NCBI GenBank assembly: GCA_012523405.1
Contig: JAAYIN010000088.1
Span: 1 to 64,000, forward strand
Direction of reading: 5' to 3'
Length of the DNA: 64,000 bases
Source: Clostridiales bacterium
Lineage (GTDB): Bacteria > Bacillota > Clostridia > Christensenellales > Aristaeellaceae
The notes below the pieces were generated by a model. It was given only the letters and a program-made list of their open reading frames with translations, was not told where the DNA came from and made no database searches. Below, piece by piece: positions 1-64,000 of the stretch (positions are counted from its first letter, which is position 1; each line of letters opens with the position of its first letter). Both the position numbers and the translations under genes were made by a program.

Positions 1-408
1 ATGAAGAGCTTCTTGCAGTCCACGATCCCCGATAGCCTTTATGAAGCGGCAGAGCTTGACGGCGCGAATCATTTCCAAGTGCTTGGCAGAATCGTTCTTC
101 CGCTGGCAAAGCCCATCATGGCGACGCTTTCACTGTTCTATGCAGTTGGACGTTGGAATGCTTATGCCGATGCGAAATACTACATCACGAAAAAAGCACT
201 TCAGCCGCTTCAGTACCTGCTGTCAAACATGGTACTCAGCACAGGCACAGACGCGATCAGCTTGTCCGAGTCCGCGGCGGTTCAAAGTACGCCCGAAGTG
301 CTCCAAGCCGCGACCATCATGTTCGCAACGATTCCGATTTTGCTGGTATATCCCTTCGTGCAGAAATACTTTGTCAAGGGCGTCATGATCGGCGCTGTCA
401 AGGGCTAA
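1..408 (+). CDS. Carbohydrate ABC transporter permease, LplC type (3' part only)
   Basis: This is the C-terminal 135 residues of a membrane permease of a binding-protein-dependent sugar importer. The cytoplasmic EAA loop that docks on the ATPase is visible near residues 15-34 (EAAELDGA...G...LP), followed by two hydrophobic segments and the typical Lpl-family ending YPFVQKYFVKG...GAVKG. The reading frame is open to the left edge, so the ATG at base 1 is most likely an internal methionine and the gene starts outside the window. The solute-binding protein gene follows 85 bases later. No ATPase gene is in view; Lpl-type importers often share a distant MsmX-like ATPase, which is family knowledge and not seen here. 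Confidence 0.9.
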   Translation: MKSFLQSTIPDSLYEAAELDGANHFQVLGRIVLPLAKPIMATLSLFYAVGRWNAYADAKYYITKKALQPLQYLLSNMVLSTGTDAISLSESAAVQSTPEVLQAATIMFATIPILLVYPFVQKYFVKGVMIGAVKG

Positions 409-493
409 GGCGGCCCACCAAAGCTTGTTGTCTATGTGGATAGTATGTATCCACGCAGAACATAAACTATCAGAAATAGGGAGGAAAAAAGGT

Positions 494-2131
494 ATGTTTA
501 AAAGGTTGATTTCTCTGGCAATCGTTCTTGTGCTGTGCCTCGCATTGGTACCAGCTCAGGCAGAATCAGAACTTAACACCACTTTGCCCGCAGATTGGGC
601 AGCGTTTGAAGAGCGCGTAACCATTACCGTTCCTGTATATGACCGTTCCAAGGAAGGCTATCCCGCAGTTGATGACAACTACTGGACCAAGTACATCCAG
701 AGCGAGTTCGGCGACAAATGGAACATCGATGTTCAGTATGTTGCTATTCCTCGTAACGATGTTATGACCAAGTACAACCTCTTGATCGCTGGCGAAGAGA
801 CCCCCACGATCATGATGGAATATGACTACCCCAAAGTTGCTGAATGGGCAGACAGCGGCGCAATGCAGGTCATCGACCTGGAAGCTTTCAAGGCTGTTGC
901 ACCTACTTTCTATCAGGCAATGGTAGATAACAGACATCTAAGCTACACTGATATCAATGGCGAGACATTCTTTGTTCTCACCGAGCGCCCCTACTATGAC
1001 ACCGATTACACCTACATCACCTACGTTCGTATGGACTGGCTCCGCGCTGTTGGCTACGACCATGTTCCTGCAAACTACGAAGAGTACACAGATGCAATCG
1101 CTAAGATCATCGAAGCAGGCCTAACGGAAACTGCACCTGTCGGTCTTGGTATCCCCAGCACCGCTTATGCAGCAAACTTCGCATTCCGCGATGTTCCTGT
1201 TGATGAAAAAGAGTGGGCAATGCACTCCTCACTAGGCACTTCTTCCTTTAGCTGGGAAGCCACCAAGCGCATGATGCAGCGTACAAACGCTGAATACAAC
1301 GCAGGTTGGTATTCCAAGGAATTCGAACTTGAGAAGGACTCCAAGGGCGCTGGCGCTGACCAGATGCTAACAGATTTCGTAAACGGCAACCTCTATCGTT
1401 ATGGCGGCTATATGTCGGCTAGCGTTGATTGGCTCACCGCTTTCTACGAGAAGAACCCTGATGCAGAACTAGCAGTTGAAAACCTATACTGCGGAGTTGG
1501 CGCTGACGAAGTGTACCAGTCCCGTGCAAACAATGCATTTGGTATGATCGTTGGTTTCTCCTCCTATGCAACCGAAGCTCAGCTAAAGGCTGCTTGGATG
1601 CTGATGGAGTGGATGGTACAACCCGACGTGCTGTTCGTTCTTGAAAACGGCGTTGAAGGCGTTACCTACACCATCGGCGAGGACGGACTACCCGTTGTTG
1701 ACGCTGAATATCGCGGCGAAGAAATGCTCAACCACAACATGAACATTGACATGACTTGCCTTGTACATGCTGCAAAGAAGGTTGGCACAATCGAAGAAAC
1801 ATTGAAGCTGATCGTTCCTCAGGGCCTGCCCCAGGATTTCACCGAGCAGATCGCTGAGAACTATGCTCGCCTAAGAGACGTTGCTGACGCTGGCAATTGC
1901 TACACAGATCCAGTATTCGCAGTGGCAATCGCATCCGAATCTGAATATAGCGCAACACTTCTAAGCCTATATCAAGAATACTTCGCAAAGCTTGTCAAGG
2001 CTGCTCCGGAAGAATTCGATGCACTTTATGATGAATTCAGCCAGAATTATCTGGAAGCCGGCTATCAGGAAATCATCGACGAGCGCGCAGAAGCTTATGA
2101 AGCTGGCCAGACCACAAAGCTGCCTAAATAA
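494..2131 (+). CDS. Extracellular solute-binding protein of a sugar ABC importer
   Basis: Predicted 545-residue exported binding protein. The start is the ATG at 494 after a GGGAGG ribosome site at 479-484; it opens with Lys/Arg residues and a hydrophobic stretch ending AQA, a signal peptidase I-type site. No lipobox is convincing because the residue before the only Cys in the signal is Leu. The size and Tyr/Trp/Asp-rich body fit the LplA/YtcQ family of oligosaccharide-binding proteins. It lies directly after a permease gene and before GH105, GH112 and CE12 genes, so rhamnogalacturonan oligosaccharides are the inferred ligands. The absence of a lipid anchor means retention at the membrane is unexplained. 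Confidence 0.88.
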   Translation: MFKRLISLAIVLVLCLALVPAQAESELNTTLPADWAAFEERVTITVPVYDRSKEGYPAVDDNYWTKYIQSEFGDKWNIDVQYVAIPRNDVMTKYNLLIAGEETPTIMMEYDYPKVAEWADSGAMQVIDLEAFKAVAPTFYQAMVDNRHLSYTDINGETFFVLTERPYYDTDYTYITYVRMDWLRAVGYDHVPANYEEYTDAIAKIIEAGLTETAPVGLGIPSTAYAANFAFRDVPVDEKEWAMHSSLGTSSFSWEATKRMMQRTNAEYNAGWYSKEFELEKDSKGAGADQMLTDFVNGNLYRYGGYMSASVDWLTAFYEKNPDAELAVENLYCGVGADEVYQSRANNAFGMIVGFSSYATEAQLKAAWMLMEWMVQPDVLFVLENGVEGVTYTIGEDGLPVVDAEYRGEEMLNHNMNIDMTCLVHAAKKVGTIEETLKLIVPQGLPQDFTEQIAENYARLRDVADAGNCYTDPVFAVAIASESEYSATLLSLYQEYFAKLVKAAPEEFDALYDEFSQNYLEAGYQEIIDERAEAYEAGQTTKLPK

Positions 2132-2164
2132 GCAACGACAAAGCTATTAAAGTAAATTAGTATC

Positions 2165-2198
2165 ACAAGGACCCTCACCTTGCGGCGAGGGTCCTTGT
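2165..2198 (+). other. 12-bp intercistronic hairpin after the binding-protein gene
   Basis: ACAAGGACCCTC at 2165-2176 is the exact reverse complement of GAGGGTCCTTGT at 2187-2198, with a 10-base loop. No T-run follows. A stable hairpin after a binding-protein gene commonly protects or partly terminates the mRNA and keeps the binding protein more abundant than downstream enzymes; that role is inferred. Confidence 0.6.
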
Positions 2199-2218
2199 AA
2201 ATCAAATGGAGGATTACA

Positions 2219-3244
2219 ATGATTCATCTAAACTACGATAAACAAGAGGTTTTAGAGCTTATTGACAAAATAGTTCATAAGACCATGCAAATGGATATCA
2301 CTTGGGATTGGCCTTGCGGCGTGGCGTACTATGGCGTTGCGGAGGCTTATCGCATGACGCGCAAGCCAGAGTATCTTGAGCTTCTTAAAAATCGCATTGA
2401 TGAGTATATTGAGCTTGGCTTGCCCAACTGGACAGTGAACACCTGCGCAATGGGGCATTGCTTGATCACTTTGTTTGAGGAAACAGAAGACCAGAAATAT
2501 TGGGATATTGTGATGTCAAAGGTGGACTATCTGCAAAACCATGCGCTGCGCTTTGGCAAGAATGTGCTTCAGCATACGGTGTCGGTTAACAATGACTTCC
2601 CTGAGCAGGCATGGGCGGACACGCTGTTTATGGCGGCGTTCTTCTTGCTGCGTGTGGGGGTGAAGCTAGGCGATCATGCAATGATTGATGATGCGCTAAA
2701 TCAATACGACTGGCATATTGAGTATTTGCAGGACAAGACCACAGGTCTTTGGTATCACGGCTATAACAATATCACCAAGGATCATATGTCAGGCTTTTAT
2801 TGGGCGCGCGCGAATGCTTGGGCTACCTATACGATGAGCATGGTCAAATGCGTATTGCCTGAACCCTATCTCTACCCGCAGTACATGGATGTTGATTGCT
2901 CACTGCGCGATCAACTTGCTGCACTCAAGCAGGTTCAGACGGAAAACGGACTATGGCGTACGGTACTTGACGATGAGGAATCCTACGAAGAACTATCGGC
3001 TTGCTGCGGCATTGCGGCTGGTATGCTGATCTTTGGCAATCCGCTGCATACAAAGTATGCACAGAAGGCATATCATGGGATTTTGCAAAACATATCGGAG
3101 GACGGCAGGCTGCTGAATGTTTCGGGCGGCACGGCCGTGATGCGTGACCATAGCGGTTACCGTAATATTTCTAAAAAATGGACACAGGGTTGGGGTCAAG
3201 GGTTATGCCTTGCATTTCTGGTAGCTGTGCTCCAATGCGAATGA
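2219..3244 (+). CDS. Unsaturated rhamnogalacturonyl hydrolase, GH105 (YteR-like)
   Basis: Predicted 341-residue cytoplasmic hydrolase that removes the 4,5-unsaturated galacturonosyl residue left on rhamnogalacturonan fragments by lyases. Family marks are WADTLFM near residue 132, whose Asp134 matches the catalytic Asp of YteR, a WYHG segment near 178-181, and GFYWARANAW near 192-201 lining the sugar site. No signal peptide is present. GGAGG lies just before the ATG. It is spaced 10 bases from the GH112 gene, so the two are almost certainly co-transcribed. GH88 is a related alternative, but the YteR-like motifs and the RG-I context favour GH105. Confidence 0.88.
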   Translation: MIHLNYDKQEVLELIDKIVHKTMQMDITWDWPCGVAYYGVAEAYRMTRKPEYLELLKNRIDEYIELGLPNWTVNTCAMGHCLITLFEETEDQKYWDIVMSKVDYLQNHALRFGKNVLQHTVSVNNDFPEQAWADTLFMAAFFLLRVGVKLGDHAMIDDALNQYDWHIEYLQDKTTGLWYHGYNNITKDHMSGFYWARANAWATYTMSMVKCVLPEPYLYPQYMDVDCSLRDQLAALKQVQTENGLWRTVLDDEESYEELSACCGIAAGMLIFGNPLHTKYAQKAYHGILQNISEDGRLLNVSGGTAVMRDHSGYRNISKKWTQGWGQGLCLAFLVAVLQCE

Positions 3245-3254
3245 GGTGAAAAGT

Positions 3255-5396
3255 GTGCGCAAAGGCAATTTCACACTTCCGGGTGAGGCGGGCTATGAGA
3301 AGTTAACGCTTGATCTAGCACAGCGCTGGGGAGCGGACGTCATTCGAGATTGCGACGGCACCAAGCTGTCTGATGAAATTTTGCAGGCTGGTTATGGCGT
3401 GTATTCGACGATTTGTCCGATTCGCGAGCATAATGAATGGATTAGGCGCAACCCAGAGTCGCGTCAGCAGACATTCCTGTGCACTCAGCCAAGACTGGCA
3501 GATGGCAATCGACTATCGATTGCTGTGATGAAAGACTTCTTTGATGAACAGTTCACGGTCAACGACACGCAAAGCGCCATGCGCTATTGGCAGGTCTATG
3601 ATCGTACCAACAACCAGGAAGTGAAGAACTGGACATGGAATAGCGAGCAAGGCACGGCGGAAATCCAAACCACGCCTTGGCATGAGTACACGGTCAGCTT
3701 TTTGGCGTGGCGCATTTGGGAAGAGATTTCCATGTACAACCATGTCACAAACGATTGGAATAAGGAGCATTTGCTCCAGCTGAACCCCTATCTGCTGCAT
3801 GCGCAGGCATACCTGCGTGAGTGGTTTGTGGACTGGTGCGATCAGCATCCCGAAACGACTGTGGTGCGCTTTACATCGCTGTTTTATAACTTCGCATGGA
3901 TTTGGGGCAGCAATGAGTGCAATCGCAATTTGTTTACGGATTGGGCGAGTTATGACTTTACGGTCAGCCCTGAGGCATTGGATGATTTTGAAACCAAATA
4001 TGGATATGCACTTTGTGCGGAGGACTTCGTCAGGCAAGGAAAGTACAATGCAACCCACCGCGTTCCAAGCCAAAAGAAACGTGATTGGATGGCATTTATA
4101 TCCGCGTTTGTGCGTTGCTACGCTCGCTCATTGGTGGATATCGTGCACAAAGCAGGAAAACAAGCCTACGTCTTTTATGATGACAGCTGGGTAGGGCTTG
4201 AGCCATACGATGGACATTTTGAAGAATACGGATTTGATGGAATGATTAAATGCGTGTTCTCGGGATTTGAAGTCAGGCTCTGTGCTGGTGTGCCTGCGAA
4301 AACGCATGAAATTCGCTTCCATCCTTATTTATTCCCTGTGGGACTTGGCGGTGCACCGACATTTTCAAAGGGCGGCAAGCCAGGTAGGGATGCATTTAAC
4401 TACTGGGTGAGCGCACGGCGTGCTTTGCTGCGTCAAAAAATCGAACGCGCAGGTCTTGGCGGGTATCTGCACCTAGTGGAAGAATACCCAGACTTTGTGG
4501 AAGCAATGGATTTGATCGTTGATGAATTTGATCGAATCGGCGATCTGCATGATATTGGAGCGCCGCATGTGCTCAAGCCGACCATTGGTATTTTGACTGC
4601 ATGGGGATCGCTTCGCACATGGACGCTGAGTGGACATTTCCACGAAACGCATATGCATGTGTTGATTCATATTCTGGAAAGCCTGTCTGGGCTGCCCTTT
4701 GAGGTAAAGTTCCTGTCGTTTGAGGATGTCAAGAATGGCGCAGCTGCGGATGTTGATGTGATCATCAATGCGGGCAAAGCGGGCAGCGCGTGGAGCGGCG
4801 GCGAATGCTGGCAGGATGATCAAGTTGTTGAAACGCTAACTGAGTGGGTTCATGGCGGCGGCGTGTTCATCGGTGTGGGTGAACCCAGCGCGGCAGCGGG
4901 ACATCATACGGCGCTTCGTATGGCGCATGTGCTGGGGGTTGATATTGACTATGGCGAAGGCGACTGCCATGGTCGTTGGTCGTACGAAGTAGCAGATGAA
5001 AATAAGCTGATTCCAAGTCAATTAACGTTCGATCAGCCACTGGAAACGGTGCTTACAGGCCCAAACACGGTGGTGCTGGCAGAAGCGTGCAATCACCCTG
5101 TTTTGACCGTGCATGATTTTGGTGCGGGCAAGGGGATTTATCTGTCGCAGTTCAAGCATGAACAGGCATTCACAAAGCTGCTGACGAATCTGCTGCTTCA
5201 AGCGTCAACCGGACAAACGCAGGCAGACGGCATTGCGGAGAACCTCTATACGGAATGCGCGGTATATCCGCAGGCGAAGAAGCTTGCGTTTATCAACAAC
5301 AGCGATCAGCCGCAAGTAACGGCGTGCGACTGGCAGGGCAAGCGATACGAAGCGAGTTTGAAGCCCTACGAAATGCAGTTAATTAATATTGAGTAA
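3255..5396 (+). CDS. GH112 phosphorylase: galactosyl-beta-1,4-rhamnose or galacto-N-biose/lacto-N-biose phosphorylase
   Basis: Predicted 713-residue cytoplasmic enzyme of the GH112 family, which cleaves a beta-galactosyl disaccharide with phosphate to give galactose-1-phosphate. Visible marks are the N-terminal NFTLPGEAGYEKLT and GYGVYSTICP segments, a TIM-barrel core, a YDDSW motif near residue 309 where the family's catalytic acid lies, and a C-terminal glutaminase-like domain. GAGGTG at 3243-3248 fits the GTG at 3255; a GTG at 3246 would place the site inside the gene. Both flanking enzymes act on rhamnogalacturonan I, so galactosyl-rhamnose phosphorylase activity is more likely than host-glycan activity. 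The family call is firm, the substrate is inferred. Confidence 0.9.
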   Translation: MRKGNFTLPGEAGYEKLTLDLAQRWGADVIRDCDGTKLSDEILQAGYGVYSTICPIREHNEWIRRNPESRQQTFLCTQPRLADGNRLSIAVMKDFFDEQFTVNDTQSAMRYWQVYDRTNNQEVKNWTWNSEQGTAEIQTTPWHEYTVSFLAWRIWEEISMYNHVTNDWNKEHLLQLNPYLLHAQAYLREWFVDWCDQHPETTVVRFTSLFYNFAWIWGSNECNRNLFTDWASYDFTVSPEALDDFETKYGYALCAEDFVRQGKYNATHRVPSQKKRDWMAFISAFVRCYARSLVDIVHKAGKQAYVFYDDSWVGLEPYDGHFEEYGFDGMIKCVFSGFEVRLCAGVPAKTHEIRFHPYLFPVGLGGAPTFSKGGKPGRDAFNYWVSARRALLRQKIERAGLGGYLHLVEEYPDFVEAMDLIVDEFDRIGDLHDIGAPHVLKPTIGILTAWGSLRTWTLSGHFHETHMHVLIHILESLSGLPFEVKFLSFEDVKNGAAADVDVIINAGKAGSAWSGGECWQDDQVVETLTEWVHGGGVFIGVGEPSAAAGHHTALRMAHVLGVDIDYGEGDCHGRWSYEVADENKLIPSQLTFDQPLETVLTGPNTVVLAEACNHPVLTVHDFGAGKGIYLSQFKHEQAFTKLLTNLLLQASTGQTQADGIAENLYTECAVYPQAKKLAFINNSDQPQVTACDWQGKRYEASLKPYEMQLINIE

Positions 5397-5414
5397 TAGC
5401 TAGGGAGAAAGACA

Positions 5415-6542
5415 ATGAACATACTCCTTGCAGGAGATTCCACCGTCACGGATCGCGGCACGGTGGAAACATACGATCCAAAGGTTTGCTATACGGGCTG
5501 GGGTCAAATCCTGCCGCGCTACATCAAAAATGGAGCAATGGTGCGTAACTTTGCGATCAGTGGATACACAGTTGAAACCTTTCGAACAGAGGGCAAATAC
5601 GCCGAGCTTTGCTCGCATCTTGGCGCAGGCGACTATATTCTGATGCAATTCGGGCATAACGATCAAAAGCGTCCTCATCTGCGGGAAAACGGCGGGTATA
5701 CAGATGCTTTGGTTACATACATCCATGAAATCAGAGCGATGCAGGGATGCCCGATCTTGGTCACGCCTGTAGCCCGCAATTCATGGCGCGGGGATAACGA
5801 TCAATATTCTGATTTGCTATTGCCCTATGCAGAGGCGATGAAGAAAGCGGCTGCGCAATATGATGTGCCGCTCATTGACCTGCACGAGGACACGGTGAAC
5901 TGGACAAAATCGCTTGGACGTGAAGGGGCAAAACGCTTCTACCATCCCGGCGATTTTACCCACACAAACGATTATGGGGCAGATCAATGGGTACGGTTTT
6001 TGCTGGATGGAATGCTGGCATCAAGCGATCCAAGAATCGATTTCCTCAAAATGCAAATACTGCCAAAGGACGAGTGGCAGCCGCTGCTCTTCGCGCAGGA
6101 CGATCAATTCGTTTGTCACTGGACAGCCGCACCTGCGCCGCGCGTGGATTTTAGGGCATGGAACAACGACGAAATCCTGACGCATGCGGATGCGCTCGAC
6201 ATGGCGATGCAAGGCTATGGCTACTTTGTCGCGCTGGATGTAGAGGCAGTTGGCACCAAAGCTGCCCTTGCAGCCGCGAGTGAAAACGGCTATCTGCCTC
6301 CAAGCTTTCCGCAAGACGAAGCCTCTTTTTCCAGCCAAATTCTAGCCGCAGATTTTGAAGCATTGCTATGGCTGGCATGCAAAAGCCGCAATCGCATGCC
6401 GCAAATTGTTTCTCCAAAGCAAAATGCGGACGGTACGATCACAGGCAAACATGCAGTAGCATATGCACTTGAGCTGGAACGACGCGCAACAGGCGCGAAC
6501 TTAACTGTTCTTTCTAATGAAGAAACGCCACAGGGTTCATAA
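5415..6542 (+). CDS. CE12-like rhamnogalacturonan acetylesterase with C-terminal extension
   Basis: Predicted 375-residue SGNH-fold esterase. The catalytic Ser lies in GDST near residue 9, the oxyanion block is FGHND near 79-83, and the Asp-His pair is in DFTHTN near 180-185. These match YesT/RgaE-type enzymes that remove O-acetyl groups from rhamnogalacturonan. No signal peptide is visible, so it should act on imported oligosaccharides. Family members are usually about 220-250 residues; here roughly 160 extra residues follow the catalytic domain and faintly resemble degenerate S-layer-homology repeats. It is the last gene of the operon before a strong terminator. Confidence 0.85.
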   Translation: MNILLAGDSTVTDRGTVETYDPKVCYTGWGQILPRYIKNGAMVRNFAISGYTVETFRTEGKYAELCSHLGAGDYILMQFGHNDQKRPHLRENGGYTDALVTYIHEIRAMQGCPILVTPVARNSWRGDNDQYSDLLLPYAEAMKKAAAQYDVPLIDLHEDTVNWTKSLGREGAKRFYHPGDFTHTNDYGADQWVRFLLDGMLASSDPRIDFLKMQILPKDEWQPLLFAQDDQFVCHWTAAPAPRVDFRAWNNDEILTHADALDMAMQGYGYFVALDVEAVGTKAALAAASENGYLPPSFPQDEASFSSQILAADFEALLWLACKSRNRMPQIVSPKQNADGTITGKHAVAYALELERRATGANLTVLSNEETPQGS

Positions 6543-6556
6543 AAAATAAACATAAC

Positions 6557-6586
6557 AAAAAGATCGTGCGATTGCACGATCTTTTT
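6557..6586. terminator. Bidirectional intrinsic terminator
   Basis: AAAAAGATCGTGC at 6557-6569 is complementary to GCACGATCTTTTT at 6574-6586 with a 4-base loop. T-runs on both strands serve the converging CE12 operon and SH3-domain gene. Confidence 0.9.
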
Positions 6587-6602
6587 GCGTTAATGAGTTA
6601 AC

Positions 6603-7568
6603 TTACTTGACAACTTTGAAGAAGTAGCGGCTTACATAGCCTTCTACGCCGTCAATAGTTGCTTTGCACCAAACATCGCCGGTTTTGGTCACGGTGATTT
6701 CCGTGCCAACGGGGTATGCTTTGATGATGGAGCTGTTTAGGCCTGCGCCCTTGCGGAAGTTTACAATGCCGTTGCCGTTAGGGTTAACGAGCTTAGCAGT
6801 GAAGGGAGCTTCGGGAAGGGTGCTGGAGCCGCCGCCGGTAGAAGAAGAGCCAACCTTGATGTATTTCTTCATCATGTAGCCGTTCATGCCGCCAACGGTA
6901 ACCTTGTAGAAGTTGCCGCTTTCGCCGGTAATCTTCACAGTGGTACCATTCTTGAAGTAGCCAAGAACACGAGCGTCAGTGCTGGCCTTTTCGCGAAGAA
7001 GAAGCACTTGGTTTGCACCGGGGTTGTTAACTGTGCCCTGCTTGGAAGAGCCAGTGTTTCCGCCGCCGTTGCCACCGCCGCCGCCGCTTGCGCTGCCGCT
7101 TAGGAAGCTTGAAGACATATAGCCTGTCATGCCGCCTACCTGAACCTTGTGCCAGCCGTTGCCGCGTGTGATAACGCTAACAGCGGTGCCGGTCTTGAAG
7201 CTGCCCATGATGTCGCCTGTCAAGGAAGGCTGGGTGCGTAGGTTCAGACCCTTGGTGCTGTTGGTGCGAACATAAAGGGTATCGGAACTGCTGCCATCAG
7301 ACAAATACTTGCTCATCATGTAGCCGCTATTGCCGTTAACCTTTACTTTGCTCCATGTGTCTCCGCCTTCTACGACGGTAACCCATGTGCCGCTGGGATA
7401 CTGACCGAGTGATTTGCTGTCCAATGATGCTTCTTGGCGAAGGTTCAAAGAACCGCCTTTGATAACCATAAGGGTTTCAGCGGATGCAATGGATACCAAG
7501 GGGAGCATTAAAACCAGCACGAGGACCAATGCCCGGAGGCATCTTTTGTATAGATGGGTCTTTTGCAT
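6603..7568 (-). CDS. Secreted multi-SH3b domain protein
   Basis: Predicted 321-residue exported protein. A basic, hydrophobic signal ends in ASA near residue 31. Four bacterial SH3 repeats follow, each with the NLR(xx)AS/PS...G...V...W.KV.V.G..GYM pattern; the last ends ...GYVSRYFFKVV. A Gly/Ser-rich linker lies between repeats two and three. SH3b modules bind cell-wall peptides, so a wall-associated role is likely, but no catalytic domain is present. The ATG at 7568 is preceded by AAAGGAGG; the upstream in-frame ATG at 7619 would leave an unnatural 17-residue leader. It may be an anchor or a solitary wall-binding protein. Confidence 0.85.
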   Translation of the reverse strand: MQKTHLYKRCLRALVLVLVLMLPLVSIASAETLMVIKGGSLNLRQEASLDSKSLGQYPSGTWVTVVEGGDTWSKVKVNGNSGYMMSKYLSDGSSSDTLYVRTNSTKGLNLRTQPSLTGDIMGSFKTGTAVSVITRGNGWHKVQVGGMTGYMSSSFLSGSASGGGGGNGGGNTGSSKQGTVNNPGANQVLLLREKASTDARVLGYFKNGTTVKITGESGNFYKVTVGGMNGYMMKKYIKVGSSSTGGGSSTLPEAPFTAKLVNPNGNGIVNFRKGAGLNSSIIKAYPVGTEITVTKTGDVWCKATIDGVEGYVSRYFFKVVK

Positions 7569-7914
7569 AAGGGGATACCTCCTTTTTTTGTGGCAAGGGG
7601 AGTACCCTTTGCCGTTCAACCATCAGACGAACGGATAGGACGATCCCATGCGATATTTTTGCCAACAAGCAACACAATATATGGAAATAAAGGAATATCA
7701 ATGTAAAAGTATGGCGAAATTTAGCAGCTGAATTCGAGAAAATCCAGTAAATACAAAGAAAATGGAAGAATGAACTGTAAGAATTTGGAGCTGCAATGTA
7801 TGCATAAAATGCGATCTACATCGTTGATTTCCGTTTTTGGAAAGCATTGTTTGCACAGACGAGAAGACAACGGGGCAAGATAGCGATACGCCGATGATGA
7901 GGGAGGGCGAGACA
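7569..7914. other. Divergent intergenic region without a clear gene
   Basis: These 346 bases separate the SH3b gene from the PRC-barrel gene. CCGTTC at 7612-7617 pairs with GAACGG at 7629-7634, giving a small hairpin in the SH3b mRNA leader. No confident promoter boxes, RNA gene or conserved short ORF were found. Confidence 0.5.
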
Positions 7915-8403
7915 ATGCTGACAAGCCTTCAAAAAATGGTTGGACTGCCCGTGATATGGCAGGATCGCCAGATGGGGTATGTGGAACGAGCTGTGCCAAA
8001 TGCGAGTGCAAAGAGACTTGGCGGTGTCGTGGTAAGGCGTGGACTAGGTGCGGCGAAATGGTTGCCGCCAAGCACGATTGCGATGGTTGGTGAGCAATGT
8101 GTGCTCATTACCCAAAAACCCGGACACATGCCTGATGGGAAAGAATGTGCGTTATCTCGCGCTTATCTGACAACGGGTGAATGTGTTGGGGAAGTAACGG
8201 ACGCTGTATTTGATGGAGCTACGCTTAAACTGGTTGCACTTGAAATCAGTGGAGGACCGTTTTACAGTCTGATGGGGCGAAAATCCTATGCGGCAGACTT
8301 TCGCGTGTGCGAAACAGAAGGTAGGCGAGGCGGCGTGGTAATCCCAAAACTCGTTTCTTGGGCGGAACTCGAACGGACACTCGGGGAGGAGGATGAAGAA
8401 TGA
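7915..8403 (+). CDS. PRC-barrel domain protein
   Basis: Predicted 162-residue protein with two PRC-barrel-like halves: an N-terminal GLPVIWQD...GYVERAV...GGVVVRR unit and a second GECVGEVTDAVFD...LVALEIS unit. PRC barrels occur in the ribosome maturation factor RimM and in small proteins of sporulating Firmicutes (YlmC/YmxH type), where they act as adaptors; the exact role here is unknown. The start at 7915 has GAGGGAGG upstream; an upstream in-frame ATG at 7837 lacks a ribosome site. The stop overlaps the next ATG as ATGA, so the two genes are translationally coupled. Confidence 0.75.
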   Translation: MLTSLQKMVGLPVIWQDRQMGYVERAVPNASAKRLGGVVVRRGLGAAKWLPPSTIAMVGEQCVLITQKPGHMPDGKECALSRAYLTTGECVGEVTDAVFDGATLKLVALEISGGPFYSLMGRKSYAADFRVCETEGRRGGVVIPKLVSWAELERTLGEEDEE

Positions 8404-8543
8404 ATATTATCAAAACAACTGTAGCAGGAGCGATTGGATTTGCGGTGGGCGCGAGTGCTATGATGATGCCCGGCAACCAGAAAATGAGAAAACAGGCACT
8501 GAGGCAATTTGATAAGCTGGGCAAGATGACTAAGATGTGGTAA
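8400..8543 (+). CDS. 47-residue membrane microprotein coupled to the PRC-barrel gene
   Basis: The ATG at 8400 overlaps the stop of the preceding gene (ATGA) and reads 47 codons to TAA at 8541-8543. The product starts MNIIKTTVAGAIGFAVG, a Gly/Ala-rich stretch suited to one membrane helix, followed by a Met-rich segment and a strongly basic tail (KMRKQALRQFDKLGKM). A terminator follows at once. I do not recognise the family; the N-terminal half recalls small YtxH-like membrane proteins. The overlap, composition and clean terminator support a real gene. Confidence 0.65.
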   Translation: MNIIKTTVAGAIGFAVGASAMMMPGNQKMRKQALRQFDKLGKMTKMW

Positions 8544-8549
8544 AGGTAT

Positions 8550-8586
8550 GCGGGGATGCTACGTATGAAAAGCATCTCCGCTTTTT
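8550..8586 (+). terminator. Intrinsic terminator
   Basis: An 11-bp stem (GCGGGGATGCT at 8550-8560 with AGCATCTCCGC at 8571-8581, one G-U pair) is followed by five T. It ends the PRC-barrel and microprotein unit. Confidence 0.85.
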
Positions 8587-8636
8587 GTGTGTAAATGAAA
8601 GGGCCGTAAACAGCTTTTGCAGAAAGGAGGATTGGC

Positions 8637-9677
8637 ATGCAGCAAAAAGAGAAAGGAATGTCAAAACTGCATTATCAGATTTTGGCGATGGTCGTTGGGA
8701 TCGCTGTGATCATTTTTGCATATGATATTCTCTGGCAAGCAATTACGCAGCTATTTATTGGTATGCTGGTTGCGATGACTGCATTACCGATCATGAAGCG
8801 CTTTGAAAAGAAATTATCCACCGGGCTTTCGGCGTCTCTTGCCATGACAAGCCTTACTGTGCTGCTTGTGCTGATGGTACTGGTGCTGATTCCTCCGATT
8901 GCGCAGCAGGGGAAACAACTCATTGGTATGCTTCCATCAGTCTATGCGAAAATTGATGAATGGGCAGCGCTGGCACAAAAGTGGCTTGTTGATAACGGCA
9001 TTCCATTAGATGAAGGGACGCGCTCATCTGTGCTGCAAAAGGGGCAGGAGCTGCTCTCAGGAGCAGCGCCTGCGGCAGTGTCGTGGGTGAGCTCGGCAGC
9101 TGCGAGCATGAGCAAATGGCTTCTCGCGCCTGTATTTGCCTTCTATTTTTTGCGGGACAGAAAGCGCATAGGGGAATGGCTGCTAATGCTTGTTCCGATG
9201 GGAAAGCGCAGCATGACGGTGAAGATGCTGCGGGAGATGAAGCGCGAAACGGCGGGCTATCTGCGGGGGCAACTGATGGTATCAGCCGTTGTAGGGGGAC
9301 TAACAGCGGTCGGCTTGCTGTTTTGCGGCATTCCTGCATGGCTCCTATTGGGGCTTTTGATGGGTGTGCTCGAACTCATCCCTTATGTAGGACCCTTTTT
9401 AGGCGGCGCAATGGTATTGCTGTTCTCGCTCCATGAGGGGCTGTCAAGAACGCTTTGGGCGATGGGCGTTGTGCTGCTGGTACAACAACTGGAGGGCGGC
9501 ATGCTCGCTCCGCAGCTCATGAGCGAAGCGACAAGCCTTCATCCGGTCGTGGTTTTGCTATGCGTGATGGTGGGCGGTGCGATCAGTGGAATCGGCGGCA
9601 TACTGCTGTCAGTGCCCTTGCTGCTATGTGCTCGGGCGGCGTTACGCGTGGTAAATCTCAATCGATCTCAAATATGA
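8637..9677 (+). CDS. AI-2E family transporter (PerM/YtvI-like permease)
   Basis: Predicted 346-residue polytopic membrane protein with about eight hydrophobic segments. The family pattern is a pair of N-terminal helices, an amphipathic extracytoplasmic stretch near residues 95-140, then APVFAFYFLRDR, LRGQL, GIPAWLLLGLLMG and ELIPYVGPFLGG followed by a helical hairpin. Members export varied solutes (AI-2 in E. coli TqsA; Na+/H+ exchange for some), so the substrate cannot be assigned. The start is supported by AAAGGAGG eight bases upstream. It stands alone between a terminator and the ireB promoter. Confidence 0.88.
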   Translation: MQQKEKGMSKLHYQILAMVVGIAVIIFAYDILWQAITQLFIGMLVAMTALPIMKRFEKKLSTGLSASLAMTSLTVLLVLMVLVLIPPIAQQGKQLIGMLPSVYAKIDEWAALAQKWLVDNGIPLDEGTRSSVLQKGQELLSGAAPAAVSWVSSAAASMSKWLLAPVFAFYFLRDRKRIGEWLLMLVPMGKRSMTVKMLREMKRETAGYLRGQLMVSAVVGGLTAVGLLFCGIPAWLLLGLLMGVLELIPYVGPFLGGAMVLLFSLHEGLSRTLWAMGVVLLVQQLEGGMLAPQLMSEATSLHPVVVLLCVMVGGAISGIGGILLSVPLLLCARAALRVVNLNRSQI

Positions 9678-9726
9678 GGGGATTGTTAATTCTAACCAGA
9701 TTTTAACTTTGTAAAGGAATAAAGCC

Positions 9727-9755
9727 TTTTCAAAGTGATTTGATTGGTGTATAAT
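9727..9755 (+). promoter_or_regulatory. Likely sigma-A promoter for ireB-ruvX
   Basis: A perfect -10 TATAAT at 9750-9755 lies 17 bases after a weak -35 TTTTCA at 9727-9732. The GTG start of ireB is 34 bases downstream. Confidence 0.65.
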
Positions 9756-9788
9756 AATGAATGTATCACCTCAAGGGGGGACGCAATT

Positions 9789-10049
9789 GTGGCAGATATG
9801 AATGGAACTACAAAATTCACGCCGATTGTAGAGGGCGCGAGAGATGCCAGTGCGATCATTACGCACGTATATCGGGCATTGCAAGCAAAAGGCTACGATC
9901 CGGTAACTCAGTTAGTCGGATACCTCATGTCCGGTGACCCAACCTATATCACCAGCTATGGTCAGGCACGGAGCATGATTTGCCGCGTGGAGCGGGACGA
10001 AATAATTGAGGAGCTCGTGCGAGTTTACTTGCGCGGACTAGACAGCTAA
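9789..10049 (+). CDS. ireB: IreB family regulatory phosphoprotein (UPF0297)
   Basis: Predicted 86-residue protein. The sequence TKFTP...A..I...[31 protein letters not shown] is diagnostic of the IreB/YrzL family, a substrate of the PASTA kinase/phosphatase pair in Gram-positive bacteria. The start is the GTG at 9789 after GGGGGG at 9775-9780; an ATG at 9798 is a possible alternative. The stop overlaps the ruvX start by one base, matching the conserved Firmicute order ireB-ruvX-DUF1292. Confidence 0.93.
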
Positions 10050-10474
10050 TGGGTGAGCAAAATGGACGGATTATTGCGCTTGATGTAGGCGATGTACGAG
10101 TTGGGGTAGCAGTGAGTGATCCTACCGCAACCATTGCGCAGCCGCTGGAAGTATATAAGCGCGTGGGCTACACGCCCGACTGCAAGTATGTGCTAGAGCT
10201 CAGTAAACGCTTTAGCACTGATAGAGTTTTGCTTGGGTTACCTTTGAACATGGACGGCACTCGCGGTATGCAGGCAGAAAAAGCAATGGCTTTTGGCAAG
10301 GTGTTAGAAAATGCGGGACTTAGGGTATACTACCAAGACGAGCGCATGACGACCATCACAGCCGAGAGCATTCTTATATCCGGAAGTGTACGGCGCGAGG
10401 ATCGCAAGCTCCATGTGGACAAGCTGGCGGCAACAGTGATTTTAGAACAATGGCTTGCATCGGGTCAAAGATGA
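10049..10474 (+). CDS. ruvX: RuvX/YqgF family Holliday junction resolvase-like nuclease
   Basis: Predicted 141-residue RNase H-fold protein. ALDVGDVRVGVAVSD at the N-terminus carries the first acidic active-site residue; VLLGLPLNMDGTRG and DERMTT follow, the usual YqgF marks; AAtVILEQWL closes the protein. The family acts in rRNA 5'-end maturation and is annotated as a putative Holliday junction resolvase. The ATG overlaps the ireB stop (TAATG), indicating co-translation. Confidence 0.95.
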   Translation: MGEQNGRIIALDVGDVRVGVAVSDPTATIAQPLEVYKRVGYTPDCKYVLELSKRFSTDRVLLGLPLNMDGTRGMQAEKAMAFGKVLENAGLRVYYQDERMTTITAESILISGSVRREDRKLHVDKLAATVILEQWLASGQR

Positions 10475-10500
10475 CGGATGCATGCGAAGGAGAGTTTCAA

Positions 10501-10827
10501 ATGGAAGAACTAAGCAATATGGTACAGCTACAGGATGAAAACGGAAAAGACGTTAACTTTGATCATTTGATGACAATCGAGCATGATGGCAGCTATTATA
10601 TTGTGCTTGAGGCAACTGAAGATACGGAAGATTGCCAAGAGGGCGAAGCGATTATTCTCAAGATTGTCCGTGATGAAGAGAGCGGCGAGGATGTTTACGC
10701 CTCAATCGATAACGAAGTAGAGTTCAATGCAGTATTTGACAAGTGCATGGCTGCGATGGAAGAAGAGGACGAAGCAGCGGTGCTTGAGCTAGAAGCACTT
10801 GACTTTGAAGGCGAAGACGAGGAGTAA
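10501..10827 (+). CDS. DUF1292 protein (YrzB-like)
   Basis: Predicted 108-residue very acidic protein with the DUF1292 core: LQDENGKDVNFDHLMTIEHDGSYYIVLE...EGEAIILKI..DEESGEDVYASIDNEVEFNAVFD. Function is unknown, but the gene follows ireB and ruvX across many Firmicutes. The start at 10501 is set by GAAGGAG upstream; the longer in-frame ATG at 10450 lies inside ruvX. Glu/Asp-rich C-terminal tail. Confidence 0.92.
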   Translation: MEELSNMVQLQDENGKDVNFDHLMTIEHDGSYYIVLEATEDTEDCQEGEAIILKIVRDEESGEDVYASIDNEVEFNAVFDKCMAAMEEEDEAAVLELEALDFEGEDEE

Positions 10828-10831
10828 TAAC

Positions 10832-11383
10832 ATGCCTAGAATTTTAGGTCAACGTATCATGCTCCGAGAGTATAAGGCTGAGGATATCGGTCCCATACGC
10901 GAGTGGGTGAATGACGCCCCAACCACGCGTTATTTATCGACTCGATATTGGGCACCACAAACGATGATTGATACGCAGGAGTTTCTCAATCGCCAGCTCC
11001 AAAGCAGTCACAATGGCTATAATTTCGTAATCGCCGACATTCAAGATGAACACTATATCGGTCAGCTTGATATGTATCGTGTGGATTGGCGCTTGCGCTG
11101 CGGCGAAATCGGTATGGTCATCGGCGACTCGAGCGAGCGCGGACGCGGAATCGGGCAAGAGTCACTCTGTTTACTTCAGCAGTTTGCATTTGTGACCCTC
11201 GGGCTTGAAAGGCTTGAGCTTGAGGTGCATATGGAAAACACCGCAGCGCTTGGATGCTACCGCAAAGCAGGCTTCTTTTTAGAAGGCGTGAAGCGTCATG
11301 CATTTTATAGCGATGGCAAGTATTGCGATGTGGGTTTTTTGAGCATATTGCGAGATGAGTATTTTGAACAGGTACAAAGGTAA
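10832..11383 (+). CDS. GNAT N-acetyltransferase, RimJ/RimL type
   Basis: Predicted 183-residue acetyltransferase of the GNAT fold. ILGQRIMLREYKAEDI opens the domain; GEIGMVIGD...RGRGIGQESL is the acetyl-CoA pyrophosphate loop, followed by LGLERLELEVHMENTAALGCYRKAGFFLEG, typical of RimJ/RimL enzymes that modify protein N-termini or small amines. The ATG at 10832 lies five bases after the DUF1292 stop, whose GAGGAG end supplies the ribosome site, so it is probably the last gene of the ireB operon. The substrate is not predictable. Confidence 0.88.
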   Translation: MPRILGQRIMLREYKAEDIGPIREWVNDAPTTRYLSTRYWAPQTMIDTQEFLNRQLQSSHNGYNFVIADIQDEHYIGQLDMYRVDWRLRCGEIGMVIGDSSERGRGIGQESLCLLQQFAFVTLGLERLELEVHMENTAALGCYRKAGFFLEGVKRHAFYSDGKYCDVGFLSILRDEYFEQVQR

Positions 11384-11410
11384 CACGTACCCGTGTTGCC
11401 TGCATAGAAT

Positions 11411-11454
11411 AAACCATCCCCTGCCAGAGCAAAGTAGGCAATAGGGATGGTTTT
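11411..11454 (+). terminator. Intrinsic terminator
   Basis: AAACCATCCC at 11411-11420 pairs with GGGATGGTTT ending near 11453; CTGCC and GGCA form an inner stem. A T-rich tract follows. It closes the ireB-GNAT unit. Confidence 0.8.
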
Positions 11455-11490
11455 AATTTTTTCAGAACACACTCAAAACATGGGTAGGGA

Positions 11491-11520
11491 TTGACTTTAC
11501 CTACTATTTTCGGATAGAAT
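11491..11520 (+). promoter_or_regulatory. Sigma-A type promoter for aspartate kinase
   Basis: TTGACT at 11491-11496 and TAGAAT at 11515-11520 with an 18-base spacer, 50 bases before the aspartate kinase ATG. Confidence 0.65.
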
Positions 11521-11569
11521 ATAGCTTCGCAAGGATTTTGATACTTTGCGTGGTTGGGAGGGTTTGACA

Positions 11570-12886
11570 ATGGGAAGAATCGTAGCGAAGTTCGGCGGCA
11601 GCTCACTTTGTGATGCAGGCCAGTTTCGGAAAGTCCGCAAGATTCTGGAAATGGATCAACGCCGTTGTTATGTGGTGCCCAGTGCACCGGGTCGCCGTTT
11701 CGCCGATGACGAAAAGGTGACAGATTTATTATATCGCTCTTATCGTTTAAAACGGGATGGTCAGGATTACATGCAGGCTTTTTCCTTGATTCGCAAGCGC
11801 TTTGTGCAAATTGCTGAGGACCTTTCAGTCAAGGTGGATATTGAAAAATACTTGGATAAAATCCAAGCAGAGATTGAAGCAGGAACCACAGAGGATTACT
11901 GCGCAAGCCGCGGTGAGTATCTTAATGGCGTGCTGCTTGCGGATTATTTGGGTTTTGAATTTGTTGACCCCAAAGATTATATTTTCTTTGCGGCAGATGG
12001 AAGCTTTGATAGCGAACGCACAAACACCGTGCTTGCTCAAAAACTTTCAAGTACTGAAAAAGCAGTGATCCCGGGCTTTTATGGCACGGGTGCAGATAAC
12101 CAGATTCATACGTTCTCTCGCGGCGGAAGCGATGTCACGGGCGCCATCGTTGCACGTGCGGCCTATGCGGATATGTATGAGAACTGGACGGATGTGAGCG
12201 GTTTCCTTATGGCAGATCCTCGTATTGTGCCAGAGGCGAAGAGCATTCGCAATATTACCTATCGTGAGCTCCGTGAGCTGTCCTACATGGGCGCTACGGT
12301 GCTGCATGAGGATAGCGTCTTTCCAGTTCATCGCGCGGGTATCCCAACGAATATTCGCAACACCAATGATCCCCAAGAGCGCGGAACGATGATCTCCCAT
12401 GGCGCAGTGGAAGAAAAAAACCCCTACGTCATCACGGGCATTGCAGGTAAGCTGGGCTTTAGCGTTGTTTCAGTTGAAAAAGCGATGATGAACAGCGAGC
12501 GCGGCTTTGGCAGGAAGGTGCTTCAGGCGATTGAAGAATGCGGTCTTTCCTTTGAGCATTTGCCCACGGGTATTGATACGATGTGTGTCGTGCTATCATC
12601 CGCCGAGCTAGAACCCGTGAAGGAACAGGTTGTTTCGCGTATTATGGAAATGACCTCTCCCGATACATTGACCATTCATGATGATATGGGCATTATTGCG
12701 ACAGTTGGTCGCGGCATGGTTCAAAATCCAGGTACAGCTTCGAGGTTGTTTTCTGCGCTGAGCAAAAAGCAAGTGAACGTTCGAATGATCGATCAGGGCA
12801 GCAGCGAGCTGAGTATTTTGGTTGGCGTGGATACCAAGGACTTCCGCTTCGCCATTGATGCGATCTATCAAGAATTTGTGAACTGA
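11570..12886 (+). CDS. Aspartate kinase with two C-terminal ACT domains
   Basis: Predicted 438-residue enzyme phosphorylating L-aspartate, the first step toward lysine, threonine and methionine. The catalytic domain opens with VAKFGGSSLCD; PGFYG..., FSRGGSDVTGAI and the ENWTDVSGF block follow. Two ACT regulatory domains lie near residues 290-438 (GKLGFSVVSVEK and GIIATVGRGM...ASRLFSALSKKQVNVRMIDQGSSELSI), so feedback by an aspartate-family amino acid is expected. The start at 11570 has GGGAGGG upstream. Which isozyme (lysine- or threonine-sensitive) cannot be told. Confidence 0.94.
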   Translation: MGRIVAKFGGSSLCDAGQFRKVRKILEMDQRRCYVVPSAPGRRFADDEKVTDLLYRSYRLKRDGQDYMQAFSLIRKRFVQIAEDLSVKVDIEKYLDKIQAEIEAGTTEDYCASRGEYLNGVLLADYLGFEFVDPKDYIFFAADGSFDSERTNTVLAQKLSSTEKAVIPGFYGTGADNQIHTFSRGGSDVTGAIVARAAYADMYENWTDVSGFLMADPRIVPEAKSIRNITYRELRELSYMGATVLHEDSVFPVHRAGIPTNIRNTNDPQERGTMISHGAVEEKNPYVITGIAGKLGFSVVSVEKAMMNSERGFGRKVLQAIEECGLSFEHLPTGIDTMCVVLSSAELEPVKEQVVSRIMEMTSPDTLTIHDDMGIIATVGRGMVQNPGTASRLFSALSKKQVNVRMIDQGSSELSILVGVDTKDFRFAIDAIYQEFVN

Positions 12887-12915
12887 CGGATGAAGGCTAT
12901 GGCAGGAGGATACAA

Positions 12916-14529
12916 ATGATTGGTAAGATGCGTGCGGGGTATCAGAACTTTTGGACGAATGCCGCGTGGCAGAGCCGCGCTCATCGCTTCTGGTTTCAGT
13001 TTTGCGCGGTTTGCTTATCTCTTTATATTTCCTATGTTGTTTATTTTTCAAACGGTTCATTCCTAGTAAGCGGGGCGCAGTCAGCTGCCTCGCTTGTTTG
13101 CTTTCTTCTGATCGCTATAGCGGTATACGGATTGCTGCTGTGGGCATGCCAGCGATTTGGCAAACAGGGGCTTAGGGAGGGAACGATACAAAACAAGCAC
13201 CTTTGGAAGGTGTTTTTGCTGAGTACGGTGTTATCGCTTTTCGTTCTTGGCAGTGCGTTTCTGGCTTGCTATCCCGGCGGCGTGAGCTATGATATTTCAA
13301 ACCAGTGGCGGCAGATGCTCTCGGGCGAGTACAACAATTGGCACCCTGTCTTTCACACGCTGCTTGTATGGCTCGTGTCAAGGATTTCATGCAGCTATTC
13401 ATTTGTGCTTGTAGTGCAGATTCTTGCGTTCTCGCTTGCGATGGGTTACTTGACCATGACGCTTTCAAAGCGAGGTGTCCCAGTTTGGCTGGCGCTTGTG
13501 GTGCAATTGCTGGTGGTCAATTCGGCGGCGGTCAAAAACACGCTGATGTACCTTGGCAAGGATTCTGCCATGAGCATCGGGGTGCTGCTGCTTACGGCTT
13601 ACGCAATCAATATGCTCTTTACGCAGGGCGAATGGCTTGGCAAAATCCGAAATGCACTGCTCTTTGGTGCTGTGCTCGCCTTTGTGACATTGGTTCGCCA
13701 TAATGGCTTTATTTTCACGATGCCGCTTCTGGTATTTGTGGGATTCTCATATGAGAAGCAATGGCGCAATGTGCTAGCGTCAGCCGCCTTGCTGATCCTT
13801 TGCCTTGGCCTTGTGCAAGGACCGCTGTATGGCGCGCTTGACGTGGTATATCCGAGCAACTTCACCGAGGAGAGCATCGGTATCCCCATGACGATCATGG
13901 CGAATGCAAAGAAGAGCAGTCCCGAAACGCTTGACGTGGAAACGAATGAATTTCTTGGCACGCTTGCAACAAATCAAGAATGGCAGGATCAGTATCAGCT
14001 GAACAATTACAACTCCATCAAGTTCACATATGACCGCGAATTGATCGCGGCAACACCAATGGATCGAATTCTTCGCATGACGATCAATACTGCCGTAGGT
14101 AATCCGCGTCTCACATTTACTACTATTAATGAAGTAACGGGACTTGTTTGGAGTATAAAGGAAGAAGGACGCGCAAGTGAATCCGTGCGAAATTCAGGCG
14201 ACCTTGCGGATGTGTATGCGGGAAGCGGCATTCGAAATACCATTGGCAGTGCGATAACCAAAGTGCTGGATGCACCGATGGGCGTATTGCCCCTTAGGTA
14301 TTTGTTTGATAACTTCGGCGTTGCACTGATGATTCTTCTGCTGGCCACCCTTTGGTCGCTCTACCGCGGCGGCGTGAAGGTGTTAACGCTCGCGATACCA
14401 ACCCTTCTGTATGCACTGGCCACGATGCTCCTATTGTGCGGGCATGATTCTCGTTTCTTCCACTTTATCATTTGCATAGCTTATCCTACTATATGCGCCA
14501 TGCTCTATATGCCAAAGCAAAGTAGGTGA
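12916..14529 (+). CDS. Large polytopic membrane protein, DUF6020-like
   Basis: Predicted 537-residue integral membrane protein with around twelve hydrophobic segments. The extracellular-loop motif CYPGGVSYDISNQWRQ...YNNWHPVFHTLL after the third helix, with an Asp and a His-Pro pair, recalls GT-C type membrane glycosyltransferases and the DUF6020 group found in Firmicutes. A large non-membrane stretch near residues 305-440 lies before the last helices. AGGAGG precedes the ATG by six bases. Glycosyl transfer to a wall or envelope polymer is a reasonable guess but is not demonstrated by the sequence. Confidence 0.72.
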   Translation: MIGKMRAGYQNFWTNAAWQSRAHRFWFQFCAVCLSLYISYVVYFSNGSFLVSGAQSAASLVCFLLIAIAVYGLLLWACQRFGKQGLREGTIQNKHLWKVFLLSTVLSLFVLGSAFLACYPGGVSYDISNQWRQMLSGEYNNWHPVFHTLLVWLVSRISCSYSFVLVVQILAFSLAMGYLTMTLSKRGVPVWLALVVQLLVVNSAAVKNTLMYLGKDSAMSIGVLLLTAYAINMLFTQGEWLGKIRNALLFGAVLAFVTLVRHNGFIFTMPLLVFVGFSYEKQWRNVLASAALLILCLGLVQGPLYGALDVVYPSNFTEESIGIPMTIMANAKKSSPETLDVETNEFLGTLATNQEWQDQYQLNNYNSIKFTYDRELIAATPMDRILRMTINTAVGNPRLTFTTINEVTGLVWSIKEEGRASESVRNSGDLADVYAGSGIRNTIGSAITKVLDAPMGVLPLRYLFDNFGVALMILLLATLWSLYRGGVKVLTLAIPTLLYALATMLLLCGHDSRFFHFIICIAYPTICAMLYMPKQSR

Positions 14530-14847
14530 TCCTGATCCCTTCAGCATTGCTGAGGGGATTACTATATGAATTGGCTCCATTAATGTGTACAGTGAGTGTC
14601 ATTTGGGCAAGGTAATTGTGTCATCTTTACATTTGTTTCGGTTTGTTTACGGGATGGTCAAGAAAGAAACGACCTTCAGAAGTGATGTAAAGCAATCCAT
14701 CGCACAAAAAACTGGTAAAAATGAGGCGAAATGAGAATAATGATGAAGAACTTACCATGAATCAAAGACTTCTTCTTGCTAAGTTGATTACAGATGTGTT
14801 ACAATAAAAGGCGATCTTCAATTATTTAAGCGTGGAGGTACGGCTTG
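14530..14847. other. Intergenic region with hairpin
   Basis: Just after the membrane-protein gene, ATCCC-TTCAGC and GCTGAG-GGGAT (about 14535-14559) form a hairpin without a strong T-run. The rest is A/T-rich and holds the promoter listed at 14776-14805. No gene seen. Confidence 0.5.
14776..14805 (+). promoter_or_regulatory. Candidate promoter of the anti-sigma/sigma operon
   Basis: TTGCTA at 14776-14781 and TACAAT at 14800-14805, 18-base spacer, 42 bases before the anti-sigma ATG. Looks like a vegetative rather than a SigB-type promoter. Confidence 0.55.
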
Positions 14848-15237
14848 ATGAACGATCTAGACCATGCGGGTACAGTTTCCCTAGAGATTCCTGCAAAAGC
14901 AAGGTATGCACTGGTTGCGTGTATCGCAATGAGCGGTGTGGGTTTGCTTGCAGGGTTGGATGTTGACCAAATTGGAGATTTGCGCACGGTGACGGAGGAA
15001 TGCTGCGACTGCTTGATTCATCAACCGCATAAGCCCACAAGCATTTCTTTGAATGCACAGACGGTGGGAAATCGTCTGCATTTGACCTTCACTTCAAAAC
15101 AACGGTTGCCTTTTGATGCCTATCAAGACCAAAACCTTGATATCACACGCGGCGTTTTGGAAACGCTAATGCCTGTGGTGCATTTACATTCAGATGAAAA
15201 TGGTGTGTATAGCATTGAGTGCTCCATGCCTGTATAA
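14848..15237 (+). CDS. Degenerate RsbW/SpoIIAB-like anti-sigma factor
   Basis: Predicted 129-residue protein in the place and size of an RsbW/SpoIIAB serine-kinase anti-sigma factor, 12 bases upstream of a cognate-type sigma gene. The opening (VSLEIPAKARYALVACIAMSGVGLLAGLDVDQIGDLRTVTEECC) follows the RsbW pattern. The N-box is altered: E50 and H58 are kept but the Mg-binding Asn is Asp54. No DxGxG box is seen before the final beta strands. It may therefore hold the sigma factor without ATP-dependent kinase activity. GGAGG lies upstream; a TTG at 14845 is an alternative start. No anti-anti-sigma gene is present. Confidence 0.72.
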   Translation: MNDLDHAGTVSLEIPAKARYALVACIAMSGVGLLAGLDVDQIGDLRTVTEECCDCLIHQPHKPTSISLNAQTVGNRLHLTFTSKQRLPFDAYQDQNLDITRGVLETLMPVVHLHSDENGVYSIECSMPV

Positions 15238-15249
15238 TCGGAGGCTGCG

Positions 15250-15990
15250 ATGAATGATGAGCGATTGATTCCCTTGCTGGAACAATACGCCGTCACCCGA
15301 GATGCAGCGCTGAGGGACAAGCTGTTTGAAGGCTATTTACCGTTTGCAAAAGTGGTAGCACGAAAATTTATCGGGCGAGGCGTAGAAATTGAGGATTTAG
15401 AGCAGGTTGCGGGGATCGCATTGCTAAAGGCACTTGAGCGGTATGAGCCCAATCGTGGTTATCGCTTTGTGACCTATGCGGTGCCAACCATCTCAGGAGA
15501 TCTTCGCAACTATTTACGGGATAAGGGAAGCGTGATTCGCATGCCCCGAGATTCCAGACAGAAATTATACCAAATGACTCGCGAACAAGAAAAATTTGAA
15601 AGTGAGCATTTGCGTACACCAACAGCTGCAGAGTTAGCACAGCGGATGAATATCACCCCGGACAAGCTATTGATGCTGCTGAATATTCGTGCGCAGAGCG
15701 ACACGGTCTCCCTTGATGCGCCGCAGGGCGAGGATGGCCAAGCGCAGCTTGAAAGCTTGCTTGGCGGAGAAGATGAGGGCTTTGACAAGCTCGAACAGAG
15801 TGAATGGATGAACTGGATTTTGTCCAAGGTAAACGATGTGGAGCGTGAACTTTTAATGCTTCGCTATCGGGATGGTCTTGGTCAGCGCGAAACAGCGAAA
15901 AACCTTGGCGTTTCGCAGATGCAGGTATCCAGAATGGAACGCAGAATTTTGAGTAGGCTTCGAACCATTGAGGTAAGCGGCCGCTCTTGA
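15250..15990 (+). CDS. RNA polymerase sigma factor, SigB/SigF/SigG family
   Basis: Predicted 246-residue sigma-70 type factor. Region 2 is near residues 28-95 (VEIEDLEQVAGIALLKALERYEPNRGYRFVTYAVPTISGDLRNYLRDK), followed by a region 3 helix-turn (LRTPTAAELAQRMNIT) and region 4 with a helix-turn-helix (LGQRETAKNLGVSQMQVSRMERRIL). The 'ISGDLRNYLRD' segment is typical of the SigB/F/G group. Pairing with a single RsbW-like gene and lack of SpoIIAA argue against this being the sporulation factor SigF; a general stress or envelope role is inferred. Confidence 0.88.
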   Translation: MNDERLIPLLEQYAVTRDAALRDKLFEGYLPFAKVVARKFIGRGVEIEDLEQVAGIALLKALERYEPNRGYRFVTYAVPTISGDLRNYLRDKGSVIRMPRDSRQKLYQMTREQEKFESEHLRTPTAAELAQRMNITPDKLLMLLNIRAQSDTVSLDAPQGEDGQAQLESLLGGEDEGFDKLEQSEWMNWILSKVNDVERELLMLRYRDGLGQRETAKNLGVSQMQVSRMERRILSRLRTIEVSGRS

Positions 15991-16022
15991 GGATGCGGGA
16001 TTGGGCATAAGGGAGTGATAAG

Positions 16023-17564
16023 ATGCAACCCAACGATTGGCAACAAAATAACGGTCAAGGCACATATACGCCTGAGCAATTGCAGCAACTACAGCAAATG
16101 CAGCAGCAAGGGATGATGCCGCCCCAGCAGACGCAAAATCAGCAAAACGTTCCGTTGCAGCAAATGACACCCGAGCAAATGCAGCAGGTACAGCAGCTGT
16201 GGTATCAAAATCAGCAGCCTGCCATGCCCCAGCAGTTGACGCCCGAGCAGGTGCAGCAAATGCAATTTGAGGCGATGATGCAGCAAGCCCCGCCCATGCC
16301 CAACATGCAGCCTTTGCCTAATGTGCCGCAGTCTCAAAAAAAACGGCGTGCACCAAGGCAGAAAAGGCAAAAAGGTCAAGGCGGCGGAGGCGGTATTTGG
16401 AAGGTGCTGCTGGTGCTTGCGGTGGCAGGCGCCGGATTGTGGTTTTTCCTAAGCAATATGTCCACGCCTACTCAAGCAACTGCCCAGATTGAAATGGGCG
16501 TTCTTGGCACAACGTATACGGGCGACGCATTGATCGTACGAAACGAAGTCTCATATAGCGAAGAGGGCGTACAGAGCATCGACTATATCGCGCAAGAAGG
16601 CAGCATCGTTTATCGCGGCAATGAAATATGCAGGGTTTATTCAACGGGATATAGCACCAAGGAAATGACCTCGCTTCAGGATTATCGCGATCAGATTAAG
16701 AACTATCAACGCACGCTTCTAAAGGCGGAAACAAGCACGGATCAGAAAATGTTGCGTCTTGAAAACGAAGTGACGGAGCGCGGCCTTGAAGTGAGGAGTC
16801 TGGTGCAGGGCGCAAGGGGTAATTTGATCAATCAAGAGATTATCCTTGAGACTGCCATTACCCAATTGCAGGACTATTTCCAAAGCAAGTATTCAAGCGA
16901 CATGCCGCTCAATAGACTCTTCAGCGATGAAACAACGCAGCTAAAGCGCATTGAGAGCTGGATTAAGCCTAAGTGGGCAACGGAGGAACGCGTTGTCAGT
17001 TTCTACACAGACGGATTTGAGGTCGCACTAACACCCAGCGATTTTGAACAGTATACGCCTTCTCAGGTGCGCGCGATGATCAACGGTGAGAAACCAGAAA
17101 CCACAACCGCAGCGCGCGGACGTACGGATCTTTATCGGCTCGTCAAGCAAAACAACTATGCCGTGCTCATGCTTATTAAGGACAATACTTGGAATCCTAT
17201 TGAAGGCACGCAGTACAAGCTTGTGCTGGAACAGTTCTCCAATACTGTGGTCAATGCGCAGGTACTGTCCTTTACGCGCTCGGGCGGTGAACTTCTGGTT
17301 CGCCTGGCGGTCATTGGCGATGCGATGGATGTGCTGTACATGCGCACATGCCAAGCGCAGCTCGGCGACTATGCTGACTGCATGACTGTGCCTGTGAGCG
17401 CGCTGTATATGCAAAACGATACGCAGGGCATTGTCATCATCGATGGGGGACAGCAGCTCTTTGTTCCGATCAATGTGCTGAGACAAGAAGGCAATACAGC
17501 TTATATTTCAGCAATTCAAATGGGTATTTTGACGGCCGGACAGACGGTCAGGCTGTTTAAATAA
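16023..17564 (+). CDS. HlyD-like membrane protein with Gln-rich cytoplasmic N-terminus
   Basis: Predicted 513-residue single-pass protein. Residues 1-100 are Gln/Met/Pro-rich and carry three imperfect TPEQ-(L/M/V)QQ repeats near 16, 49 and 73. A basic cluster (106-117), a Gly run and one transmembrane helix (about 125-143) follow, leaving some 370 residues outside. The outer part starts with a lipoyl/HlyD-like half (GTTYTGDALIVRNE...GSIVYRGNEICRV) and a coiled coil near 215-255. No ABC or MFS partner is adjacent; the gene instead opens the division cluster, as seen in other Clostridia. A role in division or envelope assembly rather than efflux is possible. Confidence 0.75.
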   Translation: MQPNDWQQNNGQGTYTPEQLQQLQQMQQQGMMPPQQTQNQQNVPLQQMTPEQMQQVQQLWYQNQQPAMPQQLTPEQVQQMQFEAMMQQAPPMPNMQPLPNVPQSQKKRRAPRQKRQKGQGGGGGIWKVLLVLAVAGAGLWFFLSNMSTPTQATAQIEMGVLGTTYTGDALIVRNEVSYSEEGVQSIDYIAQEGSIVYRGNEICRVYSTGYSTKEMTSLQDYRDQIKNYQRTLLKAETSTDQKMLRLENEVTERGLEVRSLVQGARGNLINQEIILETAITQLQDYFQSKYSSDMPLNRLFSDETTQLKRIESWIKPKWATEERVVSFYTDGFEVALTPSDFEQYTPSQVRAMINGEKPETTTAARGRTDLYRLVKQNNYAVLMLIKDNTWNPIEGTQYKLVLEQFSNTVVNAQVLSFTRSGGELLVRLAVIGDAMDVLYMRTCQAQLGDYADCMTVPVSALYMQNDTQGIVIIDGGQQLFVPINVLRQEGNTAYISAIQMGILTAGQTVRLFK

Positions 17565-17583
17565 TGAAGTGTGGTGTAGAAAA

Positions 17584-18321
17584 ATGACCGATCCTACGCA
17601 GGACATGCCTCGGGAAGGGCAGCAACCTCAGCTTTTGCAGGTGATTGACCAGAATCGCCTTGCAAAAAATGTGTCGAACGTTTTGTCAGAATTAACCAAA
17701 AATCGTTATGGGAATTGTGCTCCTGCAAAACTTCTTGCAGTGACCAAGACGGTTGCCCCCACTGTGATCAATCAGTTCAAAGCCTTGGATATCCTAGATA
17801 TCGCTGAAAACCGTGTGCAGGTGGCACTTCCGAAATTGACAGAAATCGCGCCTGAATTTAGAATTCATTGGATCGGAAGGTTGCAAACCAACAAAGTTAA
17901 ATATATAATAGATAAGGTATGTATGATTCATACACTTGACAGAATACCACTTGCACAAGAGATTGATAAACGTGCACGAGATATAGGCGTGGTCGTTCCT
18001 GCATTAGTGCAGGTAAATATCGCGCATGAACCGCAAAAGAGCGGGATGACAGCACAGGAAGTACTACCTTTCCTGCAGCAAATGCATCAATATCCGGGAC
18101 TGAAGGTAGAAGGACTCATGAGTATGATGCCCATCAATGCATCCGAGGAAGAACTACGAACTTTCTTTGGCGCAATGCGCACGCTTTTTGATCATCTCCG
18201 CGACGAAGCGGTGGATGGAGTTGAGATGCGCGAACTCTCAATGGGTATGTCTAATGATTATGCAATCGCCGCACAGGAAGGCGCAACGATTGTGCGCATC
18301 GGAACAGCGCTGTATCGCTGA
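17584..18321 (+). CDS. YggS/YlmE family pyridoxal 5'-phosphate homeostasis protein
   Basis: Predicted 245-residue PLP-binding TIM-barrel protein. LLAVTKTV near residue 46 holds the PLP lysine; AENRVQ, HWIGRLQTNKVKYI, VQVNIAHEPQKSG, GLMSMMP and the phosphate-binding LSMGMSNDYAIAAQEGATIVRIGTALYR are all family marks. It buffers free PLP and affects amino- and keto-acid pools. The gene sits just before sepF as ylmE does in Bacillus. The ribosome site is weak; a GTG at 17569 is the other possible start. The N-terminal 25 residues are non-conserved. Confidence 0.93.
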   Translation: MTDPTQDMPREGQQPQLLQVIDQNRLAKNVSNVLSELTKNRYGNCAPAKLLAVTKTVAPTVINQFKALDILDIAENRVQVALPKLTEIAPEFRIHWIGRLQTNKVKYIIDKVCMIHTLDRIPLAQEIDKRARDIGVVVPALVQVNIAHEPQKSGMTAQEVLPFLQQMHQYPGLKVEGLMSMMPINASEEELRTFFGAMRTLFDHLRDEAVDGVEMRELSMGMSNDYAIAAQEGATIVRIGTALYR

Positions 18322-18346
18322 CCGATAAACGTAGGAGGTTCGTCTA

Positions 18347-19396
18347 TTGGGAATCTTTCAGAGTGTTATGTCATGGTTGACTGAGAAATCAAACCATGCT
18401 GTAAGTGGACAAGGTGGCTTCTCGCAGGGCCAAGAGGCTGCGCAAGGTTATTCTCATTATGGAACGCAGGAAAGCGAAGGCTATGATGAAAACGCGGAAA
18501 CATCACAGCAGTTGTCTTCTTCGGGTTATTTTGGTACGGGTGCTGACGATTATGATGGTCGTGTTCGCTACCAGAGCAAGGAAGACCACGCGCGCGATGA
18601 GCAGATGCGCCGCCAGAAAATAGACCAGCAGCAGAACATGGCGATGAATACCCAGCAGATGAACGCCGTGCAGATGCCTCAAATGAATTCACAGCAGCAA
18701 ACCCAATCTCAGATGATTCCCCAGCAAGCACCTCAGCAGGGCTATGTGCAGCGTGAGTATCAGGCTCCCACGAGCAATGTGGTACCCTTTCCGGGAACTC
18801 AGCAGTCTGAGGGCACGACCTATTCACATGTGGAATATGTCATTTTGCTGCGTGGACGCAATGAATGTAAGAATGTCATTACCCATATCAAGTCAAATGC
18901 CTCCGTGTTTTTAAACATGGAGTTTATCGCTAGTGATAATGAGCGCCAGCGCTGCGTGGATATTCTGAGCGGTGCGGCCTATACACTGGGCTGTACGCTG
19001 AATAAAATCTCTCAGCATGGTATCTATCTGATTTCATCGCCTGCTGTACAGGTCATCATGGATCCTACCATGACTAGGATGAACAGTACGCCTGATGCCC
19101 GCAGCTATGCAAGGCAGCAGCAAAGCTATCAGAACTATCAAGGTCAGCAGGACATGGAGCCCGCGCAGGAACAGCAGCATTTTACCAGGCAGCAGCAACG
19201 CTACCAAGCGCAGGAACAAATGAACTACGAGCAGCAGCGATACGCTCAGCAAAACGCTGGCTCTAGCTTCTCCTCTGGTTCGCCTACCACGCGCTTCCAA
19301 GAAGTGCATGATATGCAGCAGCCTGATCAGAGCGCATTTAGAAACATGATGGCAGGCAATCCTGTTGCGAGCGGCGAGACGGCTGCTAGATACTAA
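18347..19396 (+). CDS. sepF: SepF cell-division protein with extended Gln-rich linker and tail
   Basis: Predicted 349-residue FtsZ-membrane tether. An amphipathic helix (MGIFQSVMSWLTE) at the N-terminus fits the membrane-binding segment. Residues 80-155 are a Gln/Met-rich linker. The SepF core lies near 160-237 (HVEYVILLRGRNECKNVITHIKSN...VFLNMEFIASDNERQRCVDILSGAAYTLGC). About 110 further Gln/Tyr/Arg-rich residues follow, unlike ordinary SepF proteins of about 150 residues that end near the core. The start is a TTG at 18347 with GGAGG at 18333-18337. Neighbours ylmE, yggT, ylmH and divIVA confirm identity. Confidence 0.93.
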   Translation: MGIFQSVMSWLTEKSNHAVSGQGGFSQGQEAAQGYSHYGTQESEGYDENAETSQQLSSSGYFGTGADDYDGRVRYQSKEDHARDEQMRRQKIDQQQNMAMNTQQMNAVQMPQMNSQQQTQSQMIPQQAPQQGYVQREYQAPTSNVVPFPGTQQSEGTTYSHVEYVILLRGRNECKNVITHIKSNASVFLNMEFIASDNERQRCVDILSGAAYTLGCTLNKISQHGIYLISSPAVQVIMDPTMTRMNSTPDARSYARQQQSYQNYQGQQDMEPAQEQQHFTRQQQRYQAQEQMNYEQQRYAQQNAGSSFSSGSPTTRFQEVHDMQQPDQSAFRNMMAGNPVASGETAARY

Positions 19397-19429
19397 TGAT
19401 GTGACTTTTGATGAAATGAGGTGCGAGAT

Positions 19430-19705
19430 ATGATTTCTTTTTTGATCGGCGTTGCTATTTCTGTTTTGCGGTTAGCTAGTTTCATACTGCTGATTTATTG
19501 CGTATTGTCAATATTCATGCCCCAAAACAAGTTCTTTAGAATGGCAGCAGAATATGTCGAGCCGATTCTAGCACCTTTTCGGGGTTTGATTTATCGAGTG
19601 TTTCCCAAAATTCGAAACTTTGGAGTGGATTTTTCGCCGCTTTTGGTTTGGGTTGTCATGGATGTCTTGATTTGGCTACTGCAGTTGCTGCGAAGGATAT
19701 TCTAA
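19430..19705 (+). CDS. YggT family membrane protein (YlmG)
   Basis: Predicted 91-residue protein with two membrane helices at the N- and C-termini. The central segment (SIFMPQNKFFRMAAEYVEPILAPFRGLIYRVFPKIRNFGVDFSPLLVWVV) is the YggT signature, here in a single-unit version. Family members are linked to division-site or membrane organisation. GAGGTG at 19417-19422 sets the ATG at 19430; a GTG at 19421 overlaps that site. The stop overlaps the ylmH ATG by one base. Confidence 0.92.
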   Translation: MISFLIGVAISVLRLASFILLIYCVLSIFMPQNKFFRMAAEYVEPILAPFRGLIYRVFPKIRNFGVDFSPLLVWVVMDVLIWLLQLLRRIF

Positions 19706-20466
19706 TGCGCGGCGAGGAAAACATTGCACAAGCTGCAAGGCGGCTTGCGGAATTGGCAAAGCGCTCAAGCGATACAGGGCTCACGTTTTACACGGGATTT
19801 CTATCGCCGCCTGAGGCAGACCTTGCATCAATAGCTGCTAGGAAAAATGGCGTGACTGTGCTATTTAGCGGCGGCTATGAAGACGCGGAACGCAAAATCG
19901 CATGCTTTTGCGCAGACGAGGATGACGAGGTTTCCTTTCCATTGGTTTCCCTTAAGCTTACTTGGCCGCATCAAAGTGCTCCGGCACATCGAGATGTTTT
20001 GGGAAGCGTGATGGGGCTTGGCATTAAGCGGCTATGCGTGGGCGATATTGTGATGCAGGATGATTGCGGTTATCTCTTTGCGGAGCGTAACATGGGCGAT
20101 CATATCGCGCAGTCGCTCCTAAGCGCAGGCAGGGTTAAGCTGCAAGTTGAGGCCATGCAGGAAACAGCGGCACTTGAGTCGCCCGAAGGAACAGAGGTCA
20201 GGGACACGGTTCTAAGCTTACGGCTGGACGGGGTAGTGGCGGGCGGATTTGGCATGTCCAGATCAAAGGCGTCTGCATTGATTTCGTCTGGTCAAGTCAA
20301 GCTTCGCCATATACCAACCGAGAAAACGGATGCAAAGGTAGCACTTGGAGATACCATTTCAGCGCGAGGCTATGGAAGACTGGTATTGACAGAAATCGGT
20401 GCGCCGACAAAAAAGGGTAGAACCCCGCTGAAACTGATGCGTTACGGTGAGCGTCGGGGTCGTTAA
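19705..20466 (+). CDS. YlmH family S4-domain RNA-binding protein
   Basis: Predicted 253-residue protein. The N-terminal two thirds match YlmH (LTFYTGFLSPPEADL, VTVLFSGGYEDAERKIACF, HRDVLGSVMGLGIKRLCVGDI), ending in an S4 domain (LDGVVAGGFGMSRSKASALISSGQVKL...). Bacillus YlmH/RqcP binds the ribosome together with RqcH in C-terminal Ala-tailing of stalled chains; the RqcH gene of this genome lies at 56610-58355. The ATG overlaps the yggT stop (TAATG). Confidence 0.92.
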   Translation: MRGEENIAQAARRLAELAKRSSDTGLTFYTGFLSPPEADLASIAARKNGVTVLFSGGYEDAERKIACFCADEDDEVSFPLVSLKLTWPHQSAPAHRDVLGSVMGLGIKRLCVGDIVMQDDCGYLFAERNMGDHIAQSLLSAGRVKLQVEAMQETAALESPEGTEVRDTVLSLRLDGVVAGGFGMSRSKASALISSGQVKLRHIPTEKTDAKVALGDTISARGYGRLVLTEIGAPTKKGRTPLKLMRYGERRGR

Positions 20467-20506
20467 TTATAGCAATACATGAATAAACATGAGAGGAAGT
20501 GGGACT

Positions 20507-21031
20507 ATGGGATTGACGATTGATAATATCTACGACAAAGAGTTTGCTCTTAAAGGCGGTGGATATGACCGCAATGACGTAGACCAGTTTTTGGATGAAA
20601 TCTGTGACGAGATGATCAATATGCAGGAGCGCATGCAGACCCTTACAGCAGACCTGAAGCAAGCTCAGCTTGCAGCAGAAGCGGCTAAGGAAGCAAGAGT
20701 TGCTGCTCCTCAGAAGACAGAAGTCGTTCAAACGGCTGCGCCTGTTGCAAAGACCAGTGAAACTCTGGAAGGCATTTTGCTCAGTGCACAGAAGCTGGCT
20801 GACGAAGCGGTTCAAAATGCGCAGCGTCGCGCGGATGAAATTGTTAAAGAAGCAGAGGATCAAGCTAGCAAGATCGTTGACGACGCACAAGAAGAAAAGT
20901 CTGCCCTTGATAAGCAGTTGGGTACAATGAAAACAGCAGCAACTGAATATCGTGCAAACTTCCTCGCAATGGTCGACAAATATAAGAAGATGATTGAAAA
21001 TGAAACTTCTGATTTTTCCAAAAAGAAATAA
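20507..21031 (+). CDS. divIVA: DivIVA domain cell-division/polarity protein
   Basis: Predicted 174-residue coiled-coil protein. The N-terminal lipid-binding block MGLTIDNIYDKEFALKGGGYDRNDVDQFLDEI is the DivIVA/GpsB signature; a long coiled coil covers about residues 30-65 and 90-160, separated by an Ala/Thr/Val linker. It recognises negatively curved membrane at septa and poles. AGAGGAAG precedes the ATG at 20507; the in-frame ATG at 20489 would overlap this site. Last gene of the division cluster, followed by a terminator. Confidence 0.93.
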   Translation: MGLTIDNIYDKEFALKGGGYDRNDVDQFLDEICDEMINMQERMQTLTADLKQAQLAAEAAKEARVAAPQKTEVVQTAAPVAKTSETLEGILLSAQKLADEAVQNAQRRADEIVKEAEDQASKIVDDAQEEKSALDKQLGTMKTAATEYRANFLAMVDKYKKMIENETSDFSKKK

Positions 21032-21039
21032 CGCAAATC

Positions 21040-21080
21040 AAAGCGACGCAGTCACATGGCATATGTGGCAGCGTCGCTTT
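21040..21080 (+). terminator. Hairpin terminator after divIVA
   Basis: AAAGCGACGC at 21040-21049 pairs with GCGTCGCTTT at 21071-21080; CACAT and ATGTG extend the stem inside. Short T-tract at the end. Confidence 0.8.
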
Positions 21081-21108
21081 CAATTCTGGATAAGGGAGGT
21101 CATAGCAT

Positions 21109-21744
21109 ATGGCATTTGATTATAAAAAGGAATACAAGCATTTTTATCTTCCGAAAAGCAAGCCAGAGGTGATTGACATTCCGCCGATGAACTTTGTTTC
21201 AGTTGTGGGCAAAGGCGATCCCAACGCGGCGGACGGCGAATACCAGACTGCGATGAACGTGCTGCACTCGCTTGCGTACACGATCAAAATGAGCTACATG
21301 GGCGAGCATAAGATCGAAGGATTCTTTGCGTATGTAGTGCCGCCGCTTGAGGGACTGTGGTGGCAAGATGGCTCACAAGCGCTTGACCTAACGCGAAAGG
21401 GTGACCTGCGTTGGCGCTCGATGATCAGATTGCCTGAATTTGTTACGATGGATGTATTTGAGTGGGCGCGGACGCAGGCAGAAACAAAGAAAAAGAAGGA
21501 CATGTCAGCAGCAGAGTTCTTCACCTACCGTGAAGGACTTTGCGTGCAATGCATGCATATTGGTCCATACGACGCGGAGGCAAGTACGATTGAGAGTATG
21601 GAGGCCTATGCGACGGCGCAAGGATATGGGCTCAGTATAGGCGGCGAAAGGCTGCATCATGAAATTTATTTGGGCGACCCTAGAAAAACGAACCCATCAA
21701 GGCTTAAAACCGTGATTCGTCAGCCGATTCAAAAGCTGGACTGA
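21109..21744 (+). CDS. GyrI-like small-molecule-binding domain protein
   Basis: Predicted 211-residue protein of the GyrI-like/SbmC superfamily. KHFYLPKSKPEVIDIPPMNFVSVVGKGDPN, YQTAMNVLHSLAYTIKM, GFFAYVVPPLEGLWW and a distal GLCVQCMHIGPYDAE...GERLHHEIYLGDPRKT are hallmarks of this stand-alone group. The fold binds small hydrophobic or aromatic molecules; some relatives hydrolyse cyclopropane-type compounds. No HTH domain is fused. GGGAGG upstream of ATG. It converges on the methyltransferase gene with only four bases between stops. Confidence 0.85.
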   Translation: MAFDYKKEYKHFYLPKSKPEVIDIPPMNFVSVVGKGDPNAADGEYQTAMNVLHSLAYTIKMSYMGEHKIEGFFAYVVPPLEGLWWQDGSQALDLTRKGDLRWRSMIRLPEFVTMDVFEWARTQAETKKKKDMSAAEFFTYREGLCVQCMHIGPYDAEASTIESMEAYATAQGYGLSIGGERLHHEIYLGDPRKTNPSRLKTVIRQPIQKLD

Positions 21745-21748
21745 TCGT

Positions 21749-22600
21749 TTAGCTCTTGGCGCGGCAGCGAAGAACTTCCATATGGATGGTGATGGCAGCA
21801 GGGCTGTGCAATGCGAGTTCCTCATCAGAAATAGAGAATGTCATAGGGGTCATTTTCAGGAAATGCTTTGCCTGCACAGGGCTTAATGGCATGGTATGAT
21901 GAATGACCTTGCGCTCTATGATTTGCATCTGCGCCTCCAAATGAGAGACGACCTGCGAATTATCATAGCTATCATTACGAAGATGTCCCGATACAGCCTC
22001 TCTCACTTCTTTGAGATACTCGTTTCCGGGGACGACCTTGATCAGTTCGCCATCTGGACTGAGCACTCGCCTAAATTCCGTGTAATCGGCAGGCGTGAGC
22101 ACATCCAAAACAAGGTCAATGCTGCTGCTGGCAATCGGCAGTTGCTTGAGGTTGGCAACGAGAAAGTTCGCTGTGCTTGCAGTGCGTGCTGCGGCCATGA
22201 TGGCATCGCGGCTCAGATCAACGCCGAGAATTTTCGTATTTGGCAGCTGCTTGGAAAGTTCGCGGGCATAGTAGCCCTCCCCGCAGCCTACATCCAGAAG
22301 CGAAAAGGATTGATCTGCAAAGCGGTTTTGAAGCATACTATGGATGCAGCTAACTACAGGCGTATAAAAACCATCTTCAAAAACCTGCCTGCGGCTTTCA
22401 AAAAGCGCTTGGTCATATTTTTCTTTGGACTGCACGTGACTTGGTGCAAGGTTTACATAGCCCTTGGCCGATAGATCAAAACAATGGTTCTGTGTGCATC
22501 TGAGGCTTTGTCCATCGCAGAGGAAGGGCGAAGCGCAGACGGGGCATTGCATGATGCGGAGCATGGGCTCAAGTTTCGTTGCTAAGACGGAAAGTTTCAT
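21749..22600 (-). CDS. RlmA-type 23S rRNA (guanine-N1)-methyltransferase
   Basis: Predicted 283-residue SAM-dependent enzyme. An N-terminal zinc-binding module (CPVC near residue 18 and CTQNHCF near 34) precedes a Rossmann-fold domain with LLDVGCGEGYYARELS, as in RlmA(I)/(II), which methylate G745 or G748 of 23S rRNA; the AKGYVNL segment after the zinc site is also typical. In Gram-positives RlmA(II) can affect tylosin susceptibility. AAAGGA lies eight bases before the ATG at 22600; an ATG at 22609 would overlap it. Confidence 0.87.
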   Translation of the reverse strand: MKLSVLATKLEPMLRIMQCPVCASPFLCDGQSLRCTQNHCFDLSAKGYVNLAPSHVQSKEKYDQALFESRRQVFEDGFYTPVVSCIHSMLQNRFADQSFSLLDVGCGEGYYARELSKQLPNTKILGVDLSRDAIMAAARTASTANFLVANLKQLPIASSSIDLVLDVLTPADYTEFRRVLSPDGELIKVVPGNEYLKEVREAVSGHLRNDSYDNSQVVSHLEAQMQIIERKVIHHTMPLSPVQAKHFLKMTPMTFSISDEELALHSPAAITIHMEVLRCRAKS

Positions 22601-22789
22601 CGTGCACATCCTTTGTTGGTAGTGATTAATCCATTCGACAGCGTGATAGGCTCTCCCTGCAAATGCGTTTGTCCGTGCAGCCAGAGGAAGTAAATGGCAC
22701 CAAATACACTAAAATGGCGTATTTTGATACCGAAAAACGCAAAAAAGATAATTATTGCAAAAAATTTCACAAAGATTCTCGGTTTGCTC

Positions 22790-22819
22790 TTGCCAAACAT
22801 GGGTGATGTTTGGTAAAAT
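22790..22819 (+). promoter_or_regulatory. gapA promoter with an overlapping inverted repeat
   Basis: TTGCCA at 22790-22795 and TAAAAT at 22814-22819 form a promoter with an 18-base spacer. TGCCAAACAT at 22791-22800 and ATGTTTGGTA at 22806-22815 form a near-perfect inverted repeat (one mismatch) that fills the spacer and touches both boxes. A repressor bound there would block the promoter. Confidence 0.6.
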
Positions 22820-22858
22820 AGAATTTGGAAGTAAAGAATTTTAGGAGGTACCACAAAA

Positions 22859-23911
22859 ATGGTAAAAGTTGCTATTAATGGCTTTGGCCGCATTGGTCGT
22901 CTGGCTTTCCGTCAGATGTTTGGCACAGAAGGATACGATATCGTAGCTATCAATGACCTCACCAGCCCCAAAATGCTTGCTCACTTGCTCAAGTATGATA
23001 CTGCGCAGGGCAACTACGCATACAAGGACACCGTCTCTTATAAAGAGGCTGTTTTGGCGGAAGATGGAAAGACTGTTAAGGAGCCCGGCTCCATCACAGT
23101 TAACGGCGAAGAAATCACCATCTATGCTTCACCTAAGGCACAGGATCTTCCCTGGGGCGAGCTTGGCGTAGACGTAGTTTTGGAATGCACAGGCTTCTAC
23201 ACCAGCAAGGCAAAGTCTCAGGCTCATATCGATGCAGGCGCTAAGAAAGTTGTTATTTCTGCTCCCGCCGGCACTGATCTGCCCACCGTTGTATTCTCTG
23301 TTAACGAAGATATCCTCACCAAAGAAGATACCATCGTTTCTGCTGCATCCTGCACCACCAACTGCTTGGCTCCTATGGCGAAGGGTCTTAACGACCTATA
23401 TCCCATCGTGAGCGGTATCATGACCACTGTTCATGCTTATACCGGCGATCAGATGATTCTTGACGGCCCTCACCGTGGCGGCGACCTTCGTCGTGCTCGT
23501 GCTGGCGCACAGAACATCGTTCCTAACAGCACCGGTGCTGCAAAGGCAATCGGTCTTGTTATCCCTGAGCTCAACGGCAAGCTAATCGGCTCCGCACAGC
23601 GCGTACCCGTATGCACCGGCTCTACCACCATCCTGATCGCAGTTGTTAAGGGCACCGACGTAACTGTTGATTCCATCAACAACGCTATGAAGGCAATGGC
23701 TTCCGAGTCTTATGGCTACAACGTTGATCCTATCGTTTCTTCCGATATCATCGGCAGCAACTACGGTTCTTTGTTTGATAGCACCCAGACCATGGTTGCT
23801 AAGCTTGATGATAACAACTATCAGGTTCAGGTTGTTTCTTGGTATGATAACGAGAACAGCTACACCAGCCAGATGGTTCGCACAATCAAGTATTTTTCTG
23901 AGCTTGGCTAA
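22859..23911 (+). CDS. gapA: Glyceraldehyde-3-phosphate dehydrogenase, type I
   Basis: Predicted 350-residue glycolytic enzyme oxidising glyceraldehyde-3-phosphate with [15 protein letters not shown] is the dinucleotide-binding loop; Asp33 (INDL) favours NAD over NADP. Catalytic Cys165 lies in [12 protein letters not shown] and the His in [23 protein letters not shown] closes the active site. AGGAGG precedes the ATG. It stands alone between a regulated-looking promoter and a strong terminator; synonymous codon choice appears biased, as in highly expressed genes. Confidence 0.98.
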
Positions 23912-23940
23912 TTAACCACTCAGATTAGTATCGTATAAGA

Positions 23941-23980
23941 AAAACCGCCCATTGCTTGGACAAGCAGTGGGCGGTTTTTT
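23941..23980. terminator. Strong terminator after gapA
   Basis: AAAACCGCCCATTGCTTG pairs with CAAGCAGTGGGCGGTTTT around a GA turn (one G-U pair), followed by more T. Also usable by the converging regulator gene. Confidence 0.92.
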
Positions 23981-24003
23981 CTGTGCTAAATACTTTGGAG
24001 AAA

Positions 24004-25881
24004 TTACTGAATGCCGTATTTTTTCAGCCTGCGCCATAGGGTGGTTTTGCTGATACCGAGCATTTGTGCACAGGCAGAGCGATTGCCGCCAGAGGATTCA
24101 AGCGCCTGGATGAGTTCGGCTTGCTCCTTGTTTTGATAGACAGGGGCGGCTTTTGCAGGAGGCTGATCCTCGCCCGCTGCTAGGTGTTTGAGGACGAAAC
24201 TCTCTGTGATCTGGGGACCATCGGAGAGAATAACTAATTTGGCTAGGAAGAGCTTGAGCTCAGGCTCGTTGCCTGTCCATGGCTGGGCATGAAGCAGCGC
24301 CTGAGCGCTTGGGGTGAGGGATATCTTCTTATGGACGGTTCTGGTTCTAGTTAGGTTTTCAAGCTCCTGCGCGATAATCAGGGGGATGTCCTCGCGGTGG
24401 GCGCGTATGGACGGCAAGGTCAAACGGAAATGTGCAAGCCGATAGTACAGGGGCAAAGAAAATTGGTCGGCCAATGCGGTTGCATGCAAATCCTTATGCG
24501 TGGTGCAAATCACGCGCACATCCACAGGCAATTGCGCCCGCAGGCCTGGTCTGCGAATATGTGCATTGTCAATGAGATTAAGCAGAATATACTGCCCGTT
24601 TGCGCATAGCAACTCCACGTGCTCAATGCAAAGCGTGCCGCGATGCGCTAGCTCCAGCGCCCCTTTAAAGGCATCTGTGCCAGTGCGTCCGCATAGTTGC
24701 TCCTCCTGCATCGCTGTGGTGATATGCGCCAAATTCAGCCGAACATAGGGGTTTTTGCGCCTCGGGCTGGCATTGTGGATGGCCTGCGCAAAGCTCGTTT
24801 TGGCTGTGCCAAACTCTCCGTCAAGGAGCAGGGGCATATCGTATTGCGCATATTTTGATGCGGTTTCGATTGCTTCGAGCATTCTTGGCGAGACGCTTGG
24901 GATATCCTCGAAGGTCGTTTTCGCGATATAGCCATTGGATATTCTTGTGGCGCGAACCGTTTCCTCCAATTCATCAATTTGCTGAAAAGCCTTCAAAGAT
25001 AGTATGAACCCGTCTTTTTGTTCGCCGCTAGCAAGTGCAGCCATGTTGGCAACGAAAGCCTCACGTCTGGTGCGAACCACTATACCGTATACATCGCGGC
25101 ATTCCGAAAGGGCGGTTGATAGGATGTCTTGATCGTCCAGCTCAAGCAGATTAAAGATGGATTTTTGTTTGAGCTGCTCTTCAGGAAGGCGAAAAACACC
25201 GCAAGCCATGCTGTTGGCAAGCATAACGTGACCGGTGGCATCCAGCTTTAGCACGGCATCAAATGAATGGTTAAGAAGCGCTGAAAACTCCTGCGTTTTT
25301 TTCTTTTCTGTTGTAATGCCGTATTGAACCCTGCGCGCCATGCGAAGTGCCATGGAAATACTCTCTTTCGTTGAACTGAGAAAAAGAGCTAAAACCCCTT
25401 GCTCTTTGGCACGCGACATAGCCATTTCGCCGCCGATAATCACATCTGCTCCGTTTGCCAGCGCGGTATCAACGGTTTCAACAATGGCGCTGGGATTTGG
25501 GGCACAGTACATGCGAAGCTCGGCATCTAGCAGGGACGCAATAGGAGCTGGATCGCTGAACATGGCATCAAACCCAATGAAAGCAATATGGGGGCATGGC
25601 TTTGGGCATATGGCAATGGCCTCCTTTGCGATCAAGGCGATTTCTTGTCCTGAAAGCACCATATCAACCAAGGGCAGGGCCGTTTGGTGTCGGATGAGGT
25701 AGGCGTGGTAGCCTCTGGCAATGACCACTGCATCCTCTCCAGCTTGTACGGCAAGTACATCCTGCACAACCGTTTGGGAGGATGTGAGAATCACCTCTCC
25801 TATTTGGTGCTCGGCGGCAAGTAATTCAGTTGCCTGATCAAACATTGATTGATTGGAAGTTGCAACAATAAGCTTGGGCAT
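24004..25881 (-). CDS. PrpR-like regulator with degenerate sigma-54-activator AAA+ domain (copy 1)
   Basis: Predicted 625-residue regulator. Residues 1-190 match the PrpR N-terminal sensor (LVDMVLSGQE, GADVIIGGEMAM, FLSSTKESI). A PAS domain lies near 200-310, an AAA+ core near 325-560 and a Fis-type HTH at the end (NRSACAQMLGISKTTLWRRLKKYG). The core is altered: the P-loop reads GEFGTAKT (355-362) and the GAFTGA loop that contacts sigma-54 is missing, replaced by a short GRTGTDAFKG stretch. Walker B reads LCIEHV. It is divergent from glucarate dehydratase, so it probably controls the aldarate island, without sigma-54. Confidence 0.82.
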   Translation of the reverse strand: MPKLIVATSNQSMFDQATELLAAEHQIGEVILTSSQTVVQDVLAVQAGEDAVVIARGYHAYLIRHQTALPLVDMVLSGQEIALIAKEAIAICPKPCPHIAFIGFDAMFSDPAPIASLLDAELRMYCAPNPSAIVETVDTALANGADVIIGGEMAMSRAKEQGVLALFLSSTKESISMALRMARRVQYGITTEKKKTQEFSALLNHSFDAVLKLDATGHVMLANSMACGVFRLPEEQLKQKSIFNLLELDDQDILSTALSECRDVYGIVVRTRREAFVANMAALASGEQKDGFILSLKAFQQIDELEETVRATRISNGYIAKTTFEDIPSVSPRMLEAIETASKYAQYDMPLLLDGEFGTAKTSFAQAIHNASPRRKNPYVRLNLAHITTAMQEEQLCGRTGTDAFKGALELAHRGTLCIEHVELLCANGQYILLNLIDNAHIRRPGLRAQLPVDVRVICTTHKDLHATALADQFSLPLYYRLAHFRLTLPSIRAHREDIPLIIAQELENLTRTRTVHKKISLTPSAQALLHAQPWTGNEPELKLFLAKLVILSDGPQITESFVLKHLAAGEDQPPAKAAPVYQNKEQAELIQALESSGGNRSACAQMLGISKTTLWRRLKKYGIQ

Positions 25882-26226
25882 AAAAACCTCCTTTTCAAAG
25901 AAAAAGATGGATGATGTGATGATGAGGTGACTTTAAAAATTCTATATCTGCATGCACAAAGCATACAGTGTTACGAGGCATATTGCAATTGATAAGCATC
26001 AATTTTGCGACATTTTGTGGAATCGCAAATCAACGATAGTGAAACGAAACGCAATGCGGTGAAATGAATGGGAACGCAACGTTTCAGATTGTGGAAAATG
26101 GGTGAAATTAGTTTTGTTGTTTTGTAGAAAAATGTAGAAAAACACGGAAATTAACATTGATGAACTGGTTTTGTGTTGTTAATATAAAGGTATCAAAGAA
26201 CAATTGAAACATTATGAAAGAAAAAA
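25882..26226. promoter_or_regulatory. Divergent control region between regulator 1 and glucarate dehydratase
   Basis: AATTGAT-AAGC-ATCAATT at 25987-26004 is a perfect 7-bp inverted repeat, a candidate operator for the Fis-type HTH of the regulator. A second, looser pair is TGAAACG near 26040 with CGTTTCA near 26080. The sequence TGTAGAAAAA is repeated directly near 26123-26143. No gene seen. Confidence 0.55.
26157..26185 (+). promoter_or_regulatory. Candidate sigma-A promoter of the aldarate operon
   Basis: TTGATG at 26157-26162 and TAATAT at 26180-26185, spacer 17, about 40 bases before the first gene. No sigma-54 type GG-N10-GC element was found here. Confidence 0.5.
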
Positions 26227-27567
26227 GTGAGTGTGAAAGGCATGACCCCTGTCATTAAGGAAATGTTGGTTATCCCTGTAGCAGGAAGAGACTCAATGCT
26301 GCTAAACCTGAGCGGAGCTCATGGAGCATATTACACCCGCAATATTATATTGCTGACAGACAGCCTGGGTCACGTCGGTTTAGGCGAAGTACCCGGCGGG
26401 CAGAAAATCACAAAAACACTGGAGGATGCGCGTCCATATGTGGAAGGTGCATCAATTGCTTCCTACAAGCAGGTCATGCATACCATTCAAACCACATTTG
26501 CTGATCGTGATAGCGGCGGACGCGGTCTTCAGACCTTTGACCTGAGAACCACGATTCATGCTGTAACAGCAGTGGAAGCAGCCATGCTTGACCTTTTGGG
26601 TCAATATCTGGAAGTGCCGGTTGCTCAGCTTCTCGGCGAAGGTCAGCAGCGCGATGCTATCAAGGTACTGGGCTACCTATTCTATATCGCTGATCGCAAA
26701 AAGACCGACCTTCCCTATCATACAGAGCTTGACAGCGACTGCGAATGGTACCGCGCACGCACCGAGGAAGCGATGACAGCGGATGCGATCGTTCATTTGG
26801 CAGAAGCCTCCAAGGAGCTCTATGGCTTCAATGACTTCAAGCTAAAGGGCGGCGTTTTGGAAGGAAAGGAAGAAATCAAGGCGATCAAAGCCTTGAAGAA
26901 GCGTTTCCCCGATGGACGCATCACCATTGATCCCAATGGCGGCTGGCTGCTGAAGGATGCAATCGAGCTGTGCAAGGATTTGAAAGGCATTCTTACCTAT
27001 TGCGAAGACCCTTGCGGCGCAGAAGGCGGATTCTCAGGCCGCGAGATCATGACGGAGTTCAAAAGGGCAACGGGTCTGCCAACTGCTACCAACATGATCG
27101 CAACAGACTGGCGCCAGATGTGCCATTCCGTTGCCTTGCAATCCGTAGACATTCCGCTGGCTGATCCGCATTTTTGGACGATGGAGGGCTCTGTGCGCGT
27201 AGGTCAGATGTGCGATGCATTTGGACTGACATGGGGCAGCCATTCCAATAACCACTTTGATATCTCGCTTGCGATGTTCACGCATGTGGCTGCAGCTGTT
27301 CCCGGAAATCCCACAGCGATTGATACGCACTGGATTTGGCAGGAAGGGCGTGAGCGCCTGACCAAGGAACCCTTCCTCATTCGCGACGGACATATCAAAG
27401 TACCTCAAAAGCCTGGTTTGGGCATCGAGCCTGATATGGAGCAGATCAAGGCAGCTAACCAGCTTTACATGGACAATTGCCTTGGTGCACGCGATGATGC
27501 ACAGGGAATGCAGTACTTAATCCCCGGTTGGACTTTTGATCCTAAACGCCCCGCTATGGTGCGATAA
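26227..27567 (+). CDS. gudD: Glucarate dehydratase
   Basis: Predicted 446-residue enolase-superfamily enzyme converting D-glucarate (and L-idarate) to 5-keto-4-deoxyglucarate. [26 protein letters not shown] is characteristic of GudD. The base K207 sits in KLKGG, H339 in [10 protein letters not shown]235, E260/E266 and N289 stand where metal ligands are expected. The start is uncertain: GTG 26227, GTG 26233 and ATG 26242 are all in frame and no clean ribosome site decides. First gene of the aldarate island, 23 bases before the DHDPS-family gene. Confidence 0.95.
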
Positions 27568-27590
27568 ATATGGGTTGAGGAGTGAAATCA

Positions 27591-28493
27591 ATGCTTTTTA
27601 TGCCTAAAGGAATTATTATTCCTGTCGTTACGCCAATCACGCAAGACGGAAAATTCAATGAGCCTGTATATCGCGAGCTTTTGGAGCATTTCGTTACAAA
27701 TGGTGTCCACGGCGTTTTCCCATTTGGAACCACGGGTGAGTTCTATGCCTTTGATAATGCATTTTATCGAAATGTATTGGAAGTCACAAAGGATGCAGTT
27801 GGCGGCCGCATGGACATCTATGCGGGTGCAAACCACATCACAACACGAGGCGCGATTGAGATTGCACAGATCGCGCAGGAAGTCGGCGTGGAAGCGCTGT
27901 CTGTCCTAACGCCTATGTTCGTATCTCAAACGCAGGCGGAGGTTGAGCAGTATTATCGCGAAATCGCGGACAGTACCGATCTTCCCATTATCATCTATAA
28001 CAACAAGCCTAAGACGAATGTCACCGTCGAACCTGCAACCGTTGCTCGTTTGGCTAAGATCAAAAACATCGTAGCGGCAAAGGATTCCACAGGCGATATG
28101 ACAAACACCGAGGAATATATTCGCTTGACCAGAGACAATCCGGAGTTCAAGGTGCTCATGGGTCGCGATACGCTGATCTATGCAGCCCTATGCTATGGCG
28201 CGGTGGGCGCAATTACATCGTGCGGCAACGTAGCTCCCCGCCTAGCTGTGGATATCTATGAGCACTTCATGGCAGGCAATGCACAGGAAGCGCTCGAGGC
28301 GCAGTTCAAACTCAGCATGCTGCGCATCGCAACCAATATGGGCACATTCCCTGTCGTGCTCAAGGAAGCGCTGGAGATGATCGGTTTCCCCGTAGGCAAA
28401 TGCGTCGCGCCTATTCAGCCCCTCAATGAAGCTCAGCGCGAAAAGCTGAGCGAAGTGCTTACCACCCTAGGCCTCGTGGATGCAGGCCGCTAA
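27591..28493 (+). CDS. DHDPS/NAL-family lyase, likely 5-keto-4-deoxyglucarate aldolase or dehydratase
   Basis: Predicted 300-residue class I (Schiff base) lyase. GTTGE near residue 46, YNNKP with Tyr136, and the Schiff-base Lys164 in AAKDSTG are intact. In glucarate operons such enzymes are often KdgD (decarboxylating dehydratase), giving 2-oxoglutarate semialdehyde. Here, however, the operon also carries tartronate semialdehyde reductase and glycerate kinase, which need an aldol split to pyruvate and tartronate semialdehyde. I infer the aldolase role (the GarL reaction by an unrelated fold). ATG 27591 fits GAGG at 27576-27579; GTG 27582 is too close. Confidence 0.85.
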   Translation: MLFMPKGIIIPVVTPITQDGKFNEPVYRELLEHFVTNGVHGVFPFGTTGEFYAFDNAFYRNVLEVTKDAVGGRMDIYAGANHITTRGAIEIAQIAQEVGVEALSVLTPMFVSQTQAEVEQYYREIADSTDLPIIIYNNKPKTNVTVEPATVARLAKIKNIVAAKDSTGDMTNTEEYIRLTRDNPEFKVLMGRDTLIYAALCYGAVGAITSCGNVAPRLAVDIYEHFMAGNAQEALEAQFKLSMLRIATNMGTFPVVLKEALEMIGFPVGKCVAPIQPLNEAQREKLSEVLTTLGLVDAGR

Positions 28494-28547
28494 AACCTGA
28501 AACACGCTGGCGATGCCAGTGGAAATAAAGAAAGAAGGTACCATATT

Positions 28548-29570
28548 ATGAAGAGGATCATTTCTATTCTTCTTGCTGTAATGCTCACCCTAGGCATGGT
28601 TATGTCCGCTAGCGCTTCTGTCTATGAAGGCGGAAGAGTCCGTATCGTTATCGGTTCAACCTCCGTATCCGGCGATAGCTACATGGTAGCAGAAACTGTT
28701 AACCAGTACCTGCAAAAGTATCTCAACTGCAACTCTAAGGTTGATGCTGTTGGCGCTAATGAAGCCCTAAGCACCATCGCCACCGCTAAGAACGACGGCT
28801 TGACCCTCATGATCTTCCATGACATGACGTATCTAGGCGTATTGTTTGAAACATATGACGAGATGTATGCACTTGAGAACATGGTTGTTGGCCCCCGCGT
28901 TGGTCAGAACCCCGGTTCTTGCTTCGCAGCAAAAGCTGACACTCCCTATGCAGACATGAAAGAAATGGCTGACTATCTACGTGACAACCCCGATGCAACC
29001 GCGCGCGTTGCTGTTGAAGCAGGCGGCGTGAGCCATATCGGATTCGTTGCTTATTACATGTGGGTGAAGGACACCTACGGCGAAGACGTTTCCAAACGCG
29101 TGAAGATCGTTCTTGGCGGCTCTACAGACGAGAAACTCCAGCTGCTATGGGATGGCAACTGCGACGTGATCTTTGCTGACTACTCCTCACTTCTTCAGTA
29201 CACCCAAGAGGGCGTTGACGCTCAGCTGGCTGTGAAGTTCGTTGGTATGCTGGATCATATCCCCGGCATCGACGGTCTGCCCGTACTTGGCGATCTAGGC
29301 GTAACCCTAGGCGGCGAGCCCTTCTACTTCTCCAAGGATTTCCTTATGTATCTACCTAAGGATACCGCTCCTGAAGTCATCGCTGAGCTTGACGCTGCTA
29401 TGGCACAGGTTGCTGCAGATCCCGATTTTCAGGCAAAGATGAGCGAGCTTACCTATGCTCCCAACGTACTTGACAGCGCAGCTGCAAACGAGTTCATCTA
29501 TGGAAAGCGTGATGGCATTGCCACATTGATTCAGACCGCTCCTTCCTTTGACGAATTGATGGATCAATAA
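28548..29570 (+). CDS. Tripartite tricarboxylate transporter substrate-binding protein (TctC-like)
   Basis: Predicted 340-residue exported binding protein. A signal peptide ends ASA near residue 24; no lipobox is present. The body has the TctC/Bug pattern (VRIVIGSTSVSGDSYMVAETVNQYLQKYL..., HDMTYLGVLF, GGSTDEKLQLLWDGNCDVIFADY). It delivers ligand to the TctB/TctA membrane pair that follows. Position between glucarate dehydratase and tartronate semialdehyde reductase suggests aldarates (glucarate, galactarate) as ligands rather than citrate. AAGGTACC-type spacing gives a fair ribosome site (GAAGG). Confidence 0.87.
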   Translation: MKRIISILLAVMLTLGMVMSASASVYEGGRVRIVIGSTSVSGDSYMVAETVNQYLQKYLNCNSKVDAVGANEALSTIATAKNDGLTLMIFHDMTYLGVLFETYDEMYALENMVVGPRVGQNPGSCFAAKADTPYADMKEMADYLRDNPDATARVAVEAGGVSHIGFVAYYMWVKDTYGEDVSKRVKIVLGGSTDEKLQLLWDGNCDVIFADYSSLLQYTQEGVDAQLAVKFVGMLDHIPGIDGLPVLGDLGVTLGGEPFYFSKDFLMYLPKDTAPEVIAELDAAMAQVAADPDFQAKMSELTYAPNVLDSAAANEFIYGKRDGIATLIQTAPSFDELMDQ

Positions 29571-29622
29571 TCTTTCGCATCGCATGGCAAAGAACGATTG
29601 ACAAGTAGCTTAACTAAGAATA

Positions 29623-29650
29623 CTGCGCGGCAGGCATGCTTGCCGCGCAG
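29623..29650 (+). other. 10-bp hairpin between tctC-like and tctB-like genes
   Basis: CTGCGCGGCA at 29623-29632 is the exact complement of TGCCGCGCAG at 29641-29650, loop of eight. No T-run. Likely stabilises the 3' end of the binding-protein message or dampens expression of the membrane subunits. Confidence 0.6.
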
Positions 29651-29689
29651 GGAGTTACCCATTCATAACGTCAAAAGGAGGACCTCCTC

Positions 29690-30130
29690 ATGAAGGAATT
29701 ATTCAAATTTAAGACCATGCATTTGGTCTTCCCAACGATCATCGGGTGCATTCTCCTCATTTTGGGCATTGCGCTGATCATTCAACGCTACCGCCTCTGC
29801 AAAAAGCAAGGCACACCTTTTTTCAACTTTAAGAACTTTCATTTCTTTGAGCCTGGCTATGACAAGCTAAAACTATATGGTTCTTTGGTACTGTTCATTG
29901 GATACATCTCATGCCTGGAGCCAATGGGCTTTTTATGGGCTAGCATTTTGTTTGTTTTCCTATTTAACGTACTTTTTGCCGAATCCATTAACCTAAAGGT
30001 TCTGTTTGGTAAGGCTGAAGGTGCAATTGTTAATGCGAAATCCCTTCTCATTTCAGTAGCTGTCGCAGTTATTGCTTCGACTTTTATCTGGTGGCTGTTC
30101 GGCATCGTGTTCAATATTACTTTACCATAA
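29690..30130 (+). CDS. Tripartite tricarboxylate transporter small membrane subunit (TctB-like)
   Basis: Predicted 146-residue protein with four membrane helices, near residues 10-30, 62-78, 80-95 and 118-143, in the TctB/DUF1468 arrangement. Between the first two helices lies a Phe-rich polar loop. It works with the large TctA subunit encoded 16 bases downstream. The ribosome site AAAGGAGG precedes the ATG. Confidence 0.85.
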   Translation: MKELFKFKTMHLVFPTIIGCILLILGIALIIQRYRLCKKQGTPFFNFKNFHFFEPGYDKLKLYGSLVLFIGYISCLEPMGFLWASILFVFLFNVLFAESINLKVLFGKAEGAIVNAKSLLISVAVAVIASTFIWWLFGIVFNITLP

Positions 30131-30146
30131 AGGCAGGTGACACCTC

Positions 30147-31631
30147 ATGGATGTTTTGTTAAATTTTGGTCTTGCTGTTTTGGGTGTTGTTGTCGGCATT
30201 ATATTCGGCGCGATTCCCGGCATGACTGCCACGATGGCAGTCGCTGTATTTCTTCCACTGACGTATGCATTTGATCTCGTACCCGCGCTGTTCTTGCTGC
30301 TTGGTCTGTATGTCGGCGGCATCTCCGGCGGCTTGATTCCAGCCATTCTGATCAATATCCCCGGTACGCCGAGCTCTGTATGTACAGGCTTTGACGGCCA
30401 TCCCATGGCTCGCCGCGGCGAGGGCGAAAGAGCGCTTAAAATCGGCATCACCTCTTCACTGATCGGCGGACTCATGTCCTTGCTCGTGCTGGCGCTGCTT
30501 ACTCCGCCTCTGGCAAGGCTTGCCATCAAGTTTTCAGCTGTTGAGAAATTCTTGATCATCCTCTTTGCGATGACGGTTATCGCTGCTCTATCAAAGGGCA
30601 GCATGACAAAGGGCGTTTTTGCTGGCTTCCTCGGTGTGCTATTAGCGTTGATTGGTGAATTTACCAACAATAACAAGATGCGTATGGTACCCGACATGTT
30701 CAAAATGCAGCTTCGCGGCGGTTTTGAGCTACTCCCTGTGCTCATCGGACTTTTCGCTATCGCGCAGATGTTCCAAGAAGCGGAAAAGGGCATGAAGAGT
30801 ACGAACCTGAACGAAGGCGTTGATGTCTCAAACGCTGTTAAGTTCTCGCTGAAGGATTTCAAGGGACAGGGTGTTAACCTCGTTCGTTCAGGCTTGCTTG
30901 GTACACTAATGGGTATTCTGCCAGGCGTTGGCGGCAGTGCAGCTTCCTTGATTGCCTATTCACAGGCAAAATCATGGTCTAAGCACCCTGAAAAGCTTGG
31001 CACAGGTGCAATCGAAGGTTTGGTTGCTTCCGAAACCTCAAACAATGGTCTAACAGGCGGTGCGCTCGTCCCGCTACTGTCCCTTGGTATACCAGGCGAC
31101 TCTACGACCGCTGTTCTCATCGGTGCATTCATGCTTCAGGGTATCCAAGTCGGACCTCTGTTCATTCAGCAAAACCCTGCTACTTGGAACTGGATCTTGC
31201 TCGCACTGTTACTATGCAACATTTTGATGTTTGTGCTGATGTTCTTCCCCATTAAGCATATTGCCAAAATCGTCAACATCAAATCGTGCCGTCTCTATCC
31301 TGTCATCGTGCTCATGTGCATCGTTGGTGCATATGCAATCCGCAGCGGTAACATGTTTGACGTATGGAGCCTGCTCATCTTCGGTATCTTGGCATATGTC
31401 TTTGGAAAGATCGGTTTGCCAACTGCGCCGTTCCTCATTGGGTTTATCCTCGGCGGCGACCTTGAAAAGTACTTCATGAGCGCAATGAACGGTAACGATT
31501 ACAATCTCTTATGCTTCTTCCAGCGTCCAATCGCTCTTGTGATCTGGGTACTTATTATCGGATTCCTAGGCTATGCCATTTGGGATAATTCCAAGGGCAA
31601 GCGTATGGAAAAAGCAGGTATGAAGGACTAA
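30147..31631 (+). CDS. Tripartite tricarboxylate transporter large membrane subunit (TctA-like)
   Basis: Predicted 494-residue permease with around twelve helices. Two inverted family signatures are clear: GAIPGMTATMAVAVFLPLTYA...LYVGGISGGLIPAILINIPGTPSS near residues 22-77, and GILPGVGGSAASLIAYSQAK...GVPGDSTT-like LGIPGDSTTAVLIGAFMLQGIQVGP near 258-335. Uses the ion gradient to take up the ligand passed on by the binding protein. It is the core of the likely aldarate uptake system. Confidence 0.95.
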   Translation: MDVLLNFGLAVLGVVVGIIFGAIPGMTATMAVAVFLPLTYAFDLVPALFLLLGLYVGGISGGLIPAILINIPGTPSSVCTGFDGHPMARRGEGERALKIGITSSLIGGLMSLLVLALLTPPLARLAIKFSAVEKFLIILFAMTVIAALSKGSMTKGVFAGFLGVLLALIGEFTNNNKMRMVPDMFKMQLRGGFELLPVLIGLFAIAQMFQEAEKGMKSTNLNEGVDVSNAVKFSLKDFKGQGVNLVRSGLLGTLMGILPGVGGSAASLIAYSQAKSWSKHPEKLGTGAIEGLVASETSNNGLTGGALVPLLSLGIPGDSTTAVLIGAFMLQGIQVGPLFIQQNPATWNWILLALLLCNILMFVLMFFPIKHIAKIVNIKSCRLYPVIVLMCIVGAYAIRSGNMFDVWSLLIFGILAYVFGKIGLPTAPFLIGFILGGDLEKYFMSAMNGNDYNLLCFFQRPIALVIWVLIIGFLGYAIWDNSKGKRMEKAGMKD

Positions 31632-31635
31632 TGAT

Positions 31636-32544
31636 ATGGACGTATTATCAAAGATGATTTCCACACAGGCTGCATTGTTTATCTATATGGCGACGGGAGT
31701 CATCTGCCGAGTGGCAGGCATTATCAACGACAAATCACGAAAGCACTTCAACGCTTTTCTTGTAAATGTAACTTTGCCTGCTATGATCTGCGCTTCTTTT
31801 CTAACCAAAAGGTCAGCGCAGGAATTAGCGCAGGCTGGGATGATGCTCATCATCTCCGCCTGCGTCTGCTTGGCATCCTACGGGCTATCGCTGCTGATTT
31901 GGCGTGGAAAATCTGCGGGGCAGCGAAGCATATTGCAGTTTGCCACCATGTTTTCAAATGCCGGCAACGCTGGGCTTCCTGTGGTTGCCATGGTCTTTGG
32001 GGATGCGGGGGTTCTCTATGCATCCTTTTTTCTCATTCCGATTCGCATTTTCATGTGGACATTGGGTCTATCCTTCTTCATGCCCGAAAAGGGCGGCGGT
32101 AAACTCAAAAAACTCATGACAAATCCGTGCTTTGCCGCGGTGTTTGTAGGTCTTGGTCTGATGCTTTTGCCCTTTCAGATGCCTGCTGTCCTGCAAACAT
32201 CAATGCGTTCCATTGGCAATATGACAGGCCCGCTCTCCATGATGATCATCGGCTCGACACTGTCTGAGATGCGTCCTAGGGATATGCTTGATAAGGAAGC
32301 ACTCATGGTAAGCGGTGTTCGTCTGATTCTGATTCCACTCGTGCTGATGGGTGTGCTGCGTCTGGCGGGACTAGCGGAAACAAGCTGGCAGGTAGCGGTG
32401 ACATTGGTTGCTATGCCTGTGGCTACACTGACAGTTGTCTTTTCTGAAACGTACGGGGGCGATCATCACTTTGCATCTCGCTGTGTGTTCATCTCCACCG
32501 TGTTGTCTCTTGTCACTGTACCTTTGATGACTTTGCTGTTTTAG
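31636..32544 (+). CDS. AEC family transporter
   Basis: Predicted 302-residue membrane protein with ten hydrophobic segments, matching the auxin efflux carrier family of bacterial organic-acid carriers. LVNVTLPAMICASF near residue 49, FSNAGNAGLPV near 110 and PLSMMIIGSTLSEM near 199 are characteristic; family members such as MdcF or MleP-type carriers move dicarboxylates. The gene begins four bases after tctA and precedes tartronate semialdehyde reductase, so it may move an aldarate or a pathway acid such as glycerate. The direction of transport is unknown. Confidence 0.85.
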   Translation: MDVLSKMISTQAALFIYMATGVICRVAGIINDKSRKHFNAFLVNVTLPAMICASFLTKRSAQELAQAGMMLIISACVCLASYGLSLLIWRGKSAGQRSILQFATMFSNAGNAGLPVVAMVFGDAGVLYASFFLIPIRIFMWTLGLSFFMPEKGGGKLKKLMTNPCFAAVFVGLGLMLLPFQMPAVLQTSMRSIGNMTGPLSMMIIGSTLSEMRPRDMLDKEALMVSGVRLILIPLVLMGVLRLAGLAETSWQVAVTLVAMPVATLTVVFSETYGGDHHFASRCVFISTVLSLVTVPLMTLLF

Positions 32545-32588
32545 CATCAGGTGCATACTTATACATTTTGATATGGAGGATTCTAATT

Positions 32589-33473
32589 ATGAAAGTTGGA
32601 TTAATTGGACTTGGCATTATGGGAAAGCCCATGGGCGCAAATTTGCTTAAAAAAGGGTATGATCTCACGGTATTTGACCGCAACCTCACGCCTGTGCAGG
32701 AGCTTGTGGCGGCAGGCGCAAAATCTGCAGCTGATGTTCGTGAACTGGCAGCTAGCTGCGATGTGGTGCTGACGATGCTGCCCAACTCGCCCCATGTCAA
32801 GAACGTTGTGCTTGAAGCAGGCGGCGTGATAGAAACGATTCGTGAGGGCTCTGTAGTGATCGATATGAGCTCTATTAATCCGATGGCTTCTCGCGAAATC
32901 GCTGCGGAGCTTGAGAAGCATGGCGTTAAAATGTTGGATGCGCCCGTTTCTGGCGGAGAACCAAAGGCAGTGGACGGAACGCTGTCGTTCATGGTTGGCG
33001 GACCTGAAGATGTGTTTGAAGCGCATAAAGAACTGCTGTCTTCGATGGGTGCTTCTGTTGTACGCTGCGGCGAAATTGGCGCAGGCAATGTCACGAAGCT
33101 TTGCAACCAAGTGGTTGTGGCGGTGAACATCGCAGTTGTTGGCGAAGCATTGATGCTGGGACAGAAAGCGGGCGTTTCGCCTGATGCGATTTACCGCGCG
33201 ATTCGCGGCGGACTTGCAGGCTCTACCGTTATGGATGCGAAAGCACCCATGATGATGGATAGAAACTTCAATCCAGGATTCCGCATTGACCTGCATATCA
33301 AGGATTTAAATAACGTTCTTGATACCGCAAAATCCGTTGATGCACCTATGCTTCTGACCAATCAGGTGATGGAAATGATGAAGGTATTGCATCACGACGG
33401 CGAAGGACAGAGCGATCACAGCGCATTGGTGAAGTTCTATGAGAAGCTGACGGACGAGCAAATCGGACGTTAA
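32589..33473 (+). CDS. garR: Tartronate semialdehyde reductase (2-hydroxy-3-oxopropionate reductase)
   Basis: Predicted 294-residue beta-hydroxyacid dehydrogenase reducing tartronate semialdehyde to glycerate with NAD(P)H. GLGIMGKPMGANLLKKG is the Rossmann loop plus substrate motif; DAPVSGGEPKA near residue 117 binds substrate; catalytic Lys170 lies in GNVTKLCNQ. GGAGG precedes the ATG. Co-directional with the aldolase and glycerate kinase genes, it gives the second half of the aldarate route. Other family members act on 3-hydroxyisobutyrate, but context decides for GarR. Confidence 0.92.
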   Translation: MKVGLIGLGIMGKPMGANLLKKGYDLTVFDRNLTPVQELVAAGAKSAADVRELAASCDVVLTMLPNSPHVKNVVLEAGGVIETIREGSVVIDMSSINPMASREIAAELEKHGVKMLDAPVSGGEPKAVDGTLSFMVGGPEDVFEAHKELLSSMGASVVRCGEIGAGNVTKLCNQVVVAVNIAVVGEALMLGQKAGVSPDAIYRAIRGGLAGSTVMDAKAPMMMDRNFNPGFRIDLHIKDLNNVLDTAKSVDAPMLLTNQVMEMMKVLHHDGEGQSDHSALVKFYEKLTDEQIGR

Positions 33474-33579
33474 GCAAGAAATCAAAATCAGGGGGGATCT
33501 TCTTTGAATGGAAGGTCCTCCCTACGTCAATAGGCATGAAAAGTCATGCTTTGATGATCACGGTATGGGAGGGCGAAGT

Positions 33580-35472
33580 ATGGCAAAGATTTTAGTCGTC
33601 ACCCCCACACAGCAGATGTTTGAGCAAGCACAAGAGGTAGTCAACGAAACCCAGCTTGATGTGAAGCCTCTTTTGGTTTCATCGGATACGGTGCTGGAGC
33701 TTGTGCTGCGTGAACGCGAGAATGGCGCGGCGGTTGTGGTGGCACGGGGAAACCATGCTCATTTGCTCAAGAGCGAGACGGGTATTCCGGTGGTGGAAAT
33801 CGTTTTGTCGGGGCAAGAGCTGGCGCTGCTGATTGCTCGTGCTAAGGAAATGAGCGGCAAGGATTATCCGCAGATTGCGCTTGTTGGCTTCCGCCATATG
33901 TTTTCAAACCCTGAACCCTTGGCACAATTGCTCAAAGCAGATGTACAGATTTACTACGCCGCGCCTCCCATCAATATGTCGGTGGTGGTGGACAAGGCAT
34001 GCAATGACGGTGCGGATGTGGTTGTGGGCGGCGAGCTGGCCATGAAGTATGCTAGGAAAAAAGGCGTGAAAACGCTCTTCTTGGAGTCTACAAAGGAAAG
34101 CATGCTGACGGCGCTAAGCACGGCAAAAAGGGTGCTGTACGGCATTGAGCTTGAGAGCAGCAAGACCAACGAATTTATGTCGCTGCTCAATTACTCCTTT
34201 GATGCGATATTGAAACTCAAGCCGGATGGGCGCGTTGCTATTGTGAATTACATGGCAGAGAAATTGCTCCACAAAAGGGCATCGGAACTCATTGGCATGA
34301 ACATTGCTGATCTTTTGGATATCGGACAGGACAGCGCGATTGCGCAGGCGATGGAAAAGCGGAAAAGTGCTTATTCAATCGTGGTACGCACCAAGCGCGA
34401 TGCATTTATTGCGAATATCGCCAGCTTGAGCGTGGATGGCGCCAATGAAGGGTTTATTCTATCGCTTCAAGAATTCAAACGAATAGATGAAATGGAAGAG
34501 ACGATTCGATCGGATCGATACAACCGAGGGTATCGGGCAAAGACATCCTTTTCTCAGCTCAATACGATATCCCCGCGAATTCAGGAACTGCATGAGGATG
34601 CGCTGCAATACGCGCAGTACGAGCTCCCGATTCTCATTACGGGCGAATTTGGCTCAAATATGATTCCGCTTGCGGAGTGCATTCATAACGCAGGCATACG
34701 CAGCAAGAATCCTTATGTAGTGATGGACCTCTCGGCTCTTTCACCAGCTATGCAGGAAGCGCAGCTGCTTCGGGATGCGGGAGATGGGCAGGGGAAAAAC
34801 CTGTTTGAAATTGCTCATAATGGGACACTTGTGCTAGAATCAGTTGATATGCTTGACATACAAGGTCAGTATCAACTGCTGAGTGTGATTCGAAAAGGGT
34901 GCGTAATCCATGCCGATGGAAGGCGCATGCTTCCCGTGAATGTGCGGCTCATCTGCACGACGTGCAAGGACTTGTACACATTGGTTCGGCAAGGGCGTTT
35001 CCTTGAGCCTTTATATGCCTATGTGAGCCAATTGGAACTCTCCGTTCCGCCGCTTCGGGAGCACGCAGAGGATATTCCGCAGCTGCTTGAGGAGTTCATG
35101 GCACGGTTTGCGGGGAAATATCGAAAATTCGTTATCATCAGACCCGAGGCACAGGCGCTCATTCATGCGCATCCTTGGAACGGTGATATCTTGCAGCTCA
35201 GGCTATTTTGCGAGAAAATCACGCTGCTTGCGAGGGGAAAAGAAGTGGATGAGGACTTTGTCAAAAAGCATCTGCCAAGAACTTTTCATGAAGATGGGGA
35301 GCTGTTGAGCCAGAGAGAAAACAAAGTACCCCCTGTTTTATACTCGAGGGAAGAAGCTGAGCTGCTAGCGGCGATTGATCAAGTGGGAACAAGCCGCGGT
35401 GAACTCGCCGGTCACCTTGGTATTAGCAAGACGACCCTGTGGCGGAAGATGAAAAAGTACGGGCTTGCTTAA
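33580..35472 (+). CDS. PrpR-like regulator with degenerate sigma-54-activator AAA+ domain (copy 2)
   Basis: Predicted 630-residue paralogue of the regulator at 24004-25881, co-linear through its length: PrpR N-terminal sensor (VVEIVLSGQE, GADVVVGGELAM, FLESTKESM), PAS domain (about 200-310), AAA+ core and Fis HTH (SRGELAGHLGISKTTLWRKMKKYG). Degeneration goes further here: the P-loop reads GEFGSNMI (355-362) with no Lys, Walker B reads LVLESV, the GAFTGA loop is absent, and the usual arginine-bearing YYRL block reads YAYV. ATP hydrolysis is unlikely. It lies within the aldarate operon between garR and glycerate kinase. GGGAGG sets the start at 33580. Confidence 0.82.
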   Translation: MAKILVVTPTQQMFEQAQEVVNETQLDVKPLLVSSDTVLELVLRERENGAAVVVARGNHAHLLKSETGIPVVEIVLSGQELALLIARAKEMSGKDYPQIALVGFRHMFSNPEPLAQLLKADVQIYYAAPPINMSVVVDKACNDGADVVVGGELAMKYARKKGVKTLFLESTKESMLTALSTAKRVLYGIELESSKTNEFMSLLNYSFDAILKLKPDGRVAIVNYMAEKLLHKRASELIGMNIADLLDIGQDSAIAQAMEKRKSAYSIVVRTKRDAFIANIASLSVDGANEGFILSLQEFKRIDEMEETIRSDRYNRGYRAKTSFSQLNTISPRIQELHEDALQYAQYELPILITGEFGSNMIPLAECIHNAGIRSKNPYVVMDLSALSPAMQEAQLLRDAGDGQGKNLFEIAHNGTLVLESVDMLDIQGQYQLLSVIRKGCVIHADGRRMLPVNVRLICTTCKDLYTLVRQGRFLEPLYAYVSQLELSVPPLREHAEDIPQLLEEFMARFAGKYRKFVIIRPEAQALIHAHPWNGDILQLRLFCEKITLLARGKEVDEDFVKKHLPRTFHEDGELLSQRENKVPPVLYSREEAELLAAIDQVGTSRGELAGHLGISKTTLWRKMKKYGLA

Positions 35473-35521
35473 AGGAATATACAAAAGTTACCTCATGAAG
35501 GAGAAGGGAGTGCGCAGGAAA

Positions 35522-36685
35522 ATGTTGAAAATTCTATTTGCTCCGGATTCGTTTAAGGGTTCGCTGAGCGCAGTGAGGATTACGCAGATCCTGGAGCAAA
35601 GAGCAGCATTGCATTTCAAGGGATGCCAAACCATTTCTTTGCCCGTTGCCGATGGCGGGGAGGGCACAGTGGATGCCTTGGTGATGGCGCTTGGCGGCAC
35701 GAAGGCTACGCATGCGGTATCAGGACCAATGGGTCTGGCGGTAGAGGCGGCTTTCGGCTGGCTGAATGACGGCGAAATAGCAGTCGTCGAAATGGCGGAG
35801 GCTTCAGGCTTGCCGCTGATGGGCAGCCATCCCGATCCTTTGAAGGCATCCTCCAGAGGGACTGGCGAACTGATTGCGCATGTGATTGAGCAAGGCGCAA
35901 AGAGCCTGTTGATCGGTATTGGAGGAAGTGCGACCAATGAAGGCGGAATGGGCATGCTCGCTGCTTTAGGCGCGGTTTTCTACGATGATCAAGACCGCGT
36001 TCTCTACGGCACGGGCGAGGATTTATGCAAGGTGGTTCGCCTTGATCTATCTGGGCTTAATCCGCTGCTCTCGCAGGTGGATATCACGGTGATATGTGAC
36101 GTGACGAATCCCTTGCTGGGCGTGGACGGAGCGACGGCAATCTATGGTCCTCAAAAGGGAGTAACAGCAGAGCTTTATCCGAGGATTGAGGCGGGCATGG
36201 AGCGATATGCTGCGCTGCTTGAAGAAGCGCTGGGCAAGGACATCGCATCTGCACCAGGCGCAGGAGCGGCAGGCGGCATGGGCGCGGCGCTGGGCGGGGT
36301 GCTGGGGGCGAGGTTGCGTCCAGGCATTGATGCAGTGTTGGAAACGGCTGACTTTGATCGAATCATGAAGGAGTGCGACCTTGTCATTACGGGCGAGGGT
36401 CGCTTGGATGGTCAATCCGTGCGCTTTGGCAAAGTGCCTGCGGGCATTGCTAGCCGCTGCAATGAGCAAGGCGTTCCTGTCATTGCGATTGTCGGCAGCA
36501 TGGGCGATGGTGCGCAGGCGTACTATGATCTAGGGATGACGAGCATTGTAACCACAGTCAATGCGATTATGCCGCTTGAGACTGCGATCAGCGATGCGGA
36601 AGCGCTATTAAGCGATGCTGCGGATCGTGTGTTCCAAATGGTGAAGATAGGCATGCATATACAGAACAAGCAGTTGGAGGGATAA
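35522..36685 (+). CDS. garK: Glycerate kinase (GarK/GlxK family)
   Basis: Predicted 387-residue kinase phosphorylating D-glycerate, the 2-kinase in the characterised GarK family. LFAPDSFKGSLSA near residue 4, PVADGGEGTVDAL, GIGGSATNEGGMGMLAALGA, and GAAGGMGAALGG...LVITGEGRLDGQS are family signatures. The ATG at 35522 follows GGAGAAGGGAG by 11 bases; an in-frame ATG at 35495 is an alternative. It lies between regulator copy 2 and galactarate dehydratase and completes conversion of aldarates into central metabolism. Confidence 0.93.
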   Translation: MLKILFAPDSFKGSLSAVRITQILEQRAALHFKGCQTISLPVADGGEGTVDALVMALGGTKATHAVSGPMGLAVEAAFGWLNDGEIAVVEMAEASGLPLMGSHPDPLKASSRGTGELIAHVIEQGAKSLLIGIGGSATNEGGMGMLAALGAVFYDDQDRVLYGTGEDLCKVVRLDLSGLNPLLSQVDITVICDVTNPLLGVDGATAIYGPQKGVTAELYPRIEAGMERYAALLEEALGKDIASAPGAGAAGGMGAALGGVLGARLRPGIDAVLETADFDRIMKECDLVITGEGRLDGQSVRFGKVPAGIASRCNEQGVPVIAIVGSMGDGAQAYYDLGMTSIVTTVNAIMPLETAISDAEALLSDAADRVFQMVKIGMHIQNKQLEG

Positions 36686-36688
36686 ACG

Positions 36689-38200
36689 ATGCGTAAATAT
36701 GTGAAGGTACATGATATCGACAATGTGGCGATTGCTGTTTTGCCGGTGATGGCTGGCGAGGAAATCTGCGAGGGGATCACTGCCAATATGGATATTCCTC
36801 AGGGTCATAAGGTGGCACTTGAAGAGATTCCCGCTGACGGAAAGATCATCCGCTATGGCGTGACGCTTGGCTATGCAAAGGATTTGATTGCTAAGGGGGA
36901 TTGGATTAATGAGAATATGCTCGATTTGCCGATCCCTCCATCCTTGGAAGATATGCAGTTCGCCGTAAACCTCAATACGGACTTGCCCAAAGCACCGGCT
37001 CGGACTTTCATGGGCTACGCTTCGGCCGACGGTGGATATGCCGGCACCAGAAATCTATTGGGGATCCATACGACTGTTCAGTGCGTAACGGGCGTGCTGA
37101 ACGTAGCGGTTGACCGCATTCGCAAGGAACTGTTACCCCTGTTCCCGCACGTTGATGGCGTTGTTCCAATCAACCATGCCTATGGCTGCGGGGTTGCGAT
37201 CAATGCTCCAGAAGCAAAAGTGCCGATTCGTACGCTGCGTAACCTCGTGCATCACCCGAATTTCGGCGGCGAGGTCATGTGCGTTGCGCTTGGCTGCGAG
37301 AAGCTAACGGTGGAAATGCTACTTGATCCTAAGGACAATACCGCTGAAAACGTCATCGTGCTTCAAGAAGTGAAGGGCTTTGATGCAATGATCACTGCGA
37401 TTATGGAGATGGCTCAAGTGAAGCTTGAGCACCTTGAGGCACGCCGCCGCGAAGAATTGCCGCTAAGCAAGCTTCTGGTTGGTATGCAATGCGGCGGGTC
37501 GGATGCATTCTCAGGTGTGTCTGCAAACCCGAGTGCGGGCTATGCGGCTGATATGCTTGTGGAGGCGGGGGCAACCGTTATGTTCTCAGAGGTGACGGAA
37601 GTGCGTGATGGCGTACACTTTATCGGCGAGCGCTGTATCAATGCGGAAGTTGGGCAGCGGCTCGCGCAGGAAATGCGTTGGTATGACCAGTATCTGGCAA
37701 ACGGAGAGGTCGATCGCAGTGCAAATCCAACACCCGGTAACAAAAAAGGCGGGCTGTCAAACATCGTTGAAAAGGCAATGGGCTCCATTGCGAAGTCTGG
37801 TACATCACCTATTGTTGAGGTGCTATCGCCTGCTGAGCGCCCCAGCAAACATGGCTTGATCTATGCGGCAACGCCTGCAAGTGACATCGTTTGCGGTCCT
37901 TGTCAGCTTGCGAGCGGCATCGGCTTGCAGGTGTTTATGACGGGCAGAGGTACGCCCTACGGACTGGCTGGTGCACCTGTTATCAAGGTTTGCTCGCGCA
38001 ATGAGATGAAAGAACAATGGCCGGATTTGATCGATGTAAATGCAGGACCTGTTGCGACAGGTGAGCAAACCATCCAGCAGGTAGGGACGACGCTGTTCCA
38101 TACAATTGTCAATGTGGCTAGCGGCACTGAAAAGCCATTTGCTGAGAAGTATCAGCTGAACAACGATCTCTGTATCTTTAACCCCGCGCCGATTACCTAA
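36689..38200 (+). CDS. garD: Galactarate dehydratase, UxaA family
   Basis: Predicted 503-residue enzyme turning galactarate into 5-keto-4-deoxyglucarate, the same intermediate formed by GudD. An N-terminal SAF-like domain (DNVAIAVLPVMAGEEI...GHKVAL) is followed by the UxaA catalytic region: GYASADGGYAGTRNLLGI, INHAYGCGVAINAPEA with conserved Cys/His, GCEKL, and MQCGGSDAFSGVSANP. It starts three bases after the glycerate kinase stop. Altronate dehydratase is a relative, but the length, the AYGCGVAINAP block and neighbours fit GarD. Confidence 0.92.
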   Translation: MRKYVKVHDIDNVAIAVLPVMAGEEICEGITANMDIPQGHKVALEEIPADGKIIRYGVTLGYAKDLIAKGDWINENMLDLPIPPSLEDMQFAVNLNTDLPKAPARTFMGYASADGGYAGTRNLLGIHTTVQCVTGVLNVAVDRIRKELLPLFPHVDGVVPINHAYGCGVAINAPEAKVPIRTLRNLVHHPNFGGEVMCVALGCEKLTVEMLLDPKDNTAENVIVLQEVKGFDAMITAIMEMAQVKLEHLEARRREELPLSKLLVGMQCGGSDAFSGVSANPSAGYAADMLVEAGATVMFSEVTEVRDGVHFIGERCINAEVGQRLAQEMRWYDQYLANGEVDRSANPTPGNKKGGLSNIVEKAMGSIAKSGTSPIVEVLSPAERPSKHGLIYAATPASDIVCGPCQLASGIGLQVFMTGRGTPYGLAGAPVIKVCSRNEMKEQWPDLIDVNAGPVATGEQTIQQVGTTLFHTIVNVASGTEKPFAEKYQLNNDLCIFNPAPIT

Positions 38201-38244
38201 GGGGCATTTGGTACAATGGTGTTTTCCTCATAGATTGGTATATG

Positions 38245-38278
38245 AAAAGCGTTGACTCATTGCGTGTCAACGCTTTTT
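38245..38278 (+). terminator. Terminator of the aldarate operon
   Basis: AAAAGCGTTGAC at 38245-38256 pairs with GTCAACGCTTTTT at 38266-38278, nine-base loop, T-run. Confidence 0.9.
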
Positions 38279-38339
38279 GGTTGCTTTTGCAGCATATCAA
38301 GCTCAGCGCGAGCAACTTCGATTGAAATGTTTCGACTGA

Positions 38340-38366
38340 CAAAAAAAGCCCTTCTAATGAAGAGCT
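38340..38366 (-). terminator. Second terminator downstream of the tRNA pair
   Basis: Read on the minus strand, AAGCTCTTC and GAAGGGCTT form a short stem with wobble, followed by seven T. Backup for the terminator at 38384-38419. Confidence 0.55.
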
Positions 38367-38383
38367 TACCTTAAAAAGCGTAT

Positions 38384-38419
38384 AAAAAAACCACCGGCTT
38401 CAGATTAGAAGTTAGTGGT
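38384..38419 (-). terminator. Terminator of the tRNA operon
   Basis: On the minus strand ACCACTAACTTC pairs with GAAGCCGGTGGT (two internal mismatches) and runs into seven T. Confidence 0.8.
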
Positions 38420-38423
38420 AAGT

Positions 38424-38500
38424 TGGTAGCGGCGAACGGATTTGAACCGCTGACACTCCGGGTATGAACCGAATGCTCTAGCCAACTGAGCTACGCCGCC
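38424..38500 (-). tRNA. tRNA-Met (CAT), elongator
   Basis: Cloverleaf of 77 bases including an encoded CCA. Acceptor GGCGGCG pairs with CGCCGCT; anticodon stem TTCGG/CCGGA encloses loop TTCATAC, anticodon CAT; T-loop TTCAAAT. The 5' part GGCGGCGTAGCTCAG...GGTTCATACCC matches elongator tRNA-Met of Bacillus rather than tRNA-Ile2. Second gene of a two-tRNA transcript, four bases after tRNA-fMet. Confidence 0.95.
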
Positions 38501-38504
38501 AAAA

Positions 38505-38581
<77 letters not shown>

Positions 38582-38605
38582 TCGTTTCGCTTGGCGACGT
38601 TTATT

Positions 38606-38634
38606 ATCATACAACATAAACGAGTTCTTGTCAA
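38606..38634 (-). promoter_or_regulatory. Strong sigma-A promoter for the tRNA pair
   Basis: On the minus strand a perfect TTGACA (38629-38634) and TATGAT (38606-38611) are 17 bases apart, placing the start point about 18 bases before tRNA-fMet. Confidence 0.85.
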
Positions 38635-38748
38635 TCTCTTTTTTCACATAATTTAAATAAATAGTGATTTCTATCTTTTTCCCGTAAAATGGTATCAAAT
38701 AAGGCATAAACGACAGCAAAAATGCCAAATTGTGGGAGAATTCTACGC

Positions 38749-38777
38749 TTGCCATTCCAATGTAAATGCGATATGAT
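38749..38777 (+). promoter_or_regulatory. Sigma-A promoter for the small gene at 38813
   Basis: TTGCCA at 38749-38754 and TATGAT at 38772-38777 with a 17-base spacer, 35 bases before the ATG. Confidence 0.7.
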
Positions 38778-38812
38778 AACTACCGAGATGATGTGAAAGG
38801 GGATATATATAC

Positions 38813-39040
38813 ATGGCAGATTTGAGACAGACCATAGAGGAAATGACCGAGAGCACCGAAAAGGTGAAGAAGGATCGCAAAAATTGGGTTTCATTTGTAG
38901 AGAGTGATGTTATAAACTTTCTGATGCTCAATGAAATTGACAAGATGTCCATTGACGATGGCCAGGGCAACAAAGCAAAGCTGACACGCCGCAAGGATGG
39001 CAGCGTTTATGTGGAGTGCACTAGTTCCAACGTACTGTAA
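38813..39040 (+). CDS. Small hypothetical protein, 75 residues
   Basis: The family is not recognised. The N-terminal 25 residues are a charged, probably helical stretch (RQTIEEMTESTEKVKKDRKNW); the middle has VESDVINFLMLNEIDKMSIDD and the end a possible beta hairpin (NKAKLTRRKDGSVYVECTS). No membrane segment, signal or Cys pairs. A good promoter, AAAGGGG ribosome site and a terminator 13 bases after the stop show an independent single-gene unit, so it is likely to be expressed. Confidence 0.75.
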   Translation: MADLRQTIEEMTESTEKVKKDRKNWVSFVESDVINFLMLNEIDKMSIDDGQGNKAKLTRRKDGSVYVECTSSNVL

Positions 39041-39052
39041 GGGATAAGTAAT

Positions 39053-39083
39053 GCGGGAGCTGACTTTGTGCAGCTCCCGTTTT
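39053..39083 (+). terminator. Terminator of the small gene
   Basis: GCGGGAGCTG at 39053-39062 pairs with CAGCTCCCGT at 39071-39080, followed by TTT. Confidence 0.85.
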
Positions 39084-39113
39084 GGTATAGACAGGTAGGG
39101 AGGAGGATGAGCG

Positions 39114-40601
39114 ATGATAGCATTTAAACCCGCGGCGATATTTGGCAACCATATGGTGGTATGCCGAGACAAGGAACTTCGCATTTTTGGTCAGGCAGAG
39201 GATGGCACGGTCATCACGGCGACGCTACAGGGCAAAAAGGGCGTTGCGAAAGCTAGCAATGGACGATTTTTGGTTCTTCTGCCGCCGCTGGCTGCGGCAA
39301 CCGATGCCGTATTGAGCCTATCGGACGGGAATACAACCTATCAATATACGGATGTTGCAATCGGTGATGTGTTTTTAGCGGGCGGACAGAGCAATATGGA
39401 GCTGGCGCTTGAAAATGCGAATGAAGGCGAGCAGTGCATCAAGGATCATGAGGATTCGTTGCTTCGGTTTTATCGTGTACCCGTGAGTGGGGTCTGGGAT
39501 GATGAGGCAAAGCAAAAGGAAAGTGAAACCCGCTGGCAGATGGTTGCGCCCAATGAGTGCGGGGATGTGAGCGCAGCTGCATATTTCTTTGCCCAAAAAG
39601 TACGAGAAGAAGAAAATGTGCCTGTTGGCATTGTGGAGTGCTATCTTGGCGGGACGATGATCTCTTGTTGGCTTGATGAGATGGCGCTATGCCAAACGCC
39701 TCAAGGCAAAGCGTGCCTTGAGGCGTTTGATGAAACAAACCGCATGGGCAAGGAAGCCTACGATCTGGCGTACGAAAAGTATATCATCGATCATCCTGCA
39801 TGGGAGAAGCGAGCGGAGGAGATCAAAACCGAGCAACCTGATATTGACTGGATGAAGCTCAATGAGCTCGCAGGTCAATGCCCGTGGCCGCCGCCCATGG
39901 GGTATCGCTCGCCCTATCGTCCCAATGGACTTGCCCAAACGATGCTTGATCGGATCGTGCCCTATACGCTGACGGGGATATTGTACTATCAAGGCGAGAG
40001 CGACGACAAGCAGCCGGATGACTACCATGCACTGCTGATGACGCTCGTGCTTCATTGGCGGCATCTCTTCATGGATGCGCATCTTCCGTTTATGAGTGTA
40101 CAGCTTCCTATGTATGGCTGCGATGGGAAACCCGATGGCGATCAATGGGCGCGGATTCGTCTCGCGCAAACACGGGTGAATCAAAGCCTGAGGCATTGCG
40201 GCTTGGCCATAACAATTGATCGGGGAGACGAAAAGGATGTGCATCCCACGGATAAGCGGGTGATCGGTGAACGGCTTTACCAACAGGCGAGGCAGCTGGT
40301 CTATGGAAAAACGGGACTGAACGCACCCGAAGTGACCGCAAAATATACAGTGAATGATACGCTCGTCGCCGCGTTTTCCCAGCCTCTTGTATGCCTTGAT
40401 GCAGAGCCGCGCCTCTTTGAAATCGCGGATGAACGCGGAATATACCAGCGGGCCAAAGCTTGCATTACCGGAGGCAGCGTAAGCCTTAGCGCAGAGGGGA
40501 TTGCGTATCCCACATGCGTTAGGTACGCATATGTGAATTGGGGCATCGTGAATGTCTTTGGCGAGAATGGATTGCCGCTCGCGCCCTTTGTCATGGAGTA
40601 G
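39114..40601 (+). CDS. Sialate O-acetylesterase family protein
   Basis: Predicted 495-residue SGNH-type esterase. The AIFGNHMVVCRDKELRIFGQA opening forms the beta domain of this family; the nucleophile Ser lies in GGQSNMEL near residue 93; PVGIVECYLGGT and GILYYQGESDD follow, and the catalytic His is expected in the DEKDVHPTDK segment near 385. Such enzymes remove O-acetyl groups from sialic acid or from plant and bacterial polysaccharides. No signal peptide, so intracellular. GGGAGGAGG precedes the ATG. The true sugar cannot be read from sequence; no sialic acid catabolic genes are in view. Confidence 0.85.
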   Translation: MIAFKPAAIFGNHMVVCRDKELRIFGQAEDGTVITATLQGKKGVAKASNGRFLVLLPPLAAATDAVLSLSDGNTTYQYTDVAIGDVFLAGGQSNMELALENANEGEQCIKDHEDSLLRFYRVPVSGVWDDEAKQKESETRWQMVAPNECGDVSAAAYFFAQKVREEENVPVGIVECYLGGTMISCWLDEMALCQTPQGKACLEAFDETNRMGKEAYDLAYEKYIIDHPAWEKRAEEIKTEQPDIDWMKLNELAGQCPWPPPMGYRSPYRPNGLAQTMLDRIVPYTLTGILYYQGESDDKQPDDYHALLMTLVLHWRHLFMDAHLPFMSVQLPMYGCDGKPDGDQWARIRLAQTRVNQSLRHCGLAITIDRGDEKDVHPTDKRVIGERLYQQARQLVYGKTGLNAPEVTAKYTVNDTLVAAFSQPLVCLDAEPRLFEIADERGIYQRAKACITGGSVSLSAEGIAYPTCVRYAYVNWGIVNVFGENGLPLAPFVME

Positions 40602-40774
40602 CGTTACTACATACAATCAATTAGCAAGCTCGGCAATATGTATTGCTGGGCTTGTTGTTGCCAGTCTGCATGCGTTTGACAGAGGCGAGAGAAGCACGTA
40701 TACTCGATCAGGCAAGTGAACAAAAGACGGAATTTGTCGTATAGTGATGATATATGGCTAAGTGAGGTGACGGA

Positions 40775-41980
40775 ATGCAGCATTGGAAGAAACAGTTTAT
40801 CACGCTTTGGATTGGGCAGGCGGTGTCGGTGTTTACCAGTTCGGTGGTGCAGATGTCGCTGGTTTGGTATATCGCAGGCATCAGTGAGTCGGCAGCCATG
40901 CTCACCATCGCCACATTTATTGGATTTGTGCCGCGTGCGATCATTAGCGCGGTGGGCGGCGTTTATATCGATCGCTATCATAAGAAAACAATCATGCTCT
41001 TAGCGGACGGATTTATTGCGCTAGTGAGCCTATTGCTTGTAATCGCCGGTGAGCATATGGCGATTCCTATGTGGATGATATTACTCATATTGTTCTTCCG
41101 TTCGATTGGAGCGGCATTTCATGAACCCAGCCTGCAAGCATCCACGCCGCTGATCGTTCCCAAGCAGCAGCTAACGCAGTATGCAGGCTATGCGCAGGGA
41201 TTCCAGTCCATGTCAGACCTTCTAAGCCCTGCTGTTGCAGCGGCGGTTTATGCGATTTTCCCCATTCATCGCATCATGATCATCGATATCTTTGGAGCTG
41301 CATTTGCAGCCGTGATGCTCGCGTTTGTCGTCATTCCGCGGGTGAAAAGAACCAGTGAGGCACAGTCACCGCATTTCTGGGCTGAATTTAAAGCAGGCTT
41401 TGTTGCGCTCAAGAGCACGCAGGGGATGACAATGCTCATGGTGATCTGCGCCCTGTATTCTGTGATTTATTCTCCGATAGGCACGCTCTTCCCGCTTGTA
41501 TCAATGTCTCATTTTGGTGCAGGGGTGAATGGCTCAGCGATTGTTGAAACGGTGTTTGCAGTGGGGACACTTGTTGGATCGTTTTTACTTGGATGGCTTG
41601 GCGGCAAGATCAAGAAGATTCCTGCGATTGCGATGTCCATTGCGATCTATGGCTTTGGTACGATGCTTACAGGTCTGTTGCCACGAAGCGGATTTATGTA
41701 TTTCGTGGTAATATCCGCATTCATGGGCATGTCCATTCCCTTTTACCATGGGGTGCGCAGCGCCATACTGCAATCGAGCTTTCCCGCCGATATCCTAGGG
41801 CGGATTATGTCGCTGTCCATGAGCATCATGCGCCTTGCTATGCCAATTGGGTTGGTGCTTGCAGGGACGTTTGCCGAGGTGATTGGCGTTGATAAATGGT
41901 TCCTCATCTCGGGCATATTGGCGATGGTTCTCGCTGCATTTACGGGCTTTAGCCCTGCGCTGAAGGGTCATTACGAGTGA
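40775..41980 (+). CDS. Major facilitator superfamily transporter
   Basis: Predicted 401-residue protein with twelve membrane helices. WIGQAVSVFTSSVVQMSLVWYIAGIS in helix one and GGVYIDRYHKKTIML in loop 2-3 fit the MFS drug-exporter branch resembling MefA/TetA(P)-type pumps. A central loop near residue 190 divides the two halves; LGGKIKKIP marks the equivalent loop in the second half. GAGGTG lies before the ATG. The substrate is not predictable, and the neighbours give no link. Confidence 0.85.
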   Translation: MQHWKKQFITLWIGQAVSVFTSSVVQMSLVWYIAGISESAAMLTIATFIGFVPRAIISAVGGVYIDRYHKKTIMLLADGFIALVSLLLVIAGEHMAIPMWMILLILFFRSIGAAFHEPSLQASTPLIVPKQQLTQYAGYAQGFQSMSDLLSPAVAAAVYAIFPIHRIMIIDIFGAAFAAVMLAFVVIPRVKRTSEAQSPHFWAEFKAGFVALKSTQGMTMLMVICALYSVIYSPIGTLFPLVSMSHFGAGVNGSAIVETVFAVGTLVGSFLLGWLGGKIKKIPAIAMSIAIYGFGTMLTGLLPRSGFMYFVVISAFMGMSIPFYHGVRSAILQSSFPADILGRIMSLSMSIMRLAMPIGLVLAGTFAEVIGVDKWFLISGILAMVLAAFTGFSPALKGHYE

Positions 41981-42101
41981 AACGCTTGCCAAAGGATCAA
42001 TGCAAAAGAAACGATAGAACTTCACAAATAATATGGCAATCAAATCTCATCTTCGCTATAATGATACTTGAAAATAGATGGGCATGGCAGGAGGCAATCA
42101 A

Positions 42102-43592
42102 GTGAAAAATCAAAAGAATTATATGGTCGATACCAGCCAATCCGTTCCCTTTTTTAATCATGCAGATGAATGCATCGGAACGGGGCGCATGGGTCTTGCG
42201 CTGCAAAAACAGTATTTTGAGCAATTGAAACTGGTGCAGGACGAGATAGGCTTTCGCTACATCAGAGGACATGGCTTGTTTAGCGATGATATGGCGATCT
42301 ATCAGGAATACACGAATGAAAATGGTCAGCAACATGCTGAGTATAATTTTACGTACTTGGATTTCGTCATGGACAGCTATTTGGAACTTGGGCTAAGACC
42401 GTTTTTAGAGCTGGGTTTTATGCCAAAGAAAATGGCATCCGGTACGCAGACGATCTTCTATTGGGAGGGCAATGTAACGCCGCCCAAGACCTATCAGGCG
42501 TGGGGAGCATTGGTGCAAGCCACGCTCAGGCATTTGATGGAACGTTACGGCGCGGATGAAGTCGTTTGCTGGCCTATCGAGGTTTGGAATGAGCCAAACC
42601 TTGCGGGCTTTTGGCAAAATGCAGATATGGCGGAGTATTTCCGTTTGTTTGAGGAGAGCTTTTATGCGGTGAAGGCAGTCGACCCTCGCTTTCGGGTGGG
42701 CGGACCTTCGATTTGCGGTGTGGATGATGAGCGGTGGATGCGGGCGTTCTTGGATTTCTGCTTGGAGAAGGAACTGAAAATCGACTTCATTACGCGCCAT
42801 CATTATGTATCCGAGCAACCGGCTGTCAGCGGGCATTATTCCTATGTGAAGCTACAATCGCTGGATACTTGCCTTGATAGTGTGAAGAGCACAAGGGCCA
42901 TCGTGGACAGCTACGATGCATTTTGTGATATGCAAATCCATATCACGGAGTTCAACACATCCTATGTTGCCAATGCGGTTGTGCACGATACCAACTATAA
43001 TGCTGCCTATGTTGCTTACTTGCTTTCAAACATGGGCGACATCAATCAGTCCTATTCTTATTGGACATTCGGCGATGTTTTTGAAGAAATTGGCGTACCG
43101 TACACCCCCTTCCATGGAGGATTTGGGCTGGTTGCCAATGGCTGCATCCCCAAGCCGACCTTTTGGAGCTTTCAATTCTTCAAGCAGCTTGAAGGGACAT
43201 GCGTACATCGCAGCGACGATTCGGTGATCGTGAAAGGCGAGGGTGACGTATACCGAGGCGTGTGCTGGAATCTATCGGGCGGGGACTTGTCATTGTCCTT
43301 TGCACTCAACCTGAAACAAGGTGAGTATTGCCTCCTCGCAAAAACCGTTGATGAAGCATGCTGCAATCCGCTCAAACTCTGGCATGATATGGGCGAGCCT
43401 TCGCATCTAAGCAAACAGGAGCGCACATTGCTTCGCCAAGCAGCCCAGCCGATGATCACCAGCGACTCGGCCATGAACGGCGACATCCATATCGACCTCT
43501 CACCCAATGCACTGGTGTATTTTGAACTGAAAAAGGTAATGCGCCAAAGTGATCGCGGCTATGACTATCGCCGCGCGACCGCTCAGCGTTAA
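42102..43592 (+). CDS. Glycoside hydrolase family 39 (beta-xylosidase-like)
   Basis: Predicted 496-residue cytoplasmic TIM-barrel hydrolase. GRMGLALQKQYFEQLKLVQDEIGFRYIRGHGLFSDDM is the typical GH39 beginning; the acid/base Glu lies in EVWNEPN near residue 163 and the nucleophile Glu in ITEFNTSY near 286. A beta-sandwich region follows the barrel. GTG at 42102 is chosen because CAGGAGG lies at 42088-42094; upstream ATGs at 42078 and 42084 overlap or precede it. Acts on xylo-oligosaccharides in known members; alpha-L-iduronidase-like relatives exist but are longer. Confidence 0.9.
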   Translation: MKNQKNYMVDTSQSVPFFNHADECIGTGRMGLALQKQYFEQLKLVQDEIGFRYIRGHGLFSDDMAIYQEYTNENGQQHAEYNFTYLDFVMDSYLELGLRPFLELGFMPKKMASGTQTIFYWEGNVTPPKTYQAWGALVQATLRHLMERYGADEVVCWPIEVWNEPNLAGFWQNADMAEYFRLFEESFYAVKAVDPRFRVGGPSICGVDDERWMRAFLDFCLEKELKIDFITRHHYVSEQPAVSGHYSYVKLQSLDTCLDSVKSTRAIVDSYDAFCDMQIHITEFNTSYVANAVVHDTNYNAAYVAYLLSNMGDINQSYSYWTFGDVFEEIGVPYTPFHGGFGLVANGCIPKPTFWSFQFFKQLEGTCVHRSDDSVIVKGEGDVYRGVCWNLSGGDLSLSFALNLKQGEYCLLAKTVDEACCNPLKLWHDMGEPSHLSKQERTLLRQAAQPMITSDSAMNGDIHIDLSPNALVYFELKKVMRQSDRGYDYRRATAQR

Positions 43593-43850
43593 CGTGCAGA
43601 CATCCTTTGCCATGAACGTCCGAAACACTCTTAAATGACAGCTCATAATAGTACAACGAAAATACAAAGAGCCGCTTTCAAGCGATGAGAGCGGCTCTTT
43701 TTCCGTTTTGAGGCATTGGCTGTGACGGCAAGATGGAAACAAAATGTAAACACTGAAATCATGATCGATTTAGGCGGCGATGAGGCAAATGCGTGGCTTG
43801 AAATTAGCTGATGAATGGGTTATAATGCCTAAGAAAGGGTTGAAGACAAT
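43593..43850. other. Intergenic region between GH39 and DUF2461 genes
   Basis: Apart from the terminator at 43666-43702 nothing convincing was found; a TATAAT at 43820-43825 lies 25 bases before the DUF2461 start and may be its -10 box, without a good -35. Confidence 0.5.
43666..43702. terminator. Terminator after GH39 gene
   Basis: AAAGAGCCGCT at 43666-43676 pairs with AGCGGCTCTTT at 43690-43700, followed by T. Confidence 0.9.
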
Positions 43851-44546
43851 ATGTTTGAGGGTTTTCCGGAGGAAACAATTAGATTTTTTCTAGACCTTCG
43901 GTATCACAATGACGTGACGTTTTTTAAATCGCATCAAGAGGAATATAAAGCCTTTGTCAGAGAACCATTCTATGCCTTCATCGAGGAACTGACACCTACT
44001 GTACAATTGATAGCAGACGATATGGAAATACGACCGTTCAAATGTTTGGCGCGTATCAGGCGTGATATTCGTTTTACAAAGGATAAGTCGCCTTTTCGCG
44101 ACCATATGTGGCTGCTTTTTAGGCGTGGGGCGGAGGAAAGACAAGGCTGCGTGACCTACTGGTTTGAGCTTTCGCCTGAGGTCGTGGAGTGGGGCGTTGG
44201 CATGTGGGGCTACAATCGCCCCGGAATGGACGCGCTGCGCAGGCGCATGGTTAGCAAGCCCAAGGAAGTGACTCAAATCCTGAAGCAATGCGGAATCCCA
44301 TGCGACTCGCTGCATATATCAGGGGATAGTTACAAGCGCATGCCTTTGCCTGAGGGATTGCCAAAGGAACTTGGGATGCTGTACTCACGCAAAGAGATTT
44401 ATGTCAAGCGGGCGCACACGCCATTATCCTTGTGCTATTCCAAGGAACTGGTTGATGTGGTGTCCAAAGATTTTTTAAGACTTAAACCGCTATATGAGCT
44501 TTTGCGCTCGGCAGCGGATGAAGGTAAAGCACAGCTGGACGGATGA
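43851..44546 (+). CDS. DUF2461 family protein
   Basis: Predicted 231-residue soluble protein. FPEETIRFFLDLRYHNDVTFFKSHQEEYKAFVREPFYAFIEEL, then ARIRRDIRFTKDKSPFRDHMWLLF and the late LYSRKEIYVKR block are the DUF2461 (TIGR02453) pattern. Function is unknown; the conserved Arg/Asp/Lys set near residue 70-85 (RRDIRFTKDKSPFR) suggests binding of an anionic ligand. The stop overlaps the region of the next gene's leader, and the mutase starts 17 bases later, so the two may be co-transcribed. Confidence 0.88.
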   Translation: MFEGFPEETIRFFLDLRYHNDVTFFKSHQEEYKAFVREPFYAFIEELTPTVQLIADDMEIRPFKCLARIRRDIRFTKDKSPFRDHMWLLFRRGAEERQGCVTYWFELSPEVVEWGVGMWGYNRPGMDALRRRMVSKPKEVTQILKQCGIPCDSLHISGDSYKRMPLPEGLPKELGMLYSRKEIYVKRAHTPLSLCYSKELVDVVSKDFLRLKPLYELLRSAADEGKAQLDG

Positions 44547-44563
44547 TTAGGGAGAGTGTTACC

Positions 44564-46072
44564 ATGGATTATCGGAAACTCAAAAGCGGTTCGGATGTTA
44601 GGGGTGTTGCCGCTGGCGAGAATGCTATGCTGACGACGGACGTTGCAAAAACGTTGGGCGTAGCTTTTGTGCGCTATTTGGCAGATAAAACCCAGAAACC
44701 GGTGGAGCAGATCAGCATTGCACTAGGTAGAGACAGCCGCATTACCGGTCCTGCATTGCTTGGGGCAACGGCGGAGGGAATTGTGGCAGCAGGCGCTAAT
44801 GCGGTGGACTATGGCATGTGCACCACACCTGCGATGTATATGGCGATTTTGACGGAGGGCTTTGCGCCAGATGGCTCCATCATGCTCACCGCGAGTCATC
44901 ACCCTTGGCAGCTCAATGGTCTTAAGTTCTTTACGACCGATGGCGGCCTTGGATTTCATGAGCTGGACGCGGTCTTGGATATCGCGCAGCATTTGGAAAA
45001 AATCGAATCCGTATCAACGGGCGAGATTGAAAAGCAGCCATTCTTGGATACCTATCAAGAGCATCTCAAGCAGCTCATCATCAATGCCATTGACCCTGAT
45101 GTGCAAAAGCCATTGCTGGGACTTCACGTGGTGGTTGATGCGGGCAACGGTGCGGGCGGATTCTATGCGGCTATGCTGGAATCTCTGGGTGCATGGGTTG
45201 AGGGAAGTCAATTCCTTGAGCCTGATGGTTATTTTCCCAATCACGTACCAAACCCTGAGGATAAGGTCGCGATGGCATCCATATCAGCTGCTGTAAAGCG
45301 CTCAAATGCGGACCTTGGTGTGATTTTTGATGCGGACTGCGATCGTGCAGCGATTGTTGATCACACGGGTAAGGAGATCAACCGCAATCGTTTGATAGCT
45401 CTGATTAGCGCTATTTTGCTGGATGAAACGCCGGGAGCGACCATCGTCACGGACTCTGTTACCTCCACAGGTCTCACCAGTTTTATTCGTGAGTGGGGCG
45501 GCGAGCATTACCGCTACAAGCGCGGCTACCGCAATGTCATCGATGAAGCAATTCGCCTTAACGAAGCAGGGATTGATTGCCCGCTCGCGATTGAAACAAG
45601 CGGACATGCAGCGTTGCGCCAGAATCATTTTCTGGATGACGGCATGTATTTGGTGACGATTTTGCTGATTAAGGCGATGCAGATGAAGCAGCAGGGCGAA
45701 ACGCTGAGCAAGCTTCTGGATGGTCTTCGCGAGCCTGTGGAGAGCGTTGAAATCCGTTTGCCCGTGATGGCTGAGGATTTTGCTGCTGTGGCAAAGCGCG
45801 CGATTGAATATGTGATGGAATATGCAAGCCAAAACGAAGAGGAATGGCATGTCGCACCTGACAACCGCGAGGGTGTGCGCATCTCATTTGACGTGGATAA
45901 CGAGCTGCAAAGTGCGTGGTTTTTGCTTCGCCTAAGCGTGCATGATCCAGTGATGCCGCTGAACGCCGAGAGCGATGTACCTGGCGGCGTGAAGGTAGTA
46001 CTTGGCAAATTGCTGGAAGCCCTTGTCAATGAGCCTGAAATTGATATAGCACCGCTCATGGCGGTGCTATAA
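44564..46072 (+). CDS. Phosphohexomutase (phosphomannomutase/phosphoglucomutase family)
   Basis: Predicted 502-residue alpha-D-phosphohexomutase. The phospho-serine is Ser111 in TASHHPWQLNGLKFF; the metal loop reads DADCDRAA near residue 258 in place of the commoner DGDGDR, and the sugar-binding loop is ETSGHAALR near 350. This TASHHPW version occurs in a subgroup seen in plants and some bacteria. It interconverts hexose 6- and 1-phosphates for wall or glycogen precursors; gluco versus manno preference is open. The ATG at 44564 has GGGAGAG upstream. Its stop lies 14 bases from the converging GH18 gene. Confidence 0.9.
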   Translation: MDYRKLKSGSDVRGVAAGENAMLTTDVAKTLGVAFVRYLADKTQKPVEQISIALGRDSRITGPALLGATAEGIVAAGANAVDYGMCTTPAMYMAILTEGFAPDGSIMLTASHHPWQLNGLKFFTTDGGLGFHELDAVLDIAQHLEKIESVSTGEIEKQPFLDTYQEHLKQLIINAIDPDVQKPLLGLHVVVDAGNGAGGFYAAMLESLGAWVEGSQFLEPDGYFPNHVPNPEDKVAMASISAAVKRSNADLGVIFDADCDRAAIVDHTGKEINRNRLIALISAILLDETPGATIVTDSVTSTGLTSFIREWGGEHYRYKRGYRNVIDEAIRLNEAGIDCPLAIETSGHAALRQNHFLDDGMYLVTILLIKAMQMKQQGETLSKLLDGLREPVESVEIRLPVMAEDFAAVAKRAIEYVMEYASQNEEEWHVAPDNREGVRISFDVDNELQSAWFLLRLSVHDPVMPLNAESDVPGGVKVVLGKLLEALVNEPEIDIAPLMAVL

Positions 46073-46086
46073 GGAAAATTATCTTT

Positions 46087-47217
46087 TTATTGAACGCTGC
46101 CATGCATGGCGCGGATCAGCTCGCCGCTGTCATCTCCGCCATACTCCCAACACATGATGCCCATTAAGCCTTGTTGGGTCACATAGGCACCCTTGTGCTG
46201 GATGGAAATCGGATCGTCATAGGTCAAGAATGATTTGCCGTCTGTGCCATAGGGTGCTTTTGCTTTGTCATCAAAGTGAAACTCCCAGCGGCCGCTTGAC
46301 ATGATCTTGCTATACATGACGGAGCTTTGACCGTTGTTGGTGGCTGACGCAAAAACAGGGGTATCTGTGCTCTTGCTTAGCGTGTAGATGCGGCCATAGA
46401 ACGCAGTGCCGATCATCATCTTGCTCTTTGGGAAACCCGCCTCGGAAAACAGGGTGACCGCGTTCTGCGCGGATAGGGGATAGGCGGAATCGGCTGCATA
46501 AAGAGCGGTGTGATGGCTGGCAACCTTAGGGGTTTGCAGGTCGTAGGTCATGAGGTTGATTTGGTCGATGATACCGCCGACTGCATGACCTTCGATATGT
46601 CTTAATACGATGGGATCAGCGCCAAGAGCGATGGCGAGCATGCGGTATTTGCCGTCTTGTTGCTCGAGCTCATCCAGTGCTGCGCGATAAGCCTTGAGCA
46701 GCAATGTGAAATTCTGCTTGTCATCGGGGCTTGATACAATGCCTGCGGAAGAAATACCGGGATATTCCCAGTCGATATCAAGACCGAGAAATCCATGCTG
46801 CTCCATGAGCTCGATGGTAGAGGAGACGAGACGATCGCGTCCCTCCTGCGTAGCAGCAGCTTGAGAGAAGCCATCTGCTCCCCAGCCGCCCATGGATAAA
46901 ACAGGCAGAATGTGCGGATGCTTTTTCACATAAGCCTTGAAATGTTCGATTGAATACCAGTGGCTGCCGCTCGCTTTACCATCCTTGATCAAGCCAAATG
47001 AAAAATTCAGTTGATTTAGTTTGGAAGCATCATCATCTCTGAGATGCAGCGTTCCGCGGTCAAAGACATAGGCGGCGGTGCGCTTGGCTGCAGGGGCGGC
47101 CTTGGCACTTTGGACGATTGGTGCAGGTTCTTGAGGGGTTCCTCCTGACCCAATGCCCACCCAGAGCAGCGATGCAAGCGCTAGACTGCGCCAAATGGAA
47201 GCATGTATACGTTTCAT
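46087..47217 (-). CDS. Secreted glycoside hydrolase family 18 protein
   Basis: Predicted 376-residue chitinase-fold enzyme with an N-terminal hydrophobic signal segment (residues 9-25) and a Pro/Ala linker. The GH18 strand-4 motif is LGLDIDWEYPG with Asp147, Asp149 and the catalytic Glu151; the first Asp of the usual DxxDxDxE is Leu144. SMGGWG near 108, INLMTYDL near 215 and the C-terminal MCWEYGGDD complete the barrel. Substrate could be chitin, peptidoglycan or an N-glycan. No carbohydrate-binding module or LysM is present. Ribosome site AGAGGAG is 11 bases upstream. Confidence 0.9.
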   Translation of the reverse strand: MKRIHASIWRSLALASLLWVGIGSGGTPQEPAPIVQSAKAAPAAKRTAAYVFDRGTLHLRDDDASKLNQLNFSFGLIKDGKASGSHWYSIEHFKAYVKKHPHILPVLSMGGWGADGFSQAAATQEGRDRLVSSTIELMEQHGFLGLDIDWEYPGISSAGIVSSPDDKQNFTLLLKAYRAALDELEQQDGKYRMLAIALGADPIVLRHIEGHAVGGIIDQINLMTYDLQTPKVASHHTALYAADSAYPLSAQNAVTLFSEAGFPKSKMMIGTAFYGRIYTLSKSTDTPVFASATNNGQSSVMYSKIMSSGRWEFHFDDKAKAPYGTDGKSFLTYDDPISIQHKGAYVTQQGLMGIMCWEYGGDDSGELIRAMHGSVQ

Positions 47218-47346
47218 GTGAGTGTAAACTCCTCTCTGTTCTGATGAAGGATCGACGTGAGTATATCATGCAGAATATTTTTGTGCAATGTAAGATCTTG
47301 CTATGGATTTTTAGGTAAAGCAAGGAAATACAAGGAGTGATTTGCA

Positions 47347-47805
47347 ATGGGTGAATACATCATGGATTTGCGTAAACTCGTCGGGCATATCCCCTTGATG
47401 CAGTGCGGCGCATCGGTGATTGTTTTGAATGATGAGGGCGAGGTTTTACTCCAACTGCGTACGGATAATAAGGAATGGGCATATTCTGGCGGTGCGGTTG
47501 AACTTTACGAACGAGTGGAGGATGCTGCGAAGCGCGAGCTGTTTGAAGAGACAGGGATTGTAGCGGAGGAGCTCGAACTGCTCGGTGTTTTCTCGGGCGA
47601 GGAAATGAAGTACACCTATCCCAATGGCGATCAGGTCAGCAATGTTGACATCGCTTTTGTTTGCAAAAAGTATCATGGTGAATTAAAATGTCAAGAGGGC
47701 GAAGTGGAGGAATTACGTTTCTTCCCGCTTGACGCTTTGCCGACGCCCTTTTTTGAAGTGCATCGCGCGGCGATCGAGAAACTGCGCCAAGTGATGGCAC
47801 AATAG
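47347..47805 (+). CDS. Nudix hydrolase
   Basis: Predicted 152-residue pyrophosphohydrolase. The Nudix box spans residues 49-71 and is canonical, with GAVELYE, RELFEETGI and all metal-binding Glu residues. The preceding ASVIVLNDEGEVLLQLRTDNKEWAYSGG is typical of the YjhB/ADP-ribose pyrophosphatase-like set. Substrate unknown. AAGGAG lies 10 bases upstream. The LysR gene follows 37 bases after the stop. Confidence 0.92.
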   Translation: MGEYIMDLRKLVGHIPLMQCGASVIVLNDEGEVLLQLRTDNKEWAYSGGAVELYERVEDAAKRELFEETGIVAEELELLGVFSGEEMKYTYPNGDQVSNVDIAFVCKKYHGELKCQEGEVEELRFFPLDALPTPFFEVHRAAIEKLRQVMAQ

Positions 47806-47842
47806 CAAGAAAAGCTATCAATCAATCCATGGAGGTTAACGC

Positions 47843-48748
47843 ATGAACATCCATCACCTCAGGTGCGCTGTCATGGTTGCGCGTCATGGCTCTCAAACAA
47901 GGGCGGCAGAAGTGCTGTACATGAGCCAACCTAACCTAAGCAAAGCGCTCAAGGATTTAGAACAAGCCTGCGGATTTCGAATATTCAGCCGCACGGGGGC
48001 AGGCATGATTCCCACCCGCAAGGGCGAGGAGTTTTTACTGCGCGCTCGTGCTGTGCTGGAACAGATGGATGCAATGGATGCGATCTATCAGGGGCATAAC
48101 CGAACAACGGCGTACCTAAGCGTAGCGATTCCGCGTGCTAGCTATATTTCCAATGCAGTGACGGAGTTTGTTAATTCGCTGGAACCAAGTTGCGCGATGG
48201 AGCTGAATATCAGGGAAACCAATACGGCGGGTGTAGTGCACGAGGTGCTCGCGCGTGAGGTTGATATCGGCATAGTCAGGTATAGCGTTGCCCAGCAAAA
48301 TAAGGTGCTTGGTGATTTGGCAGAGCAGGGGCTAAACTACATCCTTTATTGGAAGTTTAAACCTCTGGTGCTCATGTCAAAGAAGCATCCGCTTGCCCGT
48401 AAAAAATCCATAACCAAGGCAGAGCTGCTCCCGTATATAGAAATATCGCATGGTGATACGGCGCAGCCCATCCATATGGATGAGAGCCAAGCGGAAATCG
48501 CGGAGCAGCGTCAGATTAGGGTTTATGAGAGGGGCAGTCAATTCGATTTGCTCAGTCAATCGCCCGCCACCTATATGTGGGTATCGCCTGTACCCAAGGG
48601 TATTTTGGATCGCCAAGCGCTTGTGCAGATCGCGTGCGATGAAGTGGAAACTGAATATCAGGATGCGCTGATCTACTTGCGCGGCTATACCATGAGTAAA
48701 TGGGAACAATCCTTTTGCGACTTTGTGCGCAAGGAAGTGCAGCCGTAA
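47843..48748 (+). CDS. LysR family transcriptional regulator
   Basis: Predicted 301-residue regulator. The winged HTH covers residues 1-60 (HLRCAVMVARHGSQTRAAEVLYMSQPNLSKALKDLEQACGFRIFSRT), followed by a coiled linker and a two-lobe effector domain (LSVAIPRASYISNAV..., EVDIGIVRY, PLVLMSKKHPLAR). The target is unknown; no divergently transcribed gene adjoins it, which is unusual for LysR proteins. Ribosome site GGAGG 10 bases upstream. Confidence 0.92.
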   Translation: MNIHHLRCAVMVARHGSQTRAAEVLYMSQPNLSKALKDLEQACGFRIFSRTGAGMIPTRKGEEFLLRARAVLEQMDAMDAIYQGHNRTTAYLSVAIPRASYISNAVTEFVNSLEPSCAMELNIRETNTAGVVHEVLAREVDIGIVRYSVAQQNKVLGDLAEQGLNYILYWKFKPLVLMSKKHPLARKKSITKAELLPYIEISHGDTAQPIHMDESQAEIAEQRQIRVYERGSQFDLLSQSPATYMWVSPVPKGILDRQALVQIACDEVETEYQDALIYLRGYTMSKWEQSFCDFVRKEVQP

Positions 48749-48751
48749 TGC

Positions 48752-48784
48752 AAAAGCCCCACGATGCAATATCGTGGGGCTTTT
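48752..48784. terminator. Bidirectional terminator
   Basis: AAAAGCCCCACGAT pairs perfectly with ATCGTGGGGCTTTT around a five-base loop; shared by the converging LysR and Eis-like genes. Confidence 0.93.
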
Positions 48785-48797
48785 GCTATGGTTTTCA

Positions 48798-50027
48798 TTA
48801 GAAGTAACGCGAAATATAAAGGGGCTTGCGATAGAAAATCTGAGCTGTTTTTTCAGGTGTACAGTTGACTGTGACCTTCTGCATGGAAGCGATTGTAGAC
48901 GAATCATAGCGGCCGGCTAGGAGCGATGAGAAATCCTGAATGCTCATGCAGATATCGGCTTCTTTGCTTGTTTCTTGGACGCTCTTGGTTTGTCCGTCTT
49001 CAAAGATGACTTCAAAACGACCGTTGTTTTGCTTGATTTGCTCATCTGTGATGTCAAGGATGATGCAGCCGCTTCCCTGCATGCGCGCCATGGATAGTGC
49101 TTTTTTCACATTCACAACGCGCACCATGCCCATCTGATCGCGCTTTTCAAGTACCGTGCCAAAGCTCCATTCGGGAAGCAGCGGTCCAAGTGCAATATCA
49201 GTAGGCAAGCGCAGGATTGCATACTTGTGATCGGAGGCAAGGGAAATCAGGAGGTTGAGCAAGCCGTAAAAGCCCTTGATATTTGTAAAGAAGAAGTTTT
49301 GGCAGTTGAGATTTTGAACACCGCTCTCCTTCTTGATGTCAAAGGTGACATAGCCAAGAGGCGTTTGATCCTCATCGCGGTATACATAGGTGTAGATTTT
49401 GTCTTTGAAAGGATTGGCCTTATCTACCCAGCCATATTCGATGTCCTCATCAATGGTCATCATATTGTACTTGTTTTGCCATGCGCTCATCACAAGGCGG
49501 ATTTCGTCCTTTAGGTTCACGCCCGGTTCTAGCAGCTCGCAGTAACCGCCCACAGGCACCTTGGGCATGCCGCTAAGGAGCAGTCGATACTCATAGCGCT
49601 CGCATCCCAGCTCATACCCAAATTTACGATAGTAATAGGTAGAGAATGGATATAGGTAGGAAAATGCAGCGCCTTGATCGTACATATCAGGCAATGCCAT
49701 TTCAAAGCAGCTGCGCACACCGCCGCGGCGACGATGCTGGGGCAATGTGGCGACTCCGCCAATGCCCATCATCAGCATATCATGTCCGTCAAAATTGGCG
49801 CGGTAGGGGATGACGGTGAAGGTTGAGAGCATGGTGCAGTCGTCATCCTCAAAGGCTGCCCATTGAGATTGCCAGTTGAGATCTTGTCTGGTTGTCGGAT
49901 TGTTTACGATGCCTTCATAGATTTCTTGAGGCGTTTTGTCTGCATCGGACATCCCGTATTCAAATGCTAGGGCGCAAAATTCTTGTACCCGTTTTAATTC
50001 ACCGCTATTGATTTTTCGTGTGATCAT
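48798..50027 (-). CDS. Eis-like GNAT acetyltransferase with SCP2 domain
   Basis: Predicted 409-residue protein of the Eis family: an N-terminal GNAT domain with MMGIGGVATLPQHRRRGGVRSCFEMAL (acetyl-CoA loop), a second GNAT-like half that includes LLEPGVNLKDEIRLVMSAWQ, and a C-terminal SCP2/sterol-carrier-like domain ending in a free carboxylate at Phe. Mycobacterial Eis acetylates aminoglycosides at several positions; Firmicute relatives are largely uncharacterised. Gene stands alone. Confidence 0.88.
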   Translation of the reverse strand: MITRKINSGELKRVQEFCALAFEYGMSDADKTPQEIYEGIVNNPTTRQDLNWQSQWAAFEDDDCTMLSTFTVIPYRANFDGHDMLMMGIGGVATLPQHRRRGGVRSCFEMALPDMYDQGAAFSYLYPFSTYYYRKFGYELGCERYEYRLLLSGMPKVPVGGYCELLEPGVNLKDEIRLVMSAWQNKYNMMTIDEDIEYGWVDKANPFKDKIYTYVYRDEDQTPLGYVTFDIKKESGVQNLNCQNFFFTNIKGFYGLLNLLISLASDHKYAILRLPTDIALGPLLPEWSFGTVLEKRDQMGMVRVVNVKKALSMARMQGSGCIILDITDEQIKQNNGRFEVIFEDGQTKSVQETSKEADICMSIQDFSSLLAGRYDSSTIASMQKVTVNCTPEKTAQIFYRKPLYISRYF

Positions 50028-50238
50028 TGTTTACACCACCATTTGCTTAAGTTTTTTTGCTTGGGAAAACATCATATCATCAAAGCTTTGTGAATTCAAG
50101 TATCTGTGTAAGTTGTATGCTAGAAATTGTAACTTCACAATTGAATACAAAAAAGGGCAACGATGAACGATGCAATTGTCCTAGCTTTTGTGTAAGATAT
50201 AGTTACAGATTGAACAAATTCAGATCGGGAGGGATGAC
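50028..50238. other. Divergent intergenic region upstream of the second ABC importer
   Basis: TTGTCC at 50176-50181 and TATAGT at 50198-50203 (spacer 16) make a possible promoter for the permease operon, 36 bases before the ATG. Nothing else recognisable was seen. Confidence 0.4.
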
Positions 50239-51213
50239 ATGACACGCGCTAAATCGGAAACTATGGCGGTCAACAACAAACTTGGCCCCAGAAATTTCTC
50301 CCAGCACAAAAAAACGATAGCGCTGCTTTCGATGATTGCACCTGGTGCAATATGGCTGTTGCTGCTTCGTTATTTACCAATGTTTGGTATTATTCTTTCA
50401 TTCAAGAAGTACCGTGCATTTAACCCCAACACTTTTTGGAATAACATCTCCAAGAGTCCTTGGGTCGGATTTGATAACTTTAAGTTCTTGAATTCGCCTG
50501 ATGCAGGTATCATGCTTCGTAACACCTTGGGATATAACATCGTATGGATTGCGCTGGGCCTTGTGATCGCAGTTGTATTTGCAATCATGATGAGCGAAAT
50601 TACAAACCGCTTTGCTGCAAAAACATATCAGACCATGATGTTCTTCCCTTACTTCCTGAGCTGGGTTGTTGCAAGCTACTTCGTCATGGCATTCCTTGAT
50701 CCCACAAGCGGCTTGATTCCTAACTATCAAAAGAGCTTGGGTGTGGATGTAACCAATTTTTATCATGACGCAACGTACTGGCCATTCATTTTAACGATAG
50801 CAAACCTATGGAAGAATGTCGGTTACTCGACCGTTCTGTACTTGGCGGCTATCACAGGCATTGATGCCTCATGGTACGAAGCGGCGGCGGTTGACGGTGC
50901 GAACAAGTGGCAGCAAGTCTGGCACATCACGCTCCCCGGCATCCGCACAATGATCATCATCCTGTTGATCATGAACGTAGGTAAGATATTCAACTCTGAC
51001 TTTGGTCTATTCTATAACGTGCCGCAAAACTCCGGCTCGCTTTACTCAGTAACACAGGTTATTGACACCTATGTATACCGCGCTTATGCAAACACCAAAA
51101 ACATTGGTATGAGCTCCGCGGCAGGTCTGCTGCAAAGCGTCGTTGGCTTCTTCTGTATTGTAGGTGCGAATACCATCGTTACAAAAATTGATCCCGATAG
51201 TGCTCTATTTTAA
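50239..51213 (+). CDS. Carbohydrate ABC transporter permease, LplB type
   Basis: Predicted 324-residue membrane protein with six helices. LLSMIAPGAIWLLLLRYLPMFGIILSFKKYR is the LplB-family first helix; the EAA loop is DASWYEAAAVDGANKWQQ near residue 213. It forms the heterodimeric channel with the product of the next gene, 14 bases downstream. Oligosaccharide uptake is inferred; the nearest enzymes (Eis-like, yraN, glyA) give no clue to the sugar. GGGAGGG precedes the ATG. Confidence 0.93.
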   Translation: MTRAKSETMAVNNKLGPRNFSQHKKTIALLSMIAPGAIWLLLLRYLPMFGIILSFKKYRAFNPNTFWNNISKSPWVGFDNFKFLNSPDAGIMLRNTLGYNIVWIALGLVIAVVFAIMMSEITNRFAAKTYQTMMFFPYFLSWVVASYFVMAFLDPTSGLIPNYQKSLGVDVTNFYHDATYWPFILTIANLWKNVGYSTVLYLAAITGIDASWYEAAAVDGANKWQQVWHITLPGIRTMIIILLIMNVGKIFNSDFGLFYNVPQNSGSLYSVTQVIDTYVYRAYANTKNIGMSSAAGLLQSVVGFFCIVGANTIVTKIDPDSALF

Positions 51214-51227
51214 AAGGAGGTGGAACT

Positions 51228-52172
51228 ATGGTCGCTGCAAAAACTGCGAAGCCCATGAAGGTCAAGGATGATCTGCGACTAAACGGTTTTAGTAAACCCG
51301 TTGAAGGCATGTTCCATGTAATCCTTGGAATATTTGCACTTATTTGTATCATTCCCTTTGTCTTTGTTATCATCATCTCTTTCTCGTCTGAGGAGAGTAT
51401 TCGGCAGATTGGTTATTCCTTTGTTCCCAATCAATGGTCATTGGAATCATACCAATATGTATTTGAAAAAGGCGGCATGCTGTGGCGTTCTTATTTCAAT
51501 AGCTTCTACATCACAATCCTTGGTACGATCTTAAGCGTTACCATGTGTGTGCTGTACAGCTACCCGCTTTACCGCAAGGACTTCAAATGGCGCGGATTCT
51601 TCACATTCCTAAGCTTCTTTACAATGATCTTTGGCGGCGGTATGATTCCGACCTTCGTCATCTGTAAATCGGTACTTGGGCTGAGTGATAACTACGCGGC
51701 ACTGATTGTACCGCTGCTGTTTAGTCCGTTTAACATCATGATCATGCGTACATTCTTCCAGACGTCGGTTCCATTCGAACTGGTCGAAGCTGCAACCATT
51801 GACGGCAGCGGCGAGTATAGAACGCTGATACAGATCATCCTTCCAATCGTTAAGCCGGGTATTGCAACCGTTGCGCTTCTAAACGCACTCGCTTACTGGA
51901 ATGAATGGTTCTTGTCCCTTCTATACATCACCAAGAACAATGCAATCATTCCCCTGCAATACCTGCTGATGCAAATGCAGCGCAATGCGGACTTCCTCGC
52001 AAAGAACAGCCACATGATGGGTGTTGACGCCGCAGCTGCAACGCAAAACCTTCCCTCGCAAACCCTGAAAATGACATTGGTCGTTTTCACAGTAATCCCG
52101 ATCGCGTGTGCATATCCCTTCTTCCAACGTTACGTCGTTGCGGGACTCACACTCGGTTCAGTCAAGGGGTAA
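51228..52172 (+). CDS. Carbohydrate ABC transporter permease, LplC type
   Basis: Predicted 314-residue membrane protein with six helices. The EAA loop is FELVEAATIDGSGEYRT near residue 184, and the C-terminus YPFFQRYVVAG...GSVKG is nearly the same as in the truncated permease at the left edge, so the two belong to one family. AAAGGAGG lies before the ATG. Partner of the LplB-type gene just upstream. Confidence 0.93.
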   Translation: MVAAKTAKPMKVKDDLRLNGFSKPVEGMFHVILGIFALICIIPFVFVIIISFSSEESIRQIGYSFVPNQWSLESYQYVFEKGGMLWRSYFNSFYITILGTILSVTMCVLYSYPLYRKDFKWRGFFTFLSFFTMIFGGGMIPTFVICKSVLGLSDNYAALIVPLLFSPFNIMIMRTFFQTSVPFELVEAATIDGSGEYRTLIQIILPIVKPGIATVALLNALAYWNEWFLSLLYITKNNAIIPLQYLLMQMQRNADFLAKNSHMMGVDAAAATQNLPSQTLKMTLVVFTVIPIACAYPFFQRYVVAGLTLGSVKG

Positions 52173-52227
52173 GAACGATCGTAGAAAAGTCGATCGCTTA
52201 CATATATTAAAAGGAGGCAACTATATT

Positions 52228-53730
52228 ATGAAGAAGTTCCTAGCTCTAATCTTGGCAATCACTATGGTTCTTGGTATGGCTAGTTTTGCAGTAGCAGAAG
52301 ACCTGCCCACCATCACCGTCATGTTCCACGGCAGCAACGTGACCGACGACACCGCAGTAATCGAAGCAGTTAATGCTTACATTGCTGACAAAGTTGGCGC
52401 AAAACTAGAAGTTATCTGGGGCACCTGGGGTGACTTTGATGACAAGGCAACCAATGCTATCATCGCTGGCGATGACACCATTGACATGTACTTCACTTGC
52501 TCATGGTCTGCAAACGCTTATGCAACCTATGCAAGAAACGGCTACTATCTGAAGCTTGATGATCTGATTGCTGAATACGGCGCAGACCTCACAGCAGCTA
52601 TTCCTACTTCCTTGATGGAAGCAGCAAGAGTTGAAGGCGCTGACGGCATGGGCATCTATGCAGTTAACGGCTACAAAGACATTGCTACCCAGAACACTTG
52701 GGACGTCAACGTTACCTTGCTCAACGAGCTTGGCTACACCCTTGACGAGTTCAAAGCACTTGATTTCTACTCCTTCGGCGATCTTTTCGCAAAGGCTAAG
52801 GAAGTTAAGGGCGAGAACTTCTACCCCTTCCTAGTTGAGCCCGCAGTTCTTGAGCGCATGGTCAACAACTCCATCGCTATCTCTGGCGACTCACCTACAA
52901 CTGCTCTTCTAAGCTACTACCTCAACCCTGCAGACGTAAGTGCTGAAGGCGCTTATGGCAACACAGTTCTCAACAAGTTTGCTACAGAAGAATTCAAAAA
53001 CTTCGTAACAAAAATGCATGAGTACTATGTAGCTGGTTATGTGAACCCAGGCGTAGCAGTTGCAGAAACCGCTAACGACGTTCGTACCAGCGCACAGCTT
53101 GAAGCTAACTACCTTGTTGGCACACAGAGCTACTCTTTCGGCCATGAGCACACCACCTCTGCAGAGCGTAAGATCGAAGTTGCTTATGTTCCTTGCACCG
53201 AGCCCTACATCGACATCACAGCATCACAGGGCGCTATGGTTGCTATCTCCACCGCTTCCGCTCATCCAGTTGAGAGCTTCAAGTTCCTCAACCTTCTAAA
53301 CTCTGATGCTTACCTGATGACTCTTCTTAACTACGGCGTAGAAGGCGTTCATTACAACCTAGTTGATGGTCTTGTAGACTGGACCGATGTTCGCGCAGCG
53401 TACACTCCTTGGATCAACGGCATGGGTAACATCACCCTTCTAACTGACACCGTTGCTGAAGGCGCTGGCTTCCGCGAGACCTTCAAAGAGTACTATGCAT
53501 CTGCTAAGGGCATCCCCGCACTTGGCTACAGCTTCGACTACAGCGCAGTTGAGACCGAAATGGCTACACTGGCTAACGTTGCTGCAGAATATGCATTCGC
53601 TATGACTGCTGGTGCAGTTGATCCTGCTGAAAAGCTACCAGAATTCCTTGAGAAGCTGGAAGCTGCTGGCATGCAGAAGTATGTTGACGAAGCAAACGCA
53701 CAGATGGAAGCATACTTGGCAACAAAGTAA
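52228..53730 (+). CDS. Extracellular solute-binding protein of the second sugar ABC importer
   Basis: Predicted 500-residue exported binding protein. Signal peptide MKKFLALILAITMVLGMASFAVA with an AVA-ED type I cleavage site, again without lipobox Cys. The mature protein (LPTITVMFHGSNVTDD..., GDDTIDMYFTCSW, LNLLNSDAYLMTLLNYGVEG) fits the LplA-type family and is related in layout to the protein at 494-2131. AAAGGAGG sits 11 bases upstream. A T-rich hairpin terminator follows. Confidence 0.92.
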   Translation: MKKFLALILAITMVLGMASFAVAEDLPTITVMFHGSNVTDDTAVIEAVNAYIADKVGAKLEVIWGTWGDFDDKATNAIIAGDDTIDMYFTCSWSANAYATYARNGYYLKLDDLIAEYGADLTAAIPTSLMEAARVEGADGMGIYAVNGYKDIATQNTWDVNVTLLNELGYTLDEFKALDFYSFGDLFAKAKEVKGENFYPFLVEPAVLERMVNNSIAISGDSPTTALLSYYLNPADVSAEGAYGNTVLNKFATEEFKNFVTKMHEYYVAGYVNPGVAVAETANDVRTSAQLEANYLVGTQSYSFGHEHTTSAERKIEVAYVPCTEPYIDITASQGAMVAISTASAHPVESFKFLNLLNSDAYLMTLLNYGVEGVHYNLVDGLVDWTDVRAAYTPWINGMGNITLLTDTVAEGAGFRETFKEYYASAKGIPALGYSFDYSAVETEMATLANVAAEYAFAMTAGAVDPAEKLPEFLEKLEAAGMQKYVDEANAQMEAYLATK

Positions 53731-53767
53731 TTGATGAATCGTTAGCAATAACAATGAATTAATGATT

Positions 53768-53811
53768 GGACGCACTCAAGGGAGCATTTGCTCCCGAGGG
53801 TGCGTCCTTTT
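53768..53811 (+). terminator. Terminator of the second ABC importer operon
   Basis: GGACGCACTC at 53768-53777 pairs with GAGGGTGCGTCC ending 53808; an inner GGGAGC/GCTCCC stem gives a long two-part hairpin. TTTT follows. Confidence 0.88.
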
Positions 53812-53914
53812 GATTGCGCGTGATTTGAATATTTGCTAAAAAGAAAAGCTCGCCATTGCGAGCTTCTAAATGATTGTGGTTGATATAATTGTGAGAGGGT
53901 GGGAAAAGGTTCAA

Positions 53915-53984
53915 GGCAATTAACGTGAGCGAAGCTCCCTTGAGCAGGGTTGTAGGGGGCGGCAGCCCCTGCACAAACACCGTT
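53915..53984 (+). repeat. Short structured intergenic repeat, copy 1
   Basis: Shares with the copy at 54020 the blocks GGCAATTAA, TGAGCGAAGCTCC, GTAGGGG, CAGCCCCT and CACCGTT. Two hairpins are encoded: GAGC-GAA-GCTC and AGGGG...CCCCT. Confidence 0.75.
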
Positions 53985-54019
53985 TATATCTACACCAAAG
54001 AAAACAAAAATGGATACAG

Positions 54020-54081
54020 GGCAATTAAATGAGCGAAGCTCCTCTGAACGGGGTCGTAGGGGTGACAGCCCCTACACCGTT
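54020..54081 (+). repeat. Short structured intergenic repeat, copy 2
   Basis: Second copy, same orientation, 35 bases after the first. TAGGGG-TGACAG-CCCCTA forms a clean hairpin, and GAGC-GAA-GCTC a second. Ends next to the yraN stop. Confidence 0.75.
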
Positions 54082-54093
54082 CTCTCTCCGTCC

Positions 54094-54456
54094 TCACGCC
54101 TCAAACGCATTGGGCAGATGATAAATACCTTCTTTGGTGATCAGCACGATATCAAACCTCACCATATGCTCGGCATACTCGGCATGCTCGCCAAGAAAAT
54201 GACGCGCAGTCAGCACAAGCCTCTTTTGCTTGGCGGGCGTAATGGAGAGCATGGCGCTTTCTAAGGTTGCCTTCTCGCGTGTTTTTACTTCGGCCATCAC
54301 CAGAATATCCTGATCCATCATCACTAGATCGATCTCGCCAAAAGGGGAATGAACCCGCTGAAAGAGCGGAGTCATTCCCCTTTGGCATAGATATTCACAA
54401 GCACGCGATTCGCCTAGAATGCCTTTAGCATAGGGCGTGATGCGCTCATTATTCAT
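54094..54456 (-). CDS. YraN family protein (UPF0102, endonuclease-like)
   Basis: Predicted 120-residue protein with an Endonuclease-like PD-(D/E)xK fold: [17 protein letters not shown], then [22 protein letters not shown], where Glu, Asp and the E-x-K triad are in place, and [17 protein letters not shown]. Function is still unsettled in the family; links to replication or recombination are proposed. The ATG overlaps the end of glyA by eight bases, so it is the second gene of that operon. Confidence 0.92.
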
Positions 54457-55699
54457 TCGGGAAACCTTCGTACATGGGGAAGCGCTTCATCATGTCAAGG
54501 ACTTCGCCGCGAACGGATTCGCAGGCAGCTTCGCCTTCGACCAAGATACGCTTGATGAAGCCTGCAATCAGCTCCATGTCGCTCTCAACCATGCCGCGGG
54601 TCGTGATGGCAGGTGTGCCAACGCGCACGCCGCTGGTGATGAAGGGGCTGCGCTGCTCGCCGGGGATGGTATTTTTGTTAACGGTGATATTGGCCAAACC
54701 TAGGAGAGCTTCCATTTCCTTGCCTGTACGCTCTGTGTTGGTAAGGTCGATTAAGATCAAGTGGTTGTCAGTTCCACCAGAAACCATTTTGATATCGTTC
54801 TTGCGGAAAGCCTCTTCAAGCGCCTTTGCATTGCGAATGATCTGCTCTTGATAGCCTTTGAATTCGGGCTTTAGAGCTTCAAGGAAGCAAACGGCTTTTG
54901 CAGCGATCACATGCATCAAAGGGCCGCCCTGTGTGCCGGGGAAAATGGCCTTGTCAACGGCTTTTGCATACTGCTCTTTGCAAAGGATCATGCCGCCGCG
55001 GGGTCCGCGCAGCGTCTTATGGGTTGTGGTGGTGACAAAATCAGCGTAGGGGACGGGGCTTTCGTGCATGCCAGCTGCTACAAGACCTGCAATGTGAGCC
55101 ATGTCTACCATGAGGTATGCGCCAACTTCGTCCGCAATCTCGCGCAGGGGAGCAAATTCAATCGCGCGGGGATATGCGGATGCACCGGCAACGATCATCT
55201 TAGGCTTGTGTTCTTTGGCAAGGGCACGAACAACTTCATAATCGATATGACCAGTGACTTCATCAACGCCATAGGGAACGAAGTTGAAGTACTTGCCGCT
55301 GATGTTAACAGGGCTTCCGTGAGTTAGGTGTCCGCCATGATTGAGATTCATACCAAGGACGGTATCGCCAGGCTCGAGCATAGCGAAATAAACGGCAGTA
55401 TTTGCCTGTGCGCCGCTGTGAGGCTGAACATTCGCATGCTCTGCACCAAAAAGTAGCTTTGCACGATCGCGTGCCAAATCCTCAGCGACGTCAACAAATT
55501 GGCAGCCGCCATAATAGCGCTTGCCCGGATAGCCTTCTGCATATTTGTTGGTGAGCGGGGAGCCCATTGCTTCCATCACCGCAGGAGTGACGAAGTTTTC
55601 GGATGCGATCAGCTCGATGTGTTCACGTTGACGTTGCACCTCATCGGTCATTGCCTTGAAAATCTCTGGATCGGTCTCCATAACGTGTTTGTAATTCAT
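54449..55699 (-). CDS. glyA: Serine hydroxymethyltransferase
   Basis: Predicted 416-residue PLP enzyme converting serine and tetrahydrofolate to glycine and methylene-tetrahydrofolate. [37 protein letters not shown] is diagnostic; the PLP lysine lies in [14 protein letters not shown] near residue 225. [11 protein letters not shown] and [15 protein letters not shown] complete it. ATG 55699 follows GGGGGAG; upstream codons would run into the SRP RNA gene. Operon with yraN, downstream of the SRP RNA. Confidence 0.97.
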
Positions 55700-55751
55700 C
55701 AGTGCTCCCCCTTGATTAATCTTTAATTGAAATAAAAACCATGTGTACTCA

Positions 55752-55848
55752 GGCTGAGCGATCCCGCAGCACATTCCAAACCGCGCTTACTGCTGCTTCC
55801 TTCCGGATCTGACAGGGTTCACACATTGAAATCGCACAGGACTCAACC
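55752..55848 (-). ncRNA. ffs: Signal recognition particle RNA, small bacterial type
   Basis: On the minus strand the domain IV core GTCAGATCCGGAAGGAAGCAGC is recognisable, and the ends GGTTGAG and CTCAGCC pair to close a rod of about 97 bases. Small-type length without an Alu domain, unlike the large Bacillus scRNA. A T-rich stretch lies just downstream (minus strand) before glyA. End coordinates are approximate within a few bases. Confidence 0.93.
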
Positions 55849-55871
55849 GTCATCATACACACGGCTTCTCT

Positions 55872-55900
55872 ATTTTACATGACGATTCAAAAAAACGCAA
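55872..55900 (-). promoter_or_regulatory. Promoter of the SRP RNA
   Basis: Minus-strand TTGCGT (55895-55900) and TAAAAT (55872-55877) with a 17-base spacer, about 24 bases before the RNA 5' end. Confidence 0.7.
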
Positions 55901-55919
55901 GCGTTTAGCATGCGTTTTT
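55889..55919. terminator. Terminator downstream of the GNAT gene
   Basis: AAAAACGCA and TGCGTTTTT pair around an 11-base loop; T-runs on both strands. Overlaps the -35 box of the SRP RNA promoter. Confidence 0.75.
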
Positions 55920-56002
55920 ATCGATTTGATGAGACTTCTTGAAAGATAAACATGAATGTTCCGCTGAAATTGGTTAATATTGTTCGGATTTTTGCTTTTT
56001 CG

Positions 56003-56584
56003 CTATTTAATTGCATTTAGTGACTCAAAGGTGACCTGAGTGCGATACCGCGAAAATGGAATGGGCAAAGCGGGGGAATCATCAAAGGGATTGAGGACCT
56101 TTCGCATCCAGAGCGTATCAAGCCACATCCCATGCTTGTATCCAGCGCAGTTAAACCTTGCGACCTCTTCAAAATCAAAATAATCATGCAGCGCAAGGCT
56201 TGCAGCGTTTGTTGCGCATAGCACACCAAAGGCGGAGCGATACCCTTGCTTGGCGAGAATGTCCAAAAGCGAGCGATACAGCGCCTTCCCAACCCCTGAA
56301 TGCTTGGGGGCATTTGGATGCAGGTAAATGGTCAACTCGACAGTATACCGATAGCCTGTTTGGGGCCGCATCGGTTCGGCGTTGGCAAAACCTAAGAATT
56401 GACCTTCGCTTTCTGCAACCAAAAACGGATGTTGCTCAAGAAGGCTTTCGACTTCTAGGCGGCGTTCGAGGATGGTCTTATTGACCTCGTTAAAGGTCGA
56501 GACGGAATTGTCGATGTAGTAACCAAAGATTTCATTGATGATGGCAGCATCATCGGGGGCGGCGATTCGTAGGGTCACATTCAT
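56003..56584 (-). CDS. GNAT N-acetyltransferase, phosphinothricin acetyltransferase-like
   Basis: Predicted 193-residue acetyltransferase. LRIAAPDDAAIINEIFGYYIDNSVSTFNE opens as in Pat/YncA enzymes; GFANAEPMRPQTGYRYTVELTIYLHPNAPKHSGVGKALYRSLLDIL holds the acetyl-CoA loop; ALHDYFDFEEVARFNCAGYKHGMWLDTLWMRK is the C-terminal mark. Relatives acetylate methionine sulfoximine/phosphinothricin or similar amino acids. AGGAG lies eight bases before ATG 56584; the GTG at 56593 overlaps that site. It may share a transcript with rqcH. Confidence 0.88.
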   Translation of the reverse strand: MNVTLRIAAPDDAAIINEIFGYYIDNSVSTFNEVNKTILERRLEVESLLEQHPFLVAESEGQFLGFANAEPMRPQTGYRYTVELTIYLHPNAPKHSGVGKALYRSLLDILAKQGYRSAFGVLCATNAASLALHDYFDFEEVARFNCAGYKHGMWLDTLWMRKVLNPFDDSPALPIPFSRYRTQVTFESLNAIK

Positions 56585-56609
56585 GGCGCTCACTCCTGCA
56601 GGTATAAGA

Positions 56610-58355
56610 TTATTTGTGGATGTCGTTTGTGATACGCGTGATATCCTCTGGGGATAAACCGATCAGAGCGGTTTGAAAATTCGTGTAGGTCACGAATCCG
56701 GGTGCAGTTCCCGAGGCTTTCTTCACATGCTTGCGCTTGGTATAGTCAATGGCGAGCGCTGGATGGTTTCGCCCTTTGCTAAAGTAGGCGGCCAGCTGCG
56801 CGGCATAAAGCAGCGTTTCATCGCTGGGATCATTTTCGGTGCGAACGATCACATGCGATCCTGGGATTCCCTGCGCATGCAGCCATGTCTCGTGACCACG
56901 CGCATGAAGCGTTAGGCGATCATTTTGAATGGAGTTTTTACCCACTTCGATCACTGTGCCGTCAGGTGCTGTGAACTTGTAAGGTTTGCCTTCCTGCATC
57001 TTCTTCTTTTTGCGAAGGGAAGCATCGGGTCTTAGAAAGCCGCTTTGAGTAAGTGCGAAGCGAATTTCATCCATATCGACAGTGTTCTCGCATTTTTCCA
57101 AGTCCTCAAGCGCACCTTCAAGGAGCAGGAGGTCACTTTCAATGACCTTGAGCTGGTCGTGCGCATATTGCTCAGCCACCTTTGCCTTGCGGTACTTCTT
57201 ATAGTAGCTTTGTGCGTTTTGTGAAGGGGTTTTCAGAGCGGATAATGTGATGGTAATGTCGCCATAGTTCTCATCGTAATAATTTGAGACGGTGATGCTC
57301 TCCTGCCCCTTTTGGAGCAAATGCATATTGGCAGTCAGCAGATCACCGCAAATGCGGTCCTCTTCTGCCCTCTCGCTTTGGTTTAGCGCATCGACCATGA
57401 TGCCCTTTTTCTTCTCTGTGCGATCAATGGCATTTTTGATATGCTTTTGGAGCCCTGCGCCTCTTTGCTGCATACGCAGATGAATATCGCGGCCAAGATA
57501 ATAGGCATCCATTGCCTCGCTGATGGACGGCATGGCTTTTTGCCGTTCAAGTGAAAAGGTTTGATAGGGGAATGGAAAGAAATCCATCGCGAGCCCTGTT
57601 TCGTCATAAAGCGTGGTGGGCGCAAGCAGTTCCTGCGAGCCATGGTAGAAATCGCTCAGCTTAGCGGCTACAATGTCCCAGCGAATTTCGTCGCATTGGG
57701 TGAGTGGATCAAGCCCCATCTGCACGCAGACTTCCTTTGAGCAAACAGTTGCCATACCGGCGACCGTTTGCATCAGCCCTTTGAAAAGAGGCATGGAGAG
57801 GTCTTGCAAACGTTCTTTGAGTGCGTCGGGCGTAATGACGTCAGGAGTGAGCTTGTCAGGCTGGGGCGGGAGTTGATAGGTACCGCCGGGCAAGACGGTG
57901 CGCACGCGGCTCATTTCGCTGTTTACGTGGTGAATGGAATCGATGATCGTTGAGTCTTCGTTTGTGAGTGTTATATTGCTATGTCTGCCCATAATCTCAA
58001 TATAGAGCGTCTTTTGGACGTGGTAACCCAAGTCATCCATGCCTTCAAATACGATCGCAAGGATGCGGTCACCGGCAATTTGCTTAATATCGGTAATGCG
58101 CGCGCCAAGCAAATGCTTGCGCATCAGCATGCAAAACATGGGCGGCTGCGCTGGGTTTTCAAACGTATGCTGAGTAAACTGCACGCGCGCCTGACTGGCA
58201 TTCGCGCTTAAAAGAAGGCGGTAATTGACGCCGCTGCGGATCATCAGTACGAGCACATCGCGCTCGGGTTGATTCACTTTGTCGATGCGCCCGCCAAGCA
58301 GCTTGCTATGAAGTTCTTGCTGAAGAAAAGATAAAGTAAAGCCATCCATCGGCAT
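56610..58355 (-). CDS. rqcH: RqcH (NFACT family) ribosome quality control factor
   Basis: Predicted 581-residue protein, formerly called fibronectin/fibrinogen-binding. NFACT-N (MDGFTLSFLQQELHSKLLGGRIDKVNQPERD...), a coiled-coil middle near 280-420, and NFACT-R at the C-terminus (LTLHARGHETWLHAQGIPGSHVIVRTEND) are all present. In Bacillus it recruits tRNA-Ala to stalled 50S subunits and adds Ala tails; the YlmH partner is encoded at 19705-20466. GGGAGG precedes the ATG by nine bases. Confidence 0.95.
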   Translation of the reverse strand: MPMDGFTLSFLQQELHSKLLGGRIDKVNQPERDVLVLMIRSGVNYRLLLSANASQARVQFTQHTFENPAQPPMFCMLMRKHLLGARITDIKQIAGDRILAIVFEGMDDLGYHVQKTLYIEIMGRHSNITLTNEDSTIIDSIHHVNSEMSRVRTVLPGGTYQLPPQPDKLTPDVITPDALKERLQDLSMPLFKGLMQTVAGMATVCSKEVCVQMGLDPLTQCDEIRWDIVAAKLSDFYHGSQELLAPTTLYDETGLAMDFFPFPYQTFSLERQKAMPSISEAMDAYYLGRDIHLRMQQRGAGLQKHIKNAIDRTEKKKGIMVDALNQSERAEEDRICGDLLTANMHLLQKGQESITVSNYYDENYGDITITLSALKTPSQNAQSYYKKYRKAKVAEQYAHDQLKVIESDLLLLEGALEDLEKCENTVDMDEIRFALTQSGFLRPDASLRKKKKMQEGKPYKFTAPDGTVIEVGKNSIQNDRLTLHARGHETWLHAQGIPGSHVIVRTENDPSDETLLYAAQLAAYFSKGRNHPALAIDYTKRKHVKKASGTAPGFVTYTNFQTALIGLSPEDITRITNDIHK

Positions 58356-58513
58356 GGCGCAAAACCTCCCTATATCGCTAAAATCGTGTGAATTCGGCTT
58401 GTTGATGATATCATAAGATCATAAAAAGCGCAACGAAAGATGAAACAATCGGCATTTGCTACAGCATACGTGCATACCCTTTGAGTGCAATCGACTGCTG
58501 AGGAGAGGATACA

Positions 58514-59536
58514 ATGAAAATCAAACGAGCCGATATCGAACGTATACTCATTTTGTGTGCGGCGGCACTGGTGGTAGTGCTAGCGCTGCGCGGTAATGAC
58601 CAGACAACATCCCAGGTGCTAGTGGATCAAACGGTGATTCCTATAGAGGAAACCATGGCAACAGAAACAGGTGAAACAGTTTCAACGGTTGTGTTTTACG
58701 AGGATGGAGAAGGATACCTTGTGCCTGTCACCAGACAGGTCGCAAAGACAGAGGGCATCGCAAAGGCAACGCTATCCCTGATGGTGAAGGAAAGTCAAAA
58801 TGACATGCAGGCAGCAAGAATGGGGCTTAGAACGGTTATCCCTGAGGGGACTAACTTTGAGATTGATATTGCTGATGGACGCGCAAATGTCAATGTGAGC
58901 AAAGAAGCGCTGAACTGTTCGTCTGCTGAGCAGGAATCGCTTATGGTAGACGCGATTACCAACGCGATGAGCTGCTTTGCAACGGTTGAGGAAGTGACGC
59001 TTGAATTCGATGGTCAAAAGCGAAGCAAACTCACCTACGGCACGGATGTTAGCGGCGTGTTTTCAGGAAGCAATCTAAACCTTGAAAGCATCGAAACATT
59101 CTCCGAGGATGCCAACCTCGTCCAGCTCTATTTCCCATCGCAAACAGGCAGATTGCTTGTGCCTGTCACCCGAAGTGTCTTTAGTGACGCTGACCCGACC
59201 ACAGCGATGATCGAGCTTGCCAAAGGTCCTAAGGACGATAGCGGTCTTGAACGGGCATTGCCTGAAAACTGCGGCATTAAGGGCGTAACGATGAAGGATG
59301 GCGTTGTGACGGTTAACTTCTCGCAGGAATTTAAGCAAACACTTGAAGAAACTGATGGCGGGAATCAAACGGTTCGTGCGATCCTGTTTACCTGCTCGCA
59401 ATTCCCAGGTGTCAAACAGGTTCAGGTGCTGGTTGACGGCGAGAAACTTGAAGCATCCCCTGATACCCAAACAACTTTTATTAATGTGGAAGAAGAAGTC
59501 ATTGCGCAATACCCCGGTGTAATAGAGGTCGATTGA
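58514..59536 (+). CDS. gerM: GerMN-domain lipid-independent membrane protein (GerM-like)
   Basis: Predicted 340-residue protein with one N-terminal membrane helix (residues 10-26) and two GerMN domains: VVFYEDGEGYLVPVTRQV...VNVSKEAL near 56-180 and VQLYFPSQTGRLLVPVTRSV...VTVNFSQEF near 200-320. Bacillus GerM is a lipoprotein needed for spore formation and germination that complements SpoIIQ-SpoIIIAH; here no lipobox Cys is seen. Gene order gerM-rph-(rdgB)-phosphodiesterase repeats that of Bacillus gerM-rph-ysnA-ysnB. GAGGAGAGG lies upstream. Confidence 0.9.
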   Translation: MKIKRADIERILILCAAALVVVLALRGNDQTTSQVLVDQTVIPIEETMATETGETVSTVVFYEDGEGYLVPVTRQVAKTEGIAKATLSLMVKESQNDMQAARMGLRTVIPEGTNFEIDIADGRANVNVSKEALNCSSAEQESLMVDAITNAMSCFATVEEVTLEFDGQKRSKLTYGTDVSGVFSGSNLNLESIETFSEDANLVQLYFPSQTGRLLVPVTRSVFSDADPTTAMIELAKGPKDDSGLERALPENCGIKGVTMKDGVVTVNFSQEFKQTLEETDGGNQTVRAILFTCSQFPGVKQVQVLVDGEKLEASPDTQTTFINVEEEVIAQYPGVIEVD

Positions 59537-59567
59537 TGCAATGGGGCAATGAACTTCATCAGCTGAT

Positions 59568-59599
59568 AAAGCGCAGAACCAAATTGGTTTTGCGCTTTT
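59568..59599 (+). terminator. Terminator after gerM
   Basis: AAAGCGCAGAACC pairs with GGTTTTGCGCTTT around AAATT with one mismatch, then T. Confidence 0.85.
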
Positions 59600-59607
59600 G
59601 CCTATTC

Positions 59608-59636
59608 TAGACAATTTGCAGGTGAACATGTATAAT
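59608..59636 (+). promoter_or_regulatory. Sigma-A promoter for rph-rdgB
   Basis: TAGACA at 59608-59613 and a perfect TATAAT at 59631-59636, spacer 17, 39 bases before the ATG. Together with the terminator it separates this gene from gerM. Confidence 0.8.
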
Positions 59637-59674
59637 CTTACCATCACATGTAAGTTGAAAGGAAGTCATTGACT

Positions 59675-60988
59675 ATGAAGCGTATAGATAACCGCATGGA
59701 CAATCAGGCACGTCCATGCACAATGCAAATAGATTTTGTAGAAACGGCGGATGGCAGCTGTTTGATTTCGACAGGAAAAACCCGCGTCATTTGCACGGCA
59801 AGCGTGGAGGAAAGAGTGCCTCCCTTTTTGCGCGGACAAGGCAAAGGATGGGTGACGGCTGAATACGCCATGCTGCCTGCATCAACAGGGAGCCGCAAGC
59901 AGCGTGACGGGATCAAAAAGGACGGAAGAAGCGTTGAAATTCAGCGCTTGATCGGTCGCTCGCTCCGTCAGGCTGTGGATATGACCAAGCTTGGCGAGAG
60001 AACCATTACACTTGACTGCGATGTGCTTCAGGCGGATGGCGGAACGCGCACTGCATCCATTACAGGCGCGTATGTCGCGCTTGTGCTTGCGGTTGACAAG
60101 CTCATGAAAAATGGTTTGCTGCATGAAAATCCGATCATCGGACAGATCGCTGCGGTGAGCGCAGGGGTTGTGGACGAGCGTGCGATGCTTGACCTTTGCT
60201 ATGTGGAGGACAGCGGCGCAGAGGTGGATATGAACTTCGTGATGAACCAGAGGGGCGAGTTCATTGAACTTCAGGGAACTGGCGAGGGACGCGCATTTAC
60301 AAACCGCGAACTGGGTGCTTTGCTTGCTTATGGCAGGAAAGGCGTTCGTACCCTCATGCATTCGCAGCGTGCGGCGCTTCAGGGGCGAGGCGAGCATTTG
60401 CTGGCACCAACTCGCTTGGTGATTGCAAGCGGGAATGCACATAAGATCAAAGAGCTGAAGGATATCTTTGGCAGCAGCTATGAGTTGATCTCAATGAAGG
60501 AGGCTGGCTTTGATGGCGATATTGAAGAGAATGGCACAACCTTTGAGCAAAATGCAGCAATCAAAGCAGAGGCGATTATGCGAGAAACAGGGCTGCCTGT
60601 GCTTGCGGATGACAGCGGACTTTCGGTTGATGCGCTCAGCGGTGCACCTGGCGTACACAGCGCAAGGTATGCGGGAGATCACGGCAATGACGAGGCGAAC
60701 AATGATCTGCTGCTCGCCAACATGAAAGATCAGCAAAACCGCGGATGCAAATTCGTGTGCGCTATGGCGCTTGCGCTGCCCTCGGACCAAACGCGTGTGG
60801 TGGTCGGGGAGTGCGCAGGACAGCTGCTGAGTGAGCGCAGCGGTGAGGGCGGTTTTGGTTATGACCCGTTATTCATGTATGAAACAGGCAAGACTTTTGC
60901 GCAGATGTCCGAGAAACAAAAAAACAGCATTAGCCATCGTGCAAATGCTGCTGAAAAAATGCGAGAGTTGCTCTATGAGGTGCTCTGA
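59675..60988 (+). CDS. Fused ribonuclease PH and XTP/dITP diphosphatase
   Basis: Predicted 437-residue bifunctional protein. Residues 1-247 are RNase PH ([55 protein letters not shown]), which trims tRNA 3' ends by phosphorolysis. Residues 248-437 are the RdgB/HAM1 pyrophosphatase ([43 protein letters not shown]) that removes non-canonical purine nucleotides. In Bacillus these are separate adjacent genes. The frame is continuous across the junction, with no stop or obvious internal start. ATG 59675 has AAGGAAG upstream. Confidence 0.94.
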
Positions 60989-60990
60989 GC

Positions 60991-61494
60991 ATGAAGCGTG
61001 TGATTGCAGTATCGGATTCACATGGGTATGTGAATGACCTCCGTGACGCGATTGAATTGGCCGAAAAAGTAGGACAAATCGACGTGCTGGTATTTTTGGG
61101 CGATGGATATGCCGATATCGAAGTCGTTTGGAATGAACTGAAAGCAAGGTCACCTCAGACGGCTATTTACATTGTGAGAGGGAATAACGATTGGCGTTAT
61201 CAATCGCCAAATCACGTCGCGTTTAAGGTCGATGGTGTGACGTTTTATGCGTGTCACGGGCATGAGTGGCAGGTGAAGTACAGTCTGCATCGGCTTTGCT
61301 ATGCAGCCAAAGAAAAGGATGCGCGCGTAGCTCTTTATGGTCATACCCACAGAAGCCACTTGGAAATGGACTACGGGCTTTATCTGATGAATCCCGGCGC
61401 GATCTGCGAAAGAGGCATAGGCAAATCTGCCTATGCCGAGATTTACGTGAGCGATGAAGGGCAAATCAACGCGGATTTAGTCTTTTGGAAGTAA
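60991..61494 (+). CDS. YfcE/YsnB-type metallophosphoesterase
   Basis: Predicted 167-residue calcineurin-like phosphodiesterase. Metal-ligand motifs are in order: DSHG near residue 9, LGDGYAD near 36, GNNDW near 65, CHGHEW near 88 and GHTHRS near 117. It probably hydrolyses phosphodiesters in a small nucleotide or phospholipid; substrate unknown. It starts two bases after the rph-rdgB stop, matching the conserved order with Bacillus ysnA-ysnB. Confidence 0.93.
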   Translation: MKRVIAVSDSHGYVNDLRDAIELAEKVGQIDVLVFLGDGYADIEVVWNELKARSPQTAIYIVRGNNDWRYQSPNHVAFKVDGVTFYACHGHEWQVKYSLHRLCYAAKEKDARVALYGHTHRSHLEMDYGLYLMNPGAICERGIGKSAYAEIYVSDEGQINADLVFWK

Positions 61495-61497
61495 GCA

Positions 61498-61921
61498 TCA
61501 ATCCTGCTTTGCTGGGTGAGCGTAGCAAAAGGAAACACAGCCCAGTTTGTCCATCGATTCAAACCCGCATTTTTCGTAGAATGCGCGCGTCTTTACGCTG
61601 TTATCCGTCGTCAAAACGATCTGCCTGACAGTTTGAAATTGCTGGATCATGGCGGCTAAAAGACCTGAGCCAATGCCTTGATGCTGATATTTTTCCAAGA
61701 CTAGAAGATCTTGGATATACAAAATGGTCGCGCCATCGCCTACGACGCGAATCAGTCCGACTAGTTGCGCGCCGTCCCATGCGCCAATGGCGCACAATGA
61801 CCCCAAATAGGCTTTTGCAAGCGTTTCTGGGTCGTTGGTGTAGGGCTGACCAACCCACGTCGTGATAAAGGGCTAGTATGTCCTGCAAAGGGATTTGCTG
61901 ATTGATGAGATACTGGATCAT
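61498..61921 (-). pseudogene. Frameshifted GNAT acetyltransferase
   Basis: Two frames together give one GNAT protein. From ATG 61921 (AAGGA upstream) it reads MIQYLINQQ...LYHDVGWSA, then the frame is lost; the rest (YTNDPETLAKAYLGSLCAIGAWDGAQLVGLIRVVGD...YQHQGIGSGLL...FYEKCGF) continues in the next frame. The break lies at the GGG of 61843-61845 (CCC on the coding strand): removing one C restores GWSAYTNDPE, as in intact relatives. Either a real inactivating mutation or a base-call error. The gene converges on the phosphodiesterase, three bases away. Confidence 0.8.
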
Positions 61922-61945
61922 GATAACCACATCCTTCATAGAAAT

Positions 61946-61987
61946 AAAAAAAGAGACGTCAATTCATTGAATTGGCGTCTCTTTTTT
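61946..61987. terminator. Terminator of rplJL
   Basis: AAAAAAAGAGACGTCAATT and AATTGGCGTCTCTTTTTT pair with one G-U, loop CATTG. On the minus strand it ends the rplJL transcript. Confidence 0.92.
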
Positions 61988-62005
61988 ATGCTGCAAGGGC
62001 AGTTC

Positions 62006-62368
62006 TTACTTGAATTCGACAGTTGCGCCGACTTCTGCAAACTTTTCCTTGATCTTTTCGCATTCGTCCTTCGAAACAGCTTCCTTGATGACTTTAGGAG
62101 CAGCTTCAACAAACTCTTTTGCTTCCTTCAGGCCAAGACCTGTTAGCTCGCGAACAGCCTTGATAACCTTGATCTTTTCGGAACCAACTTCCTTAAGAAC
62201 AACGTCAAACTCGGTCTTCTCTTCTTCAACAGCAGCGGCTGCGGGGCCAGCGGAAACAACTGCAGCAGCAGCGGATACGCCAAACTTTTCTTCCAGAGCC
62301 TTAACTAGGTCGTTTAGCTCAAGTACTGACATTTTCTCAATCTCGGCAATAAATTCTTCGTGATTCAT
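62006..62368 (-). CDS. rplL: Ribosomal protein L7/L12
   Basis: Predicted 120-residue stalk protein. N-terminal dimerisation helix ([26 protein letters not shown]), Ala-rich hinge, and C-terminal factor-binding domain ([39 protein letters not shown]) are canonical. Downstream of rplJ in the usual order. GGAGG before the ATG. Confidence 0.98.
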
Positions 62369-62428
62369 GTGAATAGCCTCCGTTTCATAATCTAGATAAT
62401 AATAGGTGAAAATCGTTGTGAAGCACCA

Positions 62429-62944
62429 TTAAGCTTCGGGAGCCACTTCGGCATCTTTCTTTGCAATAGCGTCCAATACGCGTACAAAGCCAGCAATGCT
62501 GCTTTGCAAGCTGCCCACCAAGCGGGCCAGAAGCATTTCGCGGCTGGGCATTTCTGCCAATGCATGGATCTGATCATCAGTCATGATCTCAGCGCCAAGC
62601 AAACCTGCCTTGATAGAAAGGGCTTCAGACTTTGACTTCTTGATGAAGTCGTTGACGATTTTTGCAGGGCTTACGGGATCACTCATGCCAAAGGCAAAAG
62701 CGGAAGGTCCGTTAAGCACGTCATCCAGGCCTACGATGTTTAGTTCTGCCAGTGCGCGACGAACAAGTGTGTTTTTCAAAACAACATATTCAACGCCATT
62801 ATCACGGAACTGCGCACGCAAACCTGTTACCTGCTCTACTGTCAAGCCGCTGTACTGAACGATCATAACGCTCTGCGCATCTTGAAATTTCTTCACGATC
62901 TCGCTAACAACTTGCTTTTTGAGCTCTAGATTCTTGCTGCTCAT
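62429..62944 (-). CDS. rplJ: Ribosomal protein L10
   Basis: Predicted 171-residue stalk base protein. ELKKQVVSEIVKKFQDAQSVMIVQYSGLTVEQVTGLRAQFRDNGVEYVVLKNTLVRRAL is typical; the C-terminal helix binds L7/L12 dimers. ATG 62944 follows AAGGAGG; upstream codons lie in the L10 leader and are not coding. Controlled by that leader, which the L10/L12 complex binds. Confidence 0.97.
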   Translation of the reverse strand: MSSKNLELKKQVVSEIVKKFQDAQSVMIVQYSGLTVEQVTGLRAQFRDNGVEYVVLKNTLVRRALAELNIVGLDDVLNGPSAFAFGMSDPVSPAKIVNDFIKKSKSEALSIKAGLLGAEIMTDDQIHALAEMPSREMLLARLVGSLQSSIAGFVRVLDAIAKKDAEVAPEA

Positions 62945-62974
62945 TGGGGTGCACCTCCTTTTTGAGAATGTATA

Positions 62975-63126
62975 ATTCCAAAAAGAAAACCCTTGCAGGC
63001 GCAAGGGCGAACATTTGTCGCAAGGGATGTTACTCCCACTTTGCACCTCGGCGGGAAAGCAATCTGCTTATTATCAAAGCCCGAAGGCCCCAACCCGCTG
63101 TCTACGGCATAGGTTTCTAAAGAATC
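62975..63126 (-). promoter_or_regulatory. L10 leader (ribosomal autoregulatory RNA)
   Basis: On the minus strand the conserved ATGCCGTAGACAGCGGG block (about 63095-63111) pairs with CCCGCCGAGG near 63045-63056, the binding platform for L10-L12. A hairpin CCCTTGC...GCAAGGG at 62990-63007 followed by a T-run (62979-62989) is the attenuator. Confidence 0.92.
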
Positions 63127-63132
63127 GTTTAT

Positions 63133-63160
63133 ATTATAAGGGATAATCAGAAAAAGTCAA
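63133..63160 (-). promoter_or_regulatory. rplJL promoter
   Basis: Minus-strand TTGACT (63155-63160) and perfect TATAAT (63133-63138), spacer 16, just before the L10 leader. Confidence 0.85.
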
Positions 63161-63204
63161 GCAATTTCCTGATTTTATCTTAATTCCCTTGAAAATAATT
63201 GGCA

Positions 63205-63233
63205 GCGTATTTTACCGCCGAACGGTCAAAATA
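63205..63233 (+). promoter_or_regulatory. Possible sigma-G promoter for the spore protein genes
   Basis: GCGTA at 63205-63209 and CAAAATA at 63227-63233, spacer 17, each one base from the sigma-G consensus, 33 bases before the first spore-protein start. Weak match; no vegetative promoter seen. Confidence 0.4.
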
Positions 63234-63265
63234 GCGTTGAACCCAGTTGAGGAGGTGAACGAGAA

Positions 63266-63502
63266 ATGGTGAACCAACAAAACAGCTCAGCAACCACTAA
63301 GAGCAGCGTACCCGAAGCACGTGCAGCCTTGGACAACATGAAGTTTGAAATTGCCAAGGAATTGGGAATCAATCTCAAGCAGGGCTACAACGGTGATCTA
63401 AGCTCCAAGGAGAACGGCTATGTCGGAGGTTACATGGTAAAGCGCTTGATCGAACAAGCACAGCGCCAGATGGCTTCCCAAAGCGGAACAACCACTCGCT
63501 AA
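63266..63502 (+). CDS. Alpha/beta-type small acid-soluble spore protein 1
   Basis: Predicted 78-residue spore DNA-binding protein. PEARAALDNMKFEIAKELGINLKQGYNGDLSSKENGYVGGYMVKRLIEQA contains the GPR protease site region (FEIAKELGI) and the second conserved helix (GGYMVKRLIEQA). It coats DNA in the forespore and protects it from UV and heat. GAGGTG upstream. Paralogue follows 31 bases after the stop. Confidence 0.97.
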   Translation: MVNQQNSSATTKSSVPEARAALDNMKFEIAKELGINLKQGYNGDLSSKENGYVGGYMVKRLIEQAQRQMASQSGTTTR

Positions 63503-63533
63503 TTCCTAAATTTAATAATGAGGTGTATGTCAA

Positions 63534-63761
63534 ATGTATCAAAACCAACAGAATACCACATCCGGTCGTACCATGGTTCCCGAAGCAAAGCAGGCTCTTA
63601 ACAACATGAAATTCGAAATCGCCAACGAGCTTGGAATCAACCTCAAGCAGGGCTACAACGGCGATCTACCCAGCCGTCAGGCAGGCTACATCGGTGGCTA
63701 CATGGTTAAGCGTCTGATCGAGCAGGCAGAGCGCGCAATGAGCACCGGTGCTCAGAAATAA
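63534..63761 (+). CDS. Alpha/beta-type small acid-soluble spore protein 2
   Basis: Predicted 75-residue paralogue of the preceding gene; KFEIANELGINLKQGYNGDLPSRQAGYIGGYMVKRLIEQAERAM is nearly identical in the core. Asn-Gln-Thr-rich head differs slightly. GAGGTG lies 11 bases upstream. Tandem duplication is likely. Confidence 0.97.
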   Translation: MYQNQQNTTSGRTMVPEAKQALNNMKFEIANELGINLKQGYNGDLPSRQAGYIGGYMVKRLIEQAERAMSTGAQK

Positions 63762-64000
63762 GGAGTAATCCTAAACCTTTCGCCGGCAGATGGGCGACAA
63801 AGCATCTGATGACAAAGTTTGCTAAGCACTCTTTTTCATTGGCGGCTTTGACCGCGGGACATTTGCTTGCGTAGTCGTTTGGTTTACGCAAGGGAGACCT
63901 TGCGCCCTAAGGCATCCGAAGCTTTCGCATAGACGTTGGCTTCGGATGATACTAGGGCAAGACCCTCGGATACCTCAAAGGGTTTCATAGAAATTTTGAG
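63762..64000. other. Structured right-edge region without an assigned gene
   Basis: Two perfect inverted repeats lie close together: CGCAAGG-GAGA-CCTTGCG at 63887-63904 and CATCCGAAGC (63911-63920) with GCTTCGGATG (63939-63948); TAGGGC further on can pair with GCCCTA just before. A non-coding RNA or an element extending beyond the window is possible. Confidence 0.4.
63884..64000 (-). CDS. Possible 3' end of a gene entering from the right edge
   Basis: A minus-strand frame is open from the window edge to TAA at 63884-63886, 38 codons ending ...DALGRKVSLA. The composition looks protein-like, but the stretch also carries two perfect inverted repeats, so a structured RNA is an equal alternative. 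Not recognised. Confidence 0.25.
   Translation of the reverse strand, partial: LKISMKPFEVSEGLALVSSEANVYAKASDALGRKVSLA

Follow-up and report, generated by a model that had tools for sequence, protein, structure and literature searches.

The window, the 64,000-nt stretch of DNA that we analysed, encodes two regulators, P0001 and P0002, that belong to a clade of PrpR-type proteins in which the σ54-contacting GAFTGA loop has been lost. We propose that the two proteins, like the rest of this loop-less clade, are ATP-independent, ligand-responsive regulators that probably activate σA promoters in the manner of TyrR.

Two PrpR-type regulators beside sugar-acid genes

P0001 (24004-25881, minus strand; 625 aa) is encoded divergently from gudD, and its loop-less paralogue P0002 (33580-35472, plus strand; 630 aa) lies within the gud/gar operon. 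As originally predicted, both frames are open; the proteins are 43.5% identical, and each contains PrpR_N, PAS, Sigma54_activat, AAA_lid_14 and HTH_8 domains. PrpR_N, Sigma54_activat and HTH_8 exceed their Pfam cut-offs in both, which makes them PrpR-type proteins in the broad sense.

The predicted role in aldarate use agrees with the genes adjoining the two regulators, all on the plus strand: gudD, encoding a glucarate dehydratase-like protein (26227-27567; TIGR03247, 794.1 bits, just below the cut-off of 828.7), garR for tartronate semialdehyde reductase (32568-33473; PRK11559, 468.2 bits, cut-off 397), a glycerate kinase gene (35525-36685; TIGR00045, 419.8 bits, cut-off 168.45) and garD for galactarate dehydratase (36689-38200; TIGR03248, 738 bits, cut-off 730.85). 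Between gudD and garR are tripartite tricarboxylate-type transporter genes (28548-31631), of which one family search labelled 28548-29570 as TctC and 29690-30130 as TctB; another search assigned no family to 30147-31631, which we take from gene order to be TctA-like. An auxin-efflux-carrier-type membrane transporter follows (31636-32544; PF03547 above cut-off, and below cut-off in another family search). A DHDPS-family aldolase/dehydratase (27582-28493) reaches no equivalog cut-off and is a candidate GudL, a name that comes from PMC11775122, or KdgD.

GAFTGA is gone from both proteins and the L1 region is shortened, as predicted; E. coli PrpR, aligned alongside, shows GAFTGS at this position, and reading through both translations revealed no shifted GAFTGA. 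The P-loops read GEFGTAKT in P0001 and GEFGSNMI in P0002, both at residues 355-362 as first described. Loss of Walker B had been ascribed to P0002 only; it is real in P0002, but P0001 is affected too, with hhhhDE replaced by CIEH in P0001 and VLES in P0002, so that each retains one acid, a Glu at the Asp position. Similarly, P0002 does lack the YYRL arginine (YAYV), but its other arginine is also gone (FLEP); P0001 retains the YYRL arginine and has lost the other arginine finger (FRED to FSLP). Both also lack the sensor I Asn and the sensor II Arg. In the order Walker A, Walker B and arginine fingers, P0001 can be summarised as AK/EH/S+R and P0002 as NM/ES/L+Y; neither has the GAFTGA (or a tolerated variant), the GK, the DE or the two arginine fingers that mark σ54-dependent enhancer-binding proteins (EBPs). 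The proposed alignment of the AAA+ domains with PrpR and TyrR showed that these two regulators keep residues that P0001 and P0002 have lost. Since eight residues (Walker A Gly-Lys, Walker B Asp-Glu, the sensor I Asn, two arginines and the sensor II Arg) are invariant in 50 intact relatives, and none of 56 loop-less proteins, P0001 and P0002 included, has the DE pair or both arginines, the losses are not due to chance. Judged by these residues, P0001 and P0002 would act independently of ATP, in agreement with the original prediction.

Predicted operators and their spacing from σA promoters

The gap between P0001 and gudD contains a predicted operator array (26040-26108, strand not assigned) of TGAAAY/RTTTCA half-sites at 26040, 26060, 26081 and 26103, spaced 20-22 bp apart. 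Within it, 26059-26086 is the top match in the 64-kb window for a matrix built solely from other genomes, using 11 of the 12 members of one subgroup of the clade; it scores 20.4, with the runner-up, at 8793, scoring 16.8 and the source sites 19.4-38.9. A candidate weak σA promoter of gudD lies downstream (26157-26185, plus strand; TTGATG, 17 bp, TAATAT); it was chosen from three candidate pairs that each score 8 of 12, and scans of two window gaps found no consensus promoter at 9 of 12. Three half-sites lie at -97, -75 and -54 relative to this promoter, and the fourth, at -117, fell outside the range of the register analysis. No TGAAAY/RTTTCA occurs within 106 bp before P0002.

Across the clade, a half-site dyad with at most one mismatch is present in 23 of 51 upstream regions, against a mean of 4.2 and a maximum of 8 in shuffled sequences, and 28 regions have no dyad; this count took in 51 of the 56 proteins and another analysis 44, with some near-copies among the regions. 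The matrix found no comparable site at several clade loci (for example, best scores of 7.8 at L133, 13.1 at L012 and 13.1 upstream of gudD in genome G250). A divergent gudL-like gene lay within reach in nine of the 12 subgroup members. The array anchor and the -35 box of that gene are separated by exactly 71 bp at eight of these nine loci; at the ninth the distance is 60 bp, shorter by about one helical turn. Mean identity is 38% in the spacer versus 74% in the operator. The distance from the gudL -35 box to the start is likewise nearly constant (68-71 bp), so the fixed array spacing may partly reflect shared descent.

The helical register is common to this gudL group, to the ABC-transporter promoters of a second subgroup (seven loci; L128, whose -35 box is unclear, was dropped, L135 was unused, and the first of any tied promoters was taken), and to gudD of the window and of G250, where the -35 box was chosen by eye. 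With the group phases as the control, three phases this close arise in 2.6% of random triples at a period of 10.6 bp, one of four periods tried; at 11.0 bp the phases of the groups lie as much as roughly 2 bp apart. A per-locus calculation gives p of about 1e-7 but takes no account of relatedness; the group-level figure is the fairer one. The register shared by three groups, the window promoter being the weak one described above, suggests computationally that the sites may be phased to -35/-10 elements as in TyrR-like regulation.

This operator geometry supports the predicted action at σA promoters. The original prediction left repression and activation side by side; because the half-sites keep their helical register to the target -35 box over about 40-110 bp, activation is favoured and repression less so. 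Proteins that had lost activation and blocked σA promoters until a sugar acid was present would fit the 12-member subgroup, in which the array directly adjoins the -35 box that serves the regulator gene itself, an arrangement suited to autorepression. We nonetheless consider such repressors unlikely, since a blocking repressor would not need target-gene arrays in a shared register 40-110 bp upstream of the -35 box, and the weakness by consensus of the window gudD promoter also counts against them. On our preferred reading of the clade as activators, the regulators of this subgroup are probably autoregulated as well, given the position of the array at their own -35 box.

The loop-less clade and its relation to σ54

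The 56 sampled loop-less proteins form a single clade, mostly from Clostridia and spanning many genera, nested among intact PrpR-type proteins. Among PrpR_N proteins its FastTree support is 0.999 (L124-L126, copies of L013, L014 and L011, were excluded), and it was recovered with support of 99 under a mixture model after removal of the motif columns, in a tree of 85 of 111 rows. In the early-branching pair L012 and L165, L1 is still long and the P-loop intact. In the FastTree analysis of AAA+ plus HTH, DhaR and an odd protein, C42 (L001), fell inside the clade; both fell outside with motif columns removed and the mixture model. TyrR was placed outside, and AU tests decide the placement of neither DhaR (p 0.234) nor TyrR (p 0.346), so that inclusion is not rejected for either. 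C42, which is also loop-less, sits on a terminal branch of length 3.31 and lacks a stable position; it was left out of the 56.

P0001 and P0002, originally presented as a special pair, are one instance of this clade-wide state, and the same pair was not seen among the best 80 of 219 relatives or in genus and order genomes. A search with P0001 matched two of 17 genus genomes, its own and, weakly and partially, G062 (E 8.3e-7), and only three of 396 genomes drawn from the order had a match at E <= 1e-90 (its own, G250 and G358). The G250 match is a P0002 orthologue, 64% identical and in a syntenic locus; in Hungatella (L016), gud/gar genes adjoin a different pair of loop-less genes, not orthologous to this one. 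More broadly, gudD, garD, garR or garK is near 29 of 53 loop-less loci versus 4 of 41 intact loci (p 3.9e-6), and none was seen at the other 24 loop-less loci; flank lengths differ and many contigs are short, so these counts are lower bounds.

Unequal decay of the two pockets raises the possibility of a nucleotide-responsive switch, in which some members would retain ATP binding but not hydrolysis, and P0001 (AK) and P0002 (NM) would form a heteromer with one nucleotide-binding subunit. The P-loop GK pair is indeed retained in 13 of the 56 loop-less proteins, P0001 has a P-loop lysine and one arginine absent from P0002, and the two genes flank one operon with a single predicted operator. Against this stand the absence of the Walker B pair and of paired arginines throughout the clade and, for the heteromer, the lack of conservation of the pair: G250 has the syntenic operon and a single match genome-wide. 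We regard such a switch as quite improbable, while noting that it may overlap with ATP-independent activation.

P0001 and P0002 keep the AAA+ fold, and in their relatives this domain is under purifying selection. Both predicted folds are confident, and among the matches listed, to which the structure scans are confined, the AAA+ models match NtrC1 (1ny6_A) with Z 29.2 at 1.5 Å over 241 residues for P0001 and Z 29.2 at 1.8 Å over 240 residues for P0002; as in TyrR, GAFTGA is lost yet the predicted fold is retained. Of 26 close loop-less pairs, 22 were listed, and in these AAA+ dN/dS never exceeds 0.26 where it can be calculated; AAA+ synonymous sites are saturated between P0002 and L011, and no dN/dS was obtainable for the window pair. 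In intact pairs (22 of 79 listed) conservation is usually highest in the AAA+ domain, which is not so in loop-less pairs, suggesting that constraint is relaxed but present. That P0001 and P0002 are pseudogenes decaying after rpoN loss, as their lost catalytic residues and the failure to find rpoN in their genome might suggest, is scarcely credible given open frames, HTH and sensor domains above cut-offs, confident folds, purifying selection in relatives, a single clade across many genera and conserved operators.

Loss of σ54 dependence, a central part of the original prediction, is borne out by searches for rpoN and its promoters. PF04552 (Sigma54_DBD) and PF04963 (Sigma54_CBD) have no match in the 96% complete source genome, PF04552 has none in 17 genus genomes, and PF00309 none in eight further genomes carrying loop-less genes. 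Among 50 of the 57 loci first listed, rpoN is present with 7 of 27 loop-less loci versus 19 of 23 intact loci (Fisher p 7.5e-5). Loop-less genes are likewise hosted by rpoN-positive genomes at 12 of 28 family loci, which rules out rpoN loss as the sole origin of loop-less genes. The strict promoter pattern TGGCAY-N5-TTGCW occurs once in 841 kb near loop-less genes versus 58 times in 619 kb near intact genes, and a looser pattern 23 versus 69 times; these counts draw on 55 of the 56 regions for loop-less genes and 39 of the 42 for intact ones, some of them near-copies. The sole strict site in the window falls inside the P0002 gene, with none upstream of the operon. Continued σ54 dependence, through an unrecognised σ54 or a remodelled L1 loop, might be read from a mild genome-wide excess of promoter-pattern matches (22, versus 7 for the reversed control) and from the loop-less proteins of rpoN-positive genomes, and is highly improbable given the missing σ54 domains, the single strict site in 841 kb and the broken ATPase residues.

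Proposed mechanism and comparison with known regulators

We propose that one PrpR-type lineage, mostly in Clostridia and including P0001 and P0002, dropped the σ54 machinery. The PrpR_N/PAS half would sense a sugar acid or pathway intermediate, and the AAA+ domain, with residues that argue against ATP hydrolysis, would serve as a folded oligomerisation scaffold. The Fis-type HTH would bind arrays of TGAAA/TTTCA half-sites, as motif conservation suggests, and protein lined up along a single helix face, some 40-110 bp ahead of the -35 box, would recruit or stabilise σA RNA polymerase at gud/gar promoters and those of related operons. In the window, the most likely target of both paralogues is the stretch between P0001 and gudD. 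A more extended scenario, plausible but tentative, is a lineage-wide change from ATP motor to ATP-free scaffold by stepwise decay: σ54 contact, the Walker B Glu and one arginine finger would have been lost early (compare L012 and L165), and the L1 loop shortened and the P-loop decayed later, during the move to face-of-helix σA activation at sugar-acid promoters. The two window paralogues, with their unequal pocket decay, may then form a single mixed assembly on the shared gudD array.

P0001 and P0002 pass the Pfam cut-off for the σ54 activator domain even though their sequence rules out such working, and 20 of 27 loop-less loci are in genomes in which rpoN was not found; domain-based counts of σ54 activators in Clostridia are therefore too high. 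PMC3162934 makes this point for DhaR, VpsR and YplP, and a survey of Clostridiales EBPs covered σ54-positive species only (PMC6615313). The clade provides candidate regulators of glucarate/galactarate use and a graded series, from intact P-loop to full loss, for studying what an AAA+ domain does once ATP is irrelevant.

PrpR of E. coli and Salmonella has the PrpR_N sensor, AAA+ domain and Fis HTH in the identical order, and solved PrpR_N structures match the models of P0001 (2q5c, Z 19.4 over 184 residues, rmsd 3.4) and P0002 (2pju, Z 18.2 over 185 residues, rmsd 3.2). Unlike P0001 and P0002, E. coli PrpR has GAFTGS, GETGTGKE, LDE and both arginines, and the two proteins miss the PrpR equivalog cut-offs (TIGR02329, 173.6 and 166.2 bits against 499.2; PRK15424, 159.3 and 153.9 against 703). 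HupR, VpsR and YplP, of which VpsR was compared by fold (7v2b), have other sensor domains. All three are EBP homologues with changed GAFTGA regions; according to PMC3162934, HupR is σ70 dependent, and VpsR and YplP are probably not σ54 dependent. The best NCBIfam match is to the family of E. coli DhaR (238.5 bits for P0001, 227.5 for P0002), far under the equivalog cut-off of 551 (PRK11388); it spans residues 164-625 of P0001 and 179-629 of P0002, leaving most of the PrpR_N half uncovered. DhaR lacks GAFTGA, has LEK at Walker B and YYAL in place of YYRL, and is reported to be σ70 dependent (PMC3162934). E. coli TyrR, when aligned, resembles P0001 and P0002 as an EBP-type AAA+/Fis protein with a shortened L1 and no GAFTGA. 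It differs in retaining Walker A (GDTGTGKD), the Walker B DE and both arginines, and its sensor is not known to be a PrpR_N domain. TyrR is described as acting at σ70 promoters from TGTAAA-N6-TTTACA boxes, with activation through the α C-terminal domain on a matching DNA face (PMC4374768).

Paired PrpR-type regulators at a glucarate/galactarate operon

The glucarate/galactarate operon of the window has one PrpR-type regulator gene at its flank (P0001, 24004-25881, minus strand, divergent from gudD at 26227) and another within it (P0002, 33580-35472, plus strand, between garR and glycerate kinase). GarR and GarD score above the family cut-offs, and GudD just below. The product of 21749-22609 (minus strand) resembles 23S rRNA guanine-N1 methyltransferases (best match PRK11088, 177.9 bits, cut-off 303) and, less strongly, matches ChrB, Erm(32) and MyrA.

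P0001 and P0002 are 43.5% identical, and both have PrpR_N, PAS, Sigma54_activat, AAA+ lid and Fis HTH domains. We aligned them with intact relatives, which keep the GAFTGA sigma-54 contact motif and the ATPase residues, and with E. coli PrpR, TyrR and DhaR. As the original prediction held, loop L1 is shortened and GAFTGA is missing in both copies; missing from both, too, are Walker A GK and Walker B DE, the Asn of sensor I, the arginine of FRED and the Arg of sensor II. P0001 alone keeps a P-loop Lys and the arginine of YYRL, which agrees with the predicted loss of the latter from P0002. The predicted Walker B contrast does not hold, since P0001 lacks the DE pair as well as P0002.

The AAA+ domain nonetheless appears to keep its fold in AlphaFold models (mean pLDDT 90.7 for P0001 and 88.0 for P0002), whose AAA+ parts match NtrC1 (1ny6_A) with Z 29.2 in each case, at 1.5 Å over 241 residues for P0001 and 1.8 Å over 240 residues for P0002. 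Among the 22 listed of 26 close loop-less pairs, AAA+ dN/dS is at most 0.26 wherever it could be computed; for P0002 and its relative L011, saturated synonymous sites prevent the calculation. Because the modelled fold is kept and dN/dS is this low, the domain probably still has a structural job and is not just a leftover.

A clade of loop-less regulators

Relatives were collected by scanning P0002 against the genome_contigs collection, with the best 80 of 219 taken; a profile search of 308 family genomes gave matches at E <= 1e-60 in 40. GAFTGA is missing from 57 of the 107 proteins in our tree, and 56 of these form a single clade (support 0.999) nested inside intact PrpR-type proteins, with L038, L039, L040 and L063 as its sister. 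This clade is recovered at 99* without the motif columns, under a mixture model (85 of 111 rows). Almost every named member carries a Clostridia label; one labelled Paenibacillaceae (L030) shares 95-97% identity with Lacrimispora/Hungatella rows. Across 50 intact proteins, eight motif residues do not vary, and the first P-loop Gly is present in 49 of the 50; among the 56 loop-less proteins, 13 keep GK, L142 being one of them, and none keeps DE or both arginines.

Two sister sequences that branch early inside the clade, L012 (9968-11932) and L165 (9038-10969), have a long L1 without GAFTGA and an intact P-loop, and have lost the Walker B Glu. They are candidate intermediates of decay, and suggest that decay began with the sigma-54 contact and the catalytic Glu and reached the P-loop later. 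The 57th GAFTGA-less protein is the third PrpR_N protein of the window's own genome (L001, contig C42, 294-1994, minus strand); it has no certain place in the tree. Along with GAFTGA it is missing the Walker B pair, but its P-loop still reads GDLGTGKD; it is possibly an independent loss.

Homologues of gudD, garD, garR or garK are found in 29 of 53 loop-less loci, compared with 4 of 41 intact loci. In a subgroup without these four genes, the two loci examined (L130 and L131) have the regulator facing away from an operon for an oligopeptide-type ABC transporter, with a UxuA-like gene after it, which points to sugar acids again. Hungatella hathewayi locus L016 has tandem loop-less regulators from different subclades (6301-8274 and 9977-11932) adjoining two gudD-like genes, garR and a DHDPS gene; this is a second, non-orthologous regulator pair.

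Sigma-54 genes and promoters

In the rpoN search that had been proposed, two domain models matched no sigma-54 gene in the window's own genome (96% complete), and one domain model found none in 17 genus genomes, this one among them; controls gave matches in 4 of 14 known genomes each time. In 50 genomes with relatives, a search for rpoN succeeded for 7 of 27 loop-less loci versus 19 of 23 intact ones. Around intact genes, 619 kb contain 58 matches to the strict promoter pattern TGGCAY-N5-TTGCW, versus a single match in 841 kb around loop-less genes (69 versus 23 with a looser pattern); the sole strict match in the window is inside the P0002 gene. However, rpoN-bearing genomes hold 12 of 28 loop-less family loci, and the window's own genome has 22 pattern matches versus 7 for a reversed control, both of which count against a simple history of sigma-54 loss.

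Of 20 family genomes whose rpoN match is strong (E below 1e-35), 13 have rpoN and a PrpR-type gene on the same contig, no more than about 15 kb apart (genome and contig: G157:C294, G133:C44, G314:C37, G307:C61, G310:C6, G353:C54, G334:C28, G333:C202, G331:C428, G227:C371, G328:C121, G232:C102 and G347:C1), as though sigma-54 and its activator moved together. Seven of these 13 PrpR-type genes were classified, and all seven are intact.

Predicted operators, mode of action and known systems

A dyad, TGAAA-N6/7-TTTCA with at most one mismatch, occurs in 23 of 51 regions upstream of loop-less regulators (shuffles: mean 4.2, maximum 8). TGAAAC/GTTTCA occurs 63 times in 55 loop-less upstream regions, with 15 expected, and 18 times in 39 intact ones, with 8 expected. 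In one subgroup (L139-L149 and L151) the predicted array continues in 12 of 12 loci into CATTGAC, where a -35/-10-like promoter for the regulator gene begins, with half-sites at -27, -17 and -5 from the -35 (all three in 7 of 12); where the array abuts its -35 in this way, the regulator likely controls its own gene. Nine of these loci have a gudL-like DHDPS gene as their divergent neighbour, whose TTGACG box is 71 bp from the array anchor in eight and 60 bp in one; mean identity is 38% in the spacers and 74% in the operators. In the 7 loci used of a second subgroup, with a different target, the half-sites keep this register relative to a TTGAC box. Half-sites are at -97, -75 and -54 from the candidate -35 of gudD in the window, at 26157, and at -106, -96, -86 and -75 from a gudD -35 picked by eye in G250, a related genome with a syntenic operon; here too the register agrees, to about 1 bp when the period is taken as 10.6, and agreement this close among three groups occurs in 2.6% of random triples. 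Over the 64-kb window, a matrix made from eleven foreign operators scores highest (20.4, next place 16.8) at 26059-26086, between P0001 and gudD. Several other clade loci gave nothing strong with the matrix, so the arrangement of sites is not uniform in the clade.

At the level of sequence, the sigma-54 contact motif and ATPase residues are lost, and operator-like arrays are in register with the -35. We propose that PrpR_N would sense a ligand, that the HTH would bind DNA with an oligomer forming on the array, and that the bound protein could contact sigma-A polymerase and activate transcription. A register that is shared at a distance while the spacer is not conserved fits such contact, and is what polymerase-touching activators require. 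TyrR activates in this manner via the alpha C-terminal domain (PMC4374768). Escape of EBP homologues from sigma-54 is already known for TyrR, DhaR and HupR (PMC3162934). Among the matches listed from the open-licence literature, in the text accessible there, we found no description of a loop-less PrpR clade, nor of gud/gar genes under a PrpR-type regulator. Decay in the clade goes further than in E. coli TyrR, which retains the Walker and arginine residues. DhaR is nearer in extent of decay; a better tree sets it apart from the loop-less clade, while remaining compatible with kinship.
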